This document shows positions 1 to 64,000 of a stretch of DNA of 64,000 nt, piece by piece. Source of the stretch: Cytophaga hutchinsonii ATCC 33406 (GTDB lineage Bacteria; Bacteroidota; Bacteroidia; Cytophagales; Cytophagaceae); NCBI RefSeq assembly GCF_000014145.1, contig NC_008255.1, forward strand, positions 869,501 through 933,500, written 5' to 3'. The translations under genes and the position numbers were made by a program. The notes under the pieces were generated by a model, which was given only the letters and a program-made list of their open reading frames with translations, had not been told where the DNA came from and made no database searches. Every line of letters starts with the position of its first letter. The first letter of the stretch is position 1.

Positions 1-643
1 TCGAATTGTGCCCCCTTGCGAATATGATGTTTGCATCAAATTTGTTCTTTACAAATTCCCAGTCGAGTGTTATTTCTCCATATCCAATATAATTGGTAAG
101 GTTTGTATTATCTGAAAGAGAAAAAGGTATCCAGAATTTTCCGAGTATTGAAAATTTTTCAGACATAATTGCCAGGTAACTTACAGATAACGAGTTCCAG
201 CTTCTGGAAAATATACTGTCGGTTCCGTTGGATTCATGTTCCAGCTGCAAGGTACCGAAGCCAATATGCCGGCCTTCCTTAAAGATGAATTTCCCCAAAC
301 CAATACCGGGATTAAAAATGGTTTCCTCAAACGGACTTGAGTGCTGATAGATTTTCCAGAACGATTTTTGTGTGTAGGTTAAATACAAATAACTTTTGAA
401 CGGCATAACAGAATTGCTTAAGCGCTGCTTAAAGCTGATCTGCATTTTAATGTCGGAATTATAGTTCGAGGGTTTTTCTTCTACCGTTGTACCGGTTATA
501 AAATAATTGTCTTTATAAACGGAAAAGGAAGGCTGGCTTTTCAGGATACGGGTAATAGAATCGCGCGGTATTTTTTTTGCCTGTCCAAAACACACGCTGA
601 CCGGCAATAAAAGTAATACACAAGCCGCCCGGATATTTTTCAT
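1..643 (-). CDS. pldA: Outer-membrane phospholipase A (OMPLA/PldA family), partial at the window edge
   Basis: The reverse strand is open from an ATG at 643 to the window edge (214 codons; the C-terminus lies outside). The protein starts with a signal peptide (MKNIRAACVLLLLPVSVCFG, then QA) and continues as amphipathic strand-like sequence. At about residues 153-165 it has EHESNGTDS followed by SRSWN, the OMPLA active-site pattern H-x-S-N-G with the catalytic His and Ser two residues apart. OMPLA is an outer-membrane barrel hydrolase that removes acyl chains from phospholipids, usually as a calcium-dependent dimer. The family call rests on this motif and the surrounding strand pattern. The more upstream start at 704 is in another frame and gives no signal peptide. 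Confidence 0.8.
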   Translation of the reverse strand, partial: MKNIRAACVLLLLPVSVCFGQAKKIPRDSITRILKSQPSFSVYKDNYFITGTTVEEKPSNYNSDIKMQISFKQRLSNSVMPFKSYLYLTYTQKSFWKIYQHSSPFEETIFNPGIGLGKFIFKEGRHIGFGTLQLEHESNGTDSIFSRSWNSLSVSYLAIMSEKFSILGKFWIPFSLSDNTNLTNYIGYGEITLDWEFVKNKFDANIIFARGHNS

Positions 644-895
644 TGACAGAACAGATTTCAGGCAGGCCTTCGGTAATCCTTTTGTACAAATTATTTTCAT
701 TCAAACTAAATTACTAGCTTTTTTTAACAAAGCCATCTTGTTCGATAAATACATTTAAATAGTCTTGGCTTTTGTGTAAAATGATAAGTACTTCATATAA
801 ATACTTGGATTATTGCAAATTCCAAACTTTTCGATACATTTAGAAACCCAATTTTTTAAGTGTGTTCAATTTTATAAATGATTTAAATGTTACGT

Positions 896-2062
896 ATGAA
901 AAAGTTTTTAGTAGTGTTCTTTTTAGTTCAGAGCATCTTTGTTTTTGCACAGCAAAGTAAAAAAGTTGAATCAGCTCTTAAAACATTTAATAGCGGCAAA
1001 ATTGATGATGGTATTAAAAAAATGGAAGCTGCAACTCAGGAAGATCCATCCGAAGATAACTGGGACTTGCTTGTACAGATGTATAAATACCGGTATGAAT
1101 ATGCAGAGCAGCAACAGGAAGATGCATTAACACTCTTGTTGCTGCAAAGCCTGGGTGGATCTAAAGCAAAAATTAAAAAATATACCAGCCCTTCTGTGTG
1201 CTACCGGGATTTGATTGAGAAATCAAAACAAGCAGAATTGAATTCACGCAGTACAACCGCTTCCATGGTTTTACGGGCGTATCTGGTAGATTATTATCCG
1301 GACACAGCGGTAGCTGACACGGCAAAAAAAGAATTCAATAGTGCAGAAAAATATTTTTCAGAAAAGGATTATCCAAACGCAAAACTGCATTATCAGAATG
1401 CATGTAAGCTGGATCCTTCTTACTACAAAGCATTGATCTATTTGGGAGATACACATTGGCACATGAAAAAAATGGATAGTGCGATTTACTATTTTAAACA
1501 AGGTATCCAAATGCATGGTGATTTGCTGGAACCCAGAAAATACCTGGTAGATGCGTTGCGCGATTCAAAACAATACGATGAAGCCATACAAGAATCGATT
1601 AATGCAATTACAGTATATCCGGATGAAAGTATGTTCGAAAAAGTTGAATCCCTGTATGCTAAAACGGGCCGTACATTTGACCGGCATTGGATAAAACGCG
1701 GATGCAATGTTAATACCTATGCCGGTACACAGCTTGTAACCACTAACGAAACATGGAAGGCATATCAGCAGGCACGGGGAGAAATAAAAACATACTGCGA
1801 TACGAATGGTGTTATTGTTAAATCCAATAGCTTAACAAAAGCGCATTACATGGAAGTGTACAGCTGGGAAAAAATGTTAGCCAGCAATTTGGTTGTGCCG
1901 CAGGAACTGGCGTTTGCTAAAAAAATGGCAGACGAAGGATATCTGGATTGTTATGTTTTTATATCGCTCTACCATTACGATGAATACGATCAGTTTATTG
2001 ATTTCGCCAAAAATAACAAGGAGCGCATCCGTACGTATATAACAAAATATTTGATTCAGTAA
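896..2062 (+). CDS. Secreted TPR-repeat protein
   Basis: A 388-residue protein if started at the second Met (896; MKKFLVVFFLVQSIFVFAQQ), which gives a clean signal peptide ending in FAQ; the upstream ATG at 887 adds three residues. Tetratricopeptide-like helical pairs are visible around residues 15-60 and 140-225 (for example YPNAKLHYQNACKLDPSYY followed by ALIYLGDTHWHM and DSAIYYFKQGIQ). TPR units mediate protein-protein contacts, so a periplasmic or outer-membrane scaffold role is likely, but no catalytic domain is seen and the substrate is unknown. A terminator-like hairpin follows at 2076-2123, so it is probably monocistronic. Confidence 0.75.
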   Translation: MKKFLVVFFLVQSIFVFAQQSKKVESALKTFNSGKIDDGIKKMEAATQEDPSEDNWDLLVQMYKYRYEYAEQQQEDALTLLLLQSLGGSKAKIKKYTSPSVCYRDLIEKSKQAELNSRSTTASMVLRAYLVDYYPDTAVADTAKKEFNSAEKYFSEKDYPNAKLHYQNACKLDPSYYKALIYLGDTHWHMKKMDSAIYYFKQGIQMHGDLLEPRKYLVDALRDSKQYDEAIQESINAITVYPDESMFEKVESLYAKTGRTFDRHWIKRGCNVNTYAGTQLVTTNETWKAYQQARGEIKTYCDTNGVIVKSNSLTKAHYMEVYSWEKMLASNLVVPQELAFAKKMADEGYLDCYVFISLYHYDEYDQFIDFAKNNKERIRTYITKYLIQ

Positions 2063-2075
2063 TGCGTATTGAATC

Positions 2076-2123
2076 ACTAAAATGAGCAGCGTAAAGCACC
2101 ATGCTCATTTTAGTAACATTTTT
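2076..2123 (+). terminator. Rho-independent terminator after the TPR gene
   Basis: A 13-bp perfect inverted repeat (arms 2076-2088 and 2102-2114, ACTAAAATGAGCA and its complement) begins 13 bases after the TPR stop codon and is followed by a T-rich run. Confidence 0.75.
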
Positions 2124-2148
2124 TGTATCTGACAATGTACAATAGATT

Positions 2149-2661
2149 ATGAAGCAGTGTTTACTTATATATTTTATGTTCTTTATATTAACTGTGTGTT
2201 ATGCGCAAAAAGATGATGTAAAGAATTTGTCTGCTTTTTCACTTTTATATAAAATGCAGGGGGGGGGCTCTAACAACCAATGCAAATTTCCGGCTATACA
2301 GGTGATTGGAGTTTCTTATGTTTATACAAATGAATGTATGAATTATTGGACTGCATCCATATTTCTACCCAGGGAAGAAATTCATAAAACAGATACAATA
2401 TGTGTTGGTTCGTTACGCAAGGCTTCGATTGATTCAATCATTCAATTGATTCAACAAGTTCCGGATACAGTTACGTATGCTACGAATACAACTATCAGTA
2501 GCGGAGTAATTCAATATCTGACCATTGAAACAGATTCTATTGAACGGCGTTTTGTATTACACAATGCAGACCATCCGGTTGCCGATAAGATCGTAGCAAT
2601 TTTAAATTCAAATCTCCCGGCTGACAAACCAAAATGTGACTTTTTAATCTGGAATAAGTGA
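2149..2661 (+). CDS. Hypothetical secreted protein with a 9-G homopolymer
   Basis: A 170-residue protein with a signal peptide (MKQCLLIYFMFFILTVCYAQ). I recognise no family. The body has two cysteines around residues 45 and 62, and a C-terminal CDFLIWNK. Nine consecutive G residues at 2259-2267 encode Gly-Gly-Gly near residue 38, unusual in this AT-rich sequence and a possible slippage point. Its TGA overlaps the ATG of the next gene (TGATG), so the two are probably translated together. Confidence 0.6.
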   Translation: MKQCLLIYFMFFILTVCYAQKDDVKNLSAFSLLYKMQGGGSNNQCKFPAIQVIGVSYVYTNECMNYWTASIFLPREEIHKTDTICVGSLRKASIDSIIQLIQQVPDTVTYATNTTISSGVIQYLTIETDSIERRFVLHNADHPVADKIVAILNSNLPADKPKCDFLIWNK

Positions 2662-3581
2662 TGCGGTTTGTATTGTCTCTGATAGCAGCTTTTACCATAT
2701 ATACTGCCGCTGCTCAGCAGCACCGCATTACAGTAGACGGGAAAACAGATTCATTGATTTTGCTTCAGGAAGCAACTCCTTCCAACAACATTGTGATTCA
2801 TTCTGAGGGTATACTTTTTTTTGAAGTCTTAGTAGCAAGAGGAAGTAGATTACTGGAATTGAAAACCTATACAGGCGATTCCGCGACCGTAACATATCAG
2901 CGTATTCCGCAAACGGGCGACAGGCTTATCATTACACCACTTCGGTCGGCCGATGATTCGCTGCAGAATTCTACCGTATTTTATTTTACTAATCTGTATG
3001 CAGATAGCTTGAGAACGCAGCGCTTAGCACTACTGGATACCTGCAGTGAAAAAATTAACCCACCATATAAATATACCTTTGCCGTTTACACAGAAGACGT
3101 AAGGCGGGACGATTATTTTGTAACGTTTCATCAGCTAATAAAGACAAAACAAATTGACACACTACTGCCTGTTGAACAAATTACTTATTCCAGAGATACA
3201 TTGACTTATATACGCAAAGAGAATGATTTTTTTATTGAACAGGGAATGGATTCCGTGTTTATTGTTGTTCATATCGGCAAGGCAATGTTCGGCTATGCAA
3301 TTGAAAATAGATGGTTAAAATATGGTGCCGTAATTAATATAGGTATTACCGCCGATGCAAAGGCTTTATATAAGGCATATTACAGGCCGGAACATTTTGA
3401 ACCGATGGATGAAATTATTGATTGTCCGTTTTTATATTTTTCAAGAACGTATCTGCAAAACAAAAAAAGAAGGAAACGGAGTGTGATTTTTGTAACCTGT
3501 AATCCGGTATGTGATCCAATACGTATTCCGTGTATTTTCCCGGCTACCGATCACAGCTATAAAAAATCAGATCTCAAATAG
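2661..3581 (+). CDS. Hypothetical secreted protein
   Basis: A 306-residue protein starting at the ATG that overlaps the TGA of the upstream gene; a GTG one codon earlier is also possible. The signal peptide is MRFVLSLIAAFTIYTAAAQQ. The body is rich in short beta-like segments, with repeated alternation of Thr, Asp and hydrophobics, and ends in a basic cluster (NKKRRKRS) before a Cys-containing tail (VTCNPVCDPIRIPCIF). I recognise no domain. The coupling suggests it works with the 2149-2661 product, possibly as a small surface or periplasmic pair. Confidence 0.6.
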   Translation: MRFVLSLIAAFTIYTAAAQQHRITVDGKTDSLILLQEATPSNNIVIHSEGILFFEVLVARGSRLLELKTYTGDSATVTYQRIPQTGDRLIITPLRSADDSLQNSTVFYFTNLYADSLRTQRLALLDTCSEKINPPYKYTFAVYTEDVRRDDYFVTFHQLIKTKQIDTLLPVEQITYSRDTLTYIRKENDFFIEQGMDSVFIVVHIGKAMFGYAIENRWLKYGAVINIGITADAKALYKAYYRPEHFEPMDEIIDCPFLYFSRTYLQNKKRRKRSVIFVTCNPVCDPIRIPCIFPATDHSYKKSDLK

Positions 3582-3605
3582 GCGAACCGGGGAAACGCAG
3601 CCTTT

Positions 3606-3632
3606 AGTCAGCATATAAAAAATATGCTGACT
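3606..3632 (+). terminator. Hairpin downstream of the 2661-3581 gene
   Basis: An 11-bp perfect inverted repeat (AGTCAGCATAT, loop AAAAA) lies 25 bases after the stop codon. There is no clear T run, so it may be a processing or stabilising hairpin in front of the stronger terminator at 3667-3708. Confidence 0.4.
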
Positions 3633-3666
3633 ATATAAACAACCGTACATTTTTCCGGCAGGTATT

Positions 3667-3708
3667 AAAAGCGAAGAGGCTGCTATATATAGCAGCCTCT
3701 TCGCTTTT
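3667..3708. terminator. Bidirectional terminator between convergent genes
   Basis: A perfect inverted repeat of about 19 bp, AAAAGCGAAGAGGCTGCTA with its complement, around a TATA loop, flanked by A and T runs. It sits between the convergent 2661-3581 (+) and 3732-5189 (-) genes and can serve both. Confidence 0.85.
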
Positions 3709-3731
3709 AATTTTTTATCTGATCCGATGTA

Positions 3732-5189
3732 TTAGCTTAATCTCTTAGGTTTTGACCCTACAAAACCATAATACATGATGTATACATAACAAATCAACGG
3801 AACAATGAATGACGTCTGTAAACCGCTGTTAGCCTCGCCATAAAGTAAACCCTGAAGCGGAGGAATAATAGCACCGCCTACAATAGCCATTACCAACAAA
3901 GAAGCTCCCTGGCCGGTATCTACACCAAGATCTTTAATCGCTAATGTAAAGATGGTAGGGAACATAATAGAGTTGAACAAGCCGATTGATAACACCGCCC
4001 ACATAGCAATAGATCCGCTTGCAAACATGGTAACAGCAAGTAAGAAACAAACAATACCAGCAAACAAACCTAATGTAAAGCCTGGTTTATTTTTACCATA
4101 ATAGAAAGCTGCTAAATTTAAGAGCGTAATACCTGTGAAGTAAATGGGGGTCGTAAAATCCATCGGCATATTTTCACCATGCAATAAAATATCTTTGTTC
4201 ATTAAGAATGTTCCAAGGATATAAGAAAGCAACATAATACCGGCAAGCATTACACCGTGTTTTTTAATGTCTGTTGTTTCATTTAAGAAAATTGCACCGA
4301 AGAAACGGCCGATCATGGCACCTCCCCAATAGAACGATAAATATTTATCTGCTTTTTCAGGAGTTAAGCCAGCAATTTTTTCAAGTTCAAGGTAATTGAT
4401 GATTGCTGAACCGATAGATACTTCGCCGCCTACATAAAAGAAGATACAGCCAACACCTAATAATAAATGTAAATACTTGTACGCACCAATTCCTTTTTGC
4501 TCCGCCTCGCCGTCATTACCGGATAATTTAGGAAGCGGTACTACAGCAATGATTGCTGCTAATACAAATAAGGCTACTGCTAAACCAATGTATGGATGCT
4601 TTACAGACTCCAGTGATTTTTCAACCGCTGAAGAACTTGCTTTGAAGATCAGCATGCCGCCGATAACCGGAGCGACAGTTGTACCAAGAGAGTTAAAAGC
4701 CTGGGTCATATTTAACCGGGCAGAACTACCCTGAGGTGCGCCAAGTAGCGCCACGTATGGGTTAGCGCCCATTTGAAGAATTGTAATACCCGAAGCCAAT
4801 ACAAATAACGCTCCAAGGAATGAATTAAAACTTTCGTTGTCAGCAGCAGGAATAAATAATAAACAGCCAATGCCTGAAACACCCAAACCAACAATGATTG
4901 CATTTTTGTAACCTATTTTTGAAATAAGATCAAAGCCTAATGCAGATACGATGAAATATAATAATGAAACAAGAAAGAATGCACTGAAAAATGCTGACTG
5001 CACCAGCATAGCCTGCCATCCCAGTAAATCAAAATGCCCTTTGAATTTTGGAATCAGAATATCATTTAAGCAGGTAATAAAGCCCCACATAAAAAATAAT
5101 GTGGTAATTACAATTAATGGAAAAGTGTAATTTTTATTGTCGTGATTAGTGGATGTTCTATTTTCTACTGGAGCTCCAATTGCGGCCAT
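3732..5189 (-). CDS. MFS sugar:H+ symporter, FucP/GluP (FHS) family
   Basis: A 485-residue protein with about 12 hydrophobic membrane segments. The first segment carries the family-typical text FFMWGFITCLNDILIPKFK, and further on are LQMGANPYV and SARLNMTQAFNSLGTTVAPV, typical of the fucose/galactose/glucose:proton symporters of the FHS branch of the major facilitator superfamily. It would import a monosaccharide across the inner membrane. The exact sugar cannot be read from sequence; glucose or galactose is plausible in a cellulose degrader. It is monocistronic, facing a shared terminator, with about 295 bp separating it from the divergent hemE operon. Confidence 0.88.
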   Translation of the reverse strand: MAAIGAPVENRTSTNHDNKNYTFPLIVITTLFFMWGFITCLNDILIPKFKGHFDLLGWQAMLVQSAFFSAFFLVSLLYFIVSALGFDLISKIGYKNAIIVGLGVSGIGCLLFIPAADNESFNSFLGALFVLASGITILQMGANPYVALLGAPQGSSARLNMTQAFNSLGTTVAPVIGGMLIFKASSSAVEKSLESVKHPYIGLAVALFVLAAIIAVVPLPKLSGNDGEAEQKGIGAYKYLHLLLGVGCIFFYVGGEVSIGSAIINYLELEKIAGLTPEKADKYLSFYWGGAMIGRFFGAIFLNETTDIKKHGVMLAGIMLLSYILGTFLMNKDILLHGENMPMDFTTPIYFTGITLLNLAAFYYGKNKPGFTLGLFAGIVCFLLAVTMFASGSIAMWAVLSIGLFNSIMFPTIFTLAIKDLGVDTGQGASLLVMAIVGGAIIPPLQGLLYGEANSGLQTSFIVPLICYVYIMYYGFVGSKPKRLS

Positions 5190-5484
5190 AAATCAGTTCG
5201 GTTACTTGGTTAATTTATATTTAAGTTAAGCAAATTACCATTTTTAACAGGATGAACAAAGTATTTGCAATCTGAAACGGTTTAATAAATAGGGCACGTA
5301 CTAAAAAAATAAGATATATAAATCCGTTTGTTTTACTATATGCTTGTCATATAAGCTGTTGTATTTTTTTGTTGTCCAATACAATAAGATTTTAACAAGA
5401 GGACGAATTGAAAATATTTTTTTAGATTGTAAAGTACATTTTTTTAGGCATTGCAAATAGTACTCCTTAGCCTTAACTTGCACC

Positions 5485-6519
5485 ATGCAATACCAAAATG
5501 ATTTAATATTAAGAGCTGCCCGCGGAGAAGCTGTTGAACGTACTCCCGTTTGGCTGATGCGCCAGGCAGGAAGAATACTTCCGGAATACCGTGCCGTTCG
5601 TGAAAAATTAAGCGGATTTATTGAATTATGCACCACACCTGCCTTAGCGGCGGAGGTTACTATTCAGCCCGTGGACATATTAGGCGTAGACGCCGCCATT
5701 ATCTTCTCTGATATTCTTGTCATTCCCGAAGCAATGGGTTTACCTTATGAAATGCAGGAAAGCAAAGGACCGTTTTTCCCAAAGGTAATTACTTCGGCTG
5801 CTGATATTGATGCCTTGCTGGCAACAGATGCAGCCGATCATTTAACGTATGTCTATGATGCGATTGAGCTTGCTGTAAAAGAATTGAACGGACGTGTGCC
5901 GTTAATTGGTTTTGCCGGAGCTCCGTTTACCATTCTTGCGTACATGATCGAAGGGCAGGGTTCTAAGACATTCTCTAAGGCCCGCCGTTTCTTATATACA
6001 GAACCTGTGCTTGCACACCGCTTATTAGAAAAAATTACACTGGCTACAATTGCGTATTTAAAACGTCAAGTTCAGGCTGGAGCTGCCATGTATCAGATCT
6101 TTGATTCCTGGGCAGGCGTTTTACCTCCGGATCAATACCGCGAATTCTCTTTGCGCTACATCAAACAGATATGTGAAGCTGTACCTCAGGTGCCCCGAAC
6201 AGTATTTTCGAAAGGTGCTTTTTTTGTGCGTGAAGATTTCAACAACTTCCCCTGCGAAACGGTTGGCCTGGACTGGAATATGGATATTGGGGAATCAAAA
6301 AAAATTATTGGTCCGCATAAAACATTACAAGGCAATATGGATCCTTGTGCATTGTATTTATCCGAAGAACAGATCCGTGTGAAGGCAAAAGAAATGCTGG
6401 ATGCATTTGGCACGCAAAGCCACATTGCAAACCTGGGTCATGGCTTGTATCCGGACACAGATAAAACAAAAGTGAAATGTTTTGTGGATGCCGTAAAGGA
6501 ATTCGGTGTTAAAAAATAA
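5485..6519 (+). CDS. hemE: Uroporphyrinogen decarboxylase
   Basis: A 344-residue protein of normal HemE length. It converts uroporphyrinogen III to coproporphyrinogen III in cytosolic heme synthesis. Diagnostic stretches are [18 protein letters not shown] near residues 19-36 (the family signature with the substrate-binding Arg), [14 protein letters not shown] with the catalytic Asp, [16 protein letters not shown] near 145-160, and IFDSWAG near 205. It is the first gene of a probable operon: the next gene starts six bases after its stop. Confidence 0.97.
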
Positions 6520-6525
6520 TCTTCC

Positions 6526-7458
6526 ATGAAGAAAATATACCAGCTCTTAGCGCATTACGTGTGCTTTGAGTTAAAAGCAACATATATGATGTATGTGTTG
6601 CTTTTTTTATTTCCGGCCATAGCATTGAATTATTATTTCGATTTTGAAAGTTCGATAGTAGATTCGTTCAAAGGCCAACCCGTTTATTTTTTTCTGTGCT
6701 TTGTGTATTATGCTGTTCCGCTCTATTACGCCGTTACAGTATACATAGTGCTATTCGATAAACGGCAGTTACTTCAGGATAAAAAGTTTTTGTTTGTGCT
6801 TTTTCTGTTCCCATGTATCATGGCTTTTGAACAGGCATTTAACCTGCAAAAGCAGTGGGTGAGCGGTATTGAAAATGAATATCTCAGATACTATGCCAAA
6901 CGTACACTGAATCATACTGTCCGGTTTCTGACCTATTTTTTACCTATTGCACTTTACTATATTTTTCTTGAACGGGAGAATAAAAATTTTTATGGACTGG
7001 CTTTTTCGAAGGTTGATATAAAGCCGTACCTCTTTATGATGTTTGTGATCATGATGCCGCTGATCATTGCGGTTTCGTTTACAAAAGATTTTCAGGCATC
7101 TTATCCGATCTATTCCATGAGTAATATGAAGGATCAATTGCCCGGAGCTTACTGGCAGCAGGTAGCAGTTTTTGAGTCACAATATCTGCTGGATTTTGTG
7201 AACATTGAATTGATGTTCCGCGGATGTATGATTCATGTATTATATACATACATGGGCGTTGAATGTGTTCTCGCGGTAGCAACAGTATATTGTACGTTCC
7301 ATTTTGGAAAGCCCATGCTTGAAACAATAAGTTCATTTGTGGGAGGAACTGTTTTAGGAATTTTATCGTTACGTACACAGTCCTTATACGGCGGCATATT
7401 CATACATATGGGTATCGCGTTTATGATGGAAGCAGCAAGTTTTGCTCAGCAGCTATAA
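6526..7458 (+). CDS. CPBP-like (CAAX protease-related) membrane protein
   Basis: A 310-residue protein with about eight membrane segments. Near residue 230 it has NIELMFRG, a variant of the CPBP motif EExxFRG in which the first Glu is Ile, then YCTFHFGKP, resembling the second (FxxxH) motif. The C-terminal HMGIAF lacks the Asn of the usual HxxxN motif. CPBP proteins are intramembrane metalloproteases of the Rce1 type; here the altered motifs leave catalytic activity doubtful. It lies between hemE (6-base gap) and a DMT exporter (25-base gap), probably in one transcript. Confidence 0.65.
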   Translation: MKKIYQLLAHYVCFELKATYMMYVLLFLFPAIALNYYFDFESSIVDSFKGQPVYFFLCFVYYAVPLYYAVTVYIVLFDKRQLLQDKKFLFVLFLFPCIMAFEQAFNLQKQWVSGIENEYLRYYAKRTLNHTVRFLTYFLPIALYYIFLERENKNFYGLAFSKVDIKPYLFMMFVIMMPLIIAVSFTKDFQASYPIYSMSNMKDQLPGAYWQQVAVFESQYLLDFVNIELMFRGCMIHVLYTYMGVECVLAVATVYCTFHFGKPMLETISSFVGGTVLGILSLRTQSLYGGIFIHMGIAFMMEAASFAQQL

Positions 7459-7483
7459 AGGATTTTAATTTTAAGCGAAGAAG

Positions 7484-8329
7484 ATGTTTAAAGCAATTAT
7501 TGCCGCTGTTTTAGTAGTCTGCATCTGGTCGGGCTGGATCACCTTGTCGAGAATGGGTGTGCAGACGGCACTCACACCTTATGATATTACACTATTGCGT
7601 TTTGGTACGGCTGCATTGTTAACGCTGCCATTCAGTTTAGCATACAATTGGAAACATGTTAAATGGGGACAGGTATTGATCGTTGCGTTGGGCTGCGGAT
7701 TCCCTTATACCATGCTTTCATTTATAGGATTGAAAACGATTAAAGCAGCCAACGCCGGCGTATTGGTAAATGGCATGCTGCCGGTGATCGGGTTATTCTT
7801 TACGCTATTCTGGTTTAAAGAACATGTATCTAAAATTAAATACGCAGCGATCTTTATTTTACTCATTGCAAACCTGATCATGATGAATCAGAGCAATGGC
7901 TTTTCTTCAGAAGCGATGTTGGGTATTGCTTCGTTACTTTCGGCGGCTATTGTGTTTTCAACATACATGGCTGCTACAAAACGCTGGGGCTACGGCATGA
8001 AAGATGTCATTGCATTTGTACCCCTTATTAACGCCGTTTTGTTTTTGCCTATCTGGCTTTTATTCCCATCACAGATCCTGAATACTCCCTGGCAGGATGT
8101 AGTCCTTCAAATGACGTATCAAGGTGTTTTAGTAAGTATTGCAGCCTTGCTGCTGATCACGTATTCCGTTAGTAAGCTGGGCTCCGGTACCATGTCGGTA
8201 TTCTTATCCTATGTGCCTGCTGTAACAGCAGTATTGGCATTTGTATTCTTAAACGAACGCTTATCCGTACAGGAGCTAATAGGAATTGCCTTGTGTTCTG
8301 CTGGATTAACGTTGTATACGAAAGGATGA
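7484..8329 (+). CDS. EamA/DMT-family transporter
   Basis: A 281-residue protein with ten predicted membrane segments arranged as two five-helix EamA repeats, the second starting near residue 145. Typical text includes VVCIWSGWITLSRMG near the N-terminus, LLRFGTAALLTLP, GVLVNGMLPVIGLFFTLFWFKEHVS in repeat 1, and SVFLSYVPAVTAVLAFVFLNERLS in repeat 2. Such proteins export or exchange small metabolites; the substrate cannot be assigned. It is probably cotranscribed with hemE and the CPBP-like gene. Confidence 0.88.
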   Translation: MFKAIIAAVLVVCIWSGWITLSRMGVQTALTPYDITLLRFGTAALLTLPFSLAYNWKHVKWGQVLIVALGCGFPYTMLSFIGLKTIKAANAGVLVNGMLPVIGLFFTLFWFKEHVSKIKYAAIFILLIANLIMMNQSNGFSSEAMLGIASLLSAAIVFSTYMAATKRWGYGMKDVIAFVPLINAVLFLPIWLLFPSQILNTPWQDVVLQMTYQGVLVSIAALLLITYSVSKLGSGTMSVFLSYVPAVTAVLAFVFLNERLSVQELIGIALCSAGLTLYTKG

Positions 8330-8415
8330 AAATCTGCGCAGATCAATTTGGCACAGACTTTTGATTTATTGATTTTTTTTTAACTTGCCGGTAAATCCAA
8401 CGTGTTATTTTAAAT

Positions 8416-8748
8416 ATGAATAATAGAAGACAGATACGTACAGAAGAAAAAATATTGATCGAATTCCTGCTGACAAAAATTCCGGCAAGCCCCACATACA
8501 TCATTCCCGAAGAAGTTGAAGAATACGGCGCTTTTGGAATGGGTAGCATAAACTTAAATAATCCGAATACAGATTTATACGACAGCGATCTGATTCAGGC
8601 CGAATACACAGATGCAGATAAAATTCCGGTTGTGATTTCTCTTACTAAAGATCAGCACAACCAATTGCTGGATCTGGATTTCTGGAAATCTGATTTTTCC
8701 AGACTGGTTGTTTATCCTAAACCTGCGGATCTGTTGTTTGCAGAATAA
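8416..8748 (+). CDS. Small conserved-looking hypothetical protein
   Basis: A 110-residue soluble acidic protein with no signal peptide or membrane segment. The N-terminus RRQIRTEEKILIEFLLTKI looks like one amphipathic helix; the rest alternates Asp/Glu-rich loops and short strands. I recognise no named family. The coding frame has normal codon use and is closed by a strong terminator 10 bases after its stop, supporting it as a real gene. Confidence 0.6.
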   Translation: MNNRRQIRTEEKILIEFLLTKIPASPTYIIPEEVEEYGAFGMGSINLNNPNTDLYDSDLIQAEYTDADKIPVVISLTKDQHNQLLDLDFWKSDFSRLVVYPKPADLLFAE

Positions 8749-8757
8749 ACCCAGGTA

Positions 8758-8814
8758 CACAATAAACAGAAAAGCCCTGTATGTATCTCATACAGGGCTT
8801 TTCTGTTTATTGTG
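8758..8814. terminator. Long perfect bidirectional terminator
   Basis: A 26-bp perfect inverted repeat (arms 8758-8783 and 8789-8814) with loop TATCT. It lies between the convergent 8416-8748 (+) and cellulase (-) genes, and its internal A and T tracts can terminate transcription in either direction. Confidence 0.85.
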
Positions 8815-8860
8815 AATTGGTCTGATTATTTTTAGTGGTGTTGAATAATCTTATTTTCAG

Positions 8861-11050
8861 TTACTTGATTTTTACAATACGTTCTGTATACATTAATCCA
8901 TCCTGATTTACTTTCAGTACATATACACCGTTTTCAAGTGCAACAGTAGAAATAGAACTGTTGTTTTCAATGTCTTTCGTAAATACTTTTTTACCTGTCA
9001 GATCATATAGCTCAACATGGATCATATCAGATGTAGCCAAAGATGAGGGGAATTCAATTGTTACCAGATCCTGCGTTGGGTTTGGCCTCAGCTGAATACC
9101 CGGAGCTTTTGCAGAAGATAATAAACCGGTTGTAATATTGGAATTATTAACAAACTTAGATAACAAACGGATGTAAGCTGTCTGGTAGCCTAAACTTGTT
9201 TCAGTTAACTGCCATGAATTCAGTGGCCAGTTTGTATTAAAGTCTTTGTATGATTTTTGTTTCGGCTGTTCTTTAGGCAGCGTTGTAGAGGTGCAAATAG
9301 CTGTATTCCCTGGCGATCCGCAAGATGAATAGCAGCAATCATCCCAATCATAACTGTTGTTTGCACCACCCATTAAAAAGCCCGGAGGCGGGCCGTATGT
9401 TGATGTGCCAACACGGTCCCACTTAGCACTTCCATCCGCAAACCATGTATGATACATTTCATTCACACTTTTCTCAGCACCATAACTGCTCATGTTTGTT
9501 AAGTATACCAACTGAAGCGGATTGACACCATGAATGTAATGCAGATATTCTTCCGCAGCTTTCAGATACAATTCATTGTTGCCTGCATTATCAATAGTAT
9601 ATTCATTTAATTCCCAGAATAAATTTCCATAATTTGATTTGTATTGGTTGGAACCCCAGTTATAATCACGGATGAATGCTCTGTACGGATCGAGTTCTGA
9701 AGTAAGTGCATCAGCAAAATCACGGGAATTATAAATAGCAATTTTTGTTCTGGAACGTATGTCCTGAGCAACAGTACTGCTTATGCCGGGTAGTGAAAGA
9801 TAATATAATTGAAGGCTTTGTGATTCAAGAAAATATTGACTGATACCGTTGTACCATGCTACAAGAGGCATGTCTTTATAATTTGAATTAAAATAATTCA
9901 GATACGAAGCTTCTCCCGTTAAGTCATATAAATATAAAGCAGCACCAAGCCTGGATGTTTTTCTTCCTAAATCATTTGTTTCCTGATTGCCTGCTGCTAA
10001 ACCTTTAGATCCGTTGCTGTCAGAGTTATTATTGAATGTCACATTCGGATTTGCACCTGCCCAGTTCCAGGCTGCAATCGCTTTTGTCTGCAAAGTTGTA
10101 GCAAATGTCGCATATAATACGGGATCAACTTGTTTGTATACGTTAGCAGCCAGTGCAAATGCTTGGGCACATTTTAATGTAGCATTTGTTGTAGCTGGGC
10201 CATATAAACTTTGACCCGTAGCAGAAGACGGCGGACTGGCACCTGCTGAACTCAATACAGATAAACAGGATCCATTGCTTTGCTGCATGCGCAGTAAATG
10301 CTCCAGGCCCCATTTCACTTCGTCAATGATATCCGGAATTCCATTCCCCGATTCAGGTATATTATAATCATCAGTAAAGGCAGCAGGGTTTTCCTGGTAG
10401 GCAGTTAACAATGTAATGACATAGTTTGCAGTCCATGATGTATATTTATTCAGATCACCTGCGTCATACCAGCCGCCGTGTAAATCTTTCTCCGTGGCAC
10501 TTGTTTTATTATTGTATAACTGCGCATTTTTATCCTGCAAAGGTTTAAGGTGACTTGCTGCGTCTGTCCATCCTGTTCCTGCATAAGGCTCTGTTTTTGC
10601 AAAGCTGGAGCGCTGATAATACAGCATACGCATAGCGGCTTTCAATACATCTTTATAAACTGTTGTGCTGATTACAAACTCTGCTGAACGTGCATTGTTT
10701 GTTACATCCTTCACATAATATTTACCGGGAGTTGTATAAGAAGTAAAATCAAACCACCAGGCTTTATCTCCGGATGTTGTATCCACAAAACCATTTTTCC
10801 AGGCGGCAGGTGTACCTGTGAATACAGCAGCATTGTTTGTAGCATCAATCAACGCATACGAAGTGCCCGGTGTAAAGGCATCAGCAGCGTCAAAGCCCAC
10901 ATGCGGGTCTCTGATAACGGCTACTTTTGTTGCCAGGGGCAGATAACCAAACTGGTCAACAACAATATAGGGACTGAACGACTGAGCATGGGCAAATAAG
11001 CCTGCTACAAAAAGCAATGCGGTAAATGAAAGTGTTTTTAGTTTAATCAT
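8861..11050 (-). CDS. Family 9 glycoside hydrolase (endoglucanase) with type A T9SS sorting domain
   Basis: The preferred start is the ATG at 11050, which gives MIKLKTLSFTALLFVAGLFAHAQ, a typical signal peptide; an upstream ATG at 11080 adds ten polar residues. Numbering from the longer form, an N-terminal CelD_N immunoglobulin-like domain covers about 35-135 (SPYIVVDQFGYLP) and the GH9 barrel about 140-645. GGWYDAGDLNKY (202-213) carries the catalytic base region, and WQLTETSLGY carries the likely acid Glu627. After a short linker the C-terminus has LRPNPTQDLVTIEF and ends GVYVLKVNQDG...ERIVKIK, a type A T9SS tail. It should hydrolyse beta-1,4-glucan at the cell surface or outside. No carbohydrate-binding module is seen. 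It is probably monocistronic. Confidence 0.93.
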   Translation of the reverse strand: MIKLKTLSFTALLFVAGLFAHAQSFSPYIVVDQFGYLPLATKVAVIRDPHVGFDAADAFTPGTSYALIDATNNAAVFTGTPAAWKNGFVDTTSGDKAWWFDFTSYTTPGKYYVKDVTNNARSAEFVISTTVYKDVLKAAMRMLYYQRSSFAKTEPYAGTGWTDAASHLKPLQDKNAQLYNNKTSATEKDLHGGWYDAGDLNKYTSWTANYVITLLTAYQENPAAFTDDYNIPESGNGIPDIIDEVKWGLEHLLRMQQSNGSCLSVLSSAGASPPSSATGQSLYGPATTNATLKCAQAFALAANVYKQVDPVLYATFATTLQTKAIAAWNWAGANPNVTFNNNSDSNGSKGLAAGNQETNDLGRKTSRLGAALYLYDLTGEASYLNYFNSNYKDMPLVAWYNGISQYFLESQSLQLYYLSLPGISSTVAQDIRSRTKIAIYNSRDFADALTSELDPYRAFIRDYNWGSNQYKSNYGNLFWELNEYTIDNAGNNELYLKAAEEYLHYIHGVNPLQLVYLTNMSSYGAEKSVNEMYHTWFADGSAKWDRVGTSTYGPPPGFLMGGANNSYDWDDCCYSSCGSPGNTAICTSTTLPKEQPKQKSYKDFNTNWPLNSWQLTETSLGYQTAYIRLLSKFVNNSNITTGLLSSAKAPGIQLRPNPTQDLVTIEFPSSLATSDMIHVELYDLTGKKVFTKDIENNSSISTVALENGVYVLKVNQDGLMYTERIVKIK

Positions 11051-11233
11051 AGAGGATTTTTTTAATGGACGGTTGCACATAAACCGTATTAACTTAAGTT
11101 ACGTTTTTTCATATAAATAGGATTTAAATAATTATTTATATAAGGAAAAAATTAAAAAATGGGTACAATTTCTACAGGAAAAACATTTAAAATTCCGAAT
11201 GTTGAATTGAAATCTATTTAATTAGAAAAAAAA

Positions 11234-12112
11234 CTAATAAAAATTATAGCCGCCGTTAAGTTCAACAGAGTCGGTCCAGGCCGGAAGTTTTGTAAAAAAA
11301 GGTGTATTGTATACAAAAGAAAGTAAGATGCTTTCTTTACCAATATGAATGTTTGTAGATACAACGAAACTGAAATTTTTATTATAGCGGTAGCAGCCGC
11401 CAAAAGAAATTGTTTCCTTATATTCCAGCATGCTGTAAATATTCAGATCATCATCATAGGTAGGCAAGGCCCGCCACAGCATGCCTGATTTCAGCTTTAT
11501 AAAAGGAGACAGATCAGCATGGTAAGAAAGATACGTGTTGTAATAACGCCGGTATATGATTGGCGCAACCACCGGATTTACTTCGGAGTTTAACAGCTGG
11601 CACACAGAAAATCCGGCTTCAAAATTTTTTACCTGCAAACTTAATCCGATCGATGCATCCGGTGAAATTGAGTTGCCGTTTGCCGTTGAAGACGGAGCTG
11701 TAAAGGCTGTCTGCGCAAAGCCAAAAGCGGCCCCGGCCGCAATATTCACCTGTTTACTTAATGCAATTTTATATCCGTAATTTATGTACGCTCTGGGACG
11801 GTGAATATACGGGCCATCTTTTTCATTGTAAAAATAGATTCGGATTAAATGATTGGTAGGTTTGGTGTGATTAAATACGCGTGTAAACGCAACATTAAAG
11901 GTCGATATCTTGTTTAATGCTCCAGTACGGCTCTTGTACGAAAGACTTAGATTAACCTTTACATCTTTGGGGAAATAAGAAGGTGTAACCAGATGCATGT
12001 TATTGAAATAAGCGCCGAATTGATCCGGATATACAGCAGTATTCTGCCCTGTTACAGGCAGATAGAATAACATGCTGCTTAAACCCAAACAAACAAGGCG
12101 AATCAAAGTCAT
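11234..12112 (-). CDS. PorP/SprF-family outer-membrane protein (cassette 1)
   Basis: A 292-residue protein with a signal peptide (MTLIRLVCLGLSSMLFYLPVTGQ) and then alternating strand pattern to the C-terminal aromatic (LNGGYNFY), as expected of an outer-membrane barrel. The early YPDQFGAYFNNMHLVTPSYF matches the N-terminal pattern of PorP/SprF proteins, which usually read YxxNPAFAG there; the NPA is degenerate here. The family is associated with T9SS and with surface attachment of proteins carrying type B tails. It is transcribed away from the sigma factor gene across an 87-bp gap, and a paralogue at 59363-60268 has the same position in cassette 2. Confidence 0.8.
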   Translation of the reverse strand: MTLIRLVCLGLSSMLFYLPVTGQNTAVYPDQFGAYFNNMHLVTPSYFPKDVKVNLSLSYKSRTGALNKISTFNVAFTRVFNHTKPTNHLIRIYFYNEKDGPYIHRPRAYINYGYKIALSKQVNIAAGAAFGFAQTAFTAPSSTANGNSISPDASIGLSLQVKNFEAGFSVCQLLNSEVNPVVAPIIYRRYYNTYLSYHADLSPFIKLKSGMLWRALPTYDDDLNIYSMLEYKETISFGGCYRYNKNFSFVVSTNIHIGKESILLSFVYNTPFFTKLPAWTDSVELNGGYNFY

Positions 12113-12199
12113 GAAAATACGGTCGGTTTCTTCAAAAATATATTAATTTATTTAAATTTCGTTACTTATTTATTTTGCAAATGTATATTAATTCAAGGA
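12113..12199. promoter_or_regulatory. Divergent promoter region of cassette 1
   Basis: The AT-rich 87-bp gap between PorP/SprF (-) and the sigma operon (+) must hold both promoters. Towards sigma, TATTTTGC at 12171-12178 is one base from the Bacteroidota -7 consensus TAnnTTTG, and GTTACT lies at 12161-12166. The same hexamer occurs in the equivalent gap of cassette 2. Promoter assignment is inference. Confidence 0.35.
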
Positions 12200-12778
12200 G
12201 TGAGTATTAAAGAAGAAGATATAGTCTCCCTGATTAATAAGGGAAAGGACCGGGAGGTTGTACCGCTATTGTATAAGAAGGTATACCCCTTGGTTGAACG
12301 CTATATTGTACGTAATTCCGGCAAGAAGGACGATGCGCAGGATGTCTTTCAGGATGCTCTTTTATTGTTTTATAAACAGATCATGCTTAAAACATATGAT
12401 CAGAAATACAAAGTGTTTGGTTACCTGTATAAGATCTGTATTTATAAATGGGTGAATAAGGCAAAGAAGAACAGTAAAATTGTTTTTGTTGATGAAATTG
12501 AAAAGTTTGAAGAGCCTGTTTACGATGAATTTACAGAAACGTTGATTGTACATGCAGACGAAAACATCATCCGGAAGTTATTTAATCCGATAGGTGAAAA
12601 GTGCATTGAATTGTTGACCTACACTACATACTCAAGCCTGTTGTTAGAAGATATTATGATACGCATGGATTTTAATTCGGTTAGTGCTGTTAAAATGCAG
12701 CTGAAACGCTGTAAAGAAAAACTACTGAAACAAATAGATGAAAATCCTGCTTTGATCAATCAATTAAGAAGAAAATGA
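12200..12778 (+). CDS. ECF-type RNA polymerase sigma factor (cassette 1)
   Basis: A 192-residue protein started at GTG 12200, immediately after AAGGAG; there is no in-frame ATG upstream. Region 2 is recognisable by KKDDAQDVFQDALLLFYKQI (about residues 41-60) and the following FGYLYKICIYKWVNKAKK. Region 4 at the C-terminus is less canonical (SSLLLEDIMIRMDFNSVSAVKMQLKRCKEKL). It would direct RNA polymerase to a small regulon. Its TGA overlaps the ATG of the anti-sigma gene by four bases, a common sign of matched translation. It has the same length as the paralogue at 58695-59273. Confidence 0.88.
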   Translation: MSIKEEDIVSLINKGKDREVVPLLYKKVYPLVERYIVRNSGKKDDAQDVFQDALLLFYKQIMLKTYDQKYKVFGYLYKICIYKWVNKAKKNSKIVFVDEIEKFEEPVYDEFTETLIVHADENIIRKLFNPIGEKCIELLTYTTYSSLLLEDIMIRMDFNSVSAVKMQLKRCKEKLLKQIDENPALINQLRRK

Positions 12779-13869
12779 GCTTTGATGCTGAAACATATTA
12801 CAAGATTGAAGCTTATTTAAACGGAGAGCTGAACCAGGCAGATGTAACTGCTTTTGAACAGGAACTATCCGCAAATGCTGCTTTAAAAGCTGAAGTTGAA
12901 AAACACGCAATGGCTAATGCCTTGATTGTGGAACAACGTTTGCTTTCAGTAAAAAATATTCTGCAGGAAGAAAAAACAAAAGATTCCCGTTCAATAAAAA
13001 AATATTTATTACTGGCTCTGGCAGCAGTTATTATAAGTGTTGGTGTTGCTGTTTTTATACGCAGCAGTAATATATCTGAAACAAAGCAACGTGAGGCCGG
13101 GGATACAGCAAATCCGGCACAGATAAACGGACAGGAAAAAAATGCTGTAACTCCTGTAACGTCTTTAGAGCGTACCGAACAGCACACAGCTGTTTCATCG
13201 GATAATGGATTTCATAAACAGTCCATTCAGCAGATCGAGCAGCAGCGGAATCTGCTTGAACGTACGGTACATACTGTGGATACAGCAACTTCAGCTGTTC
13301 CTGAAAAAAAGATTGCGCAACCTGTTGATTCAAAAGAAAAAGAAATTATACAGCATACTACAAAGGCTGATCCGTGTGCAAACGTAAAAATTCAGGCACT
13401 GATAAAAACGACCCCTACCTGTGCACATACCGCCAACGGTAATATTCTGGTTCAGAATATTCAAGGCGGAACAAAACCATATACGGTAACTTTTTCAGCA
13501 AAGTCAACAGACTGGATCCGGAATGGCGAACTGGCGAAAGGGACGTATCAGGCCGTTGTAACAGACGCAAATAATTGTGTTCAGGAGTTTTCAAACATCC
13601 GCATTGAAGAAAAGGAATGTGCCATTGATTATTCATTTAATCCGTTTATAGGGGAGAAATGGCAGATTGATAAGTACCATTCAGACGGGCATCTGGAAAT
13701 TTTCAATAAAGGCGGGGTGCTGTATTACCAGACCACAATAGAGTCGCAAACAGAAGCAGAATGGAATGGATCTGGTTCGGGTAATCAAATACTGCCGGGT
13801 TATTATATCTTTGTACTAAAATATTCGGACGGAACAGTCAAAAGAGGTTCTGTTACAATTGTTCAATAA
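12775..13869 (+). CDS. Transmembrane anti-sigma factor with SprB repeat and type B-like C-terminal domain (cassette 1)
   Basis: A 364-residue protein without signal peptide. Residues 1-70 form a cytoplasmic helical part beginning YKIEAYLNGELNQADVTAFE, which resembles the N-terminus of Bacteroidota anti-sigma factors. One membrane helix lies at about 77-95, followed by a Gln/Thr/Lys-rich spacer to about 200. A SprB-type repeat follows at about 204-280 (TTPTCAHTANGNILVQNIQG, then GGTKPYTVTF and GTYQAVVTDANNC). Residues 285-364 match the strand order of the CHU_C type B T9SS tail: IFNKGGVLYY, EWNGSGSGNQILPGYYIFVL, RGSVTIVQ. The TPNGDG motif of secreted tails is absent. The domain should face the periplasm. 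The stop overlaps the next ATG (TAATG). No zinc-finger motif is seen. Confidence 0.82.
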   Translation: MSFDAETYYKIEAYLNGELNQADVTAFEQELSANAALKAEVEKHAMANALIVEQRLLSVKNILQEEKTKDSRSIKKYLLLALAAVIISVGVAVFIRSSNISETKQREAGDTANPAQINGQEKNAVTPVTSLERTEQHTAVSSDNGFHKQSIQQIEQQRNLLERTVHTVDTATSAVPEKKIAQPVDSKEKEIIQHTTKADPCANVKIQALIKTTPTCAHTANGNILVQNIQGGTKPYTVTFSAKSTDWIRNGELAKGTYQAVVTDANNCVQEFSNIRIEEKECAIDYSFNPFIGEKWQIDKYHSDGHLEIFNKGGVLYYQTTIESQTEAEWNGSGSGNQILPGYYIFVLKYSDGTVKRGSVTIVQ

Positions 13870-15476
13870 TGAAAAAGGTAATCATACATATTGTATTTTT
13901 TCTGACTTCCATAACAGGATATGGGCAGCAGACAGTATCAATACCGGATGCTGCTTTTTTAGCATTTTTAAAAAACAATTTTCCACAAACCATAAATACA
14001 TCAGACCAGCTTGTGACCAGCATTGCAGCGCAGGTTACAGGAAATATTTCCTGCGGCAATTCAGGCATCACAAATCTGGAGGGAATTCAATATTTTTCTA
14101 AAGTTACCAAGATCAGTGCCATTAATAATAACATTGTTTCTATTCCGTCCTTATTGCCCATGACGAATCTTGAGACGGTGCATATTTACAATAATAAATT
14201 AGCTACAATGCCCGATTTTGCAGGCATGCAGAAATTAAAAACGGTATTGCTGTATGAAAATGAATTAACACAAATGCCCTTGTTTGGCAATAATCCCATC
14301 ATTGAAGAAATCATTATTTCAAAAAATAAATTAACCAGTCTGTCGCCCTTGTCTGTTGTGCCTTCGCTGTTAAAATTAGATGTTGGTGAAAACGCATTGA
14401 CGCAACTTCCGGATCTTTCCCTCAATGTAAATCTAGAAGAGTTAATCTGCTGGTCCAATAAACTTACCGCACTGCCATCCTTAAAAAATCTGACAAAACT
14501 GAAGCGGTTAAATGCCGGTACAAATAAATTAACCCAGACACCTGATTTGTCGGCCAATACAGCTCTTACAATCGTTGCCCTGGATAATAATTTCCTGAAG
14601 GATATACCAAATATTCTGGACTATAACTTAACAACCGTGAAGTTATACAATAACTATTTTACGTTTGAAGATTTGTATCCGTACACAACACGGGCGAATT
14701 TTTCAACTGCGTTTGATTGCACACCGATGCTGCGGATACCCATTGCAGATACAATTGATGCATATTATAGTCAGTCAGTAGATATTCATACAAACATTGA
14801 TAAAACGTTAAGTAATGTAACGTATGAATGGTTTGAAGGCAGTGCCTCTGTGGCAGTAGGTGATGCCGCGGTTATAACTTCCGCAAACGGAACGGGCGTA
14901 TCCAAACGTTACCTGTATGCTAAAATTAAACACCCATCCATTCCGAATCTCACATTAACAACGGATTCAATCCTGGTTCGCTTTAATCCGTGTCCGGTGT
15001 CAGCAGACATCACATACACTGCTTCTAAAAAAGACTGCGGCAATGCAGGAGCTGTGAACATAGACGTACACGGGTATGTTCCGCCAGAAACAACCTATAT
15101 CTTAACAAGCACATCATTTGGCTCCAACGAATATTATCAGTCGGGCAATATTACTGGCCTGGTTGATACTGCCTATCAATTACAGATTGAATTTATACCA
15201 GGCTGTGTGGTAGATTACCTGCCATTGATTGAGATGCCTTATGTAGATTGTAAAGAAGTGTTCATGACCCCGAATGGAGATGGCGACATGGATACCTATT
15301 TTATTCCCGGTTCAGGCAATGCCATTATTTATGATAAGAACGGGAGGGAAGTAAAAAAAGTAAAATTACCCTACGAATGGAATGGCTATGGCCCGAATGG
15401 ACTGGTACAGGCAGGGTATTACATCATTGTGGTAAATGGCGGCAAAGACCGGATCTACATCAGTGTACTGTATTGA
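13869..15476 (+). CDS. Leucine-rich-repeat surface protein with type B (CHU_C) T9SS tail (cassette 1)
   Basis: A 535-residue protein with a signal peptide (MKKVIIHIVFFLTSITGYGQQ). A block of about nine leucine-rich repeats runs from about residue 55 to 280, with periodic LxxLxxxxNxLTxLP text. An Ig-like stretch follows (about 305-375, YEWFEGSASVAVGDAAVI) and then a Cys-containing beta domain. Residues about 460-535 are a type B sorting domain: FMTPNGDGDMDTYFIP, IIYDKNGREV, EWNGYGPNGLVQAGYYIIVV. It should be exported by T9SS and held on the surface, probably through PorP/SprF. It is the last gene of the sigma/anti-sigma operon, overlapping by one base, and its paralogue is at 55953-57584. Confidence 0.85.
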   Translation: MKKVIIHIVFFLTSITGYGQQTVSIPDAAFLAFLKNNFPQTINTSDQLVTSIAAQVTGNISCGNSGITNLEGIQYFSKVTKISAINNNIVSIPSLLPMTNLETVHIYNNKLATMPDFAGMQKLKTVLLYENELTQMPLFGNNPIIEEIIISKNKLTSLSPLSVVPSLLKLDVGENALTQLPDLSLNVNLEELICWSNKLTALPSLKNLTKLKRLNAGTNKLTQTPDLSANTALTIVALDNNFLKDIPNILDYNLTTVKLYNNYFTFEDLYPYTTRANFSTAFDCTPMLRIPIADTIDAYYSQSVDIHTNIDKTLSNVTYEWFEGSASVAVGDAAVITSANGTGVSKRYLYAKIKHPSIPNLTLTTDSILVRFNPCPVSADITYTASKKDCGNAGAVNIDVHGYVPPETTYILTSTSFGSNEYYQSGNITGLVDTAYQLQIEFIPGCVVDYLPLIEMPYVDCKEVFMTPNGDGDMDTYFIPGSGNAIIYDKNGREVKKVKLPYEWNGYGPNGLVQAGYYIIVVNGGKDRIYISVLY

Positions 15477-15583
15477 GTTTATAAGATGTGCAGAGAGAAA
15501 TCTATAGGATTTCTAAACGGAATTTTTGCTGTGTTTGAGCGCATATCGTTTACATAGAAATCTTATAAAAATTTTAGTATCCC

Positions 15584-15637
15584 ATTTATAAAGAAAAGAC
15601 CCGCATTCAATTGAATGCGGGTCTTTTCTTTATAAAT
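15584..15637. terminator. 54-bp perfect palindrome terminator
   Basis: The arms 15584-15610 and 15611-15637 are perfect complements (27 bp, no spacer), with a GACCCGCATTC core and A/T flanks. It lies between cassette 1 (+) and the heptose kinase gene (-) and can terminate both. Confidence 0.85.
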
Positions 15638-15650
15638 AAGCAGTTATTTA

Positions 15651-16667
15651 TTACTGAATGATTTTCAGCTTTTCTGCTTCCTGTTGCAATAATTTTTTGT
15701 CAATAGGTACTACACCAACCTGTTCGCATACCAATCCTCCGGAGAGATTAGATAATGCCGCCAGGATGGCTGGTTTCGTGCGTGCTGCCGCGCATAGCGC
15801 AGCTACACTGATAACCGTATCGCCAGCGCCTGATACGTCAGCAATTTCTCTATGGTGTGCCGGTATGTGTAAATGCTCTGAGCTGTCTGTCCAGTAAACA
15901 CCTTTTTCAGATAGCGTAATTAAAACACTGTCGCACGTTAACAAACGAATTAACTCTTCAACGGTTTGTTCAAGCTGTTTGCTGTCGTTTAAATTCGCAT
16001 CGGTTTTAATGCCTTCTTTTAATTCTTTTCTGTTTGGCTTAAATAAGCTGCAGTTTTTATACTGTAAAAAATTACGCTTCTTCGGATCTACCACCGTTGG
16101 TATGCCTTGCGCATTTGCTTTATCTGTTACGTATGCGATCAGTTCTTCGCTTAAGACACCTTTATCATAATCTTCAAAAATGATCACCTGTGCTTTGTCA
16201 ATCAGTGAATCGATACGTGTTTTTAATAAAGCTAATTCAGCCGTGTTTGTTACGCGGTCATCTTCCTGATCTACACGCAGCATGTGGTGTGCATTTGAAA
16301 TGATCCGGTGCTTGATTGTTGTTACACGGTCTTTGCTGGAAACAATGCCTTCTGTTGGTAATTGATTGTCTTCAAGTATTTTTAAAAAATCAGCGCCATC
16401 TTTATCATCGCCCACTAAGCCGCATAGAAGGGGAGTAGCGCCCAATGATTTAATGTTCAGCGCAACATTTGCTGCACCGCCGGGTCTGATCTCTCTTTTT
16501 TCAACCTGAAGGATGGGCACCGGTGCTTCCGGAGAAATACGTTCTACTTTTCCCCATAAATAGGAATCGATCATCACATCACCGATGATCAATACATTAA
16601 AAGTACGGAAGACCTTAAAAAGGTCTTCCGCTGTATGGTATTCAATTACTTTAGTTTTGCTAAGCAT
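15651..16667 (-). CDS. rfaE1: D-glycero-beta-D-manno-heptose-7-phosphate kinase (RfaE domain I)
   Basis: A 338-residue PfkB-family carbohydrate kinase. GDVMIDSYLWGKVERISPEAPVPI near residues 29-52 is the hallmark of RfaE/HldE domain I, GGAANVALNIKSLG follows near 67, and the catalytic ADVSGAGDTV lies near residue 275. It phosphorylates heptose-7-phosphate at C1 for lipopolysaccharide-core heptose synthesis. The nucleotidyltransferase half found in bifunctional HldE is absent, so that activity must be encoded elsewhere. Its first 22 bases overlap the end of the aminotransferase gene, implying one transcript and coupled translation. Confidence 0.93.
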   Translation of the reverse strand: MLSKTKVIEYHTAEDLFKVFRTFNVLIIGDVMIDSYLWGKVERISPEAPVPILQVEKREIRPGGAANVALNIKSLGATPLLCGLVGDDKDGADFLKILEDNQLPTEGIVSSKDRVTTIKHRIISNAHHMLRVDQEDDRVTNTAELALLKTRIDSLIDKAQVIIFEDYDKGVLSEELIAYVTDKANAQGIPTVVDPKKRNFLQYKNCSLFKPNRKELKEGIKTDANLNDSKQLEQTVEELIRLLTCDSVLITLSEKGVYWTDSSEHLHIPAHHREIADVSGAGDTVISVAALCAAARTKPAILAALSNLSGGLVCEQVGVVPIDKKLLQQEAEKLKIIQ

Positions 16668-17857
16668 TCTTTAATACGTTTGATCGCTTCAATGATGTTT
16701 TCGTCAGATGCAGCAAATGAGATACGAATGTTATTTGGAGAACCAAATGAATCGCCACCTACTGTAGATACGAATGCATCATTCAGGATAAACATAGATA
16801 AATCGCTGGACGTTTTAATTACCTGTCCGTTTACTGATTTACCTAAATATGCACTAACATCCGGGAAGATGTAGAATGCACCGGCAGGTTTGTTGATTTT
16901 CAAACCTGGAATTTCTTTTAACAGGTCAATGATCAGGTCACGTCTTCTTAAGTATGCTTCTTTCATTTTCAATGGTGCAGATAAATCACCTTGTAACGCA
17001 GCTAAGCCCGCACGTTGTGTGATAGAGCATGTACCTGAAGTAACCTGTCCCTGTAATTTCTCCGTTGCAGCAGCAATGTATTTTGGCGCAGCAATGTAAC
17101 CCAGTCTCCAGCCAGTCATAGCAAAACCTTTAGAGAAACCGTTTACAGTAACTACCTGATCTTTGATTTCGTCAATAGAACCAAGGCTGAAGTTTTTACC
17201 TTCAAAGTTGATGTATTCGTAGATCTCATCGGCAATAGCAACGATCTGCGGATTTTGTTTTAATAATTCACCGATCTCACGTAATTCTTTTTCTGAATAC
17301 ACAGAACCTGAAGGGTTACATGGAGAAGAATACATGATCGCACGTGTTTTAGGAGTAATCGCTTTTGCAATTTCTGCAGCGGTTACTTTGAAATCGTTTT
17401 CGATTGTTCCGGTTAAGATCACAGATTTTCCTTCTGCTAATTTTACCATTTCAGAATAACTTACCCAGTACGGAGCAAGGATGATTACTTCCTGACCTTT
17501 GTCAACAATAGCCTGAATAACATTTGCCAACGATTGTTTTGCACCTGTAGATACAACAATGTTTTCAGCTGTAACGTTAATATTATTTTCTTTAACTAAT
17601 TTTTCAGCAATAGCAGCGCGCAAATCAGCAAAACCTGCAACCGGGCTATATGAGTGATATCCTTCATCGATCGCCTTCTTAGCTGCATCCATAACATGCT
17701 GCGGTGTCTTGAAGTCTGGCTCTCCAACACTTAAGCTTATTACCTTATTGCCCTGAGACGCTAGTTCTCTTGCTTTTTTTGTCATCGCTAAGGTTTCAGA
17801 TTCCGATAAAGAATTTACAACCGTTGAAAGCGTTTGAGGATTCGTAATTGTTGTCAT
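16646..17857 (-). CDS. aspC: Class I aspartate aminotransferase
   Basis: A 403-residue fold-type I PLP enzyme. VISLSVGEPDFKTPQHV near residues 39-55 and YHSYSPVAGFADLR are typical of subgroup I-gamma aspartate/aromatic aminotransferases. Further motifs are SSPCNPSGSVYS near 184-195, ADEIYEYINFEG near 215, and VNGFSKGFAMTGWRLGY near 240-256, where the Lys is the PLP-binding residue. FGSPNNIRISFA near the end carries the carboxylate-binding Arg. It catalyses aspartate/2-oxoglutarate transamination in the cytosol; aromatic activity is possible. It is the first gene of a two-gene overlap with rfaE1. Confidence 0.93.
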   Translation of the reverse strand: MTTITNPQTLSTVVNSLSESETLAMTKKARELASQGNKVISLSVGEPDFKTPQHVMDAAKKAIDEGYHSYSPVAGFADLRAAIAEKLVKENNINVTAENIVVSTGAKQSLANVIQAIVDKGQEVIILAPYWVSYSEMVKLAEGKSVILTGTIENDFKVTAAEIAKAITPKTRAIMYSSPCNPSGSVYSEKELREIGELLKQNPQIVAIADEIYEYINFEGKNFSLGSIDEIKDQVVTVNGFSKGFAMTGWRLGYIAAPKYIAAATEKLQGQVTSGTCSITQRAGLAALQGDLSAPLKMKEAYLRRRDLIIDLLKEIPGLKINKPAGAFYIFPDVSAYLGKSVNGQVIKTSSDLSMFILNDAFVSTVGGDSFGSPNNIRISFAASDENIIEAIKRIKECLAKLK

Positions 17858-18278
17858 GTGATTTGTTAAATAATTTTTTAAGCGGTCGTAAAATTAAGGA
17901 TTTTTGTTGGTTTAACCGCTATCGGGAAAGGAAAGTTTTACAATCAAAAAAGCGGATCGGATATTGTTAATGTGTAGATTTACAGTATTTTAATTTAATG
18001 TTTTAACTCCTTTTTAAAACGACTGCAGCTAATTTACCTAATTACAGGTACAGTAATGAAAGTAACCTGAAAATCGGCTGGCTGGCAGATCTTAGGAACA
18101 TCATTGAAACACGCCGGTATTTTAGACGGAGGAAATCAGATCGTTCATATAAATGAACTGAAATTTGTATTTCGTTTTGTATAAAGCAAACAAAATTCCA
18201 TTATCTTGTACTGTAATTTTTAATCAGGATCACATTACGTTTTACGCTCAATGGGTCTTTAGCTTTAAGCTTCTAACA
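17858..18278. other. Intergenic region, no gene recognised
   Basis: This 421-bp gap separates aspC (-) from the ROK gene (+) and should hold both promoters. A 40-codon open stretch ending near 18155 has no start codon and no recognisable content. No RNA gene was seen. Confidence 0.4.
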
Positions 18279-19154
18279 ATGTTTAAAATTGGTATTGACT
18301 TAGGTGGAACAAAAATAGAAACGGTTATTCTGAATCCGGAAGGTGCTGAGATCTATCGAAACAGAGTGCTGACCCTTCAGGAGCGTGGATATGCTGCCAT
18401 TGTCAATACAGTTGCTGAAGCATATTCGAATGCATTAACGGTAATCAATAATAAAGCACATACCTTTGGTATCGGTACACCGGGCTCGGTCTCCTCTAAA
18501 ACGGGATTGATGAAAAATTCAAATACCGTATGTTTAAATGGAAAACCGTTGCAGAAAGATTTGCAGAAGCTGATCAACAGACCGGTTTCGATTGAAAACG
18601 ATGCGAATTGTTTTGCCATGGCAGAAGCCAGGATTGGCGCGGGAAAAGGACATGCAGTTGTGTTTGGTGTAATTATGGGAACGGGTTGCGGCGGCGGAAT
18701 TGTTATTCAGAACAATGTGCTCAATGGCCTGCAGTCGCTGGGCGGCGAATGGGGGCATATGACGGTCGACCCCAATGGCCCGCTGTGTTATTGCGGTAAA
18801 AAAGGATGTGTGGAAACGTATATTTCCGGCTCCGGTATTTCAAACCAGTATTTTGAATTAACAGGCAAACGCTTGCCTGCCATACATATTTTAGAATCAG
18901 AACAAAAAGAAGCGGTTGAAGTAAAGGAATCTTTTCTGGATCAGTTTGGGCGTGCGCTTTCAAACGTAATTTCAATTATTGATCCGGATATGATTGTGTT
19001 GGGCGGAGGGTTATCGAACTATTTACCGCTCTATTCAGAAGGTATTGAAAGAGTTAAAAAGTATATTTTTAGTGATGATTTAATAACACCTATTGTAAAA
19101 AACAAAACAGGAGATAGTGCCGGTGTATTAGGTGCTGCCTGGATCGGCCGTTAA
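18279..19154 (+). CDS. ROK-family sugar kinase
   Basis: Starting at ATG 18279 the protein is 291 residues, beginning MFKIGIDLGGTKIETVIL, the first phosphate-binding motif of ROK kinases. An upstream start at 18165 would add 38 residues of non-family sequence and is rejected. Other landmarks are GIGTPGSVS, ENDANCFAMAEARIGAGKG with the catalytic-base Asp, GTGCGGGIVIQ, and the zinc-binding ROK signature CYCGKKGCVETYISGSG. It probably phosphorylates glucose, fructose or N-acetylated hexoses in the cytosol; the specific sugar cannot be read. There is no DNA-binding domain, so it is a kinase rather than a NagC-type repressor. Confidence 0.92.
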   Translation: MFKIGIDLGGTKIETVILNPEGAEIYRNRVLTLQERGYAAIVNTVAEAYSNALTVINNKAHTFGIGTPGSVSSKTGLMKNSNTVCLNGKPLQKDLQKLINRPVSIENDANCFAMAEARIGAGKGHAVVFGVIMGTGCGGGIVIQNNVLNGLQSLGGEWGHMTVDPNGPLCYCGKKGCVETYISGSGISNQYFELTGKRLPAIHILESEQKEAVEVKESFLDQFGRALSNVISIIDPDMIVLGGGLSNYLPLYSEGIERVKKYIFSDDLITPIVKNKTGDSAGVLGAAWIGR

Positions 19155-19250
19155 TACTGAGATTCACCGGATATATACTTCTTTATATTGAATAACTTTA
19201 TATTTTAATCATTCTTCACTAAATTGACCGTACATTTTATGAATGTTTTT

Positions 19251-20819
19251 ATGAAAAACGTATTATATATTAGTTGTATTCTATGCTTTTTGTCTTTTCA
19301 GGTAGTAGCACAATCCATAGAATTATCCAGTGATTTCAGAATGGCAAGCCCGTTTCACGAACCGGATGGTGCCAATGATGTGGTCCGTTTAAAAGGCGGT
19401 GATTTTATTACACTGGCTAAGTTAAAAGGAGGTTTATCAGGCAAGGCAGATTTTGCAATTGAACGCAATCACGGTGAAACATTTAACGTACTTTGGTCAA
19501 AAATAATCAGCATACCGGCAACCGAAGAGTTTAAAGACTTATACTTTAATGGTAAAGATCTTATGCTGCTTTCGGTTATTCACGACGAAGCTGCCAAAGT
19601 AACAAAATTGATCAGCTATGGCTATAACATACAGGATGGAACATTGTTATGGACGAAAGAACTGGAATCTTATGCCGTAGCTGCTTTTGTTGAGAATGAC
19701 CGCAGAGGTTCAGTAAAAGAATCTTTTATAGATGTGATCTGTGAGCACACCACACCAAGTTTTGTAACGCCATTTGAATACAAGCACAACATTCGTTTCT
19801 CTGCAGATGAAAGTAAATTCGTGTCGTATGTATTTGATTTTTCCGATCGTATGTTGGTTGCAAATGTTTCTGTATATGATAACGCCGGAAAACTATTGAC
19901 AAAAGGTAAAGTGAATATCGATAATGGATATGTGAATTATGGCATGTACATTAATAACAGAGGAGAATTATTTATTGTAAATGCAAATGCGGCCGGCAAG
20001 GTAAATGTTATCCGCATGAATCTTGAAACACGCGCCTTTGATGTAATTGAAATTCCGGGTTCAAATTATAAAAAAGATGAGTTGCTGGTACACTTTATTT
20101 CCGATGATGTACTATATGTCGGTGCAGTTGAATTGTCTCAGGAAAAACTTATTGGCGTAACCTATGCACGTTTAAATTTTAAGACGATGCAATTGGAAAA
20201 AACAGTTTTTGAAAAATTTGAACAAAGCGTTTTTGATCTTGTCTCAAATGGGCGTAAATCAAACAAAACGATTAAAGGAGAAGATAACTGGATGGACTAC
20301 GATCTGTCTCATTTTTTCATCTCTGAAGCTGGAGAAATTATGATGGTTTTAGAAAAACGTTCACTGTTTGCAAACGGATATCCGCATATAGCGCCTTCAA
20401 CGTTCGATAAAAAACATCAGGTTGAGGTAAACGGACATGTGCAGGCTGAAGGGATCTTAATTGTATCGTTTGATAGAGATTCCAAACGAAATTGGGTTCA
20501 GTATATAGCAAAAAATCAAGTTTATCCTTCTACAGACGGATTAAATACAATTTCATATGTAGTGGATAATTCACACCATTCAAACATCCGTTTTATGTAT
20601 GCAACGTCAGAATCATTTGACGGTACAATCACCACCATCAATGTAATATACATTGACCGTTCAACGGGAAAGATAGTAAAACAAACAACCTTGCCTAATG
20701 AATCCAAACTAATGATTGTGCGTGATTATACGTTGTGGGAAGAAAATGATAAACTTGTTATTGTCGGGCGTAAAGGAATAACCGGAAAGACAAGTGCAAT
20801 TGTTCGGTACAAATTATAA
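19251..20819 (+). CDS. Large secreted hypothetical protein, propeller-like
   Basis: Begun at ATG 19251 it is 522 residues with signal peptide MKNVLYISCILCFLSFQVVAQ; two ATGs further upstream (19224 and 19239) are less likely. The body is made of repeated short beta segments with aromatic and Asp/Gly turns, the look of a beta-propeller, but no named repeat could be assigned. There is no T9SS tail (it ends KTSAIVRYKL), so it may stay in the periplasm or at the outer membrane. Function unknown. Confidence 0.65.
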   Translation: MKNVLYISCILCFLSFQVVAQSIELSSDFRMASPFHEPDGANDVVRLKGGDFITLAKLKGGLSGKADFAIERNHGETFNVLWSKIISIPATEEFKDLYFNGKDLMLLSVIHDEAAKVTKLISYGYNIQDGTLLWTKELESYAVAAFVENDRRGSVKESFIDVICEHTTPSFVTPFEYKHNIRFSADESKFVSYVFDFSDRMLVANVSVYDNAGKLLTKGKVNIDNGYVNYGMYINNRGELFIVNANAAGKVNVIRMNLETRAFDVIEIPGSNYKKDELLVHFISDDVLYVGAVELSQEKLIGVTYARLNFKTMQLEKTVFEKFEQSVFDLVSNGRKSNKTIKGEDNWMDYDLSHFFISEAGEIMMVLEKRSLFANGYPHIAPSTFDKKHQVEVNGHVQAEGILIVSFDRDSKRNWVQYIAKNQVYPSTDGLNTISYVVDNSHHSNIRFMYATSESFDGTITTINVIYIDRSTGKIVKQTTLPNESKLMIVRDYTLWEENDKLVIVGRKGITGKTSAIVRYKL

Positions 20820-20924
20820 TCGTTTAATAATATAACATATTCCTGATCCGATATAACAAATAAATAAACCGTTCAGGTATTTTTAAAAAAGTAAATAAAC
20901 AATACAACCAAATAGTTTACCTCT

Positions 20925-21425
20925 ATGAAAAAGTTAATCGTATATGCCGCATTTTTAGCCTTTATAACGGCTTCTTGCAAGGCACCTAAATCAACCACTA
21001 CTATTTCTGATAAAAAAGTTGATGAAGCTGCTATACCTGTAACATCGAATACTACATCTGAAGAAGCAGATCTTGAAGGTACATGGGAATTAGTTTCTAT
21101 TATTTCAGGACCAACGCCTTTTAAAGACTTATATCCAAATAAAAAACCTACCATTGCATTTGATGCAAGATCTAAACAGGTGTCCGGCAATACAAGCTGT
21201 AATTCATATACAGGTGCTTATAGCATTGATGGCAGAGTGATTTCATTCGGTACCGGCATGGCGTTAACTAAAATGGCGTGTGAAGGCAATGGAGAAAATC
21301 TATTTGTTGAACGCTTAAGAAAAACAAATAAATTTTTTATTAAAGAACAAAATACATTAATGCTGCTGGACGGTGACGTTGCCTTGTTGGAATTCAAAAA
21401 AATAATGGGGCCGAAAAGCTATTAA
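20925..21425 (+). CDS. META-domain lipoprotein (HslJ-like)
   Basis: A 166-residue protein. The N-terminus MKKLIVYAAFLAFITASCKAP is a lipoprotein signal with Cys18 as the probable lipidated residue. From about residue 48 it reads LEGTWELVSIISGPTPF, then PTIAFDARSKQVSGNTSCNSYTGAYSIDGRVISFG and MALTKMACEG, the pattern of the META domain (also found in HslJ). Such domains are small beta structures of unclear biochemical role, often tied to envelope stress. It is followed by a strong terminator. Confidence 0.88.
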   Translation: MKKLIVYAAFLAFITASCKAPKSTTTISDKKVDEAAIPVTSNTTSEEADLEGTWELVSIISGPTPFKDLYPNKKPTIAFDARSKQVSGNTSCNSYTGAYSIDGRVISFGTGMALTKMACEGNGENLFVERLRKTNKFFIKEQNTLMLLDGDVALLEFKKIMGPKSY

Positions 21426-21445
21426 CTATCATAAAAAATATAATC

Positions 21446-21476
21446 AGGCTACATCTGAAAAGATGTAGCCTTTTTT
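21446..21476 (+). terminator. Rho-independent terminator after the META lipoprotein
   Basis: An 11-bp perfect stem (AGGCTACATCT), GAAA tetraloop and T run, starting 21 bases after the stop codon. Confidence 0.9.
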
Positions 21477-21508
21477 AATTAAACCAAATTTTTAAACCAC
21501 ATTCGATT

Positions 21509-22561
21509 ATGAAAAAAACACATGTATTACTTACATTCTTAGCAGTATTTTATTCACTGATTTCGTTGGCGCAAAACGGACTTGTTCAAATAAAAGCGGA
21601 AAGTGGAAAGTGGGGATATGCCAATCTTAAAGGAGAAGAAGTTATTCCTGCGAAATTTAAAAACTGCAATCCATTCTCATCCGATGGTTTTGCAGTGGTC
21701 GTGCTAACAAGCGGCTATTCCATCATTAACGTGAAAGGCGAAGAAATTCCGACTGAGGTGCATGACTATGAAATCATACAAGGCATTTTTGGTATTGGTC
21801 CAAAGGGTTTTGAAAATGGTTTACTAGGCATTCGTTCAGGTAAAAAATGGGGCTATTTAAATACATCCGGAAAGCTGGCTATTCCATTGAACTACGATTA
21901 TATAACTGAATTTAACGGTGGTTATGCAACAGCTCGTAACGGAGGCCGCTTTATTGTTCTGGATACAAAAGGAAAAGAAACATCGTTGGTTAGCAAAGAT
22001 AATATTGATGACATAAAACATTTCTCAGAAGGATTGGCTCCGGTTAGATCAAGCAACGGACTGTTTGGTTTTGCAAATACAAAAGCAGAGATCGCTATTC
22101 CTGTACAGTTTAAAAGTGTCGGGTATTTTTCCGGCGGACTTGCCTGGGCAAAAAATACAGAAGGTAAAGCTGGGTTTATAAATCCAAAAGGAGAATGGGT
22201 AATTCAACCGACGTATCTGGATGTTACCAATTTTGATCCGGTATCTAAATTTGCAAAAGTAAAACAGGAAAGCGGCTGGTCATATATTGATGCTTCGGGT
22301 AAGCCATTAGTTGTGTCGACAACTGAAAGCTGGGGCGATTTCAGCGATGGTCTGGCAGCGGGAGAACAAGGCGGCAAAAAAGGTTTTTATAATACAAAAG
22401 GTGAGTGGGTTATCAAGCCTCAGTTTGAAGGAGTACGAAAATTTGAGAACGGCTATGCAGCAGCCAAACAAGGCGGTAAATGGGGCATAATTGATGCGAG
22501 TGGTAATTGGGTTATTAAACCGGTTTATAGCGGTATAAACGACGTTGTGTTAATAAAATAA
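21509..22561 (+). CDS. Secreted WG-repeat protein
   Basis: A 350-residue protein with signal peptide MKKTHVLLTFLAVFYSLISLAQ. It is built almost entirely of WG repeats of about 40-45 residues, recognised by KWGYANLKGEEVIPAKF, KKWGYLNTSGKLAIPLNY, KAGFINPKGEWVIQPTY, KKGFYNTKGEWVIKPQF and KWGIIDASGNWVIKPVY. WG repeats form beta structures and probably bind protein or glycan partners. There is no T9SS tail, so location is periplasmic or outer-membrane. A terminator follows its stop. Confidence 0.88.
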   Translation: MKKTHVLLTFLAVFYSLISLAQNGLVQIKAESGKWGYANLKGEEVIPAKFKNCNPFSSDGFAVVVLTSGYSIINVKGEEIPTEVHDYEIIQGIFGIGPKGFENGLLGIRSGKKWGYLNTSGKLAIPLNYDYITEFNGGYATARNGGRFIVLDTKGKETSLVSKDNIDDIKHFSEGLAPVRSSNGLFGFANTKAEIAIPVQFKSVGYFSGGLAWAKNTEGKAGFINPKGEWVIQPTYLDVTNFDPVSKFAKVKQESGWSYIDASGKPLVVSTTESWGDFSDGLAAGEQGGKKGFYNTKGEWVIKPQFEGVRKFENGYAAAKQGGKWGIIDASGNWVIKPVYSGINDVVLIK

Positions 22562-22572
22562 ACAAATAGTAT

Positions 22573-22623
22573 AATTGAAAATCAGAGCCTCCGATTTTGT
22601 GCCGGAGGCTCTGATTTTCAATT
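22573..22623 (+). terminator. Rho-independent terminator after the WG-repeat gene
   Basis: A 21-bp perfect inverted repeat (arms 22573-22593 and 22603-22623). It overlaps the N-terminus of a longer reading of the next frame (start 22575), which is a reason to place the next start at 22641. Confidence 0.85.
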
Positions 22624-22640
22624 TATCTAAACGTAATACG

Positions 22641-23156
22641 ATGAAAATTCCCAAAGGATTTAGTTTTTTTATACAGGCAGATAAAAGTGTACACATTATA
22701 TTGAAAAACTATGATGGTAATTTTTTAGCTTTTCAAATTTTAATACTGGCTCTTCCACTGGCTATAGCAAGTGTTATAACAGCAGCAAATTTAAATAATA
22801 CATTTTTTATTGTGTTTGGTTTGTTAGCCGCAGTAATATACTGGTGCGTCTATAATTATAAAGACAAGACGAAATTTATATTTACAGATAAGTATTTTTA
22901 TGTGCTGGAAGGATTACATCAGTATGAGAAAATCCGCGTGCAGGCACATGAGATCATTGGGATAGAAAAAACTAAAAATGACGGAAAAGTTTTTTCCAGT
23001 GCCCGTACCGCACACACCACCAAAACAAAACCTACATATCAATTATATGTGATCACTAAAAATGACCGGTTACTTGTTACAAGGCATGTTGGGCCAAACG
23101 GTCAGGAATATTTGTGTGAAGCAATTGAGGCCTGGGTGGAAAAAATGAAACAATAA
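22641..23156 (+). CDS. Small membrane protein of unknown function
   Basis: A 171-residue protein starting MKIPKGFSFFIQADKS at ATG 22641. Two membrane helices lie at about 29-50 and 54-70 (FQILILALPLAIASVITAA and FFIVFGLLAAVIYWCVY), followed by a soluble domain of about 100 residues with FIFTDKYFYVLEGLHQYEKIRVQAHEIIGIEK, which resembles the PH-like fold of YcxB or bacterial-PH proteins. Function is unknown. The next gene has the same two-helix plus soluble-domain layout and may be a distant relative. Confidence 0.6.
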   Translation: MKIPKGFSFFIQADKSVHIILKNYDGNFLAFQILILALPLAIASVITAANLNNTFFIVFGLLAAVIYWCVYNYKDKTKFIFTDKYFYVLEGLHQYEKIRVQAHEIIGIEKTKNDGKVFSSARTAHTTKTKPTYQLYVITKNDRLLVTRHVGPNGQEYLCEAIEAWVEKMKQ

Positions 23157-23196
23157 ACCAGCACTTTGCTGGAGTGAAAATATATAAACGTATACA

Positions 23197-23709
23197 ATGA
23201 AGATAGAAATTGATCTCACGTTTGACCGGAAATATTTTGAAGAAATTTATTATAAAGATTTTCGTACGTCTTATTTTAAAAGCCCTTCAACGAAAGTTCC
23301 TTTCCGCAATTTGTTGTTAGGCACCATAACACTTATTGTGTTCTACTGTTATGCAAGATATAAAGATACATATGGCTTATTTATTGTCGGTGTAATTATT
23401 TTTGCAACCTTACTCTGGTCCTATTTAGCTGCATTGAATACAATAATAAAATGGAAGAAAAGTATTGTTGCATACCTGGATCGGGAAGAGAAATATGAAA
23501 AAAATAAGATCATTCTTTCAGATGACTATTTTACATTGATACAGGATTCGAATGAAGTGATTGAACATTGGTCAAATTTTAAGCATGCTGAAATAACAGA
23601 GACACATATGCGTTTAGAGGCAAAAGAAACATTTCTGATTCCTAAAAGCTGTATGACAGACGCTGAATATGAACTATTGAAACATACAATTTCGGATAAA
23701 ATGAAATGA
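23197..23709 (+). CDS. YcxB-like membrane protein
   Basis: A 170-residue protein. Residues 1-42 are polar (IEIDLTFDRKYFEEIYYKDF), two membrane helices lie at about 44-62 and 67-85, and the C-terminal part reads KNKIILSDDYFTLIQDSNEVIEHWSNFKHAEITETHMRL, close to the YcxB-type domain in which an I-x-L-x-x-D-x-F strand precedes a W-S-x-F/I turn. No activity is known for that family. It ends in front of two terminator hairpins. Confidence 0.7.
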   Translation: MKIEIDLTFDRKYFEEIYYKDFRTSYFKSPSTKVPFRNLLLGTITLIVFYCYARYKDTYGLFIVGVIIFATLLWSYLAALNTIIKWKKSIVAYLDREEKYEKNKIILSDDYFTLIQDSNEVIEHWSNFKHAEITETHMRLEAKETFLIPKSCMTDAEYELLKHTISDKMK

Positions 23710-23714
23710 ATAAA

Positions 23715-23742
23715 AGCAGCATATCAGTATAGACATGCTGCT
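23715..23742 (+). terminator. Weak hairpin after the YcxB-like gene
   Basis: An 8-bp inverted repeat (AGCAGCAT / ATGCTGCT) followed by TACTTTTG, six bases after the stop codon. Confidence 0.45.
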
Positions 23743-23760
23743 TACTTTTGTTCTGAAAAT

Positions 23761-23805
23761 AAAAAAAGCGCAGGTGTAGGATGTTCTCCCATCTGCGCTT
23801 TTTTT
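23761..23805. terminator. Bidirectional terminator between convergent genes
   Basis: A 16-bp stem with one G-U pair, with A7 on the left and T7 on the right. It lies between the YcxB-like gene (+) and the FG-GAP gene (-). Confidence 0.85.
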
Positions 23806-23821
23806 ATTTCATAAACGTACG

Positions 23822-25900
23822 TTATTCTTTTACTACTTTAACAGATTCTGTTTTGTCAGAAAACTCCAATGTAACAAGATACATACCCGGTTTAAAATCT
23901 GCACCGAATGAGAATGAACCTGTAGCCTGTGTTTTCATAACTACAACTCCTGTAGCATCTAATACCAGAATTTTTGCTGATGTGTTTTTGTCTGCAAACT
24001 CAATGGTTGAGGTTGTATTGAACGGATTAGGATACGTTACGCTGCCTGTATTAAATGCAATTGAAGCATCGTCTGCAGCGCCTTCCCGTAATGCGGAACA
24101 GGTCGTAACGTTGATGCAATAGGTCGCATGCCATGGCGCTGCACTATAATTTACACCGACACATAATTGACCCGCAGAGAAATTATTTCCTGTAGCTACA
24201 TTCACTTTATAAGCAGAACCTGAAACAGGCGTTATGCTTTGGTTAGAACCTGTATAATACCAGTTGTAGCCCGTAGCATTTATTCTTTTGGCTGCAGACA
24301 GTTCAAATAATAGCGTTTGGTTTTTTGAACCGCATGCCGGTCCGTTGATATCTGCAGCAGGAAGCGGAGTATTCACATTGAAGATAACATCGTTAAGAGC
24401 TATTGCACCCTGGTTATCGAATGCTTTAACATAGAAATATTTACTTCCGGCTGAAACGTTTGGTACTGTAAATGAATAGGGTGCTGTATTATCAGATCCC
24501 AGATATGTACTGTTTTGATAAAATTCTACCCTGGTAACAGACCCGTCTGCATCATTTGCAAACGCTTCAAGAGTTATTGTTGCAGGTGCATAATAGGTTG
24601 AATTAACTGTAGGCGAAGTAATAGATACAGAAGGAGGTGTATTTCCTGACTGTGTTATATAATAGAACGGCATACGAAAGGCAACACCTTCGATAAGGCG
24701 ATTTGTAATTGTATTGTGCGTGAACTCTGCACCCACCAATACATATTCACCATTCAAGTCAACACTTCTTCCCAATCCGCCAACAGTTTTACCTGCCGGT
24801 GAACCAACATTCATATAACCTTTATATTGAAAATTGTTTTCATAGAAGAAAACTTTCCCTTCAGTCTGCTTATCTGTTAAATCAGGCCCATACTCTATAG
24901 GTGCGCCTACTACAGCTCTGTCGTCATTAATAGCTACTGAATGCCCATATCCACCATAGTGTGTGAAAGCGCTTGTTGAATATCCCGGAGGTACTAATGC
25001 ATGTGATAATGTAGTAGTACTTGCATTGATTGTTAGGATCGCTGCTTTTTGAACGCTTTGATTCGGATCTCCTACAATTATTTTATTGCCGAATACATCT
25101 ACATCATGACCAAAAAATGAATAATATTTCTGCGTGGACGAATCATAGATCCTTGCCCAGGTCGGCATGTCCGGAGTGAAAGAAGAATGCAATGCCCACA
25201 CACCATTTGTATTTTTATATACAAAAACTTTTTGCGCATTTGGTGCTCCAACAACAATGTAATCACCATTTATAGCAACAGAAAATCCAAACTTCGCTCC
25301 GGATGGCAATCCTGCCGCCTGTATTTTCTGCTTTCTTTCCCAGCCGGTAGATGTTTGTTTCCAGATCTCAATATACCCCTTGTCGATTTCTCCATTGCTT
25401 GGCGCACCTATTACCATCCATTCACCGTACATGTCAATAACTTCTCCGAACTGATCCCTGTGTGCAGGTGTCTGTGCAGTAATACTTGTAGTGAAATTAT
25501 TCTGAGGAACACCATTGATATTCTTTGATAGGTATACCCTACCCTCAACATCTGAATTTGGATTAGAAGGTGTAACATCATCCTGATACGCACCTACAGC
25601 AACCCATCCTTCATTCATTGCTACAGCGTGGCCAAAGCTTCTGCTGCCAGGTTGTAGGTAAAAAGGTGAAACGGCCTGAAACAGCAAGGCATTGTCTTTG
25701 TAGATATTTATGGTCTGGTTGAATTCTGTACCATAAATAGAATATCCATTGAACTCAACAGACGAAAATCCAAATTCATGTTCGATTGGATTCTGATTTG
25801 TAAAATCGAGCATTGTTGCGGCAAACTGTTGTGCCTGGCTGGTAAAACCCATGGCACAAAATGCCAAAAGAGTAAACCCTTTACGGATTGTTTTTTTCAT
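23822..25900 (-). CDS. Secreted FG-GAP/beta-propeller protein with Ig-like domain and type A T9SS tail
   Basis: A 692-residue protein with signal peptide MKKTIRKGFTLLAFCAMGFTSQAQ. Residues about 40-425 contain six or seven repeats with the text FGxxVAxNxxxxVVGAP or similar (AKFGFSVAINGDYIVVGAPN, GYGHSVAINDDRAVVGAP, GLGRSVDLNGEYVLVGAE), an FG-GAP type propeller. Residues about 435-520 form an Ig-like domain (SVSITSPTVNSTYYAPATIT, NDADGSVTRVEFY) as often found on secreted carbohydrate-active proteins. A Cys-containing domain follows, and the end VTYPNPFNTTSTIEF through GMYLVTLEFSDKTESVKVVK is a type A T9SS tail. It is a likely surface protein, possibly adhesive; no catalytic site is seen. Confidence 0.87.
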   Translation of the reverse strand: MKKTIRKGFTLLAFCAMGFTSQAQQFAATMLDFTNQNPIEHEFGFSSVEFNGYSIYGTEFNQTINIYKDNALLFQAVSPFYLQPGSRSFGHAVAMNEGWVAVGAYQDDVTPSNPNSDVEGRVYLSKNINGVPQNNFTTSITAQTPAHRDQFGEVIDMYGEWMVIGAPSNGEIDKGYIEIWKQTSTGWERKQKIQAAGLPSGAKFGFSVAINGDYIVVGAPNAQKVFVYKNTNGVWALHSSFTPDMPTWARIYDSSTQKYYSFFGHDVDVFGNKIIVGDPNQSVQKAAILTINASTTTLSHALVPPGYSTSAFTHYGGYGHSVAINDDRAVVGAPIEYGPDLTDKQTEGKVFFYENNFQYKGYMNVGSPAGKTVGGLGRSVDLNGEYVLVGAEFTHNTITNRLIEGVAFRMPFYYITQSGNTPPSVSITSPTVNSTYYAPATITLEAFANDADGSVTRVEFYQNSTYLGSDNTAPYSFTVPNVSAGSKYFYVKAFDNQGAIALNDVIFNVNTPLPAADINGPACGSKNQTLLFELSAAKRINATGYNWYYTGSNQSITPVSGSAYKVNVATGNNFSAGQLCVGVNYSAAPWHATYCINVTTCSALREGAADDASIAFNTGSVTYPNPFNTTSTIEFADKNTSAKILVLDATGVVVMKTQATGSFSFGADFKPGMYLVTLEFSDKTESVKVVKE

Positions 25901-26124
25901 AAAAGAAATAATTAAAAGATGATGTAAAATTTTAATTCGTAAAGGTGTGTTATTCTGATATGAGTATTTTTCCTAATTATTTATCGGTCGGCTTCTGAAG
26001 ATGAAAGGCGGGAACAAATGTTTAAACGATTTAAAAAAGAGAGGTCTGCTTTTTCGGAGCATTTAATCTATAAAAAAGGAAAGAATCAGTGAAATAAGTA
26101 TATTCGATTTGAAATAGGAATAAT

Positions 26125-27204
26125 ATGAAAAGTGAAAAACCTGCAGCATACCTACATTTTATAAATAGTTTCAGAGGGTTTGCGGTATTATGTATTGTCA
26201 TTGGTCATGCTGTATCCATTGCATATATAACTTTTTTTCACAAACATAATTCTGCCGACCCGTTACTAATTATCAATGAAATTTTGTTTGATGCCTGCAC
26301 CTTGTATTTTACGCTTATTTCAGGAATATTATTTTCAGCGGTATTAAAACAAAAAGGCTATCTCACATTTTACCGGAATAAATTCCTGTATATTTTTCTG
26401 CCCTATGTTTTTTATACGTTTGTTTTCGTTCTCTTAAAAATGAAATGGTACAGGCATTTTACAATCAGTATGGATTTTGCAGAATATTTTTCCGAAAAAT
26501 TTATCAAAGATCTGGTATATGGAGAAGGTAATTTTGTTTTATGGTATATTCCGCTGTTTTTATGTTTGTGTATCATAACACCCTTGCTTGATTTTTTATT
26601 GCATAAAAACAGATTTACGCAGCTTGTTTTTTGCATGTTGATTTTTTCTCCCTTACTTATATCACGTATGGAGACCTCTGCAACGTATACGTTTAAAGCC
26701 GTTAATGTGATTTATTTTGCAGGTGCGTACGCATTAGGAATGTATTGGGGAAAAGATATAGAGACGAAAATGCTCAGGCTGGAAAAATATAGATTACATA
26801 TTTTAATTGCAGGGATTCTTGCTTCAATACTGTTAGCATATTGTTATGTTAATGGGATCAATAGAGTTGGTTTTGTTTTTATACGCGAATCATTGTTTTA
26901 CATTCAGAAAATATGTTTCAGTGTAATCATTTTGCTGCTATTAAAGAAACTTGGAAATAAACAGCCTGCAGTTCTAGGCAGCATTGCCAGGCAAGCCATG
27001 CCGGTTTATTTTATGCATGGTGTTGCATTAATCCTGCTGGCCCCAGTAGTAATAGAAATGACCAGACAGGAATCAGTTGATAGAATAAATGTATTTATTC
27101 TATCGGTGCTGTTAAGTTTACTGGTTATTGTTATACCTGTTGCGATAGCCACACTTGCTAAAAAAGTATTCGGCAAACAATCCCGCATGTTTATAGGAGC
27201 CTGA
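26125..27204 (+). CDS. Membrane acyltransferase (acyltransferase 3 family)
   Basis: A 359-residue protein with about ten membrane segments. The first reads INSFRGFAVLCIVIGHAVS, carrying the family motif Arg with a His nine residues on. Family members transfer acetyl, succinyl or other acyl groups to sugars of lipopolysaccharide, capsule or peptidoglycan at the inner membrane. The acceptor cannot be deduced here. It stands alone, about 220 bp from the FG-GAP gene start and 100 bp from the next gene. Confidence 0.85.
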   Translation: MKSEKPAAYLHFINSFRGFAVLCIVIGHAVSIAYITFFHKHNSADPLLIINEILFDACTLYFTLISGILFSAVLKQKGYLTFYRNKFLYIFLPYVFYTFVFVLLKMKWYRHFTISMDFAEYFSEKFIKDLVYGEGNFVLWYIPLFLCLCIITPLLDFLLHKNRFTQLVFCMLIFSPLLISRMETSATYTFKAVNVIYFAGAYALGMYWGKDIETKMLRLEKYRLHILIAGILASILLAYCYVNGINRVGFVFIRESLFYIQKICFSVIILLLLKKLGNKQPAVLGSIARQAMPVYFMHGVALILLAPVVIEMTRQESVDRINVFILSVLLSLLVIVIPVAIATLAKKVFGKQSRMFIGA

Positions 27205-27307
27205 ATTACCTGAATCCGTTAACAGCATGTTTGTTGAATTATTAAAAATGCCAGGGTGTTTTTAGATTGTTTTTCTTTATCTTTAGTTAAGATCAAATGA
27301 ATGTTGC

Positions 27308-28228
27308 ATGGAAATTAGTAAAGAAAGCGGAAGTATCCTTCACTCCAGAGAAATAGGGGATCTGGCATTTGCTGTGTTTTTCGGTATTCTTGCATCCCTT
27401 TTCGGACATATCTATTTTTCCGTTCCTGATTATCCGTTTGCATTTACAGATTTAAGAGAGATACCGTTGATTATTGCTGTTATATATATCCGCAATCCAT
27501 TATACATCATATTATCCTGTATGCTGTCGGCTATACAGCTTACCAATCAATTGCCGTTTTTGCCTACTGCTGTTATGCATGTGGTTCCGGTAATAGTTGT
27601 TTGGGGGGCATATCAATTTATAAAAACAAAAAAAATGAAACATCTGCAGCGCGGGCTTTTATGGGCGCTCGTTATGGTTGTGTATTATTATGTTTTCCTT
27701 TTCCCATCTTTTGTTATAACCTTTGAATGTTTTGGATTGAATGACGGGAAATCTTTTTTTACACACCTGTCTTATTTGATTGCAGCAACAAAATACGAAC
27801 TTACCAGTACGGTTTTAGTTACAAGTTTATATGTAGTAAAAATTGATGCAGAAAAACAATTGGCGTATGCAAATAAAAATCTGGAAGCGCTCATCGGGCA
27901 GCGTACAGCCGAACTTAAGCAGGTTAATGAGGAATTAACAAAACTGAATGATATACTGTTTGAATCAAATACAGACCTTGAAAAAAAAGTTGCTGAACGT
28001 ACGGAAAAGATTCGGCTTCAACTGATTCAGCTCAATACATATGCCTATATGAATTCGCATGAAGTACGCGGCCCCTTGGCCAGGATTATGGGTTTGAGTA
28101 TTTTATTGAAACAGGAGAAAGACCCAGATGAACAAACTTTTTTAGCTGAAAAAATATTATTCTCCTGCGAAGAGCTGGATGAAATTATACAACGTATGAA
28201 TCTGCTGCTGCAGAGCGATAAAGAATGA
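27308..28228 (+). CDS. Membrane histidine-kinase-like protein lacking the ATPase domain
   Basis: A 306-residue protein. Five or six membrane segments occupy residues 17-178, a coiled coil 180-238 (LEALIGQRTAELKQVNEELTK and similar heptads), and a dimerisation/phosphoacceptor-like segment begins at residue 247 with MNSHEVRGPLARIMGLSILL, where His251 is the candidate phosphorylated residue. The protein ends about 55 residues later (LLLQSDKE), so the HATPase_c catalytic domain is missing. No such domain is visible in the downstream 360 bp. It could be phosphorylated by another kinase, act as a scaffold, or be a truncated relic. Confidence 0.75.
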   Translation: MEISKESGSILHSREIGDLAFAVFFGILASLFGHIYFSVPDYPFAFTDLREIPLIIAVIYIRNPLYIILSCMLSAIQLTNQLPFLPTAVMHVVPVIVVWGAYQFIKTKKMKHLQRGLLWALVMVVYYYVFLFPSFVITFECFGLNDGKSFFTHLSYLIAATKYELTSTVLVTSLYVVKIDAEKQLAYANKNLEALIGQRTAELKQVNEELTKLNDILFESNTDLEKKVAERTEKIRLQLIQLNTYAYMNSHEVRGPLARIMGLSILLKQEKDPDEQTFLAEKILFSCEELDEIIQRMNLLLQSDKE

Positions 28229-28314
28229 TGTCGTTTATGTGACTTATTGTTTTCTCTTTATTCCGATTACATTAGGAATCTCCCAATATACCGTGTTTGT
28301 ATTGTTTTCATTAA

Positions 28315-28491
28315 AACCGGTTTCATAACTTCCCATTTTTTGTACGGATTTTTTCGGATGTGAAAGCATTGGAACCTAATAAATTGCTTTTGAAGGATAA
28401 AAAAAGAAGGGCAGATTATTATATGTTCATCGTATCGGGCCCGCGCCATGTGAAGTGGGTCAAAGCAATCGAAATAAAAGAAATCGAATAA
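28315..28491 (+). pseudogene. Possible gene remnant in a 362-bp gap
   Basis: The gap 28229-28590 has no complete gene. One frame is open for 58 codons up to TAA 28489-28491, without a good start. Its end (LLLKDKKRRADYYMFIVSGP, then RHVKWVKAIEIKEIE) looks like real coding sequence, so it may be the tail of a decayed gene. The 114-residue reverse frame over the same stretch looks like a shadow. Confidence 0.25.
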
Positions 28492-28590
28492 TGTAGAGGC
28501 GCAATTCATTAGACGTCTCTTAAAAGTAATAATTCGCATCTTCAACCTGTGATTGCCCGTTATATTTCCTATCTTCATTAAAAAAAGTGC

Positions 28591-28956
28591 ATGATTTTCA
28601 ATACAAGACAATGGGTTAAACCCGAAGATCTCAATCCGAACGGAAGTTTGTTTGGCGGGAAATTATTGGCGTGGATTGATGAAGAACTGGCATTGTTTGC
28701 CATCATTGAACTAAATAACCCAAGAATTGTTACCAAGTTTCTGTCTGAAATAGATTTTAAGAGTTCTGCCAAACAAGGCGATATCATTGAAATCGGTATT
28801 GATATTGTGAAATATGGAAGAACATCTATAACGTTGACCTGTCAGGCAAGAAACATTATGACCAAAGACATTATTCTTACCATAGAAAAAATAACAATGG
28901 TTAGTCTGGATGAAAATGGAGTGCCCACGCCACATGGTAAAACAGCGCATCAATAA
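28591..28956 (+). CDS. Acyl-CoA thioesterase (hotdog fold, YciA-like)
   Basis: A 121-residue single hotdog-domain protein. NPNGSLFGGKLLAWIDEELAL near residues 15-35 is the conserved segment of YciA/BACH-type thioesterases (usually N-x-x-G-x-x-F-G-G, then the helix with the catalytic Asp). DFKSSAKQGDIIEIGIDIVKYGRTSITL is the second family stretch. It should hydrolyse acyl-CoA to free acid and CoA in the cytosol; chain-length preference is not deducible. It lies 38 bases before a ferredoxin-like gene in the same direction. Confidence 0.9.
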   Translation: MIFNTRQWVKPEDLNPNGSLFGGKLLAWIDEELALFAIIELNNPRIVTKFLSEIDFKSSAKQGDIIEIGIDIVKYGRTSITLTCQARNIMTKDIILTIEKITMVSLDENGVPTPHGKTAHQ

Positions 28957-28994
28957 TATTTCGTGTATCCAATCTGTTCGTAGAAATCACAGCT

Positions 28995-29249
28995 ATGTCT
29001 ATATCTTTTCCTGAGAAATCAATCTTCATCTGCGACGGCAGTAAATGCGGGCGCCATAAAGAAGTGCGGAAACATTTAAAAGAAGCCATTAAAGAACATC
29101 ATCTTAAAGATCGTGTTGAGATCTTTAAGATGGAATGTTCGGATCGCTGCAAACATGCACCGGTGCTTTGTGTGCAGCCCGCTAATGAATGGTATTCCGA
29201 AGTAACGCTTAGAGATGCAGACAAAATAATTACGGATCTGCTTACATAA
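28995..29249 (+). CDS. Thioredoxin-like [2Fe-2S] ferredoxin domain protein
   Basis: An 84-residue protein with cysteine spacing typical of thioredoxin-like 2Fe-2S proteins: CDGSKCGRHKEVRKHLKEAI near residues 13-32 and MECSDRCKHAPVLCVQP near 49-65. The fold is that of the NuoE C-terminal half. It probably acts in cytosolic electron transfer; the redox partner is unknown. A bidirectional terminator follows. Confidence 0.82.
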   Translation: MSISFPEKSIFICDGSKCGRHKEVRKHLKEAIKEHHLKDRVEIFKMECSDRCKHAPVLCVQPANEWYSEVTLRDADKIITDLLT

Positions 29250-29286
29250 AAAAGCCTTTCCCGCAATCTGCAGGAAAGGCTTTTTT
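29248..29286. terminator. Bidirectional terminator between ferredoxin and ferritin genes
   Basis: GCCTTTCC and its complement form the stem, with A6 on the left and T6 on the right; convergent genes lie on both sides. Confidence 0.85.
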
Positions 29287-29304
29287 ATGAAATACTTCTG
29301 TATG

Positions 29305-29844
29305 TTATGATTCAATGATTTTTTTACCACTGATCTTACCGATTTCTTTGTCAAGTAAAAACTTGCCTGAATCGCTGTTCACATCAATCAATTCAAATAA
29401 TTCTAATGCTCTTCTGGCATTCGCTTCTTCTTCACGTTGTTCTTTTACAAACCACATGATGAATTCTTCTGTAGCATAATCATTTGATTCGCGGCATTTC
29501 GCAACAATCTTATTGATTGAATTTGATACAGCAATTTCACCTTGAAGTGCCATTTCAAATACATCTTTAATGGAATTGTATTCCTGTGCCACATCTGATA
29601 CAAAAGGAGTGATGGCGGTACCGCCAACATCATTGATGTACTTGAATATTTTTAAGAAATGAGAACGTTCTTCTTCAGCCTGATGATATAAATATTCAGC
29701 AGATTGTAAAAATCCATTTCTTTCCAGCCATGAAGCCATTGCCAAATATTTGTTAGAAGCTTCTGCCTCCATTTTACACTGCGCGTTTAATATAATTTCT
29801 ATCTCTTCTTTTAACGAAGTACGAAGTCTTACTAAATCTTTCAT
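29305..29844 (-). CDS. ftnA: Non-heme ferritin
   Basis: A 179-residue four-helix ferritin. Iron-site residues are recognisable in QCKMEAEASNKYLAMASWLE (first-helix Glu), HQAEEERSHFLKIFKYI (second helix with E-x-x-H), AVSNSINKIVAKC and EEFIMWFVKEQREEEANARR. It stores iron as ferric oxyhydroxide in a 24-mer cage in the cytosol. The absence of a heme-binding Met in the expected place is typical of FtnA rather than Bfr, though this is judged by eye. It has its own promoter region (29845-29966), which is AT-rich. Confidence 0.92.
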   Translation of the reverse strand: MKDLVRLRTSLKEEIEIILNAQCKMEAEASNKYLAMASWLERNGFLQSAEYLYHQAEEERSHFLKIFKYINDVGGTAITPFVSDVAQEYNSIKDVFEMALQGEIAVSNSINKIVAKCRESNDYATEEFIMWFVKEQREEEANARRALELFELIDVNSDSGKFLLDKEIGKISGKKIIES

Positions 29845-29966
29845 CTTAGTATCGGATTAAATTCAACAATTAATATAATTGATATACAAGTATACTAACA
29901 ATATTGACGTTTAGTTCAATATTGGTAATAACCGGATGGAATTTGTAATAAATCTAAATTAGTTTT

Positions 29967-30326
29967 TTAAAGAACAGCGTGATCGCCGAGTGTTTCGTGC
30001 AGCACAGAGTTCAGCTCCAGCGCAAATTTTGTTCCGTCTAATAACTCACGCAGCTGAATGATTTCGCACAATGTAAACTGTTTTGAGATGCCGTTCTTCG
30101 GAGATTCGATCCACTCGAAATCATATTCATCCGAAAGGTTAAAAATCATTTCATGGATGTTTACTGTTTTTACAGTACGGCGGAAAATAAAAAAATCCCG
30201 AACCTTAAACGAAGCACTGATATCCCCAAACTGCAAGCAAATACGATCTGTAACATCACACTGAAATGTTGCGCCTTTACTTGTTTTGTACAATTCTGTC
30301 AGTTGGGTATCGAACTGTTCCGTCAT
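29967..30326 (-). CDS. Conserved-looking hypothetical protein
   Basis: A 119-residue soluble protein started at the second of two adjacent Met codons (MTEQFDTQLTELYKTSKG). It has no signal peptide, membrane helix or recognised motif. The pattern CDVTDRICLQFGDISASFKVRDFFIFRRTVKTV looks like a small beta sheet followed by helices (LCEIIQLRELLDGTKFALE). It lies 120 bp upstream of ferritin on the same strand, so cotranscription is possible. Confidence 0.6.
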   Translation of the reverse strand: MTEQFDTQLTELYKTSKGATFQCDVTDRICLQFGDISASFKVRDFFIFRRTVKTVNIHEMIFNLSDEYDFEWIESPKNGISKQFTLCEIIQLRELLDGTKFALELNSVLHETLGDHAVL

Positions 30327-30329
30327 CAC

Positions 30330-30630
30330 ACATTGGAGTTAAATTCTGTGCCAAAAATACGGAGAAAATGCTTAAATACCTAAAATTATTTATAGTTAGT
30401 CTAAATAAGGTATTTTTATTATGTGTCTAATAATCAATATACTATACATTCAGTTTGAAAAACATTGATTTTAAATTTAAAAATCTGTGAAATTATACCG
30501 GCTTTGGGCTATTTTCAAATAGATGTTACGTCAACCCTAAAAGCAGTGCCGCTTAAATCCGTCAGAAATAAAGATTCCTGATTTGTAAAGTACAAATCAG
30601 GAATCAGATTGAAATTGTATAGTTATAGGA
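30330..30630. other. Intergenic region with a terminator, no gene
   Basis: About 300 bp of AT-rich sequence. The only structure seen is the hairpin at 30573-30605 closing the RCC1 gene. Confidence 0.5.
30573..30605 (-). terminator. Terminator of the RCC1-repeat gene
   Basis: A 15-bp perfect inverted repeat (GATTCCTGATTTGTA) with a 3-base loop, followed on the minus strand by CTTTATT. Confidence 0.75.
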
Positions 30631-32016
30631 TTAAAATTTTTGAATTTTTTGCAAGGATACCTGGTTATCCGTTGTTTGTATTTTTAATAGATACATGCCA
30701 TTAGGTTGAGATGACAGATCGAGTAGCTGTGATTCGTCAGTAATGTATTTTTGCTGTAGTATCTGTCCAACGCTATTCATGATCGTTATATGGATATTTT
30801 GAGCGGCCTGATTTTTAATTTTTATAGTAAGCTCTCCCGCTGTTGGATTTGGATATACAACTATATTTTCAGAAGAAATAGCTTCATGCACTTTCAACGA
30901 CAGATTGCAATCTACCAAAACAGGCAAATTGGTATTTGTAGTAGTACCATTCCCTAATTGACCAGAATAGTTATAGCCCCATGTCCAAAGTGAGCCATCG
31001 GTTTTAATTGCAAGTAGAAAAGAATAGTTTATTGAAATGTGTTGCCATTGATTGTCTGTTCCAATCTGAATGGGTAAAGTACTATTGGTAGTGGTACCAT
31101 TCCCAAACTGACCGGAATTGTTATCTCCCCAAACCCATAAAGTGCCATCCGATTTTAGCGCAAAAGATGTATTTCCATCTGAAGAAATAGTTTTCCAATT
31201 ATTGTCTGTTCCGATTTGTACCGGACTTAAACGATCCGTTGTTGTTCCATCGCCTAATACTCCGGCATAATTATATCCCCATGCCCAAAGAGAACCATCT
31301 GTTTTTATTGCAAATGTATTTGACCCGGCGGCATAAACAGATTTCCAATTCGTAGCAGTTCCTACTTTGGTAGGAGCATTTTTGGTAGTTGTTGTTCCAA
31401 TTCCTAATCGACCGTTATTGTTGCTGCCCCAAGCCCACAAACTGCCATCTGTTTTAATGGCCATTGTGTGAAAGGCTCCCACGGAAACGTAAGCCCAGTC
31501 TGTTGCTGTGCCAATTTGAATGAACGTTTTTACATTCGAACCCGTAGTTCCCTTACCTAACTGTCCTTCAAAATTACGTCCACAGCCCCATAACGTTCCG
31601 TTATTTTTAATAGCAAATGTATTGTATTGCCCAGCTGAAACAGCCATCCAGTCATTATCAACACCAATTTGAGTTGGAACAAGCATTTTTGTTAATGATC
31701 CATTACCTAATTGCCCTTCGCTGTTCCAGCCCCACGTCCAGATGCTGCCATCTTTTTTTAGTCCGATGCAATGTGAGTTGCCTGAAGATATTTTCAGCCA
31801 GCCTTTTGCTGTGTTGAATTGTGACGGGATAGATTTGTTGTCAGTTGTATTATCACCGAGTTGGCCCGAGCTATTACTTCCCCAGCTCCAAAGCGTACTA
31901 TCAGCTTTCATTGCAATGACAAAACTAGAACCAGCCTCTATTTGAAGCCAGCAAGGCTGAGCATAAAGCGTCAGGTTTGAAAAAATAACACATAGTAAAA
32001 TGAAATAGTTACGCAT
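30631..32016 (-). CDS. Secreted RCC1-repeat propeller protein with type A T9SS tail
   Basis: A 461-residue protein with signal peptide [20 protein letters not shown]. Seven repeats of about 50 residues run from about 22 to 375, each with the RCC1 text GSLWxWGxNxxGQLGxGTT and a W..IS.G..F..A.K.DG lead-in (for example [20 protein letters not shown]). They form a seven-bladed propeller. The C-terminus [17 protein letters not shown] through [20 protein letters not shown] is a type A sorting domain. RCC1 repeats are best known as protein-interaction propellers in eukaryotes; here the product must be extracellular. Target unknown. Confidence 0.9.
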
Positions 32017-32068
32017 ACGTATTAAAAGTTAAAATATAAAATGTTATTGTTAGGTTGTCGTTTTGTAT

Positions 32069-33937
32069 TTATCCTGCCTTCTCAGACAATTCCAGCCAAC
32101 GTAATGTCTTATTCTCAAGGTCTCTGTCGAGTGCTTCCAGTTCTTTCGACCATTGCGTGATATTTGCACCTGAATCCGGAGATGAAAGTTTTTCGATCAG
32201 AACATTTTTCTTTTGCTCACTCGCTTCAATCTCTTTCTCCAGGTCTTCAAATTCCTTCTGTTCCTTGAACGAACGTTTGGAGTTATTCTTTGATTCCTTT
32301 TGCGCGGCTGCTTTCGCTGCTTCCTTTACTTCGGGTTTGCGCGATGTTTCAATGGCTTCTTCCAGTTCGTAACGGTAGTCGGTATAGTTACCCGGATACT
32401 CGCGCATTACACCTTCGCCTTCAAAAACCAGTAAGTGATCAACCAGCTTATCCATGAAATACCTGTCGTGGGAAACAATGATCAGACAGCCTTTATAGTT
32501 TTCCAGGTAATCTTCCAGTACACTCAAAGTAGAAAGATCCATATCATTGGTCGGCTCATCGAGAATCAGGAAGTTAGGCTGACGAACAAGGATCGTGAGT
32601 AAATGCAAACGCTTTTTCTCACCGCCGCTTAGTTTTTCAATAAACTCATACTGGCGCGATGGTTCAAACAGGAAACGTTTCAGCAGGGCAGAAGCACTCA
32701 GATCTTCGCCGTTACCCGTCTGAAACTGTTCCGCGATCTCGGTTACCAGTTCAATAACTTTTTGTCTCGGTTTAAACGTTAAGCCTTTTTGTGTATAATA
32801 ACCCAGGTGAATGGTTTCACCGGTGATGATTTCTCCGGAATCGGGCTGGATCGCACGGTTGATCAGCTGTAACAAGGTAGTTTTACCGCTGCCATTCTTT
32901 CCGATGATACCCAGTTTTTCGTTTTTTCTGAAAATATAATTGAAGTCTGTAAGAATTTTTTTCTCACCAAACGCTTTATTTACATGATGCAGTTCAAGAA
33001 TTTTATTTCCCATCCGTCGGCTGCTGAAATCGAGCTGCACATCGCCTTGTCCGGCTTCTTTCAACTGATCTCTATTGCCTTCCATAGAATGAAATGCTTC
33101 GATCCGGTATTTTGCTTTTGTACCGCGTGCCTTTGGCTGACGGCGCATCCATTCGGCTTCTTTGCGTAAGGTATTCGTTACTTTTTCAAGCGAAGCGTTG
33201 CGGATTGCTTCTTCTTCAGCCTTGCGTTCTAGATATTCCGGATACTTGGTGCGGTACATCTGAATTTTACCGCCTTCCAGTTCAAGAATACCATTGGCAA
33301 CTTCATCCAGAAAATACCTGTCGTGGGTAATAAACAATAATGTCTGTTGAGAAGCTTTTAATAATTCTTCCAGCCATTCGATCATGTCCAGATCCAGGTG
33401 GTTGGTCGGTTCATCCATCAGCAATACATCCGGTTCCTGCAGCAAGACACGTGCAAGCGCGACGCGACGCTGCTGGCCGCCCGAAAGATTCTGAACTTCA
33501 AGATTTGCATCCTGCAAACCGAGTTTGGAAAGAATACGTTTCGCTTTGTCTTCAAACTCCCAGGCCTGCAACGCATCCATCATCGTGATGGCTTTTTCCA
33601 TATCATCGCTGTCAAGCGTTACCATAGATTCTTCGTACAGCATGATCGCTGTGCAGATATCCTTGCGGCTTTCAAGTGCTACTTCTATGATTTTTTTACC
33701 CGCAGGTAAAATCGGGTCCTGTTCCAGATATCCTACGGTAGCACTTTTGTGAATAGCAATAACACCGGCGTCTGCCTGTTCAAGCCCCATCACGATTTTA
33801 AGCAGGGTTGATTTACCGGCGCCGTTTCTGCCAACGATAGCAACTTTTTCACCTTTACTTAAGCCCAGCGTAATACCGTCAATAAGTTTTTTGTCGCTGA
33901 AAGCTTTAGAAAGATTGTCAATGGAAAGGATGTTCAT
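32069..33937 (-). CDS. ABC-F family ATPase (Uup-like)
   Basis: A 622-residue protein with two ABC cassettes and no membrane segment. Cassette 1 has GRNGAGKST (about 37-45), LSGGQQRRVALA and LLMDEPTNHLDLD; cassette 2 has GKNGSGKTT, LSGGEKKRLHLL and LILDEPTNDMDLS. An arginine-rich linker (LRKEAEWMRRQPKARGTKAK) lies between them, and the C-terminal 90 residues are a Lys/Glu coiled coil, as in Uup. ABC-F proteins bind ribosomes or nucleic acid. Uup-type members act on stalled ribosomes or branched DNA; a resistance role cannot be excluded. Confidence 0.92.
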   Translation of the reverse strand: MNILSIDNLSKAFSDKKLIDGITLGLSKGEKVAIVGRNGAGKSTLLKIVMGLEQADAGVIAIHKSATVGYLEQDPILPAGKKIIEVALESRKDICTAIMLYEESMVTLDSDDMEKAITMMDALQAWEFEDKAKRILSKLGLQDANLEVQNLSGGQQRRVALARVLLQEPDVLLMDEPTNHLDLDMIEWLEELLKASQQTLLFITHDRYFLDEVANGILELEGGKIQMYRTKYPEYLERKAEEEAIRNASLEKVTNTLRKEAEWMRRQPKARGTKAKYRIEAFHSMEGNRDQLKEAGQGDVQLDFSSRRMGNKILELHHVNKAFGEKKILTDFNYIFRKNEKLGIIGKNGSGKTTLLQLINRAIQPDSGEIITGETIHLGYYTQKGLTFKPRQKVIELVTEIAEQFQTGNGEDLSASALLKRFLFEPSRQYEFIEKLSGGEKKRLHLLTILVRQPNFLILDEPTNDMDLSTLSVLEDYLENYKGCLIIVSHDRYFMDKLVDHLLVFEGEGVMREYPGNYTDYRYELEEAIETSRKPEVKEAAKAAAQKESKNNSKRSFKEQKEFEDLEKEIEASEQKKNVLIEKLSSPDSGANITQWSKELEALDRDLENKTLRWLELSEKAG

Positions 33938-33948
33938 TTATTAATTAT

Positions 33949-33977
33949 GAATTATAAATTATGGATTATAAATTATG
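33949..33977. repeat. Short AT-rich direct repeat
   Basis: Two near-identical 14-15-bp units (GAATTATAAATTATG and GATTATAAATTATG) in tandem just upstream of the ABC-F start. They may contribute to its promoter; the rest of the gap to 34185 shows nothing else convincing. Confidence 0.5.
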
Positions 33978-34185
33978 AAAGGTCCAAGACCTGCCAAGAC
34001 TAGCGTCAGTAAAAGGATTTGTTATTCATTTCAATCCTGCACATAAATGTGCCGGCAATGAAGCGCGACCGTTCTCATTTAAAGTGCAGCTGTGCTTCAT
34101 TGCTGTTTGGCTGTAGCCAACGGTTTTTTAATTGTTTGTTATATTCGCGCTGTCGCCTTTTGCCTTAAGCTTTGAGCCCTCCGCT

Positions 34186-35379
34186 TTATTTAAACAGTTT
34201 CTTCTTCCTGATCTCCAGTTCAAAGTCTGCAACCACATTCATGTAATGGATGTAGGCGTCATGCGGACTTGCAAACGGACTGAAGTATTGATGTACTTCG
34301 CCATCGCTGTAGCCTTTGGTGCTCATGTAATAGAAGTGATCCGATGTCTGAAGTTTCGACCATTTATCGGTATGTCTTCTGATTTGCATTTTCCGGATCA
34401 GCGGTTCCAGGCTGTATATTTTTTCCAGCGCTTCTTTTTGCATGCTGTTCTGATACCAGGCAGAAAGATTTTTTTCAATATCCGCCCAGGAGATTGTTTC
34501 ATGTGCATCATACACATCATGAATTTCCAGGTTGTCAATCACCTCAGAAGGGGTCATGAAATCAATACCATGTGTATCAATCAGCATGCCGGGCAGTTTG
34601 CGCAGAAACGTAAAGATACCGCTATTCTTCTTCTGATGCTCACCAAATGTCTCATAGTCGACATAAATAGTCGCATTTTCATGTTTTTTGAGGCTCTTTT
34701 TGATCCAGGAGGTATATTTTTCAACTGTCAAAGGATACCCCTTCCAGTTTTTATCAGAAAAACGAAAGGCAAGATCATCGGATAATTTACAGTTGCGCAG
34801 AATAACAGGGAAGGATGTATGCGCCGGACTATACACTTTATTAGTACTCATGGTGCCCAGCAATTTCTGTACACCTTCGGTAATCATGCCTTTTAAGCCC
34901 AGTTCTTTTATAGTTGCGGCAATGTCGTTGTTGTGGATCAGTTCGGTATTGCGGAATACTTCTGTCTGATAACCAAATGTCGAACGTATTAATTTGCGGT
35001 GTGTATCAACCTGAATTAAAAATTCTTCCTTTGAAAAAATACTGCTTAAGCTGTGGTAATAGGTTTCGGCAAGAAACTCTACACAGTCGGTCTTCGCCAA
35101 TGCTATAAATGAATCAATAACATCGGGCCGGTATAGCTTGAATTGTTCAATCGTTGTACCGCTGATGGAAAAAGCGACACGAAACAAGCCTTTGTATTTT
35201 TTGATCTGTTGAAGAAGGATCTTATTGGTTGGCAGATAACAGAGGTCGGCCACGCGGTCAACCACTAATTTATTATGTGCGGCGTCTTCGTAGGAATGAT
35301 TTTTCCCGATATCAAAAAAAGTGTATGGATTGATCCTGAAAGGTTGATGTACCTGAAAACAAAGCGTAACCGAACGCAT
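34186..35379 (-). CDS. Family 57 glycoside hydrolase (alpha-amylase / glucanotransferase type)
   Basis: A 397-residue protein beginning MRSVTLCFQVHQPFRINPYTFF, where HQPFR is the conserved first region of GH57. FRNTELIHNND carries the probable nucleophile Glu, and TIYVDYETFGEHQ the probable acid/base Asp. There is no signal peptide, so it acts in the cytosol on alpha-glucans, as an amylase or 4-alpha-glucanotransferase. It is 11 bases downstream of the glycosyltransferase gene on the same strand, pointing to a shared role in storage polysaccharide metabolism. Confidence 0.9.
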   Translation of the reverse strand: MRSVTLCFQVHQPFRINPYTFFDIGKNHSYEDAAHNKLVVDRVADLCYLPTNKILLQQIKKYKGLFRVAFSISGTTIEQFKLYRPDVIDSFIALAKTDCVEFLAETYYHSLSSIFSKEEFLIQVDTHRKLIRSTFGYQTEVFRNTELIHNNDIAATIKELGLKGMITEGVQKLLGTMSTNKVYSPAHTSFPVILRNCKLSDDLAFRFSDKNWKGYPLTVEKYTSWIKKSLKKHENATIYVDYETFGEHQKKNSGIFTFLRKLPGMLIDTHGIDFMTPSEVIDNLEIHDVYDAHETISWADIEKNLSAWYQNSMQKEALEKIYSLEPLIRKMQIRRHTDKWSKLQTSDHFYYMSTKGYSDGEVHQYFSPFASPHDAYIHYMNVVADFELEIRKKKLFK

Positions 35380-35390
35380 AGAGAATTGTA

Positions 35391-36680
35391 TTAAGCTAAG
35401 AGTTCGTTGTAGATGTCTTTTATTTCAAGGGCTGCATTTTCCCAGGTGCAATATTCTAAATCGAAATGAGCGTTTGTTGAAATCGTTTTTGCAAAGGACG
35501 GATCGTTTAAGAGCATCAGAATGTAATGCGCCATTTTATCTACGTCCCAGAAATCTACTTTAAGCGCGCCGATCAACACTTCTGAAACACCGGATTGTTT
35601 GGATACAATACACGGTACGCCAAACTGTGCGGCTTCCAGTGCCGATAAACCAAACGGTTCAGATACTGAAGGCATACAATAGACATCTGCCATGGCAAGC
35701 AGATCGTGAATTTTTTCTTTACTTAAAAAACCGGTGAAGTGAACATTTAAGCCTAACTGTTTATGCGCACCGGTTTCAATCAATTCCTTTAGCTTATCGC
35801 CTGTGCCCGCAACAACAAAGCGCGCCAACGGGTATTCCTTTAATACTTTGGACGCAACTTCAATAAAATATTCCGGGCCTTTCTGGTGCGTAACGCGGCC
35901 AATAAATAAAACGATTTTTTCAGGGAACGGTTTTTCTATTTTGAATGGCGTTATTTTTTCAACGCCGTTATGTACCGAATGTATTTTACGTGGATTAATG
36001 CCGTATTCTTTAACCGCAATCGTTCCGGTATAATCGCTTACCGGAAGAATAGCGTCGGCCATTTCCATCGCATGTTTTTCTACCTGGTATACCCAGTTGT
36101 TTCCCGTTCCGGGATTTCTGTCGTATTCAAGCGAGTGTATGTGCAGTACCAGCGGTTTGCCTGTACGTTGTTTAATTTCAACGCCGGCAAGCATCGTCAT
36201 CCAGTCGTGGCAATGGATCACATCAAAATCCCATTCCATACACATGTCTGCACTGACGGTAGCATATTCAATTACTTTTTGAATGGTATCACTGCCATAC
36301 AGATTTTCGATCTGAAAGGGTTTATAAAATTCAGATCGGGAAACTTTCTGTTTTTTAACCTTCTGTACTTTTTTAGTTGTTATTTCAGGTTCTGCAACTG
36401 TCTGATAGGGTAAGATAGTTGACGGAAGCGTGTATACATTTTCCAGTTCTGCATAAAAATCGGTTTGAAAATCCTCGCGGATCCGGATGCGTTCCTGTTG
36501 ATTTAATCCAATAATATCCACCTGGTTCAGCAGGACAGAAGGGTCACTTTTTGGTAGAATTAAGGTAAGGTCTACTTGTTTGGACAGGGCTTTACTTAAA
36601 CCAAGGCAGGCTACCCCCAATCCACCATTAATAATTGGCGGAAACTCCCAACCCAACATCAAAACCTTTGTTTTTTTCAT
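35391..36680 (-). CDS. GT-B glycosyltransferase, glycogen-synthase-like (GT4/GT5)
   Basis: A 429-residue protein started at ATG 36680 (MKKTKVLMLGWEFPPIINGGLGVACLGLSKAL); the ATG at 36704 adds eight unrelated residues. WEFPPIINGGLGV is the nucleotide-sugar glucosyltransferase N-terminal glycine loop, VIHCHDWMTMLAG and PVSDYTGTIAVKEYGI lie in the N-lobe, and the C-lobe has LFIGRVTHQKGPEYFIEVA and the E-x7-E signature SVSEPFGLSALEAAQFG. It probably elongates alpha-glucan in the cytosol, as glycogen synthase or a related enzyme. An unusual Lys/Val-rich insert (TTKKVQKVKKQKVSRSEF) lies near residue 110. Confidence 0.88.
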   Translation of the reverse strand: MKKTKVLMLGWEFPPIINGGLGVACLGLSKALSKQVDLTLILPKSDPSVLLNQVDIIGLNQQERIRIREDFQTDFYAELENVYTLPSTILPYQTVAEPEITTKKVQKVKKQKVSRSEFYKPFQIENLYGSDTIQKVIEYATVSADMCMEWDFDVIHCHDWMTMLAGVEIKQRTGKPLVLHIHSLEYDRNPGTGNNWVYQVEKHAMEMADAILPVSDYTGTIAVKEYGINPRKIHSVHNGVEKITPFKIEKPFPEKIVLFIGRVTHQKGPEYFIEVASKVLKEYPLARFVVAGTGDKLKELIETGAHKQLGLNVHFTGFLSKEKIHDLLAMADVYCMPSVSEPFGLSALEAAQFGVPCIVSKQSGVSEVLIGALKVDFWDVDKMAHYILMLLNDPSFAKTISTNAHFDLEYCTWENAALEIKDIYNELLA

Positions 36681-36915
36681 AGCAGCGAATAGAATTTCAT
36701 ACAAAGGACAAAATTCCTATTCTTAAAAATACATTGCGAACAGCTAAAAACCTACCATAAACAGCTGAAACTTTAAAAAAGACTATCATTCTTTCAAGTT
36801 ATTGAAACATTAGCCTGCGATTGTAAGAAAAATACAAATATTAGGTTCGCAATAGCCTTTTTTTTATCCTATTTTAGTGGATAGAAACTGATATATACCA
36901 GAAAGAAGAGTTTGT

Positions 36916-39312
36916 ATGGAAAGTTACATGAATATCAATCACGACAAGCAGGTTTCTCAACAGCATGCCGGTGTCGTGGAAAGATGGGAAAAAATAGATA
37001 ATCGTTTTTATTTCTACGGCCCGCAAACGGTTTTAGAGGTTAAAGTTGTTTCTGATACAGTTTTACGTTTTCGTTTTTCAGCATTGGGCAATTTCAGCAG
37101 AGATTTTTCCTATTCACATGCACACACGTATCAGGAGTCTATTGAAAAGCTGGAGATCAGTGAAGAAGAAGAATACTTTTCCATAAAAACAGCTAAAATT
37201 GATTGCGAAATTCAGAAAGAGCGCATGCTCATTAAAATACTGGACAAAAAAGGGCTTGTAATTTCTGAAGATGAAAAGGGCTTTCACTGGGAAGAACATA
37301 AAAAGTACGGAGGGGAGATTGTTTTCAATACCCGTAAAGGCCAGGCCAGCGAACACTTCTATGGCTTAGGCGATAAATCTGCCGATAACGATATCCGCGA
37401 AAAACGTTTTGAGAACTGGGGGAAAGATACGTATGCCTACGGCAAGGATACAGATCCGCTCTACAAAAACATTCCGTTCTTTATCGGCCTGCATCATAAA
37501 GTAGCTTACGGTATTTTCTTTGATAATACATTCCGTACTTATTTTGATTTTGGATTCGAACGCAAGAATGCAACGTCATTCTGGGCAGACGGGGGTGAAA
37601 TGAATTATTATTTCATTTATGGTCCGGAGCTGCTCAATGTAGTGGAAACGTATACCAACATGACCGGTAAGCCTGAATTGCCGCCGCTTTGGGCGTTGGG
37701 CTTTCATCAATGTAAATGGAGTTACTATCCGGAAAAACAGGTGCGTGAAATTACAAGTGAATTCCGCACACGCAGAATCCCCTGTGATGCCTTTTATCTG
37801 GATATTGATTATATGGATGGCTTCAGATGCTTTACGTGGCATCCCGAACATTTCTCTAATCCCAAAGGCATGATTTCCGATCTTGAAAAACAAGGCTTCA
37901 AAACCGTTGTGATCATTGATCCGGGTATTAAAATAGATCCCAATTACCGCATTTATAAAGAAGGTCTGGAAAAAGGATATTTCTGCAAACGTATGGATGG
38001 CCCGTTAATGAAGGGCGCCGTGTGGCCGGGAGAATGTAACTTTCCCGATTTCACCCGCGCGGAAGTGCGTGAATGGTGGGCTGGTTTATTTGATGAACTG
38101 ATGGATACCGGCGTGCGCGGCGTGTGGAACGACATGAACGAGCCGGCGGTATTTGAAATAGAAACATTCCCCGATGATGTGCGCCACGATTACGATGGTG
38201 ATCCATGCAGCCATAGAAAAGCGCATAATGTTTACGGGATGCAGATGGCGCGTGCAACCTATGAAGGCGTAAAGAAATTCGGACATAACAGACGTCCGTT
38301 TGTAATTACACGTTCCGGTTATTCCGGCCTGCAGAAATATTCTTCTGCGTGGACAGGCGACAACGTTGCTTCATGGGAACACTTGTCTATAGCAAACAGT
38401 CAGTGTCAGCGGTTAAACGTATCGGGCGTTTCTTACTGCGGCTCCGACATCGGCGGCTTTATCGGTTCACCATCCGGCGAATTATTTGTGCGCTGGATTC
38501 AGCTTGGGATCTTCCATATGTTCTGCCGCGTGCACTCATCCGGTGACCACGGCGATCAGGAACCATGGTCGTTTGGCCTGGAAGTAGAGTTGCTTACAAA
38601 GAAATTTATTGAGCTGCGTTATCAGCTGCTTCCCTATATTTATACAACATTTTATCAGCATGTAAAAACGGGTGTACCAACGCTGCGTCCCTTGCCATTT
38701 GTAGCACAGGAAGATTCTGAAACATACAACAGGCAGGATGAATTCTGCATGGGCGACAACCTGCTGGTTTGCCCGATCCTGGCAGAAAAAGTTGATGGCC
38801 GCTGGGTGTATCTGCCCGAAGGCAAGTGGTATTATTACTGGGATGATAAAGTGCATGAAGGCAACCAGGAAGTATGGGCCGAAGCGGCACTGGATCGGAT
38901 TCCGTTGTTTGTAAAAGCAGGCGCAGTAATTCCGATGGCGCCGATCATGCAGTATGTAGGTGAGTTTGATCCCGAACAGTTATTCCTGCATGTATATGCA
39001 AGTGCGGAAGAACATACAAGTTATTTGTATGAAGACAAAGGGGATGGCTACGAGTATACACAAGGCGAATCGTCATATAAAACGTTTGTAACAGCAAGCG
39101 AAAAGAAATCGTATACCATTACGCAGCGTATTGATGGTACGTATGATCCGGTATATAAATCCTACGAGATCATGGTGCATGGATTGAGCTTTACACCTAA
39201 AAGCTGTGAGGTAGACGGGGAGAAGGTACACATGGATGTCATTAACCCGGATAAGAACCTGATCCGTTTTGACGCAGGCAAAGCGTTTGCAAAGATTGTA
39301 ATTAAGGGCTAA
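36916..39312 (+). CDS. Family 31 glycoside hydrolase (alpha-glucosidase)
   Basis: A 798-residue protein with a start at ATG 36916 or four codons later (MNINHDK). An N-terminal beta-sandwich precedes a catalytic barrel. WNDMNEPAVFE places the nucleophile at Asp406, YSSAWTGDNVASWEHL holds the acid/base Asp, and DAFYLDIDYMDGFRCFTW and SYCGSDIGGF are further GH31 signatures. There is no signal peptide, so it probably trims alpha-linked glucosides inside the cell. It is transcribed divergently from the glycosyltransferase/GH57 pair, sharing a 235-bp control region, and is closed by a terminator. Confidence 0.93.
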   Translation: MESYMNINHDKQVSQQHAGVVERWEKIDNRFYFYGPQTVLEVKVVSDTVLRFRFSALGNFSRDFSYSHAHTYQESIEKLEISEEEEYFSIKTAKIDCEIQKERMLIKILDKKGLVISEDEKGFHWEEHKKYGGEIVFNTRKGQASEHFYGLGDKSADNDIREKRFENWGKDTYAYGKDTDPLYKNIPFFIGLHHKVAYGIFFDNTFRTYFDFGFERKNATSFWADGGEMNYYFIYGPELLNVVETYTNMTGKPELPPLWALGFHQCKWSYYPEKQVREITSEFRTRRIPCDAFYLDIDYMDGFRCFTWHPEHFSNPKGMISDLEKQGFKTVVIIDPGIKIDPNYRIYKEGLEKGYFCKRMDGPLMKGAVWPGECNFPDFTRAEVREWWAGLFDELMDTGVRGVWNDMNEPAVFEIETFPDDVRHDYDGDPCSHRKAHNVYGMQMARATYEGVKKFGHNRRPFVITRSGYSGLQKYSSAWTGDNVASWEHLSIANSQCQRLNVSGVSYCGSDIGGFIGSPSGELFVRWIQLGIFHMFCRVHSSGDHGDQEPWSFGLEVELLTKKFIELRYQLLPYIYTTFYQHVKTGVPTLRPLPFVAQEDSETYNRQDEFCMGDNLLVCPILAEKVDGRWVYLPEGKWYYYWDDKVHEGNQEVWAEAALDRIPLFVKAGAVIPMAPIMQYVGEFDPEQLFLHVYASAEEHTSYLYEDKGDGYEYTQGESSYKTFVTASEKKSYTITQRIDGTYDPVYKSYEIMVHGLSFTPKSCEVDGEKVHMDVINPDKNLIRFDAGKAFAKIVIKG

Positions 39313-39327
39313 TTATTCCTATTTAAA

Positions 39328-39362
39328 AAAGGCGTTCTTCTATTATTTAGAAGAACGCCTTT
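39328..39362. terminator. Bidirectional terminator between GH31 and the adhesin gene
   Basis: A 14-bp perfect stem (AAAGGCGTTCTTCT) with a 7-base loop and A/T runs on both sides, between convergent genes. Confidence 0.85.
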
Positions 39363-39380
39363 AAAACCGAATTACTGGAT

Positions 39381-42221
39381 TTAGTATTTAACCACTTTTG
39401 AAGTATATACTTCGTCTTCGGCAATAAGCTGAAGAATGTACATTCCTGCTGGTAATGCTTCAATGTTCAATGTAATAGATGATCCGCTTAGATTCATTGC
39501 TTGCTGAAACATCACAGTACCATTTTCATTCGTTAATTTAACTAGACCTGTTCCTGCAGAAGTTACCAGATCAACACTAACGATATTTTTTGCTGGGTTA
39601 GGATACGCACGAAGTATTGCAGATTTTGTTGCACTAAACACTCCTGTACTGGTTGATATTTTTTGAACTGTTACAGAGGCATCTTCTATCGTTGCAGGGT
39701 TTCCATCTATGGTAACCGGAATGGAAGTTGTTGTTCCTGCTAAACTTGTTCCGCCATACTCCGGAATAACTGAATATGCACCGGCTATGACATTTACAAA
39801 TTTGTATCTTCCGCTTGTATCTGTTTGGGTATATGAAATTTTATTCCCGTTTGCATCTGCAAGGTAAACGATTGCATGTACCGCCGGTGTACCGGAAGTA
39901 GTTTGTATACGTGCAGCAGCAAGTGATGTATGGTCTACATAGACAATACCAGTGATGGTATCCAGCCCTGTATTCCAGAATGAATTTGTGCTTACGTAAG
40001 GAGTTAATGAAATTGGATAAGAGCTATTATCAGAAACGGTTATTACCTGTGCATTTTGCCAATCTTGAGTATCACCTAAATAAGTAGGTAAGAAATTGCT
40101 TTGGTAGATTGAGTTGTCTGTTGGAGTAGCTAGTAAGATATATTTACCCGTAACTACATTATCGAATGCATATGTACCAGCATCTGAAGGTTTGATTGAA
40201 TCTGCTTCAGCAAGATATAATTCTGAGCCTTCTTTTTTGTATAAGGCAACCAATCCATTGTCTAGTGTATTTACTCCAGCTTTTATTGTTCCTGTAAGTG
40301 TATACGTTGTGCCGAATTTTACAGATAGTACATCTGAAACATAGCAAATTGTATTTAATCCGGAAAGCGTTAAATATACAATTCCGTTTTGTAGATCAAG
40401 GGTTGATGGTGTATAGATTGTTGATAATGCGTTGGCGTTGCTGAATGTACCTGTACCTGAAGAAAACCATTGCACGCCAGGCGTTGCAAAACTTGTTCCG
40501 TTTAATGTAACAGATGTGCCAGTGATAAGCTGATCCGGACCGGCATGTAAAACGGGCGCAGAAGCGCCAAGCGTTGTTACTGTCATTGCGTCTGTGGCTG
40601 AGGCATTGCACATTCCGGTAGTTGTGAGGGTAAGTGTAACAAAACTATTGGCGATATCAGCATCAGAGAATATATAGGAAGTGCTGAGATAGTTAGAACC
40701 GGGATTAAATGTTCCGGTACCGCTGGATGTCCAGATACCACCTGTTGCATTTGTAACAGTGCCATAGCATGCAGCCATACTTCCGCATATTGTTTGATCT
40801 GAACCTGCGTTTGCTGTTGCTGCAATATCTTTCAGAAAAACTCTTTTAGTACCAGATTGTGACAGGCACCAATTTGTTCTTGGTGTAGTTGCAGTTAGCC
40901 AGTAACCTTCCAGCAATTGATCTGCCGCTGATGGTGTGTAAACAGGTGTTAGAGACGTAGGATCTGAAAATGTTCCGGTACCTGAAGTAGTCCATATTAG
41001 CGTACCTGCCTGAAGATGTGCAACCGGATAAATAATCGCGCCAGGACATACTACTGTATCGGATCCAACATTTAAGCCGGCGTTTGAGGTAGTACGTATT
41101 GTTAAATGATCTGTCGCAGTTGGGCAGAGTCCATTACTGATTGTAGTTGCTGTAAGTGTTACCACACCTGTAAAATTTGCTACATCTTCATTGGATAATG
41201 TGTAATATACAGAAGTTGCGTTTGTTGTTGATGGAGCACTAAATGTACCGGTACCTGATGTAGACCAAGTGACGCCGCTTGTACCTGTGTATGCTGGTGT
41301 AAGGGTTACAACATCTTTGCATACAGTCTGATCTGCACCAGCGTTCACAGATGCAGCGATGCTGAAAATGTCCACTTGCAATGTATCTCTTCCTTCGGGA
41401 CATGAACCATTGCCAGTAGTTTGTACCATTAAATGTACATTGCCTGCTAAAATATCTGCAGTAGAAGGCTGGTAGGTCGGATGTAGATCCGTTGTGCTTG
41501 AAAAGGTACCTGTTCCGGATGTAGACCAGATAACACCTGTTGCATTTGTCAAGGAAGACCCGGTTATACTTACAGACGCAGTTTGACAGGATACTAAGTT
41601 AGGTCCTCCATATACTTCATTGGGCGGAATATAGTTTATAACAACTTCATCTGTGTCGCTTGCATAACCACAAATAGGATCATTTGCACGTATTATTGCC
41701 CATAGCCGAACAGATCCATTTAATTGATCCGCATTAGTCGGAGTATATTTAGTCGTAAGATCATTTTCATTAGCTAATGCACCAGATCCCAGAGCAACCC
41801 AATGGAACGACTCTGCATTGGTTGCAGTAGCAGTTAATGTAAGCGCGCCGCAGCCTGTCTGGTCTGCTCCTGCATCTACATTTAATAGAGGAGCAGTGTG
41901 AAAGGTTATAATCGAAACAGCTGTTTTAGAAGCGCAATTACCGGTACCTGTTACACTTAAATCTACCGAGCCTGCAGTAATATCTGCTGTAGAAGGTATA
42001 TAGTAGGCCGTAAGGCCATTATTTGACAGGTCGGAAAATGTACCTGTACCGCTGGTTGTCCATTGATAAGTATCATACCCTGTTCCATTTCCTTGTATTA
42101 AGAATGATGACCACGAGTCACAAACTGTAGTATTCGCTCCAGCATCAATGGTACATTGGGCGTTAGTTTGCAAGGATGAAAATAAAGTAAGACTGAGCAT
42201 CCAAAGTAAAAACTTTTTCAT
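39381..42221 (-). CDS. Large repetitive surface protein with type A T9SS tail
   Basis: A 946-residue protein with signal peptide MKKFLLWMLSLTLFSSLQTNAQ. Residues about 22-640 hold roughly seven repeats of about 85-90 residues built as AGADQTVC...TYTPSxADIxxGxVxLxxTxxxNxxC, each with the striking element WxTSGTGTFS in the middle; this is an Ig/PKD-like adhesin array with a Cys near each repeat start. Two CarboxypepD_reg/SdrD_B-like beta domains follow (TLTGTIKAGVNTLDNGLVAL near 645 and TGIVYVDHTSLA near 755). The tail LRAYPNPAKNIVSVDLV through GMYILQLIAEDEVYTSKVVK is a type A sorting domain. A role in adhesion is likely; no enzyme signature is present. Confidence 0.88.
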   Translation of the reverse strand: MKKFLLWMLSLTLFSSLQTNAQCTIDAGANTTVCDSWSSFLIQGNGTGYDTYQWTTSGTGTFSDLSNNGLTAYYIPSTADITAGSVDLSVTGTGNCASKTAVSIITFHTAPLLNVDAGADQTGCGALTLTATATNAESFHWVALGSGALANENDLTTKYTPTNADQLNGSVRLWAIIRANDPICGYASDTDEVVINYIPPNEVYGGPNLVSCQTASVSITGSSLTNATGVIWSTSGTGTFSSTTDLHPTYQPSTADILAGNVHLMVQTTGNGSCPEGRDTLQVDIFSIAASVNAGADQTVCKDVVTLTPAYTGTSGVTWSTSGTGTFSAPSTTNATSVYYTLSNEDVANFTGVVTLTATTISNGLCPTATDHLTIRTTSNAGLNVGSDTVVCPGAIIYPVAHLQAGTLIWTTSGTGTFSDPTSLTPVYTPSAADQLLEGYWLTATTPRTNWCLSQSGTKRVFLKDIAATANAGSDQTICGSMAACYGTVTNATGGIWTSSGTGTFNPGSNYLSTSYIFSDADIANSFVTLTLTTTGMCNASATDAMTVTTLGASAPVLHAGPDQLITGTSVTLNGTSFATPGVQWFSSGTGTFSNANALSTIYTPSTLDLQNGIVYLTLSGLNTICYVSDVLSVKFGTTYTLTGTIKAGVNTLDNGLVALYKKEGSELYLAEADSIKPSDAGTYAFDNVVTGKYILLATPTDNSIYQSNFLPTYLGDTQDWQNAQVITVSDNSSYPISLTPYVSTNSFWNTGLDTITGIVYVDHTSLAAARIQTTSGTPAVHAIVYLADANGNKISYTQTDTSGRYKFVNVIAGAYSVIPEYGGTSLAGTTTSIPVTIDGNPATIEDASVTVQKISTSTGVFSATKSAILRAYPNPAKNIVSVDLVTSAGTGLVKLTNENGTVMFQQAMNLSGSSITLNIEALPAGMYILQLIAEDEVYTSKVVKY

Positions 42222-42370
42222 AGATGAAATTTTATTTTTAAAATGTAATTATAATTTAAATGTAGGGCTTTATAATTCTTTAATCAATTCTTATTGTTGA
42301 TATTTCGGGTCATTGCAAGAATTTTTTTAATCTGAATAGAAGTTATTTGATTATTTTGGTTTTTAGTATC

Positions 42371-42425
42371 CCCGTCCGCACCGCTATCATTTAATGATCC
42401 GAAAACAATGCGGGTCACCAACAAT
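42371..42425. repeat. Dispersed GCGGGTCACC repeat, copy 1
   Basis: It reads CCGCACCGCTATCATTTAAT, then GAAAACAATGCGGGTCACCA, then ACAA. The outer CCGCA and TGCGG can pair. Copies 2 and 3 are at 44859-44910 and 45907-45955. Confidence 0.65.
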
Positions 42426-42488
42426 CAGCTATCTAAAAATTTACAGCTATGGAAGTAGAGGGGGAGTCCTTAGCTCTCTTAGCTCTTC

Positions 42489-42543
42489 GGAATTTGCATT
42501 CGCCGCGGTGTACCGAAGCCAGATAAAAAAAGGATTTGCAATC
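42489..42543. repeat. REP-like hairpin doublet, copy 1
   Basis: GGAATTTGCATTC and GGATTTGCAATC, each nearly self-complementary, flank the linker CCGAAGCCAGATAAAAAAA. The same order of elements recurs at 50725-50767 and, degenerate, near 51490-51530. Confidence 0.55.
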
Positions 42544-42591
42544 TATATAGTATGCACATTCAACATACAACAATATAAGCACTCTTATTTT

Positions 42592-42860
42592 TAACCCGCT
42601 CACCCTCACTGCCCTCAATATTCCCGCTAGGAATTCCCCGTAAAAATCACTAATTATTCCCGGAAAAGGTATATACGGCGTACCAGAGATCAGATACGTT
42701 TGTTTTTAACCATAGATGACCCCGCATACAGACCATATATTCGCTGTTCATTACACTCTTCTCACCTCGGTCTGTGGCACACAGAACGAAACTGCTCTTA
42801 TTAGTAAGCATGATGGGAACATTTTGAAATATGAATGAAGGAGCCTGATGTGAATGCAAC
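42592..42860 (+). pseudogene. Decayed copy of the 52.98-53.25 kb segment
   Basis: The stretch from about 42592 aligns by eye with that from about 52984: both have a C-rich CCCTCACT-like lead, then TAGGAATT, a gap, and then CATATATTC...TCATTAC.CTCT. In the 53-kb copy this last part encodes the N-terminal membrane segment of a 132-residue protein; here the frame is closed by stops, so this is a remnant. Confidence 0.5.
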
Positions 42861-42965
42861 GTTAGATCTGCTGTGGCACACAGACAATAGAGATGGCTTG
42901 GACGATATGCCTGAAGGGCTTAGTGAACATAACCTGATGAATTTTAACTATTCATAATAATAACT

Positions 42966-43130
42966 ATGAAAAAAGATTTTGGTTTTTTCAAAACAAAAAT
43001 GCCTGAAACAAGAAAGGCAGATTTTTATTTAGGCTGTCTGGATGGTTATTTCTCCGTACGCTGTAGTGCAGCAAATCCAATACACGTTAACAGATACACT
43101 TCCGATGCGGCGCACAACCCGTTGTTGTGA
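42966..43130 (+). CDS. Possible 54-residue ORF
   Basis: A short frame (MKKDFGFFKTKMPETRKADF...) opens at ATG 42966 and ends at TGA 43128-43130. It has no recognised motif and could be chance. It is recorded because the surrounding region is otherwise empty and the start is followed by a normal-looking Lys-rich N-terminus. Confidence 0.22.
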   Translation: MKKDFGFFKTKMPETRKADFYLGCLDGYFSVRCSAANPIHVNRYTSDAAHNPLL

Positions 43131-43183
43131 GATGTTACATTACAGTTATTTTAACGAATGCCAAAGAAAAAGCACACTCCAAC

Positions 43184-43618
43184 ATGATTACACGGCTTAC
43201 AAACGTCATACATAAATTAGCAGCAAAGCCACAACACCTATTCCTCACAGACAGTATAGGAGCGCTGCTTACGGCATTCTTGTTGTTCGTTGTATTGAGA
43301 ACATACAATGAATCTGTTGGAATGCCTGAACGTATATTGACATACCTGTCGATTATAGCAACGGTTTTCTCGATCTATTCCGCAGCCTGTTTTTTATGGG
43401 TAAAAGGAAATTTCATACCATTTGTAAGCGTAATAAGCATAGCAAACATTTTTTATTGTGTGTTGACAATGATACTTGTTATACGATACTACCCAATGCT
43501 TACACGTGTCGGGATAACCTATTTTATATCAGAGATACTGATTATTTGTGTACTTGTTTACATAGAAGTTCAGGTTGCCAAAGCAATCAAACAACATGCA
43601 ATTGCCGACACCCCTTGA
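43184..43618 (+). CDS. Small four-helix membrane protein
   Basis: Starting at ATG 43184 the protein is 144 residues (MITRLTNVIHKLAAKPQHLF); an upstream start at 43127 adds 19 residues of poor quality. Four membrane helices lie at about 26-43, 53-73, 79-99 and 109-130 (LLTAFLLFVVLRTY, ILTYLSIIATVFSIYSAACF, FVSVISIANIFYCVLTMILV, ITYFISEILIICVLVYIEV). No family is recognised. It lies 155 bp upstream of the TauE-family gene in the same direction. Confidence 0.6.
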   Translation: MITRLTNVIHKLAAKPQHLFLTDSIGALLTAFLLFVVLRTYNESVGMPERILTYLSIIATVFSIYSAACFLWVKGNFIPFVSVISIANIFYCVLTMILVIRYYPMLTRVGITYFISEILIICVLVYIEVQVAKAIKQHAIADTP

Positions 43619-43773
43619 GTCCATTGTGGTTAACGTGTACCACTGCCTGCGCGCACTTTTTTTTAGGTACACTATCCGAATAACCATTGGATCTGAATAC
43701 ATGCCATAGCTTTTTTGACTATTTTGAACGCACAATTATTTCCGCCTGATAAGTGCCTTCAACAGGTTATATA

Positions 43774-44511
43774 ATGGACTACCATTCAATTCTTTTAATT
43801 TTTGTGCTGGGCGTTCTGGCTTTTTTATATTCATCTATCGGGTACGGCGGTGCCATTGGGTATTTAGCGGTTATGGCTTTGTTTGGAGTTGCACCTGTAA
43901 TGATGAAAACATCTGCGTTGATTATGAATTTAGCAGTGGCAGCAGCATCCTTTATTGGATTTTACAGGGGCGGTTATTTCAAGCTCAAATTGTTTTGGCC
44001 CTTTGCCATCACAAGTATTCCTATGGCTTATCTGGGCGGTATGATGACCCTGTCAGACAGTATTTACAGGAAAATTTTAGCTGTTTGTTTATTGATTTCA
44101 ATTGTACGGTTGCTGTATCAGTTCAGGCAGGCAAACCAGGAGACGAAAGAAATACCAATCGGCACAGCCCTGGTTACAGGCGGGTTGATTGGGCTTCTGT
44201 CCGGTGCCATTGGCCTTGGCGGCGGAATCATTTTAAGTCCGCTCATGCTGCTGATGCGTTGGGCAACGTTTAAAGAAACGGCAGCCGTTTCTGCGCTTTT
44301 CATTTCTGTAAATTCATTATCCGGACTATTCGGGCAAATCAACAAAGGAGGCATTCACCTCACGCACAACTTACAATATGCGGTGGCAGCAACAATCCTG
44401 GGCGGACTGCTAGGTTCGTACTGCGGCAGTCAAAAGTTCAACGTACCCACATTAAAATATCTATTGGCCATCGTACTAACCATTGCAAGCTTCAAATTGA
44501 TGTTTGCATAG
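43774..44511 (+). CDS. TauE/SafE-family sulfite/anion exporter-like permease
   Basis: A 245-residue protein started at ATG 43774 (MDYHSILLIFVLGVLAFLYSSIGYGG). Eight hydrophobic segments form two similar halves: SSIGYGGAIGYLAVMALFGV in the first and GLLSGAIGLGGGIILSPLML in the second are the paired G-x-G-G motifs of the TauE/SafE family. Members move sulfite, sulfoacetate or other organic anions; the substrate here is unknown. It is probably the last conserved core gene before the AT-rich accessory stretch. Confidence 0.88.
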   Translation: MDYHSILLIFVLGVLAFLYSSIGYGGAIGYLAVMALFGVAPVMMKTSALIMNLAVAAASFIGFYRGGYFKLKLFWPFAITSIPMAYLGGMMTLSDSIYRKILAVCLLISIVRLLYQFRQANQETKEIPIGTALVTGGLIGLLSGAIGLGGGIILSPLMLLMRWATFKETAAVSALFISVNSLSGLFGQINKGGIHLTHNLQYAVAATILGGLLGSYCGSQKFNVPTLKYLLAIVLTIASFKLMFA

Positions 44512-44734
44512 TACCGTATCAGATGCTATTATGAGCATCCTTCGCTGTTGTTTAGGACATCACACCACAGCATGATTGCATGATACTAAAATGATATTTT
44601 ACGGAACCCTAGCAGCTGATAAACCGTTTAAATCCGTACGATTTTTTATTTCACAATTGAATTTTTTAATGAATTACCCTCATGTGATTACTGATCACAT
44701 CATTTACAGAACCCGTTCGCCAGGGCGAAACACG

Positions 44735-44789
44735 CGGAACATACCCGGAATACAGGCGGAATATACCCGGAATATACACTGAATATATA
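44735..44789. repeat. Tandem repeat, five 11-bp units
   Basis: Units are CGGAACATACC, CGGAATACAGG, CGGAATATACC, CGGAATATACA and CTGAATATATA in a head-to-tail row. Imperfect copies suggest an old expansion. Confidence 0.75.
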
Positions 44790-44858
44790 TGCTTGCATGT
44801 ACCTTTTTGTATACACTTCAATAAACTTTGGTATGCTTTCGCCGTTGATGATGTTCCT

Positions 44859-44910
44859 GCCCGCACGGATATTATTTAATGAATAGGAAAACAATGCGGG
44901 TCACCAACAA
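44859..44910. repeat. Dispersed GCGGGTCACC repeat, copy 2
   Basis: It reads GCCCGCACGGATATTATTTA, then ATGAATAGGAAAACAATGCG, then GGTCACCAACAA. Similarity to copy 1 continues downstream (CTAAAAATTTA). Confidence 0.65.
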
Positions 44911-45024
44911 GTGGGTAATAGGCTAAAAATTTAGGAATCTTTAAATTTATTAAGCCACCTCAATCCGTTATTATGTCTCGCCGAGGGAGTAACTATATAT
45001 CAGATCGATTATAGTTTTTATTTC

Positions 45025-45828
45025 TTATTTCTTATTTATAAAGACTTTATTTGTTGGGATAGTTTGAATGTGTGATTTTTTAGATTCTTGCTGTTCTGTT
45101 TTATATTGTTTTTGTTCAGTTTTAAATTGATCTTCACTTTGATTGATCTGGTAAATAGCTACAACAATGGATATAATTAAACCGGCAACTGATAGAAATA
45201 TACCTGTTCTTGCAAAGAAATTTGCTTTTTTAGCTTCCTTCTTTGCTTCTTTTGACTCTTGTAATGAATGCTGCAATTCTTTATACTCAAGTAATCCTAA
45301 CATAGAATCTAAAGAAGCTATCTTTCTATAATGCTCATTAGATAAGCTAGGTTCTTTTGTTATTTCTCTATAAAGTGCTTTCAGACGTTCATCAATAACC
45401 CATATTTTTACAACATTGAGTATATAGTGTTTGTACTCAAAAAATGAAACTCCTTCAATCCAATTTATATGAAAAAAGTTTAAAGACAATATGTATATAT
45501 CAGTATCAGAAGTTGATTTAAATTCATTATGATTAAGTATTACATCAGCTAATTGATTTTCTTTTGTGAGCTGTGTGTACGAGTCTATACTTATCTGTAA
45601 ATTTCTAACAGTAAAATTCTTACTATCATAATAAGGTAACTGATGACAATTAGTAAGCTCTTGATATTTTAATCTTACCTGATCATTAAACTTTAAATCT
45701 TCAAAAATTTTAAAATTTAAGTCTGGATTATTAAAAGTGTATATGTAATCAGCCAATTGTTTATATGAACAAGATTTATTCGGTTGTTTATATATCCAGT
45801 TATAACATTCTATCAGTAATTGATCCAT
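45025..45828 (-). CDS. Hypothetical protein with one membrane helix and coiled coil
   Basis: A 267-residue protein. Residues 1-190 are soluble and helical, starting MDQLLIECYNWIYKQPNKSC. A Lys/Glu/Ala coiled coil spans about 185-205 (LQESKEAKKEAKKANFFA), one membrane helix about 209-228 (GIFLSVAGLIISIVVAIYQI), and a Gln/Lys-rich tail follows (QFKTEQKQYKTEQQESKKSH). I recognise no family. Base composition is markedly AT-rich compared with the core genes. The layout resembles accessory membrane-anchored proteins in defence or mobile regions, but no function can be assigned. Confidence 0.6.
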   Translation of the reverse strand: MDQLLIECYNWIYKQPNKSCSYKQLADYIYTFNNPDLNFKIFEDLKFNDQVRLKYQELTNCHQLPYYDSKNFTVRNLQISIDSYTQLTKENQLADVILNHNEFKSTSDTDIYILSLNFFHINWIEGVSFFEYKHYILNVVKIWVIDERLKALYREITKEPSLSNEHYRKIASLDSMLGLLEYKELQHSLQESKEAKKEAKKANFFARTGIFLSVAGLIISIVVAIYQINQSEDQFKTEQKQYKTEQQESKKSHIQTIPTNKVFINKK

Positions 45829-45906
45829 TATTATTTATAAGAGCAAATAAGATGAAATTACAATTATAGCTATTTTAAAAAACTAATGTATCTCCGTTAT
45901 TATTTT

Positions 45907-45955
45907 CCGTGCGCACCGGTATTTTTAATGAGCAAACAATACGGGTCACTAAAAC
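45907..45955. repeat. Dispersed GCGGGTCACC repeat, copy 3 (diverged)
   Basis: It reads CCGTGCGCACCGGTATTTTT, then AATGAGCAAACAATACGGGT, then CACTAAAA. It sits between the 45025-45828 gene start and the end of the XRE gene. Confidence 0.55.
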
Positions 45956-45964
45956 CAAACTAAG

Positions 45965-46180
45965 TTAAATACCTGTTACCTTACTTAACGAAACACCTAA
46001 AGCAATAGCAATTTCATAAAGGGAAAAAATAGTTGGGTTAACTTTGCCGCTTTCAATTTTTTCAATAGCCTGCCTGTCTTTATTACATGCCCTTGCCAGA
46101 TCAGATTGAGACCAGCCTTTGTGTTCACGCAATTCAATGACACGTAATCCAATTCTTTTTTGTACTTCTTGTTTTTCCAC
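45965..46180 (-). CDS. XRE-family helix-turn-helix regulator
   Basis: A 71-residue protein from GTG 46180 (EKQEVQKRIGLRVIELREHKG); a longer reading from GTG 46204 adds eight residues. Almost the whole protein is one HTH_3 domain: LRVIELREHKGWSQSDLARACNKDRQAIEKIESGKVNPTI carries the recognition helix, followed by LYEIAIALGVSLSKV. It is likely a repressor of itself and of the divergent 46269 gene, between which a 15-bp perfect inverted repeat lies at 46236-46271. Confidence 0.85.
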   Translation of the reverse strand: MEKQEVQKRIGLRVIELREHKGWSQSDLARACNKDRQAIEKIESGKVNPTIFSLYEIAIALGVSLSKVTGI

Positions 46181-46235
46181 CCCACAATGTCCCAACTTTA
46201 ACACACAAAAGTGTCATATTAAAAGTTGACAATGC

Positions 46236-46271
46236 CATTTGTTTGTCATATTATTGTATGACAAACAAATG
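46236..46271. promoter_or_regulatory. Probable operator: perfect 15-bp inverted repeat
   Basis: Arms 46236-46250 (CATTTGTTTGTCATA) and 46257-46271 are perfect complements around a 6-base spacer. The right arm ends on the ATG of the divergent gene, and the element lies upstream of the XRE gene: the position and symmetry expected of a dimeric repressor site. A further TGTCATA half-site occurs at 46212-46218. Confidence 0.6.
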
Positions 46272-46673
46272 AATGCTATGGATATGGAAACTAACAATAC
46301 AAAATCAATAAAAGATGAAGTAATAACACTTCTTTTGGCAGATATGAAAAGCCGAAGGCTACTTATGGGCCTTGAATCTACGGGACTTGTTACAGATGAT
46401 TATAATTCAAATCTGGTAGATCTTATTTTTTATAAGCTGGATGTATCCAAACAGCATGAAACCAATATGTGGAACTGGTATGAAGATACGATCTATACCT
46501 TGCTTGAAATCGATATGCATTATTTCCGGGTGCATCAGGAATTTTTAGCCCATAAACTCTATGACGCCATTATGGAGAAGAAAAATCAACTTGTCAATAA
46601 ATTACCCGATACCTTAAGCACGGATTTTTATGCCGTATTATCGTGGTTGAAATTGAATAAATATAATAATTGA
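46269..46673 (+). CDS. Hypothetical protein divergent from the XRE regulator
   Basis: A 134-residue protein if begun at ATG 46269 (MNAMDMETNNTKSIKDEVIT); Met codons at 46278 and 46284 are also possible, and the 46269 ATG lies inside the inverted-repeat operator. The protein is helical, acidic and soluble (LLLADMKSRRLLMGLESTGL, WNWYEDTIYTLLEIDMHYF). No family is recognised. Its position suggests control by the XRE protein; a toxin-antitoxin-like or orphan regulatory pair is possible but unproven. Confidence 0.55.
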   Translation: MNAMDMETNNTKSIKDEVITLLLADMKSRRLLMGLESTGLVTDDYNSNLVDLIFYKLDVSKQHETNMWNWYEDTIYTLLEIDMHYFRVHQEFLAHKLYDAIMEKKNQLVNKLPDTLSTDFYAVLSWLKLNKYNN

Positions 46674-47002
46674 CGGCGGAGATGTGATTTGCAACTATAT
46701 AAATAATATGATAGTTGTCATTCTATTTATTCCATTAAAAAGAATTATTATTGATTTTTTACCTCAGTTAGTGTGCTTGTTTAAATATAATTATTCCGGT
46801 GTAGGTTTTTTGATAAAAAGATTTGATATTGGCACTGTCAGTTGATTTGAAGGGAAATACATTTATTTTAATGAAACCCGTATTGTTTTTATCACAGAGC
46901 TCATTTAGAAGCATAATCATTTAAATTCATAAATGAGTTGTTGTTAAGTGAAGGACATATATTTTGTATAAGCTTTTTTACAACGTTTACAATATTTTAG
47001 GT
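46674..47002. other. Intergenic region upstream of the nuclease gene
   Basis: 329 bp of strongly AT-rich sequence with no reading frame or strong hairpin recognised. It presumably holds the promoter of the 47.0-50.7 kb gene set. Confidence 0.4.
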
Positions 47003-47533
47003 ATGGGAGGAAATGCAGGAATCAGAGGTTATTTAATACAAACGATTATTTGTGTATTAGATACGTTTGAAACTGATAATCTATGGAGATCAGTAACGCT
47101 CGAGCCGTTAGACGAATCGGAAAAGGTAGACATCAGGTGGAAATATGTCGATGATGCTGTAAAACTGTGTCAAGTAAAATCCTCCGAAAACATAATTCGG
47201 CATTCTGCAGCAAAAAAATGGTGTGAAGAACTTGAAACTCATTCTCCAAATGCATCTGAATATGAATTAATTGTAATTGGAAATGTTGACGAAAAACTCT
47301 CAACGGCTAAGGATATTGGTAATGTAAAAATTGGAGAAATTAAACCTTTGAATGTTCAAGTTTTAATTGATCAAGCATCGACAAAAATCGACAAATACTA
47401 TGAAAATAAGAACAAGCCGAGGATTTCATCGCAGGTTAGAGAACTTATTGTAAAAGCATTAACCTTGGAATTTGGCACAAGTTCATCATTGGAAAAGAAA
47501 TATCTAGGGCGGATTTTGACACAAAACTTTTAG
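47003..47533 (+). CDS. PD-(D/E)XK nuclease domain protein (Cap4/DUF4297-like), N-terminal part
   Basis: Starting at ATG 47003 (MGGNAGIRGYLIQTIICVLDTF) the frame ends after 176 residues. The pattern G-x-x-G-Y-x-x-Q at the start, then VTLEPLDESEKVDIRWKY and KLCQVKSS near residues 31-62 gives the Glu...Asp...Gln-x-Lys arrangement of dsDNA nuclease domains of the Cap4/DUF4297 type. After about residue 155 the natural continuation lies in the -1 frame, which is open from 47440 to 49689 and reads GKEISRADFDTKLLEWISAVEN just before this frame's stop. The gene is therefore probably the front of one large protein interrupted by a frameshift. It is very AT-rich, suggesting transfer. Confidence 0.65.
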   Translation: MGGNAGIRGYLIQTIICVLDTFETDNLWRSVTLEPLDESEKVDIRWKYVDDAVKLCQVKSSENIIRHSAAKKWCEELETHSPNASEYELIVIGNVDEKLSTAKDIGNVKIGEIKPLNVQVLIDQASTKIDKYYENKNKPRISSQVRELIVKALTLEFGTSSSLEKKYLGRILTQNF

Positions 47534-47787
47534 AATGGATTAGTGCAGTTGAAAATCAAATTGACACCAACCCTTTTGCTTCTTTAGCTCCACCAACGGA
47601 AAGTCAAAACGTTCCTATTAATCACAGGATAGTTAAGAAAATATTAGAACTTATCGGTTGGCATCAGTTTGGAGAAAATCATACAATAGAGCGCTTCAAC
47701 GAAAAAACAGAAGGAAATGAAATACATTCTGTCAATTTTCTCGGAGATTTTGAAAGTAAACTAAAAGAAGATTCAGGAGATTTAATA

Positions 47788-49689
47788 ATGATTTCGTCAC
47801 TTCATTCACTTAAATATCCTGAATCTTCTAAAATAGAAATATCTAAATACTTAAACGATACCGACATTGTATATTCAGACTTGGAAGAAAAGAAGAAAAT
47901 TCCAGTAAAACGATTTGAATCTACTGATGTTTACAGCCTTTTATTTTGGCTTTCAACTAATAACAGTGAGGTTTTAACAGATTTTATTCACTATACAAAA
48001 GAAAACTATAAACGGAATTTACTGAAAGAAGATATCAACTATTTTCTGATAGATAACAATAAAGCCAATTTTTTAATTAGCAGTATTACAACTGCAAAAA
48101 ATTATAGATCAGACGTTCCTGTTAAGTTTGCATATCCCATAACTGAAGCCAATCAAAGCCCTAAACGCATTGGAGAAAGAGGGTTAAAGCTTCCTCCTCA
48201 ATTTATTAATTCCTCTGTACTTCCTATCACTAAGGAAAGTAAATCTAAAATAAGTTTTCTTCTTTTTTGCTCTGACCCATTTTCTGCAGAAGCATTAAAG
48301 AAACTTATTTGGCTAACAATTAGCCTTACAAGTGGTTATGGAAATGAATACCTCCTTTACTTTCCTGATTATAATGAAGAAGAAAATAAAAATGATGCTC
48401 TGGAAGTTATCCGTTCCTTTAATGAAGAATTATTAGACGAGAAGGTTAGAGTGTTAAAATACAACAGCATTGATACAGATGCATTAGATTCATTATCGAA
48501 TACAAAGGTAATCACCAGTAAAAATGAAACATACGAGGACGATAATCAGCCATCCTTAGTTAATTCTCAGCACCTAAACGAAGCTTTTGTCAATATACTT
48601 CCTTATGGAGATATTTTAAAACCTTTTCTTAAAACAGATGCAATTACAGCAAATGATATTAAATTCTTTCTTGCCAAAAAGGGGATTTTTACAAAAAAAG
48701 CAGACATCAATAAATTAATTGACTTAATGACTTCATTACTTTTTAGCCCGAAAGAACTTGAAGACTTTAAATCATACATTGATGTTAAAGGTAAAACTGT
48801 TAATAGCTCGGATGCATTTTTCAACATTAAACAAAATGAAACATTAGAATCTGTATTTAATAAAGTGAAAATAAACACAGATAATTTGACAGATGGTCTA
48901 AATGTCAAAATCATAAATTCTGATAGTTTAAAATTTGAAGCCAGTCCTTCAAAGGATGAATTCAAATTAACATTGATAACGGAAACAAAAGACCCGACAA
49001 GTAGCTTGTTGATTAATACTAAACCAGGGAAAGCAGAAGTTGTAATTAAGAAAAAGGACAATCAGTTAGTAGTAGTAACCGAAAATACAATCAATAAAGC
49101 GGACAAATATATTGTTAACCGCTTAGTAAAGCTTGTTGAGGAAGAGTTTAAAAGAATAGATTTTATTGAAGAGGAAAAAATAAAAGTACTGTTCAAGAAT
49201 TTTAGCTCAAATACAGAAAGGGTAAATTTCTTACTTAGCTTTAGTAATATATCTTCTTCTGTAATGTTTCACGAGGCGGATATTCAATCAATAAAATTCA
49301 AGTTTGATGACAATACTGAAATTCCTGAACTCTACCGTGATAAAGTTGATAAAGATTTGGTTATAAACTTTGAAGGAAAGGGGTTACAAACTCTTACTGA
49401 ATTAAGTGAGCAAAATGCAAAGGGTTCTATTTTTTTAGAAGAAATGAAAGTATTGTATAAATTCCGTTTTTTAAATATAAAAAATGGCTTGTATAAGGTT
49501 ACTTTCAATTTTTCAAATGCACTTAAAAACAAACCTGAATTTGACGGAGTATTCAAATCCGCTCCATATTTGATAAAAACAAATTCCGTAAAATCTCTAT
49601 CAAGTATTGAAAATCTTGAAAAGGAATTAGGAAAGGAAATTGAGAATCTTAAACTTGAAAAGTTGAAATTATTTAATATAATAAAATGA
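47788..49689 (+). CDS. Large protein, probable C-terminal part of the nuclease gene; GAPS4b-like domain possible
   Basis: From ATG 47788 the protein is 633 residues, but the same frame is open from 47440 without a good start, adding about 116 codons (LLEWISAVENQIDTNPFASL and on), so the true product is probably continuous with the upstream nuclease domain. Around residues 265-325 the text ILPYGDILKPFLKTDAITAN...LAKKGIFTKK...LLFSPKELEDFKSY resembles, from memory, the N-terminal domain of GAPS4b from a phage-defence system; this needs a profile search. The C-terminal half is beta-rich with a helical end (ENLEKELGKEIENLKLEK). Its TGA overlaps the next ATG by four bases. Confidence 0.55.
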   Translation: MISSLHSLKYPESSKIEISKYLNDTDIVYSDLEEKKKIPVKRFESTDVYSLLFWLSTNNSEVLTDFIHYTKENYKRNLLKEDINYFLIDNNKANFLISSITTAKNYRSDVPVKFAYPITEANQSPKRIGERGLKLPPQFINSSVLPITKESKSKISFLLFCSDPFSAEALKKLIWLTISLTSGYGNEYLLYFPDYNEEENKNDALEVIRSFNEELLDEKVRVLKYNSIDTDALDSLSNTKVITSKNETYEDDNQPSLVNSQHLNEAFVNILPYGDILKPFLKTDAITANDIKFFLAKKGIFTKKADINKLIDLMTSLLFSPKELEDFKSYIDVKGKTVNSSDAFFNIKQNETLESVFNKVKINTDNLTDGLNVKIINSDSLKFEASPSKDEFKLTLITETKDPTSSLLINTKPGKAEVVIKKKDNQLVVVTENTINKADKYIVNRLVKLVEEEFKRIDFIEEEKIKVLFKNFSSNTERVNFLLSFSNISSSVMFHEADIQSIKFKFDDNTEIPELYRDKVDKDLVINFEGKGLQTLTELSEQNAKGSIFLEEMKVLYKFRFLNIKNGLYKVTFNFSNALKNKPEFDGVFKSAPYLIKTNSVKSLSSIENLEKELGKEIENLKLEKLKLFNIIK

Positions 49690-50714
49690 TCGATTTTACT
49701 GAAATAACGCTTGAGTTTATATACATCCATAAAGTTGGAAACAAGCTTAGGGATGAAGGAATCGAAGTATCCGATAAAAAGCTAAGTTTAGGAAACGAAG
49801 ACACAAAAAAATACTTGTTAAGGTATTTTCTTTCTCCATTCAATAATAATGAAGTTTATAATTTTCATTATCCGACAGACCTTAATCTTAACGATACCTA
49901 CGCTTTTGCTAAAAGGATTTTTGCAAATCCAGAAAATTTCTATGAATTATCAATAGATGTTTCAAAGCATTTATATGAAAAATCTTCTCACCCCAAAATA
50001 AACGGAGGAGAGTTTTGTATTTGTTATTTTAAAGATTGTTTATTTGAGGGGCAACAAACTGATGCAATAGGCTTATTTAAGTCTGAAAAAAAGGACGTTT
50101 TTTTAAAACTCACTTCTTCAAAAATCGCACATGAAAGTGGAGTTAATATTGATAAATTAGACAAAGGATGTTTAATCTTCAATTTAGAAGAAAAAAACGG
50201 CTATAAAGTATGTGTAGTGGATTCAAATAAATCAAACGACACACAATATTGGAAAGATGAATTTTTAAGTATAAAACCTGCTAGTGACAATTATCATTTT
50301 ACTAAAGATTTTCTTTCCATAACTAAGAACTTTATTACAAAACAAATTCCTGAAGACTTTGAGGTATCTAAAGCAGACCAAATAGACTTCTTAAACCGTT
50401 CAGTCGATTATTTCAAAAAACATGACACTTTTGATAAGCAAGAATTTGAATCAGAGGTTTTTGCAGACAGCAATGTTATTAAATCATTTCGCAAATTTGA
50501 CCAAATATATAGACAAGAAAACGAAGTAGAGCTTTCAGACAATTTTGAAATATCTGCTCAAGCAGTCAAAAAGCAAGCGAGAGTTTTCAAAAATATTTTA
50601 AAGCTCGACAAAAACTTTCACATATACATTCATGGAAATAGAGAACTAATAGAACAAGGAATTGACGAAAAAGGACGTAAATATTATAAAATATATTACG
50701 AAAATGAAACTTAA
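49686..50714 (+). CDS. Nucleoid-associated protein, NdpA/YejK (NA37) family
   Basis: A 342-residue protein. FIYIHKVGNKLRDEGIEVSDKKLSL at the start, YFLSPFNNNEVYNFHYPTDLNLNDTY near residues 46-71, and GEFCICYFKDCLFEGQQTDAIGLFKSEKKDVFLKL near 110-145 match the conserved blocks of the 37-kDa nucleoid-associated protein family. YejK-like proteins bind the nucleoid, but distant members are found in mobile and defence-type loci. The ATGA overlap with the preceding gene says the two are made together, pointing to joint action with the nuclease-like protein. Confidence 0.78.
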   Translation: MIDFTEITLEFIYIHKVGNKLRDEGIEVSDKKLSLGNEDTKKYLLRYFLSPFNNNEVYNFHYPTDLNLNDTYAFAKRIFANPENFYELSIDVSKHLYEKSSHPKINGGEFCICYFKDCLFEGQQTDAIGLFKSEKKDVFLKLTSSKIAHESGVNIDKLDKGCLIFNLEEKNGYKVCVVDSNKSNDTQYWKDEFLSIKPASDNYHFTKDFLSITKNFITKQIPEDFEVSKADQIDFLNRSVDYFKKHDTFDKQEFESEVFADSNVIKSFRKFDQIYRQENEVELSDNFEISAQAVKKQARVFKNILKLDKNFHIYIHGNRELIEQGIDEKGRKYYKIYYENET

Positions 50715-50724
50715 CTCAGTCTCA

Positions 50725-50767
50725 GAATTTGCAATTCCAAAGCCAAATAAAAAACGATTTACAATCC
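50725..50767. repeat. REP-like hairpin doublet, copy 2
   Basis: GAATTTGCAATTC and GATTTACAATC, each an imperfect palindrome, lie on either side of the linker CAAAGCCAAATAAAAAAC. The arrangement matches 42489-42543. Confidence 0.55.
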
Positions 50768-50820
50768 CTTATAATAATTCTGATCTCAGCATGTCTTCTG
50801 GGAAAATTAAATAATTATAA

Positions 50821-51462
50821 ATGACATTTGACACAAATACAATCACAGCATTTCTTACAGGTTCGGTTGTAACATTGATTATAAGAGAGATTTTTAATCA
50901 AATAAATAGAAAGGTTGACTTTAATAGAGATTTAAAGAAAATAACTTATCAGCGGAAATTAGAGAAGGCCGAAAGTGCAGTTGCTTACTATTGGACGTAT
51001 CTCAACAAGGCAATTGAAATGAAAAAGTCTATGGAGACAATTCATAAGGCTCTGAATGAAATTGATGAAACAAAATTAGACATTAGAATTATAACAGAAA
51101 CCCTAAACAAAAATAGTAAAACACTCGATCTCTTATCTGGTGACAAATATTTTGACATTAACGGGATTCACTTGTATTTCGATTTAGAAGATGAAAAATC
51201 CTGGAGTGAGGAAGACCTTGGTAAACTATGCGATTGCCTTGCAGAAATGAATTATCGGGGTAATGATGTTGAATTTTGGACATCATTATACAACTCTCAT
51301 TTAGACAGCAACGAGCAGTTAGCAGACCAGTATTGGAGTAAAATGAAAGAATTTTTACCCGATTACTTGAATTCACTTCAAAAATTTATTGATCTCTTAG
51401 AGAAGAACAGACAAGCGACATATTTAATTTTTAAGAAAATAAAAAAACAGATTGAAAATTAG
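50821..51462 (+). CDS. Hypothetical protein with N-terminal hydrophobic helix and coiled coil
   Basis: A 213-residue protein. A short hydrophobic segment at about 9-25 (ITAFLTGSVVTLIIREIF) could be a membrane anchor, and the rest is helical with coiled-coil text (KLEKAESAVAYYWTYLNKAI, MKKSMETIHKALNEIDETK) and a basic C-terminal end (LIFKKIKKQIEN). No family is recognised. It lies about 105 bp downstream of the nucleoid-associated gene behind a REP-like element, so it may or may not belong to the same unit. Confidence 0.55.
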   Translation: MTFDTNTITAFLTGSVVTLIIREIFNQINRKVDFNRDLKKITYQRKLEKAESAVAYYWTYLNKAIEMKKSMETIHKALNEIDETKLDIRIITETLNKNSKTLDLLSGDKYFDINGIHLYFDLEDEKSWSEEDLGKLCDCLAEMNYRGNDVEFWTSLYNSHLDSNEQLADQYWSKMKEFLPDYLNSLQKFIDLLEKNRQATYLIFKKIKKQIEN

Positions 51463-51489
51463 AGCTAAGAGTCAAGACTTCCCCTCTTC

Positions 51490-51530
51490 GGAATTTTAAT
51501 TACTAAACCAGATAGTGAGATTTATAATTT
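51490..51530. repeat. Degenerate REP-like doublet, copy 3
   Basis: GGAATTTTAATTAC and GAGATTTATAATTT, separated by TAAACCAGATAGT, keep the order of the two better copies but have lost most of the palindromy. The preceding CTCTTCGGAATTT is shared with copy 1. Confidence 0.4.
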
Positions 51531-51564
51531 ATTTATTGAAAACAGATCTGAAAACTATTACTAA

Positions 51565-52059
51565 ATGAACATTGAAATAACATATAAATGTAAAAATAAT
51601 ACCCTAACTACATCATTTGAATTGACTTCCCAACAATACTATGAAACAATTGAAGAAGGAGAAAATTATGAAGATGATTGTATTCCTAAATATGATCAAA
51701 CGATGGATTATATTATAGCTTTTGACTCTACAGTAACAGAAGAACTGTTAGAGTATTCCATATTGAAAATTCAAAATTCTATAAAATCCAATAAAAATAT
51801 CACGACAACATATTTTGGAAATGAATCTCAGCTAATCCATTCAATAAGTGATACTGGATGGGAACTCATTATTCAATCAATTAGAATTGCGGAGAATTGT
51901 ATTGCTATTACAAGAATGGAACGCGCTGATTCAAAAAGCAGCTGGACAAATATTAGTTACTCAACTGGATTAAACTATAAGAATGAACAATCTGGAAAAG
52001 AAATCTGGTACTCGGCCGGTAAAGGCGAATACATAAGAAAGGATATCATATCAGATTGA
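51565..52059 (+). CDS. Hypothetical soluble protein
   Basis: A 164-residue acidic protein (MNIEITYKCKNNTLTTSFEL). It has no signal peptide, membrane helix or known motif. The pattern alternates short strands and helices (YYETIEEGENYEDDCIPKYD, LLEYSILKIQNSIKSNKN) and ends in a beta-like stretch with aromatic residues (KEIWYSAGKGEYIRK). It is AT-rich like its neighbours. Its only context is that it stands alone between repeat elements in the accessory region. Confidence 0.5.
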   Translation: MNIEITYKCKNNTLTTSFELTSQQYYETIEEGENYEDDCIPKYDQTMDYIIAFDSTVTEELLEYSILKIQNSIKSNKNITTTYFGNESQLIHSISDTGWELIIQSIRIAENCIAITRMERADSKSSWTNISYSTGLNYKNEQSGKEIWYSAGKGEYIRKDIISD

Positions 52060-52155
52060 AACTATTAGAAAACTTTGTTCCGCAAGTTTATACATTTCAT
52101 GCTTACAATTTAAGATGAATTTAGAAACCATAAGCCTGAAGGCTTACATATCAAA

Positions 52156-52240
52156 GCTTAGCTGGCTGTTGGCCTCTGGCACCACAGCAGGTTAAAGCAG
52201 ATGTGAAGTGAAACATTACAATTACAAACAAGATTAAAAT
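52156..52240. repeat. Hairpin repeat between single-gene units, copy 1
   Basis: It contains GGCTGTTGGCCTCTGGCACC followed by ACAGCAGGTTAAAGCAG. This aligns with copy 2 at 52865-52925, and the two ends can form an imperfect stem. It follows one gene and precedes the next in the same orientation, as integron attC sites do, but the core boxes do not fit cleanly. Confidence 0.5.
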
Positions 52241-52245
52241 ACATA

Positions 52246-52800
52246 ATGAACGAAAAAATTAAAGCATTCAGCAAGTCTGCAACTTTGCCTTTGTTACGAG
52301 TTTCAGAAACGGGAGTAAAAGAATTTTATCAATTTGAAATTGATTGCTTCGAAATGAAGGATTACAATTTCATAAATGTTTTGAAAGAAGGTGACTTTGC
52401 TCACCTTTTTGATAAGGTGGTAAATATATGTGGGCCATGCTTATATTATTTTGAAATTGAATCAGATCATACCGCCGATGATATTGTTTCTAGAATACAA
52501 AATTATAAATTAATACCTGGAGCTAAATCTGTGCCAGCTATTAAAAAGAAAATACCCCAAAGCAAAGTGTTATATGTAGGTAAAGTTAAAAAAGGATTAT
52601 GGGGAAGATTGGTTCAACATTTAGGTTATTACAAGGTTTCAAGAACTCAAGGCCTTCAACTTTTTTACTGGACACAGGGCACGAATATGAAATTAAAAAT
52701 GCATGTTCTTGAATTTGAAAATGAAATGGCCGATTACATGAGTGTTCTGGAAATAAAGTTAGCAAAGGACTTAAATCCGATTTTAGGTAAACACGATTAA
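52246..52800 (+). CDS. GIY-YIG-like nuclease domain protein
   Basis: A 184-residue protein. GPCLYYFEIE near residues 64-73 (first strand), KVLYVGKVKKGLWGRLVQHLGYY near 107-130 with the conserved Tyr-Val-Gly and Arg, and MSVLEIKLAKDLNPILGKHD at the end with the catalytic-type Glu and the NPxxG turn give the order of the GIY-YIG endonuclease fold. The GIY tripeptide itself is replaced by the CLYYF strand. It probably cuts or binds DNA; the target is unknown. It lies between two copies of the hairpin repeat, like a stand-alone cassette. Confidence 0.65.
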   Translation: MNEKIKAFSKSATLPLLRVSETGVKEFYQFEIDCFEMKDYNFINVLKEGDFAHLFDKVVNICGPCLYYFEIESDHTADDIVSRIQNYKLIPGAKSVPAIKKKIPQSKVLYVGKVKKGLWGRLVQHLGYYKVSRTQGLQLFYWTQGTNMKLKMHVLEFENEMADYMSVLEIKLAKDLNPILGKHD

Positions 52801-53106
52801 TTGTAATTAATCACTTCTTGTACTACTACTATTGGAGATTTAACGCTCTAACCTAATCGATAATTAACCAGCTGTTGGCCAATGGCACTACAGCTGGTTA
52901 TAGCAGTGGCATAGTTGAGATGAGTTGCAATAACAGCCATTTTATTTATTTGTAAAAGTGCCTCTGTTCCATACCCACATTTTCAACCCCCTCTCACTCA
53001 ACGCCCACCCAACCTCACTATAGGAATTTTCCCAAAAAATTACTATCTTATTTAGCTGGTATCATTCCGGTAAAAGAATAAACCGGTGATACTGCATACA
53101 AAATAC
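52801..53106. other. Intergenic region with hairpin repeat and duplicated segment
   Basis: The gap holds copy 2 of the hairpin repeat and the start of the segment duplicated at 42592-42860. No other gene is seen. Confidence 0.5.
52865..52925. repeat. Hairpin repeat, copy 2 (perfect 11-bp stem)
   Basis: TAACCAGCTGT (52865-52875) and ACAGCTGGTTA (52890-52900) are perfect complements around TGGCCAATGGCACT. Downstream similarity to copy 1 continues as TAGCAGTGGCATAG. Confidence 0.65.
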
Positions 53107-53502
53107 ATGCGTTTTAACTCATACATGATCCACATCCGCGCCATATATTCCATACTCATTACGCTCTGCTGGAGCATACTTGTGCTGGTATACGTGGTAT
53201 CACACAAACAGCTGGTGTCTCATATAAACCTTAAAGCGAAATGCATCAATAACAATCAGCACACAGCTGTTGATCAGAATAAGGAGCAGCACATGTGTTT
53301 GTTTCATTTTTCCCATGTCTATCAGCACGGCCGTCTTGTCAGAAATACAGACAGCGATCAGCTTATCTCTGCAGGAGCATATTGGAAAACAGCACCATGT
53401 ATAACAGGTTCAGCAGATACAGTATTTTTATACGGCAGTCATGCTGACTTCAGCGCGCCTGCAGCCGACCGCATTATTTTGTTCCGGCAGATCCGGATTT
53501 GA
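53107..53502 (+). CDS. Small hypothetical protein with N-terminal membrane segment
   Basis: Starting at ATG 53107 the protein is 131 residues, with a hydrophobic segment near residues 8-32 (IHIRAIYSILITLCWSILVLVYVVSH), then a soluble part with CLFHFSHVYQHGRLVRNTD and SADTVFLYGSHADFSAP. An upstream start at 53086 adds seven residues. No family is recognised. A decayed copy of the 5' part lies at 42592-42860, so this may be one member of a duplicated family. It ends 84 bp before the Kef-type gene. Confidence 0.45.
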   Translation: MRFNSYMIHIRAIYSILITLCWSILVLVYVVSHKQLVSHINLKAKCINNNQHTAVDQNKEQHMCLFHFSHVYQHGRLVRNTDSDQLISAGAYWKTAPCITGSADTVFLYGSHADFSAPAADRIILFRQIRI

Positions 53503-53585
53503 CATACATCAAACATCTATTTTGTTTACAGCCTTTAACCAAAGGCTGTAAGAGTTATTTGATTTAATTTTAACCTGATAAATCT

Positions 53586-55811
53586 ATGCATCATTTACCG
53601 GAATTAATTACAGATCTGGCCTTAATTCTTGTTACTGCGGCCATAACAACCTTGATTTTTAAAAAGATCAAACAGCCGCTTGTGCTCGGTTATATTATAG
53701 CCGGGCTGCTTGTAGGACCGAATATTAAATTATTCCCTACGATATCCGAATACAAAAACATTTCTACCTGGGCTGAGCTTGGCGTCATTATCTTATTGTT
53801 TTCTCTTGGTCTGGAATTCAGTTTTAAGAAACTCATTAAAGTAGGGGGGGCATCCTCCATAACCGCCGTCTTTCAGATTGTAGTGATGCTGTTTGTCGGT
53901 TATTTTGCCGGCCATTTAATGGGGTGGTCACAGATGAACTGTTTCTTTCTTGGCGCCATGTTGTCTATATCCTCTACAACCATTATCATCCGTGCCTTTG
54001 AAGAGCTGGATGTAAAAAATAAAAAATATGCCAGCGTTGTTTTTGGTGCCTTAATCGTGGAAGATCTGGTAGCCATTGTATTGATGGTACTGCTTACAAC
54101 CGTAGCCGTAAGCCAGCAGTTTGCCGGCATGGAGATGTTGTATTCCATTCTGAAACTGATTTTTTTTCTGATCCTGTGGTTTGCCGGAGGTATCTATTTT
54201 ATTCCAACGTTTCTTAAAAAATCAAGAAAGCTGATGACCGATGAAACCATGCTGCTGGTGGCATTGGGCCTGTGTTTAACGATGGTTATTCTGGCAGATC
54301 AGGCTGGTTTTTCTCCGGCTTTGGGTGCATTCATCATGGGTTCTATTTTAGCGGAGACAACAGAAGCCGAACATGTGGAACATCTCATTAAGCCGATCAA
54401 AGATTTATTCGGCGCGGTGTTTTTTGTTTCGGTAGGTATGATGATTGATCCGGGTGTACTGGTTGAATATGCGTATCCGATCGGTATACTTACACTTGTA
54501 ACCATCTTTGGTAAAGCGATTGCGTCAACCATAGGTGCATTAATTTCCGGACAGCCATTAAAACAATCGGTGCAGACGGGGATGAGCCTGGCACAGATCG
54601 GAGAATTTTCTTTTATCATAGCAACACTTGGGTTATCATTAAAGGTGATCAGTCCCTTTCTCTATCCGATCATCGTGGCCGTGTCAGCGATCACAACATT
54701 TACGACACCGTATTTAATTAAATATTCCGGTTCGTTCTATGGTTTGATCGAACGGAATGCTTCACCGAAATTTTTACGTGTGATTGAAAACTATGGTACA
54801 GATACACAATCCATTGTTGTGTTAAGCGACTGGAATATTTTTCTGAAATCGTATGCGATCAATATGCTGCTGAATATTGTATTGCTGATCGCTTTCGGTT
54901 TATTATCGGCCTTGTACATTTATCCCTTTATTCAGGAACATGTGATTAATGGATTTAATGGGAGTGTTACCGGTATTGTCATTAGCTTTATATTAACCGT
55001 TCCGTTTTTATGGGCGCTAACAATGAAACAAATTGCACCTGCTGAATACCAGCGTTTGTGGGACAATGAAAAGAAGGGCAGAAGCCCGCTTATCCTGCTG
55101 GGTGTAGTCCGTTTGCTGGTCGGTCTGCTGAGTGTGGGTTTTCTGTTAAGCTTTTACCTGGATACGGCTCTGGCAACGATCATATCGCTTATTGTATTTG
55201 CTGTCTTCTTTTTCTTGTTTTCAAAGCGCCTGCAGTTTTTATATGACCGCATGGAAAAACGTTTTCTGGTGAACTTCAATGAACGCGATGAAGCAAACGA
55301 TTATAAAGCAAAGATCACCCCCTGGGATGCGCACATCATTGAATTTAAAGTTTCGCCGTTGTCGCCCGTGATCGGAAAGACGCTTGAAGAAATGGCCATC
55401 CGGGAAGCATATGGGGTAAACATCATCATGATCGAACGGGAGTATGTTACCTTGCCGCTGCCATCGCGTACAGAGCGGATCTATCCCGGTGATATTATAT
55501 CCGTTGTGGGCAGTGATGAACAGCTGTTAAAACTGAAGGAGATCATTGCCTGTGAATTAACAGCCGACGAAATAGAAACCTATACATTAATTAAAAACGA
55601 TCTGGTTTTGAAAAATGTAATCGTTGATAAAGATACACCGCTGCTGAACAGAGCAATCAAAGAATCGGGAATCAGGGAGAAGCGTGCGCTGGTTGTAGGT
55701 GTAGAACGAAACGGCGAACGTATTTTAAATCCTCCCTCCACCTTATATTTTGAAGAAGGTGATATTGTTTGGATTGCCGGAGGCAGTAAAGTGATTAAAG
55801 AATTATTTTAA
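53586..55811 (+). CDS. Kef-type (CPA2) cation/proton antiporter with TrkA_C domains
   Basis: A 741-residue protein. Residues about 5-385 hold the Na_H_Exchanger domain with about twelve helices (KKIKQPLVLGYIIAGLLVGPN, LFSLGLEFSFKKL, SISSTTIIIRAFEELD, VFGALIVEDLVAIVLMVLL, AGFSPALGAFIMGSILAET). Four more membrane helices follow at about 420-540. The C-terminus has two TrkA_C-like lobes (SPLSPVIGKTLEEMAIREAY near 590 and TPLLNRAIKESGIREKRALV near 680) but no obvious TrkA_N nucleotide domain between them. It should exchange K+ or Na+ for protons at the inner membrane. A GGGGGGG run at 53844-53850 lies in the coding region. Confidence 0.9.
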   Translation: MHHLPELITDLALILVTAAITTLIFKKIKQPLVLGYIIAGLLVGPNIKLFPTISEYKNISTWAELGVIILLFSLGLEFSFKKLIKVGGASSITAVFQIVVMLFVGYFAGHLMGWSQMNCFFLGAMLSISSTTIIIRAFEELDVKNKKYASVVFGALIVEDLVAIVLMVLLTTVAVSQQFAGMEMLYSILKLIFFLILWFAGGIYFIPTFLKKSRKLMTDETMLLVALGLCLTMVILADQAGFSPALGAFIMGSILAETTEAEHVEHLIKPIKDLFGAVFFVSVGMMIDPGVLVEYAYPIGILTLVTIFGKAIASTIGALISGQPLKQSVQTGMSLAQIGEFSFIIATLGLSLKVISPFLYPIIVAVSAITTFTTPYLIKYSGSFYGLIERNASPKFLRVIENYGTDTQSIVVLSDWNIFLKSYAINMLLNIVLLIAFGLLSALYIYPFIQEHVINGFNGSVTGIVISFILTVPFLWALTMKQIAPAEYQRLWDNEKKGRSPLILLGVVRLLVGLLSVGFLLSFYLDTALATIISLIVFAVFFFLFSKRLQFLYDRMEKRFLVNFNERDEANDYKAKITPWDAHIIEFKVSPLSPVIGKTLEEMAIREAYGVNIIMIEREYVTLPLPSRTERIYPGDIISVVGSDEQLLKLKEIIACELTADEIETYTLIKNDLVLKNVIVDKDTPLLNRAIKESGIREKRALVVGVERNGERILNPPSTLYFEEGDIVWIAGGSKVIKELF

Positions 55812-55823
55812 CCGGGAGATACT

Positions 55824-55860
55824 TTCAGGCCCTCGTTCGCCGCCGCGGACAGGGCCTGAA
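55824..55860 (+). terminator. GC-rich hairpin after the antiporter gene
   Basis: TTCAGGCCCT and its complement form a 10-bp stem 12 bases after the stop codon, with no T run. It may work with the stronger palindrome at 55880-55937. Confidence 0.5.
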
Positions 55861-55879
55861 GATGTACAAGGGTATGGGC

Positions 55880-55937
55880 ACAACATATAAAAAAGGGAAA
55901 GGCTTCAAGTGAAGCCTTTCCCTTTTTTATATGTTGT
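55880..55937. terminator. Long bidirectional palindrome terminator
   Basis: A 28-bp perfect inverted repeat (arms 55880-55907 and 55910-55937) with an AAAAAAGGGAAAGGCTTCA core. It lies between the antiporter (+) and the LRR gene (-). Confidence 0.85.
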
Positions 55938-55952
55938 AGTATGCGGATCGAA

Positions 55953-57584
55953 TTATCGAACTACTGTAATGTTCGTTATTTTTTTATTGTTTACGATAAT
56001 CACATAATAGCCGGCATCTGCTAATGTGCCGTCAGCCTTGGTGCCATACCATACAGCCGGTGCCGTCAATTGCAGGATTGTTTTACCTCCCATATCAACA
56101 ATTTTAGCCGGACCGCTCTGTTCAATAAAATAAGAATTCATATGCGCATCTCCGTTTGGCGTAATAACCGGATCGCACGCTTTTGGTTTTGGAATGGTCT
56201 GTACAGAATCTATACCGCAGTTGTTGGCATCGCGCACCGTAAAGGTATATTTGCCCGGAGGCACCTGTGTAAAATCTCCTGTAGAGCTGCGTATGGTATC
56301 GGTATTGTAAAACGGAATTAATGCGTAGGTGTACGGTGCCGTACCGCCATTCAATACAACAGCTGTTTCCACGGTTGCCCCGCCACTGCACTCGTTTGAG
56401 GAGACATCAAATGAGAATGCATTCAGATCAATACAGTCCGTTACCTCTATGTTCCAGATTCTATGCGTTAAGGTTAATAAAGGCAAGTTCGGATTTTTAA
56501 TACTTACATAATATTTCCCTTTGTCGGTAACCTGCGTTTTATTTATAGAGAACGCCCGTGTTGTTATGCCTGAAAGCGCTGCATTTTTATACCAGGTATA
56601 GGTGTTGCTGCTTACGCCGGCATCTTCGGTAATGGATAAAGAAAGCGGTTGCTGTGAACGAATTGTATTCTGTGTGTAGGTGCCGAGGCTGTCCTGCGGA
56701 CTGTAGCTGAAATCTGTCAGTGTTGTTACCGTTTTTAAAGGCAGCAGATCTTCAAAGGTTAAATTATTTTTTTCAACTTCAACACTGTTGAGGTTAGGTT
56801 TGTTTGTTAAAGTTGGTAACGAACGGAGTTTGTTTGAAAAAGCAAACAGGCCGGTTAATGTTGTGTTGTCAGATAATGCTGAAAGATCAGTTATTGAATT
56901 TTCCCAGCAATATAATTTAGTAAGTTTTGTTAATTGGGCCAGGCCCGTGATCTGTGAAATATTTGTCTGGTGTACGTGCAGTTCAAGCAGCTGTACATTT
57001 GGAGAGAAGTCCGGTAAGCTTGTAAATGGATTATTCCCGATGATCAGATACTTTAAATTCACAAGTGTTGAAATATTCGGTAAGCTGGTGAGTTTATTAT
57101 TTGTAAGGAAAAGATTATTCAGGTTTACCAGATTGGTAAGAGAAGGCAAACTGGTAAGAGCATTTGTTGTAGCCTGTATCTCAACCAGATTTGTTTGATT
57201 GCTTAAGTCGGGCAATTGAGTAAGCCTGTTAAAGTTTACATACAGGTATTTCAATTGTGTGAGGGACGATATATTCGGAAGTGCCGTTAAATTGTTAAAG
57301 GACGCATCTATCTTGAATACAGAAGTGAAATATTGAATGCCATCTAAATTTGAAATGTTTGCACCTGTCAGAATGAGATCATTGGTAAACATACCGGCAG
57401 CAGTAATATTTAACTGGTTGCCTGTCATAACCCATGGATAACTGGATTGTAATTTGTTTTTGAAATTAACATCCTGAATCACATAGGTTCCCTGCGCAGA
57501 AGCAACCGTTATGGATATAAGCATCACCAGAATGCTTGCCAGCAGGCGTGACCGTAAGGATAATATGTTTGAAATTGTTTTCAA
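55953..57584 (-). CDS. Leucine-rich-repeat surface protein with type B T9SS tail (cassette 2)
   Basis: About 543 residues. No ATG is available: TTG at 57584, two bases after the anti-sigma stop, gives MKTISNILSLRSRLLASILVMLISITVASAQ, a good signal peptide; TTG at 57596, overlapping the anti-sigma gene by 11 bases, is the alternative. About ten leucine-rich repeats run from residue about 60 to 290 (LKYLYVNFNRLTQLPDLSNQ and similar). An Ig-like stretch and a SprB-like repeat (NECSGGATVETAVVLNGGTAP) follow, and the type B tail is CDPVITPNGDAHMNSYFIEQ through AGYYVIIVNNKKITNITVVR. Like its cassette 1 paralogue it should be surface-exposed. Confidence 0.83.
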   Translation of the reverse strand: MKTISNILSLRSRLLASILVMLISITVASAQGTYVIQDVNFKNKLQSSYPWVMTGNQLNITAAGMFTNDLILTGANISNLDGIQYFTSVFKIDASFNNLTALPNISSLTQLKYLYVNFNRLTQLPDLSNQTNLVEIQATTNALTSLPSLTNLVNLNNLFLTNNKLTSLPNISTLVNLKYLIIGNNPFTSLPDFSPNVQLLELHVHQTNISQITGLAQLTKLTKLYCWENSITDLSALSDNTTLTGLFAFSNKLRSLPTLTNKPNLNSVEVEKNNLTFEDLLPLKTVTTLTDFSYSPQDSLGTYTQNTIRSQQPLSLSITEDAGVSSNTYTWYKNAALSGITTRAFSINKTQVTDKGKYYVSIKNPNLPLLTLTHRIWNIEVTDCIDLNAFSFDVSSNECSGGATVETAVVLNGGTAPYTYALIPFYNTDTIRSSTGDFTQVPPGKYTFTVRDANNCGIDSVQTIPKPKACDPVITPNGDAHMNSYFIEQSGPAKIVDMGGKTILQLTAPAVWYGTKADGTLADAGYYVIIVNNKKITNITVVR

Positions 57585-57585
57585 T

Positions 57586-58698
57586 TTAGCGTACAATAGT
57601 TATTTGTCCGTTTTCTTTTTCTCCTGAAGTATATTCAAGGATATAAATATACAAACCTGCTGTTAAATATTCACCTTGCTGGCTTAATCCCTGCCATTCA
57701 AAGCTTCCTTCCATGGTATTTGTTTTATATACCTGTTTGCCGGCCATATTTAAGATAGTTAATACATAGCTCTCATCCTCTTTAGCGGTGATGGTGCAGA
57801 CCTGTCCTTTATCCGGCGCAAACACATAAGAAGTTTTGCGGCAGTTTTTTTCCGTTACTTCAGAAGAGAAGTTTTTTGTACAGCCGTTGGCGTCTGTAAT
57901 GTTAATGTTATAAGTGCCTGCCGGTAAATAGGCATAATGCTCTTTAGTGCCCGCATCTGTTGATTTATTAAAGGAGATTTTATAAGGCTTGGTACCACCG
58001 CTGATTTGATTGATCGGAATGGTGATACTTCCATTGCTTGCATCGTCACAGCTTGGACTTGAAGTGATAACTGCTTTAAGGGTTATCTGATCGCACGGAT
58101 TAACCGCATCGGTTGTTTTTGAAACCGGTGTATGTGCGATTGTTTCAGCAGGTTTTATAACGGGAATTTGTGTAAAGGTATGGTCCGTTGTGCTTTTTTC
58201 TAGTGGTGTCTGAAGGGAAATTTTTTCATCAGGCGATGCCGTTCGTACATCTGTTTGTGTGTGCAGCTGGTTTGTTTTTTCCGTTGTTGCCGGCTGTGTT
58301 ATTTTTTCACTGGCAGCAGACTGTTCCGCTGGCTTGTTTTTTATTACCGAAGGTGTTTGCAGGGCAGGTGCAGTTACGGATGTTGTATCTTCCTCTGTCG
58401 AAAGCGTATACATACCTACTACACCGATACTTACAATACCCAAAATAAGGCCTGTTAATCCCCAGGTACGCGTGTTTTTTGAAGCATCTATGTCTGCTAT
58501 ATCATTACTCATCTGGTTTCTGAGCGCATCGAAAGTAGCGCCGACAACAACCTCATTTGTGAGCTGTACAAAAGACACTTCTTCAGCTAAAGAAGAATCT
58601 GTTTGAAGTCGCTGCTCAAAAGCAGCGAGCTCTTCTCCCGTCAACGTTCCGTTGAGATAGTTGTCAATTAACTGATATGTCTCTAATTCAGGTCTCAA
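57586..58698 (-). CDS. Transmembrane anti-sigma factor with SprB repeat and type B-like C-terminal domain (cassette 2)
   Basis: A 370-residue protein with the same architecture as the cassette 1 protein. The cytoplasmic start is LETYQLIDNYLNGTLTGEELAAFEQRL. One membrane helix lies at about 79-99 (WGLTGLILGIVSIGVVGMYT), followed by a Thr/Gln/Pro/Lys-rich spacer to about 200. A SprB-type repeat spans about 210-285 (SSPSCDDASNGSITIPINQI, GGTKPYKISF, GTYNINITDANGC). The C-terminal domain at about 288-370 reads TILNMAGKQVYKT, FEWQGLSQQGEYLTAGLYIY and GQITIVR. As in the paralogue, TPNGDG is absent. The start overlaps the sigma gene by four bases. Confidence 0.82.
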   Translation of the reverse strand: MRPELETYQLIDNYLNGTLTGEELAAFEQRLQTDSSLAEEVSFVQLTNEVVVGATFDALRNQMSNDIADIDASKNTRTWGLTGLILGIVSIGVVGMYTLSTEEDTTSVTAPALQTPSVIKNKPAEQSAASEKITQPATTEKTNQLHTQTDVRTASPDEKISLQTPLEKSTTDHTFTQIPVIKPAETIAHTPVSKTTDAVNPCDQITLKAVITSSPSCDDASNGSITIPINQISGGTKPYKISFNKSTDAGTKEHYAYLPAGTYNINITDANGCTKNFSSEVTEKNCRKTSYVFAPDKGQVCTITAKEDESYVLTILNMAGKQVYKTNTMEGSFEWQGLSQQGEYLTAGLYIYILEYTSGEKENGQITIVR

Positions 58699-59273
58699 TT
58701 TCGTAATAAATCAACTAATGAAGGATTGCTTTTCACCAGTTTGGTTAAATATTGTTTGCATCTGTAATGATTCGTCTTTGCAACATCTTCGCTGCTGTAA
58801 CCCATTAACTCTTTGATTTCCTTCATCGAACGCTTTTCGTAGATCACGTAAGTTAATATATTCCGGCATTTTTCATCCAATAAATTGAATACCGTTTTCA
58901 TTGCAGCGCTTTTCTCTTTTTGTATCAATGCATCCAGGTGATTGGTGTCTGAAGCAATAACAGCGTAATCATCCGGCGAATCGTATTTGGTAAATTTTTT
59001 ATCCCGGCGGACTTTATCGATCCACAAATTCCGCGCTACGGAGTATATAAAGGCATCGATGGAATAGGCTTCATTGAATTTATTTAACCGGATCTGATTG
59101 AATAAAACAATTACCGCGTCCTGGAAAATATCGTTTGCGTCATCCTTGCTGCCATTGTTTTTAAGAATGTACTGTCTTACTTTCTTCAAACTGATGTCAT
59201 AGAGATACTCTAATGCAATATTATTTGCACCGCTGCGGATACTTTCAATGATGACTTTTTCCTTTTCGCTCAC
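58695..59273 (-). CDS. ECF-type RNA polymerase sigma factor (cassette 2)
   Basis: A 192-residue protein started at GTG 59273 (MSEKEKVIIESIRSGANNIA), the same length and start codon type as the cassette 1 factor. Region 2 reads SKDDANDIFQDAVIVLFNQI and FIYSVARNLWIDKVRRDKKF; region 4 reads RSMKEIKELMGYSSEDVAKTNHYRCKQYLTKL. It is the first gene of the sigma - anti-sigma - LRR operon and is divergent from the PorP/SprF gene. Confidence 0.9.
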   Translation of the reverse strand: MSEKEKVIIESIRSGANNIALEYLYDISLKKVRQYILKNNGSKDDANDIFQDAVIVLFNQIRLNKFNEAYSIDAFIYSVARNLWIDKVRRDKKFTKYDSPDDYAVIASDTNHLDALIQKEKSAAMKTVFNLLDEKCRNILTYVIYEKRSMKEIKELMGYSSEDVAKTNHYRCKQYLTKLVKSNPSLVDLLRN

Positions 59274-59362
59274 GACTAATTATATTTCTTACGATTTGAT
59301 GGGTAAAAGGTAAACAGTTTTTATTTTTAAAAGGCACAATTATAAAAAAATAGTAACTTGGT
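59274..59362. promoter_or_regulatory. Divergent promoter region of cassette 2
   Basis: An 89-bp AT-rich gap between sigma (-) and PorP/SprF (+), the same size as the cassette 1 gap. On the sigma strand it contains GTTACT (59352-59357), as does the cassette 1 gap, and TACCTTTT, one base from the Bacteroidota -7 consensus. Promoter assignment is inference. Confidence 0.35.
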
Positions 59363-60268
59363 GTGATTTTATTGAACAAAAATGTGAGAAGAATTACCTC
59401 GTTTGGTTTCTGTATGCTTTTTTTGATGGATTTTTCCATGCAAACCCATGCACAAACGGGAGATATTACGCCTGTTGTATTTGATCAGTTTTTTCAGAAT
59501 TATTACCTCATCAATCCCGCAAGTTCAGACAGTACCGGTAAGATACAGGTCAACATCGGAAACAGATCACTGATCGGTTTGTTTGATGGTGTAAACCGCT
59601 TGTATGTGGATGGCAATGTACGGATCAATCACCGTACCGCTATGCAGTACAGCAGACTCGGTGCCCTGGTGATTGCGTATAACGATGGTGCTTTTATTAA
59701 CAGAACGCGTGCATACCTCAGGTATTCCTGGTCAACATCCATCAGTGAACGTGCTTCCATCTCGGCAGGTATTTCAGCAGGTATGGTGAAGTATACGTTT
59801 CTTGCTTCACAGGCTGGCGGCGGCGGTTCTTCAACTTCTTTTGACGGCAATGCAGGTTTGTGGTACATACGGCCTAAATTAAAAATCGGTATATCGTATC
59901 AACAATTCACCCGTTCGGAATTGACACCCGTGAATCAAACATTTCTGCTTACTCCGTACATAAATGTAAATGCGGTCTATGCTTCTTATCTCAGTGCACA
60001 TGTATTGTTAACAACGCATGTATTCTACAGGTATGAATCAGGTTCTGTGTTTGATATACAGGCGGCACCTGTTTTTTTATTCAACGATCTGTTTGAAGCA
60101 GGTATTAATCTGCGTTACAAAAGAGGTGTTGCAATTTTATTTGGTTTGAAATCAATCCATGTCGGTACAGGAAATATCCGCTTTATGGGTTCGTTTATGT
60201 TAAGCACCCGGAAGCTGGCCAATACACTTGATAACGCATTTGAACTATCGGCAGGCTATTCGTTTTAA
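59363..60268 (+). CDS. PorP/SprF-family outer-membrane protein (cassette 2)
   Basis: A 301-residue reading from GTG 59363. TTG 59372 would give MNKNVRRITSFGFCMLFLMDFSMQTHAQ, a cleaner signal peptide. After the signal the text FDQFFQNYYLINPASSDSTGK carries the NPA motif typical of PorP/SprF proteins. The rest alternates in strand fashion to the C-terminal aromatic (LSAGYSF), as in outer-membrane barrels. The family is linked to T9SS and surface display of type B tail proteins, one of which is encoded in the divergent operon. Confidence 0.85.
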   Translation: MILLNKNVRRITSFGFCMLFLMDFSMQTHAQTGDITPVVFDQFFQNYYLINPASSDSTGKIQVNIGNRSLIGLFDGVNRLYVDGNVRINHRTAMQYSRLGALVIAYNDGAFINRTRAYLRYSWSTSISERASISAGISAGMVKYTFLASQAGGGGSSTSFDGNAGLWYIRPKLKIGISYQQFTRSELTPVNQTFLLTPYINVNAVYASYLSAHVLLTTHVFYRYESGSVFDIQAAPVFLFNDLFEAGINLRYKRGVAILFGLKSIHVGTGNIRFMGSFMLSTRKLANTLDNAFELSAGYSF

Positions 60269-60279
60269 TGGCAACCTGT

Positions 60280-60335
60280 TAGGGGCAATCCTTGCGGTTG
60301 CCCTGCCTTTAGGGCAACCGCAAGGATTGCCCCTA
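60280..60335. repeat. 25-bp perfect palindromic repeat element
   Basis: Arms 60280-60304 (TAGGGGCAATCCTTGCGGTT plus GCCCT) and 60311-60335 are perfect complements around GCCTTT. It lies between the convergent PorP/SprF and YitT genes. It may act as terminator, but it is much more G+C-rich than the other terminators in this window and lacks T tracts, suggesting a dispersed palindromic (REP/MITE-like) element. Confidence 0.6.
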
Positions 60336-60343
60336 CGATACCG

Positions 60344-61312
60344 TTAATGTTTCAGGCGTCTTTTCTTAACCATGCCGCCGCGGGTATCTTTTACACTTGT
60401 CATGACAACAAATGCATTCGGATCAATTTTTTCAATTTCGGTATTTATTTTACTTATCTCCAAACGGGTTATGATGGTATAAATAATATCCAGATCATCT
60501 ACATGGCCATGTTTTCCAAATCCGCGTTTGCCCTTGTATACCGTAACACCTTTGTGCATGTTTGTTGTAATCATTTCCCGTATTTCTTCGCTGTGCGATG
60601 AAATAACCGTAATGCCAATGTATTCATCAATACCTTCAACAACAAAGTCAATGGTTTTGGACGCTGCTAAATACGTGATCATAGAATATAAAGCTGTTTC
60701 AATGGTAAGTGTATACGCTGCTACTGAAAAAATCAATACATTAAAACCAATGATTACATCGCCCATGGTAACGCCAAATTTGCGGCTTACATAAATTGCC
60801 AGTACTTCTGTTCCATCAATAACAGCACCTCCGCGTACAGAGAAACCGATACCGGCACCTAAGAAAAAGCCACCAAAAATACTTACCAGTAATTTGTCGT
60901 GCGTAATCTCAGGGAAAGAAAATAAATGCGTAACAATGGCCAGCACAGCAATGGCAATGCCGGTTTTAATTGCAAATTTTTTGCTGATCACATGATACCC
61001 TAAAACAACAAATGGAATGTTTACCAGAATCAGCAGGCTTGCCAGTTCTATCTTTGTAAGTTCGGATAATAACAGTGCAATACCGGTTGCACCTCCATCT
61101 ATAAATTTAGCTGGAAGAAGAAAACTTTTCAACCCGATGGCCGCAGACATAATACCTAATGAAATAAGTATAATATCTTTAACCACTCTGCCAAGATCTA
61201 TTTTAAGAAGACGAAACTCTTTAGCCTTTTCAAAAGAAGAATACTGTTCTTTTGATTCACGCCTTCTGTTTATTACAGACGTTTCAATGATTCTTGAAAG
61301 TAGTTTATTCAA
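60344..61312 (-). CDS. YitT-family membrane protein with DUF2179 domain
   Basis: A 322-residue protein. Five or six membrane segments occupy about residues 45-235, with the family stretches SFLLPAKFIDGGATGIALLLSEL and GFSVRGGAVIDGTEVLAIYVSRKFG. The C-terminal soluble part (about 240-320; GITVISSHSEEIREMITTNMHKGVTVYKGKRGFG) is the DUF2179 domain. Function is not established for the family; a transport role has been suggested. Its start lies 90 bases downstream of the agmatine deiminase stop on the same strand, but a terminator separates them. Confidence 0.9.
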   Translation of the reverse strand: MNKLLSRIIETSVINRRRESKEQYSSFEKAKEFRLLKIDLGRVVKDIILISLGIMSAAIGLKSFLLPAKFIDGGATGIALLLSELTKIELASLLILVNIPFVVLGYHVISKKFAIKTGIAIAVLAIVTHLFSFPEITHDKLLVSIFGGFFLGAGIGFSVRGGAVIDGTEVLAIYVSRKFGVTMGDVIIGFNVLIFSVAAYTLTIETALYSMITYLAASKTIDFVVEGIDEYIGITVISSHSEEIREMITTNMHKGVTVYKGKRGFGKHGHVDDLDIIYTIITRLEISKINTEIEKIDPNAFVVMTSVKDTRGGMVKKRRLKH

Positions 61313-61344
61313 AGTGCAGTAAATTTTAGTGCAATGATATAAAA

Positions 61345-61397
61345 GTGTAAAGTTTAGCGTGTAAAGTGCATCACACTTTACACGCTAAACTTTACAC
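61345..61397 (-). terminator. Terminator of the agmatine deiminase gene
   Basis: A 24-bp perfect inverted repeat (GTGTAAAGTTTAGCGTGTAA plus AGTG, loop CATCA) directly after the aguA stop on the minus strand. Confidence 0.75.
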
Positions 61398-61401
61398 TCA
61401 A

Positions 61402-62445
61402 TTAAGCAGGTTCCTGCTGGCTCAGGCAATGGAAGCTTCCAAGGCCCCAGATAATATCTGTTGAATCTAATCCGGTTACTTTTCTATCGGTAAAAAGCTG
61501 TTGCAATATCTCTAACGCAACTTCATCATTTTTATCTCTGAATGTAGGCACAACAACATGGTTGTTGCTGATGTAAAAGTTTGCATAAGAAGCCGGCAGG
61601 CGCTGGTCATCATAGATCACAGCCGAAGGCATCGGCAATTCAATTACGTTTAACTGCTTGCCATTTTCCAGGCGCATCTTATGTAAGTCTTTCAGGTTGT
61701 CTTTTAACAGAAAATAATTGTCGTCACTTTTATTTTCTTCCACAACCGTTACTACAGTATCTTCATTTACAAAACGTGTAATGTCATCAATATGGCCATC
61801 TGTATCATCTCCCACAATGCCTTCTCCAAGCCATAAGATATGTTCCACGCCGTAATAATCTTCCAGGTATTCCTCTATTTGTTCCCTGCTTTTTGAAGGG
61901 TTGCGATTCGGATTCAATAAGCACGATGTGGATGTCAGTAATGTACCTCTGCCGTTAAACTCTACCGATCCGCCTTCCATAACAATTCCCGGGTGAAACA
62001 CGGGAATGTTATACATCTGTGCAATTTTTGTAGGAATAACGTCATCCAGATCGTACGGAGGATACTTGCCGCCCCAGGCATTATATCCCCAGTCGACAAT
62101 TACTTTTTTCTGTTCTGCCGCCGGGTTTACAAGGAATGCAGGCCCGTGATCTCTGCACCAGGCATCGTTAGTAGGGAAATGATGAAAAAACACATTGTGC
62201 ATGTCTGCACCTGCTTTTTCAATATATCCTCTGGCAAAAGCTTCCATTGCAGCATTGGCAACATTGATGCGTACTTCTTCACCTTCAGCAATCAATTTGA
62301 TAAACTGCGCATACTGAGGAAAAATACTGTCTAATTTACCTGGCCAGGAAGCTTCCTTATGCGGCCAGCTTAACCAGGTTGCTTTATGTTTTGCCCATTC
62401 TGCCGGAAACGAATAACCTTGTTGAGCTGGAGTATTTTTATTCAT
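61402..62445 (-). CDS. aguA: Agmatine deiminase / peptidylarginine-deiminase-type hydrolase
   Basis: A 347-residue protein from ATG 62445 (MNKNTPAQQGYSFPAEWAKH); an upstream ATG at 62493 adds 16 basic residues. AKHKATWLSWPHKEASWPGK near the N-terminus, NDAWCRDHGPAFLV, VDWGYNAWGGKYPPYDLDD, VMEGGSVEFNGRGTLLTS, DDTDGHIDDITRFV and the C-terminal GSFHCLSQQEPA with the catalytic Cys are those of the guanidino-modifying enzyme family. It converts agmatine to N-carbamoylputrescine and ammonia in the polyamine pathway. There is no signal peptide or T9SS tail, which argues against a secreted peptidylarginine deiminase of the Porphyromonas type. Confidence 0.92.
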   Translation of the reverse strand: MNKNTPAQQGYSFPAEWAKHKATWLSWPHKEASWPGKLDSIFPQYAQFIKLIAEGEEVRINVANAAMEAFARGYIEKAGADMHNVFFHHFPTNDAWCRDHGPAFLVNPAAEQKKVIVDWGYNAWGGKYPPYDLDDVIPTKIAQMYNIPVFHPGIVMEGGSVEFNGRGTLLTSTSCLLNPNRNPSKSREQIEEYLEDYYGVEHILWLGEGIVGDDTDGHIDDITRFVNEDTVVTVVEENKSDDNYFLLKDNLKDLHKMRLENGKQLNVIELPMPSAVIYDDQRLPASYANFYISNNHVVVPTFRDKNDEVALEILQQLFTDRKVTGLDSTDIIWGLGSFHCLSQQEPA

Positions 62446-62630
62446 ATGCGTAAATATCAATTTTAAAGCTTTTTTTGAAAGCCGAACAAACAAATATACA
62501 AAAGTAGAATAAGTTTCCTGTCTCAGAACAAGGTCTTATTGTTGTTTGTGCGTTAAATAAAAAATGAAATATTTAAAGGAATTAAAATATTTACCTGACC
62601 TTTGCGTCTCTGAAGTAAATACAAAAAAAT

Positions 62631-63890
62631 ATGCGTGGTAATATAATGGTTCTCTTTATTTCAATTGGTGTTTTTTTTCTGATTGATTGGTATGTTTTTA
62701 CTGGTATTAAAGCACTTACAGATTTTGTTCAGCCAACAAGCCGAAAAATAATCCAATATGTTTATTGGGGTTTTACTGCGTGGACAATTTTTAATCTGCT
62801 CATTATGTATTCCGGGGCATATGCTGCCTGGCCTACCTGGCTGCGCAGTATTTCAATCGGTTTGATCATGGGATTGTTTCTGACCAAATTAGTATTTGTA
62901 CTGTTTCTTCTGCTTGATGACGGGCAACGGCTTGTACAACTTATATACGCCTGGTTTCAGCCAGAAACGCAGGTAGATACTGTAACCGGAAAAACAACTA
63001 TTTCACGTTCAGGTTTTTTATTGAAAGCAGGCCTGGCTGTTTCTGCAATCCCCTTTGCAGGCATGACATATGGAATACTTGTTGGCGCGCATGATTACAC
63101 GGTGCGTAAAAAAAGGCTGGTATTAAAAAAATTGCCATCCGCATGGAACGGATTGAAAATTGTACAGTTATCGGATATACACGCAGGCAGTTTTTATAAT
63201 AAAACCGCAGTACAGCGCGGTATTGATATGGTTATGCAGCAAAAGCCAGATATTATATTTTTTACCGGCGATCTGGTGAATAATATAGCCGCTGAAATGG
63301 ACGATTATATCGACTTATTTTCAACCTTGAAAGCTCCGTTGGGGATTTATTCTACACTTGGTAATCATGATTATGGTGATTATGTTGCCTGGAACTCGAT
63401 AGAAGAGAAGCATGAAAACTTAACGAAGCTGATTGGTGTGCATAAAAAAATGGGCTGGGATATTTTAATGAATGAACACCGGATTTTAAAAAAAGACGGT
63501 CAGGAACTGGCCATTATTGGTATTGAAAACTGGGGAGCCAAAGGGCATTTTCCAAAGTATGGTAAAATGAACCTGGCTTATGCAGGTACTGAAACAGTGC
63601 CGGTTAAGTTATTGTTATCACACGATCCAAGCCATTGGGATGCAGAAGTACGTCAGAAATATAAAGATATAGATGTTATGTTTGCCGGTCATACGCATGG
63701 TATGCAGTTCGGTATTGAAAAAGGCGGCATAAAATGGAGCCCTGTCCAGTGGATGTATGATCAGTGGGCCGGTTTGTATGAAAAAGACGGTCAGTATCTG
63801 TATGTTAACAGAGGGTTTGGCTTTATAGGATTTCCGGGAAGGGTTGGAATGTCTCCTGAAATAACGGTAATGGAATTACATAATTCCTAG
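62631..63890 (+). CDS. Membrane-anchored metallophosphoesterase
   Basis: A 419-residue protein. Four N-terminal membrane helices lie within about residues 5-115, and a fifth (FLLKAGLAVSAIPFAGMTYG) at about 130-150. The soluble domain holds the full metal-binding set: QLSDIHAGSF (D-x-H), FFTGDLVNN (GD), STLGNHDYGD (GNHD), LLSHDPSHW and MFAGHTHGMQFG (GHTHG). It resembles the YkuE/YaeI type of phosphohydrolase that faces the periplasm and may act on lipid or nucleotide phosphates. The start at ATG 62631 is preceded by AT-rich sequence; no partner gene is adjacent in the window. Confidence 0.9.
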   Translation: MRGNIMVLFISIGVFFLIDWYVFTGIKALTDFVQPTSRKIIQYVYWGFTAWTIFNLLIMYSGAYAAWPTWLRSISIGLIMGLFLTKLVFVLFLLLDDGQRLVQLIYAWFQPETQVDTVTGKTTISRSGFLLKAGLAVSAIPFAGMTYGILVGAHDYTVRKKRLVLKKLPSAWNGLKIVQLSDIHAGSFYNKTAVQRGIDMVMQQKPDIIFFTGDLVNNIAAEMDDYIDLFSTLKAPLGIYSTLGNHDYGDYVAWNSIEEKHENLTKLIGVHKKMGWDILMNEHRILKKDGQELAIIGIENWGAKGHFPKYGKMNLAYAGTETVPVKLLLSHDPSHWDAEVRQKYKDIDVMFAGHTHGMQFGIEKGGIKWSPVQWMYDQWAGLYEKDGQYLYVNRGFGFIGFPGRVGMSPEITVMELHNS

Positions 63891-64000
63891 TAATTTTTAA
63901 ACAATTTCATTTTCTGGCTTGTTTATTGTTGTGCGGATTGTACATGTAATTCAGGATTCATTCAGGATTCAGAATTAAATTGCAGGAATTTCACAGAGAA

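Follow-up and report, generated by a model that had tools for sequence, protein, structure and literature searches.

A putative sigma/anti-sigma surface-signalling cassette using type IX secretion system parts in Cytophaga hutchinsonii

A window of 64,000 nucleotides from the genome of Cytophaga hutchinsonii ATCC 33406 (one contig, 4,433,218 bp) was analysed; coordinates refer to this window unless stated otherwise. In cassette 1, a gene for a PorP/SprF-family outer-membrane barrel (11234..12112, minus strand; Pfam PorP_SprF E 2.1e-45, 155.8 bits, cut-off 22.3) is divergent to a gene for an ECF-type sigma factor of 192 aa (12200..12778, plus strand). Sigma-70 region 2 was detected in this sigma factor above the cut-off (E 8.4e-6) and in all five sigma paralogues. 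Upstream of the sigma gene lies the promoter-like element TTACTTATTTATTTTGCAAATGTA (12162..12185, plus strand), which was read as the sigma gene's own promoter. The sigma gene is followed by a putative anti-sigma gene (12775..13869, plus strand, 364 aa), the start of which overlaps the end of the sigma gene (12200-12778) by 4 bp, and whose product carries SprB-like and CHU_C-like C-terminal domains. The next gene (13869..15476, plus strand) encodes a leucine-rich repeat (LRR) protein (LRR_4 E 1.2e-17), the candidate surface receptor carried by PorP. It is composed of a signal peptide, the repeats, an Ig-like region, a four-cysteine region and a short type B C-terminal domain (CTD) of the type IX secretion system (T9SS) with the motif MTPNGDGD; its CHU_C match (E 0.0022) was under the cut-off, and the protein was aligned with its four paralogues. 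Directly downstream of the PorP gene, a GH9 cellulase with a type A T9SS tail is encoded (8861..11080, minus strand; Glyco_hydro_9 E 3.8e-50, Por_Secre_tail E 5.9e-11). It is a possible member of the unit; a promoter match of its own was not found.

The cassette 1 barrel (292 aa) is not a TonB-dependent transducer, and the Pfam scan gave no extra signalling domain. The barrel's last 25 residues contain no cysteine, and a PorE-like partner gene was not found near it. Cassette 2 (55953-60268) comprises an LRR type B protein (55953..57596, minus strand), an anti-sigma factor of 370 aa with an SprB-like domain and a CHU_C tail (57586..58698, minus strand), an ECF-type sigma factor (58695..59273, minus strand), the promoter-like element TTACCTTTTACCCATCAAATCGTA (59290..59313, minus strand) and a PorP/SprF-family barrel (59363..60268, plus strand), which was recovered in the whole-genome PorP search at genome positions 928968-929759 with E 2.2e-46. 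The C. hutchinsonii genome contains five such cassettes of PorP, ECF sigma factor, anti-sigma factor and LRR type B protein, and exactly five full-length anti-sigma factors of the CHU_C-tailed kind.

The protein encoded by 12775..13869 is predicted to inhibit the sigma factor, as its reading frame overlaps the ECF sigma gene and lies directly 3' of it. The NCBIfam antisigma profile matched residues 12-99 weakly (E 0.019) and, at E <=0.01, 11 of 45 homologues. A relative of the N-terminal domain among solved structures was not found by sequence. A first-pass annotation of the same DNA had named an anti-sigma-like N-terminal region, for which the profile support was thus weak. The AlphaFold2 model of the whole protein showed helices within residues 5-67, a helix at 74-97 and two beta domains. 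The single membrane helix was assigned to residues ~77-97 (13003..13065, plus strand), with a hydropathy of 2.79 over 77-95, and hydropathy gave no other candidate for a membrane segment; the annotated helix "near residue 86" was accordingly kept and its span corrected. A Sec signal peptide was not detected; an N-terminal hydrophobic stretch is absent and the only hydrophobic segment is the internal helix. Both the annotated lack of a signal peptide and the inner-membrane topology, with one membrane segment and a short cytoplasmic N-terminus, were thereby borne out. Topology was uniform among the homologues, with ~78 cytoplasmic residues, one helix, a linker, and then the SprB and CHU_C domains.

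The helix is followed by a disordered periplasmic linker (residues ~97-200; 13063..13374, plus strand; pLDDT ~25-50). Model confidence was low over residues 73-196 (pLDDT <50), and the part past the helix was taken as disordered. Up to the first cysteine the linker measures 105 aa and is enriched in polar and small residues. Its length is kept among the 45 homologues (median 105 aa, sd 11), ranging from 91 to 131 aa in all rows except one with a mis-assigned membrane segment, and its sequence is not conserved; the earlier term "low-complexity spacer" therefore under-describes it. Residues 201-282 (13375..13620, plus strand) form a four-cysteine SprB-like domain, the cysteines of which (201, 216, 268 and 282) are conserved across almost all 45 homologues. 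An SprB repeat had been annotated here; the domain is present, and the profile match itself (residues 214-237, E 0.0045) stayed under the Pfam cut-off. Among the 45 homologues, Pfam matches were obtained for CHU_C in 39 (at E 0.01) and for SprB in 22. The same architecture of a four-cysteine region plus CHU_C is found in the C-terminal region of the LRR adhesin.

The C-terminal tail (residues 284-364; 13624..13866, plus strand) is CHU_C-like, that is, similar to a T9SS type B CTD, and has no TPNGDG motif. Pfam CHU_C matched residues 294-361 with E 3e-6 and 27.7 bits, just past the cut-off of 27, as the first-pass annotation had read from the letters; TIGR04131 reached 20.1 bits, under its cut-off of 35. 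The same annotation had proposed folding the tail alone as a check. When the last 84 residues were folded alone with AlphaFold2, a seven-stranded domain was obtained (pLDDT 84), which is the described T9SS CTD fold (PMC10994853). Structure comparison aligned it to PorU (Z 8.9, 75 residues, 2.1 A), PorZ (Z 8.3, 78 residues, 2.5 A), the translocon-bound NucA CTD (Z 8.2, 68 residues, 2.1 A), the mirolase CTD (Z 7.9) and the RemA CTD (Z 7.5). Unrelated beta-sandwiches matched similarly, among them MalQ (Z 9.2) and an usher middle domain (Z 8.0), and the FlgD_ig profile matched 31 of the 45 homologues. Because unrelated sandwiches reach such scores, the fold alone is not decisive, and the assignment is decided by sequence profile and gene neighbourhood. 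A Foldseek search with the tail alone placed PorZ and RemZ entries within the top ten, at E no better than 3e-3; with the whole model, T9SS CTD entries were absent near the top of the ranking because of the disordered linker. By eye, the tail retains most CHU_C strands and motifs B-E. Motif A ([ST]P.G.[GA]) was found in none of the 45 anti-sigma tails, in agreement with the annotated absence of TPNGDG; its strict pattern was present in 20 of 45 adhesin tails. Secretion of SprB is abolished by mutating any one of the five CTD motifs (PMC12618676).

The distribution of the architecture was assessed with a profile built from the five C. hutchinsonii anti-sigma factors and searched against 291 genomes of the same order. 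Full-length relatives came from several genera within the same family as well as from some further families, the named matches being Cytophaga aurantiaca, an uncultured Cytophaga and Sporocytophaga. A phylum-wide search, at its sensitivity, found no full-length member beyond the order; its matches outside the order were SprB/CHU_C proteins or anti-sigma factors with other tails and were rejected. From 19 genomes, 45 cassettes were taken, the presence of PorP not being a selection criterion. Sigma factor, anti-sigma factor and PorP occurred together in 45/45, with the sigma gene adjacent to the anti-sigma gene (-67 to +27 bp) in every case, and a CHU_C or LRR substrate was present in nearly all. 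Anti-sigma factors that share the N-terminal family and have a C-terminal part other than CHU_C served as control set. A PorP gene lay within 5 kb of 56 of 57 CHU_C-tailed anti-sigma factors versus 1 of 36 relatives with other tails (Fisher p 3e-23, uncorrected for shared ancestry). The sole CHU_C-tailed exception is located on a 3.7-kb contig. This difference argues that the joining of anti-sigma factor and CHU_C is not a chance fusion, and the gene association strongly implies a functional link between CHU_C tail and PorP.

The single other-tailed relative with a PorP gene, at locus L191, has lost CHU_C and kept the SprB domain; at L125 and L133, CHU_C is present and SprB absent. Judged by these three gene arrangements, neither module is indispensable. 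In all three loci a PorE-like gene stands beside PorP, and the main cassette class is without one, save that at two loci an OmpA-like ORF lies no more than 5 kb from the anti-sigma gene. The L191 cassette (L191:208-6626) encodes a 246-aa anti-sigma factor ending after the SprB-like domain, an RCC1-repeat protein with a canonical CHU_C, a canonical PorP and a PorE-like protein; by eye, neighbouring genes resemble those for GDSL rhamnogalacturonan acetylesterases. In a Sporocytophaga cassette (L138:7878-8748) the PorP gene is split into two overlapping frames, which may be a real frameshift or an assembly error. Among the N-terminal relatives, those at L196, L199, L213, L214, L216, L218 and L219 have a periplasmic GNSGGP-like motif reminiscent, by eye, of a trypsin-like serine protease. 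Four relatives of 640-750 aa (L179:5748-7844, L180:781-2712, L197:5041-7245 and L205:3245-5488) have large periplasmic domains.

The intergenic regions between the PorP and sigma genes were searched for common elements. Upstream of the sigma gene, the motif T[TG]AC[TC]...[TC]GT[AC] with a spacing of exactly 20 was found in 22 of 42 regions; shuffled regions gave a mean of 0.2 and a maximum of 3. Both cassettes of the window have the pattern. At L126, L134 and L136, where the substrate gene is located on the PorP side, a promoter site also faces that side. At L126 (L126:9514-13654) two surface proteins are encoded there, one an LRR protein ending in a type A tail, the other a type B-tailed protein of 392 aa, with an extra promoter site toward them. 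From its position the element looks autoregulatory, and we infer that it is used by the cassette's sigma factor.

Further copies were then sought outside the cassettes' own promoters. One-mismatch matches are about as frequent genome-wide as control matches and were used only where the downstream gene was conserved in a second species, where its function was fitting or where sites were clustered. The exact cassette-1 promoter occurs at exactly two sites in each of three Cytophaga genomes, and the reversed-pattern control gave 0. The second site in C. hutchinsonii stands before a gene for a 1313-aa type B CTD protein, which is followed by a PorP gene (L247:519-5784; genome 1979018-1984283), and the second site in C. 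aurantiaca before a 71%-identical orthologue of this 1313-aa protein. Outside its own cassette, the C. hutchinsonii cassette-1 promoter was found before this adhesin-type gene alone and before no enzyme gene. For cassette 2, a site was found before a CE4 polysaccharide deacetylase in C. hutchinsonii and C. aurantiaca, and C. hutchinsonii has another before a CE15 glucuronoyl esterase. For cassette 3, the gene behind the site encodes, in either species, a PL11 rhamnogalacturonan lyase adjoining the cassette; within 13 kb C. aurantiaca has four such sites, one of them before a pectinesterase. In the neighbourhood of 23 cassettes, 12 further sites, other than the cassettes' own, were located upstream of ORFs (letter-shuffled motifs: 0.34, maximum 3). 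According to Pfam, the targets include GH43, GH10 (three), GH5, pectate lyase (two) and PL11. Two additional sites, slightly farther from the gene, precede GH18 chitinases. Most of the predicted target enzymes carry type A T9SS tails. Two VPS10/BNR target proteins resemble GH74 by eye. The product of L104:9588-12623, pectate lyase-like by eye, had no Pfam enzyme match and was not counted. Judging by promoter positions, the genes that the cassette sigma factors appear to control encode secreted enzymes of polysaccharide degradation, an output that the first-pass annotation missed.

These data are best accommodated if the cassettes are polysaccharide-responsive surface-signalling systems built on T9SS parts, with PorP and the LRR protein as receptor and the CHU_C tail of the anti-sigma factor coupled to PorP; we assign this reading a probability of roughly 0.58. 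The LRR protein would be exported by the T9SS, and the PorP barrel of its own cassette would keep it on the cell surface as the polysaccharide receptor, PorP and LRR protein together standing in for a TonB-dependent transducer. The inner-membrane anti-sigma factor would retain the ECF sigma factor in the cytoplasm. Its disordered linker of ~105 residues would span the periplasm, so that the SprB-CHU_C end could reach PorP, and the SprB-like and CHU_C domains would touch the PorP side of the receptor complex. This contact would take the role that the C-terminal domain of FecR or FoxR plays with the signalling domain of a TonB-dependent transducer. As to direction and trigger of release, we infer that binding of the polysaccharide would alter the contact between anti-sigma factor and PorP and that the anti-sigma factor would be inactivated, probably by regulated proteolysis. 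The freed sigma factor would then transcribe its own operon and the genes for secreted enzymes against the same polymer.

The coupling to PorP is in line with the known carriers of type B proteins. SprF/PorP shuttles take type B proteins to the cell surface and connect them with a periplasmic partner, which is GldK in gliding or PorE in static anchoring (PMC12618676, PMC9143113, PMC12635249). As the known shuttles have such a partner and the main cassettes are mostly without a PorE-like gene, the anti-sigma factor is the obvious substitute. Points that weigh against the preferred reading are the extracellular position of the known CTD site on carriers (PMC10994853), which a periplasmic tail would not readily meet, the want of any special likeness between an anti-sigma tail and the tail of its own adhesin, the absence of one or the other module at L125, L133 and L191, and the position of the second cassette-1 promoter site in C. 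hutchinsonii before an adhesin-type gene.

The first-pass annotation had held that an inner-membrane protein cannot take the T9SS route, which is plausible, and that the tail docks on the barrel from the periplasm and competes with the adhesin tail; as a whole its interpretation is partly supported. Spelled out, the tail would sit on PorP, or on translocon-docked PorP, in the absence of adhesin export, an arriving adhesin tail would displace it, and the sigma factor would read export status. The CHU_C fold and the PorP association (56/57) are compatible with such competition, and the cassette-1 promoter, which is also found before another type B protein/PorP pair, fits a control of adhesin supply. 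However, in other cassettes the promoter recurs in front of genes for polysaccharide-degrading enzymes; this indicates substrate sensing, and a cassette that senses substrate is thus more probable than one that monitors only adhesin export. Nor were the anti-sigma tails closer to their own adhesin tail than to the tails of other adhesins (within-genome permutation p = 0.28). The missing motif A also speaks against this model, given that each of the five motifs is needed for SprB secretion (PMC12618676). In solved structures the site for the CTD on its carriers is formed by extracellular loops, inside the translocon pore (PMC10994853); since the site is extracellular, a periplasmic tail could occupy it only while PorP is docked in SprA, and the model requires this docking. 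We therefore consider competition unlikely.

Alternatively, the CHU_C tail may be a working T9SS signal, in which case the SprB and CHU_C domains would be exported tail-first onto surface PorP beside the LRR receptor, while the N-terminus would stay in the inner membrane and the linker would run through SprA and the periplasm. One protein would then read the outside polysaccharide directly at one end and hold the sigma factor at the other. By inspection, the tail does keep motifs B-E and the greater part of the CHU_C strands, and the linker, held at ~105 aa despite its free sequence, would by arithmetic stretch to ~31 nm or more, enough for periplasm and outer membrane. This arrangement is nevertheless quite improbable, as SprB secretion depends on every motif (PMC12618676) and motif A is missing in 45/45 tails, and as a tethered substrate would block a translocon permanently.

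It is very doubtful that the tail binds the C-terminal region of the LRR protein instead of PorP, with the four-cysteine and CHU_C likeness of the two proteins reflecting a like-with-like packing in the periplasm before export. Apart from this common region, the proposal draws on the partial distance correlation of the tail, which peaked at 0.27-0.29 with the adhesin and was low, at 0.09, with PorP, yet these correlations are weak and the mirror-tree test had no working positive control: sigma factor and anti-sigma N-terminus, the pair expected to interact, reached only 0.12, against 0.09 for tail and PorP, and the co-evolution test is thus uninformative. Finally, a generic Ig-like sensor or stabilising domain drawn from the CHU_C pool, without a T9SS role and linked to PorP by co-inheritance of the cassette, would explain the FlgD_ig matches (31/45) and the Z scores of 8-9 for MalQ and usher domains, but it is hardly credible when members of the N-terminal family that have other tails are near PorP in only 1 of 36 cases and both parts are kept over many genera despite deep divergence.

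The preferred reading, receptor signalling through PorP, was compared with described systems. In FecA-FecR-FecI and FoxA-FoxR-FoxI (PMC11637429), as in the cassettes, an ECF sigma factor is combined with a single-span anti-sigma factor, a periplasmic C-terminal domain matched to the neighbouring barrel and a substrate-induced output, which is predicted in the present case; the signalling domain of FoxA binds the C-terminal domain of FoxR (PMC11637429). In contrast to FecR/FoxR signalling, the cassette barrel is a PorP/SprF T9SS shuttle without signalling domain, the anti-sigma factor ends in a CHU_C/SprB pair and not in a FecR-type domain, and an LRR protein exported by the T9SS comes as an additional component. 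The nearest functional parallel is SigI/RsgI of Clostridium thermocellum (PMC6056542, PMC4711584, PMC12203970). There, too, a genome encodes multiple paralogous sigma/anti-sigma pairs, every pair having a stringent promoter of its own and being tied to polysaccharide-degrading enzymes. C. thermocellum is Gram-positive, however, and RsgI itself bears the carbohydrate-sensing module, whereas the cassettes, owing to the outer membrane in between, would have the surface part as a protein of its own, placed on PorP.

With the type B CTD/PorP-SprF pairs (PMC12618676, PMC9143113, PMC12635249) the cassettes have in common a type B substrate with its cognate PorP barrel and a tail of CHU_C fold; they differ by the added sigma and anti-sigma factors and, mostly, by the lack of a PorE-like gene, suggesting signalling as a third use of the pair. 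In Porphyromonas gingivalis, PorA-PorXY-SigP (PMC7712824) is a further case in which a CTD-bearing protein affects a sigma factor, but this proceeds by a two-component system and the CTD protein is not the anti-sigma factor. For C. hutchinsonii itself, an ECF sigma factor that controls cellulose utilisation, with CHU_1276 as outer-membrane target, has been described (Wang et al. 2019, as reported in PMC12016534 and PMC10766802); it agrees with the cassettes in species, in the use of an ECF sigma factor and in the response to a polysaccharide, which is predicted for the cassettes. A literature search, with most subscription journals outside its reach, retrieved no published anti-sigma factor with a CHU_C tail. 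Going by gene content and predicted regulon, the cassette would represent a previously undescribed form of surface signalling by sigma and anti-sigma factors, built from T9SS components.

C. hutchinsonii is a model for how solid polymers are sensed by Bacteroidota that digest them in the absence of classical SusCD loci. If the proposed mechanism is true, the cassettes provide these Bacteroidota with substrate-specific sensors, the predicted targets being pectin, xylan, chitin and others. Signalling would then join gliding and static anchoring among the uses of type B CTD/PorP pairs, and a secretion tag would be reusable as the sensor end of a transcriptional switch.

Two other regions of the window were noted. 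At 30631-32016 (minus strand) an RCC1-type repeat protein is encoded, the C-terminus of which looks like a T9SS type A tail by eye; a relation to the cassettes was not seen. Between conserved genes, the region 46964-52800 contains a cluster of genes of unclear function, which is possibly an inserted island or a defence locus.

Follow-up and report, generated by a model that had tools for sequence, protein, structure and literature searches.

The ORF at 57586-58698 of Cytophaga hutchinsonii ATCC 33406 encodes an anti-sigma factor with a C-terminal tail, which is of the T9SS sorting-domain type both by sequence and by fold. This tailed membrane anti-sigma factor is inherited as one cassette with its sigma factor, a PorP/SprF-family carrier and a secreted partner, which has a homologous tail. 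All positions refer to the window, which is the whole stretch of 64,000 nucleotides analysed (NC_008255.1, positions 869,501 to 933,500 of the forward strand). On balance, we favour the reading in which the PorP barrel serves as the docking site of the tail within a relay from the outer membrane to the sigma factor.

Domain organization of the anti-sigma factor

The ORF at 57586-58698 is present as reported in the preliminary description; it lies on the minus strand, starts with TTG and encodes 370 aa. The protein is a membrane-anchored anti-sigma factor, which consists of an anti-sigma domain, a hydrophobic segment, a disordered linker of about 100 residues, an SprB-like domain and a CTD. The anti-sigma domain (residues 1-75; 58474-58698, minus strand) is helical and contains an ID.YL.G.L...F motif. 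It matches NCBIfam NF052375 only below the threshold (E 0.0037), and a FecR domain is not matched up to E 0.1 in either anti-sigma factor of the window. The single hydrophobic (membrane) segment at residues ~80-98 (58405-58461, minus strand) is assigned by hydropathy and modelled by AlphaFold with low confidence; the median start of this segment by hydropathy is residue 80 in 62 relatives. An N-terminal signal peptide (Sec) is not seen in 57586-58698 by inspection, the first hydrophobic segment being located around residue 80. The low-complexity linker covers residues 99-196 (58111-58404, minus strand).

The tail is composed of two domains. The SprB-like domain (residues 197-284; 57847-58110, minus strand) contains the GGTKPY motif and Cys conserved among the anti-sigma relatives, and matches Pfam SprB with an E value of 6e-4, which is below the cut-off. 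The T9SS CTD-like domain (residues 285-370; 57589-57846, minus strand), in which the PNGDG loop is replaced, matches Pfam CHU_C (T9SS signal) above the cut-off (E 2.5e-9), as does the C-terminus of the second anti-sigma factor of the window at 12775-13869 (E 3e-6). CHU_C is located at the extreme C-terminus of both proteins, and TIGR04131 is below the cut-off. In the AlphaFold model of 57586-58698, residues 200-370 are confident, with pLDDT mostly >90, and form two beta-sandwich-type domains, the linker has pLDDT mostly <50, and the N-terminus is helical. The CTD model aligns with the PorZ CTD (Z 9.4, rmsd 2.5, 82 residues) and with the translocon-bound RemA-CTD (8gl6 chain D; Z 8.4, 75 of 76 residues). 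Many Ig-like or FlgD-type folds also resemble it with Z 7-9, so that the fold alone would not decide the identity of the tail as a T9SS CTD, for which the sequence match is decisive. The C-terminus of the surface protein GhpA is matched by a profile made from 37 relatives (E 5e-33) and is the only clear match of the tail in the sequence search for relatives of solved structure.

Four-gene cassettes in the window

The cassette consists of a divergent PorP/SprF barrel, an ECF sigma factor, the tailed anti-sigma factor and a surface protein, usually an LRR protein, with its own sorting domain. At the locus of 57586-58698 (locus B), the genes for the sigma factor, anti-sigma factor and LRR protein form an operon in this order, each overlapping the next. 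The cognate ECF sigma factor (58695-59273, minus strand, 192 aa) matches Pfam Sigma70_r2 (E 2.6e-8) and, above the cut-off, NCBIfam sigma70-ECF; its gene overlaps that of the anti-sigma factor by 4 bases. The secreted protein of 547 aa (55953-57596, minus strand) has the arrangement LRR, Ig-like, SprB-like and CTD, and keeps an ITPNGDA loop. Its tail is homologous to that of the anti-sigma factor (25% over 143 aa, E 6e-7). The divergent gene (59363-60268, plus strand) encodes a PorP/SprF-family outer-membrane barrel (Pfam PorP_SprF, PF11751, E 1.6e-46), which is modelled with 14 strands at pLDDT 90.8.

The solved structure that best matches this barrel is PorV (8gl6 chain F; Z 25.9, rmsd 2.7, 261 residues), and no solved-structure relative of PorP is found by sequence. 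The barrel thus resembles PorV and the tail resembles the RemA-CTD, both from 8gl6, indicating that the two halves resemble the partners of a known docking pair. SprF is disulphide-bonded to GldK (PMC12635249). The PorPs of these cassettes differ from SprF in that they have no conserved Cys column, and attachment of PorP to the gliding track via a conserved Cys, as for SprF, was rejected for this reason.

A paralogous cassette with the same gene order, cassette A, is present at 11234-15476. It encodes a PorP/SprF barrel (11234-12112, minus strand; Pfam PorP_SprF E 2.1e-45), an ECF sigma factor (12200-12778, plus strand), an anti-sigma factor with the tail (12775-13869, plus strand) and an LRR protein with a CTD that keeps TPNGDG (13869-15476, plus strand). 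The anti-sigma factors of this kind are not limited to two, as had been described, because the genome (4,433,218 bases, single contig) encodes five full-length paralogues. A distant anti-sigma-domain match (G000:C1:1100319-1100762, 303-aa frame) lies outside the five cassettes of this genome. Several successive ORFs at 46239-52800 of the window, among them the overlapping pair 47788-49689 and 49686-50714, are of unknown function.

Conservation of the tail and divergence of the linker

The two anti-sigma factors of the window, 57586-58698 and 12775-13869 (P0002), are 29% identical over the full length by BLASTP (E 8e-39). Calculated with 500 shuffles, the Smith-Waterman z score between them is highest for the SprB-like domain (27.4), followed by the CTD (14.2) and the anti-sigma domain (13.9), whereas the linker, at 0.9, is at the chance level. 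It had been proposed that the spacers of the two proteins share little, and this holds for the linker, while the full-length alignment shows that both proteins are clearly homologous. The motifs YLNGxL, AFEQ and GGTKPY are identical in both proteins as described. The end given as W-G...AGxY.Y.L is common only in part: W-G...G.Y is kept, but AGxY.Y.L is not, because 12775-13869 has PGYYIFVL at this position. The membrane helix is likewise kept as hydrophobicity, but not as sequence.

Conservation of each domain was measured in 43 relatives, as had been proposed. Mean pairwise identity is 32% for the anti-sigma domain, 31% for the SprB-like domain and 33% for the CTD, and decreases to 21% for the membrane segment and 13% for the linker. 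The length of the linker is nevertheless kept, at 85-120 residues, or 86-130 residues when counted from the membrane segment. Among orthologues with sigma factors that are 55-90% identical, the values are 47% for the anti-sigma domain, 40% for the SprB-like domain, 50% for the CTD and 16% for the linker. Conservation of the tail equals that of the anti-sigma domain, whereas the linker does not rise above the chance level, indicating that the tail is under constraint and that the linker is spacer-like. The selective retention of the tail suggested earlier is thus strongly supported. When the relatives were checked for a common lack of the tail, as proposed earlier, those grouped with these proteins by their sigma factors were seen to retain the tail or, at a minimum, the SprB part of it.

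Loss of the PNGDG loop in the anti-sigma tails

The PNGDG-type loop is a feature of T9SS type B sorting domains, as is also read from the partner proteins, and we take it to be one of the five motifs of the type B CTD. It is found in 44 of 59 partner CTDs, but in none of the 77 anti-sigma CTDs examined. The loss of TPNGDG, noted earlier for the two anti-sigma factors of the window, therefore extends to all of these CTDs, in which the position of the loop is taken by a conserved motif, approximately FxPxxGExWxIP. This pattern would fit a division of the domain, as previously suggested, in which the loop serves export and the rest of the domain serves docking. In Flavobacterium, secretion of a type B CTD requires all five conserved motifs (PMC12618676). 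The anti-sigma tail, having lost the loop, probably stays unexported, and the anti-sigma factor, with neither a signal peptide nor the loop, does not qualify as an ordinary T9SS substrate.

The CTD fold and the pairing with a carrier are nevertheless like those of exported proteins, the disordered linker has 86-130 residues, and the conserved Cys of the SprB-like domain suit an oxidising compartment. These features are consistent with an anti-sigma factor that is a true T9SS substrate with a tail that crosses the outer membrane: PorP would capture the CTD at the surface, the chain would thread the envelope, and surface events would pull the anti-sigma factor. We consider this arrangement quite unlikely, because the loop is missing in 77 of 77 CTDs, whereas type B secretion needs five motifs (PMC12618676), with the loop assumed to be among them, and because a chain that is still held in the inner membrane would plug SprA.

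Association of the tail with PorP

In 19 genomes searched, all 42 family loci fetched first encode a sigma factor, a tailed anti-sigma factor and a second CTD protein, which is mostly an LRR protein. PorP is present in all of them but one (L093), where it is cut off by the contig end, and one assembly has a few split genes. In one genome (G018), the anti-sigma factors at L089, L230, L321 and L322 are frameshifted between the anti-sigma domain and the tail, probably because of sequencing indels, since PorP (L087) and a CTD protein (L230) of the same assembly are also split.

The anti-sigma factors were sampled again without bias for the tail, using an N-terminal-only profile (first 76 residues) that was searched in the order and then in the class. 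The sample consists of 118 distinct sigma-linked anti-sigma factors, and PorP was scored within 4 kb. PorP is present within this distance for 92 of the 93 scorable tailed anti-sigma factors (91 and L321, in which the tail is in the next frame), and for none of the 19 scorable tail-less ones. L166 is the one scorable tailed locus without PorP within 4 kb, and four further tailed loci are too near a contig end. The association of the tail with PorP gives a Fisher p of 2.8e-19 for the uncorrected table, a value that overstates independence because the loci are related.

A branch of the sigma tree with 98% support separates 81 tailed cassettes from 20 tail-less ones. The tailed cassettes are thus one sigma group, so that the contrast of 92 to 0 rests on few independent events. 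This would be expected if the SprB-CTD were a generic periplasmic Ig-like module for ligand binding or contact, fused beside a T9SS gene pair, and if the co-occurrence with PorP reflected operon descent. The resemblance of the CTD fold to many Ig-like and FlgD-type domains (Z 7-9) and the mirror-tree result given below, in which a tail-specific signal is not seen, agree with such a module. The sequence match of the tail, in contrast, is specifically to the T9SS signal family. In addition, seven loci (L157-L159, L161, L162, L237 and L320) have dropped SprB and kept the CTD and PorP, and three loci with rearranged gene order (L074, L196 and L309, of which L309 is a full cassette) keep the pair of tail and PorP. 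We consider a generic module very unlikely.

The three orthologues L227-L229 have lost the CTD, while SprB and PorP remain. At these loci, the anti-sigma factor ends after the SprB-like domain, an RCC1-repeat surface protein replaces the LRR protein, and PorP is located downstream on the same strand. A protein of a family outside the order (L310:1674-3062) contains an anti-sigma domain, two PKD domains and CHU_C with an FSPDGRG loop. PorP is not seen near this gene, over 6 kb in one direction and 1.7 kb in the other, and L310 is possibly an independent fusion. Full-length relatives outside the order are not found in the 395 genomes of the phylum sampled, with few candidates scored per genome, and the single-protein scan of genome contigs gives only one relative, from an uncultured Cytophaga.

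The tail-less anti-sigma factors bear other modules, which are by eye a trypsin-like protease, a TPR-like domain or an unnamed C-terminal domain. L231, L232, L234, L235, L236 and L244 have an apparent periplasmic trypsin/HtrA-like protease domain (GNSG) after the membrane segment, and PorP is not nearby. In other orders of the class, the anti-sigma domain heads frames of 710-974 aa (L258, L264, L266, L267, L269 and L278), and the long protein of L266 contains a cytochrome-like CxxCH motif.

Matching of the tail to its own barrel

The preliminary description raised the possibility that tails match their own barrel better than the other. When the PorPs of one genome are compared, 32 of 53 CTDs select the PorP of their own cassette, as compared with 13.0 expected, and tails do match their own barrels above expectation. 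However, the sigma factor (34 of 53) and the anti-sigma domain (33 of 53) match equally well. The SprB part of the tail has a weak partial correlation with PorP (0.22), and that of the CTD is close to zero (-0.02). Because the sigma factor matches the barrel as well as the tail does, these results indicate co-inheritance, not docking specificity. A mirror-tree analysis considered as proof of tail-barrel specificity is positive, but not above other gene pairs, and is treated as co-inheritance as well. The proposal that the anti-sigma tail is closest to the LRR tail of its own cassette was rejected, because this is the case for only 7 of 53 tails, as compared with 13 expected (p 0.89). This result gives no support for competition of the two tails at one shared specific site.

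Promoter and regulation

Most tailed cassettes contain a two-block motif, TGTTTACTTT-N10-(A/T)TCGTA or TTGTA, immediately before the start of the sigma gene, with a log-likelihood of 304 as compared with at most 42 in four shuffles. The spacing of the two blocks is that of an ECF promoter, suggesting that the sigma factor probably drives its own operon. In locus B, the ECF-like promoter upstream of the sigma gene is TGTTTACCTT-N10-AATCGTA (59290-59316, minus strand), and in cassette A a weaker ECF-like promoter, TCGTTACTTA-N10-AAATGTA, is located at 12159-12185 (plus strand). The only occurrence of the strict locus B motif in the genome is at its own promoter. A wider regulon for this promoter is not supported, because 8 sites are found with 2 mismatches as compared with 5 in the reversed control, which is no surplus. 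Several tail-less sigma operons score moderately, approximately 6 to 9, as compared with a median of 11 for the tailed ones, so that the motif may have a wider distribution in a weaker form.

A strict motif that is limited to its own operon, together with homologous SprB-CTD tails on the anti-sigma factor and the exported partner beside one carrier gene, is what would be expected if the tail sensed the state of T9SS or of the carrier and not an outside ligand. Free PorP would hold the tail, PorP loaded with the partner would free it, and the sigma factor would report the export of its cassette. This reading is unlikely, given that the two tails of one locus show no cognate similarity and that the sigma factor possibly has further targets.

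Proposed mechanism

In the docking model, which we favour on balance, the anti-sigma factor would be located in the inner membrane, and its disordered linker of about 100 residues would span the periplasm. At the outer membrane, the SprB-CTD tail would dock on the cognate PorP and thereby report to the sigma factor on the state of the barrel. As a further step, the LRR protein may be exported and anchored by the same barrel. Loading of the LRR protein, ligand binding or its removal would alter how the tail is held, upon which the anti-sigma factor would release the sigma factor, or be cleaved off, and the sigma factor would switch on its own operon. The co-occurrence of tail and PorP (92 of 93 versus 0 of 19), the loss of the loop in all 77 CTDs and the single group of tailed sigma factors argue for this model. 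Against it, the tail is matched to its cognate barrel no better than the sigma factor is, L227-L229 lack the CTD and yet keep PorP, and L166 and L310 have a CTD without PorP nearby. In addition, a tail that is tethered to the inner membrane would need to reach the binding site or use another face of the barrel. A more specific proposal is that loss of the export loop made a T9SS sorting domain a docking plug, which ties the inner-membrane anti-sigma factor to the carrier barrel, and that the cell reads in this way which surface protein the carrier holds; we put this forward only as a tentative possibility.

Comparison with known systems

Dma anti-sigma factors extend from the cytosol to the outer membrane, where they end in a fused barrel (PMC13088901). 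The anti-sigma factor of the window resembles them in its N-terminal anti-sigma domain, single membrane helix, long disordered tether and adjacent ECF sigma gene, and in a C-terminal part that would be located at the outer membrane (PMC13088901). Unlike Dma, which ends in its own beta-barrel, it ends in a T9SS-type sorting domain and is accompanied by a separate PorP/SprF gene, and its cassette includes a secreted LRR protein. Dma adjoins an ECF21 sigma factor; the adjacent sigma factor here is classified as ECF by NCBIfam, at the level of sigma70-ECF. The protein is thus not a member of Dma, because it has no barrel in its chain, but it would function as a split version of Dma, with T9SS components as its parts. 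In effect, it would be a Dma-type anti-sigma factor with a separate T9SS carrier as the barrel, bound via a sorting domain without the loop.

In two species, PorP-family barrels bind or anchor proteins with a type B CTD (PMC9143113, PMC12618676), and type A CTDs bind to the loops of PorV within the SprA pore (PMC10994853). As in SprB-SprF and PG1035-PorP (PMC9143113, PMC12618676), an SprB/CTD tail is encoded beside a 14-strand PorP-family barrel; the anti-sigma factor of the window differs in its cytoplasmic N-terminus and membrane segment, and in that it has no PNGDG loop and no evident export. FecI-FecR-FecA is similar in that it combines an ECF sigma factor, a membrane anti-sigma factor and an outer-membrane barrel, but the cassette has neither a FecR domain nor a TonB-dependent receptor, and its barrel has the FadL/PorV fold. 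In PorA/PorXY-SigP of Porphyromonas gingivalis, a T9SS CTD protein also acts on an ECF sigma pathway (PMC7712824). PorA is, however, a separate surface protein that acts via a two-component system, whereas the CTD is located here on the anti-sigma factor itself. Among open-licence papers, none was found that joins anti-sigma factors with SprB repeats or PorP/SprF, which is not proof of absence.

If the docking model is correct, Bacteroidota would gain another wiring from the outer membrane to gene expression, which is built of T9SS parts and of which a genome has up to about a dozen copies. The model is directly testable, because the tail, barrel and promoter of one cassette suffice for a reporter. 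The cassettes would provide a natural experiment on which parts of a sorting domain serve export and which serve docking. They would also help to explain the abundance of PorP-like barrels, and would give type B carriers a regulatory role.
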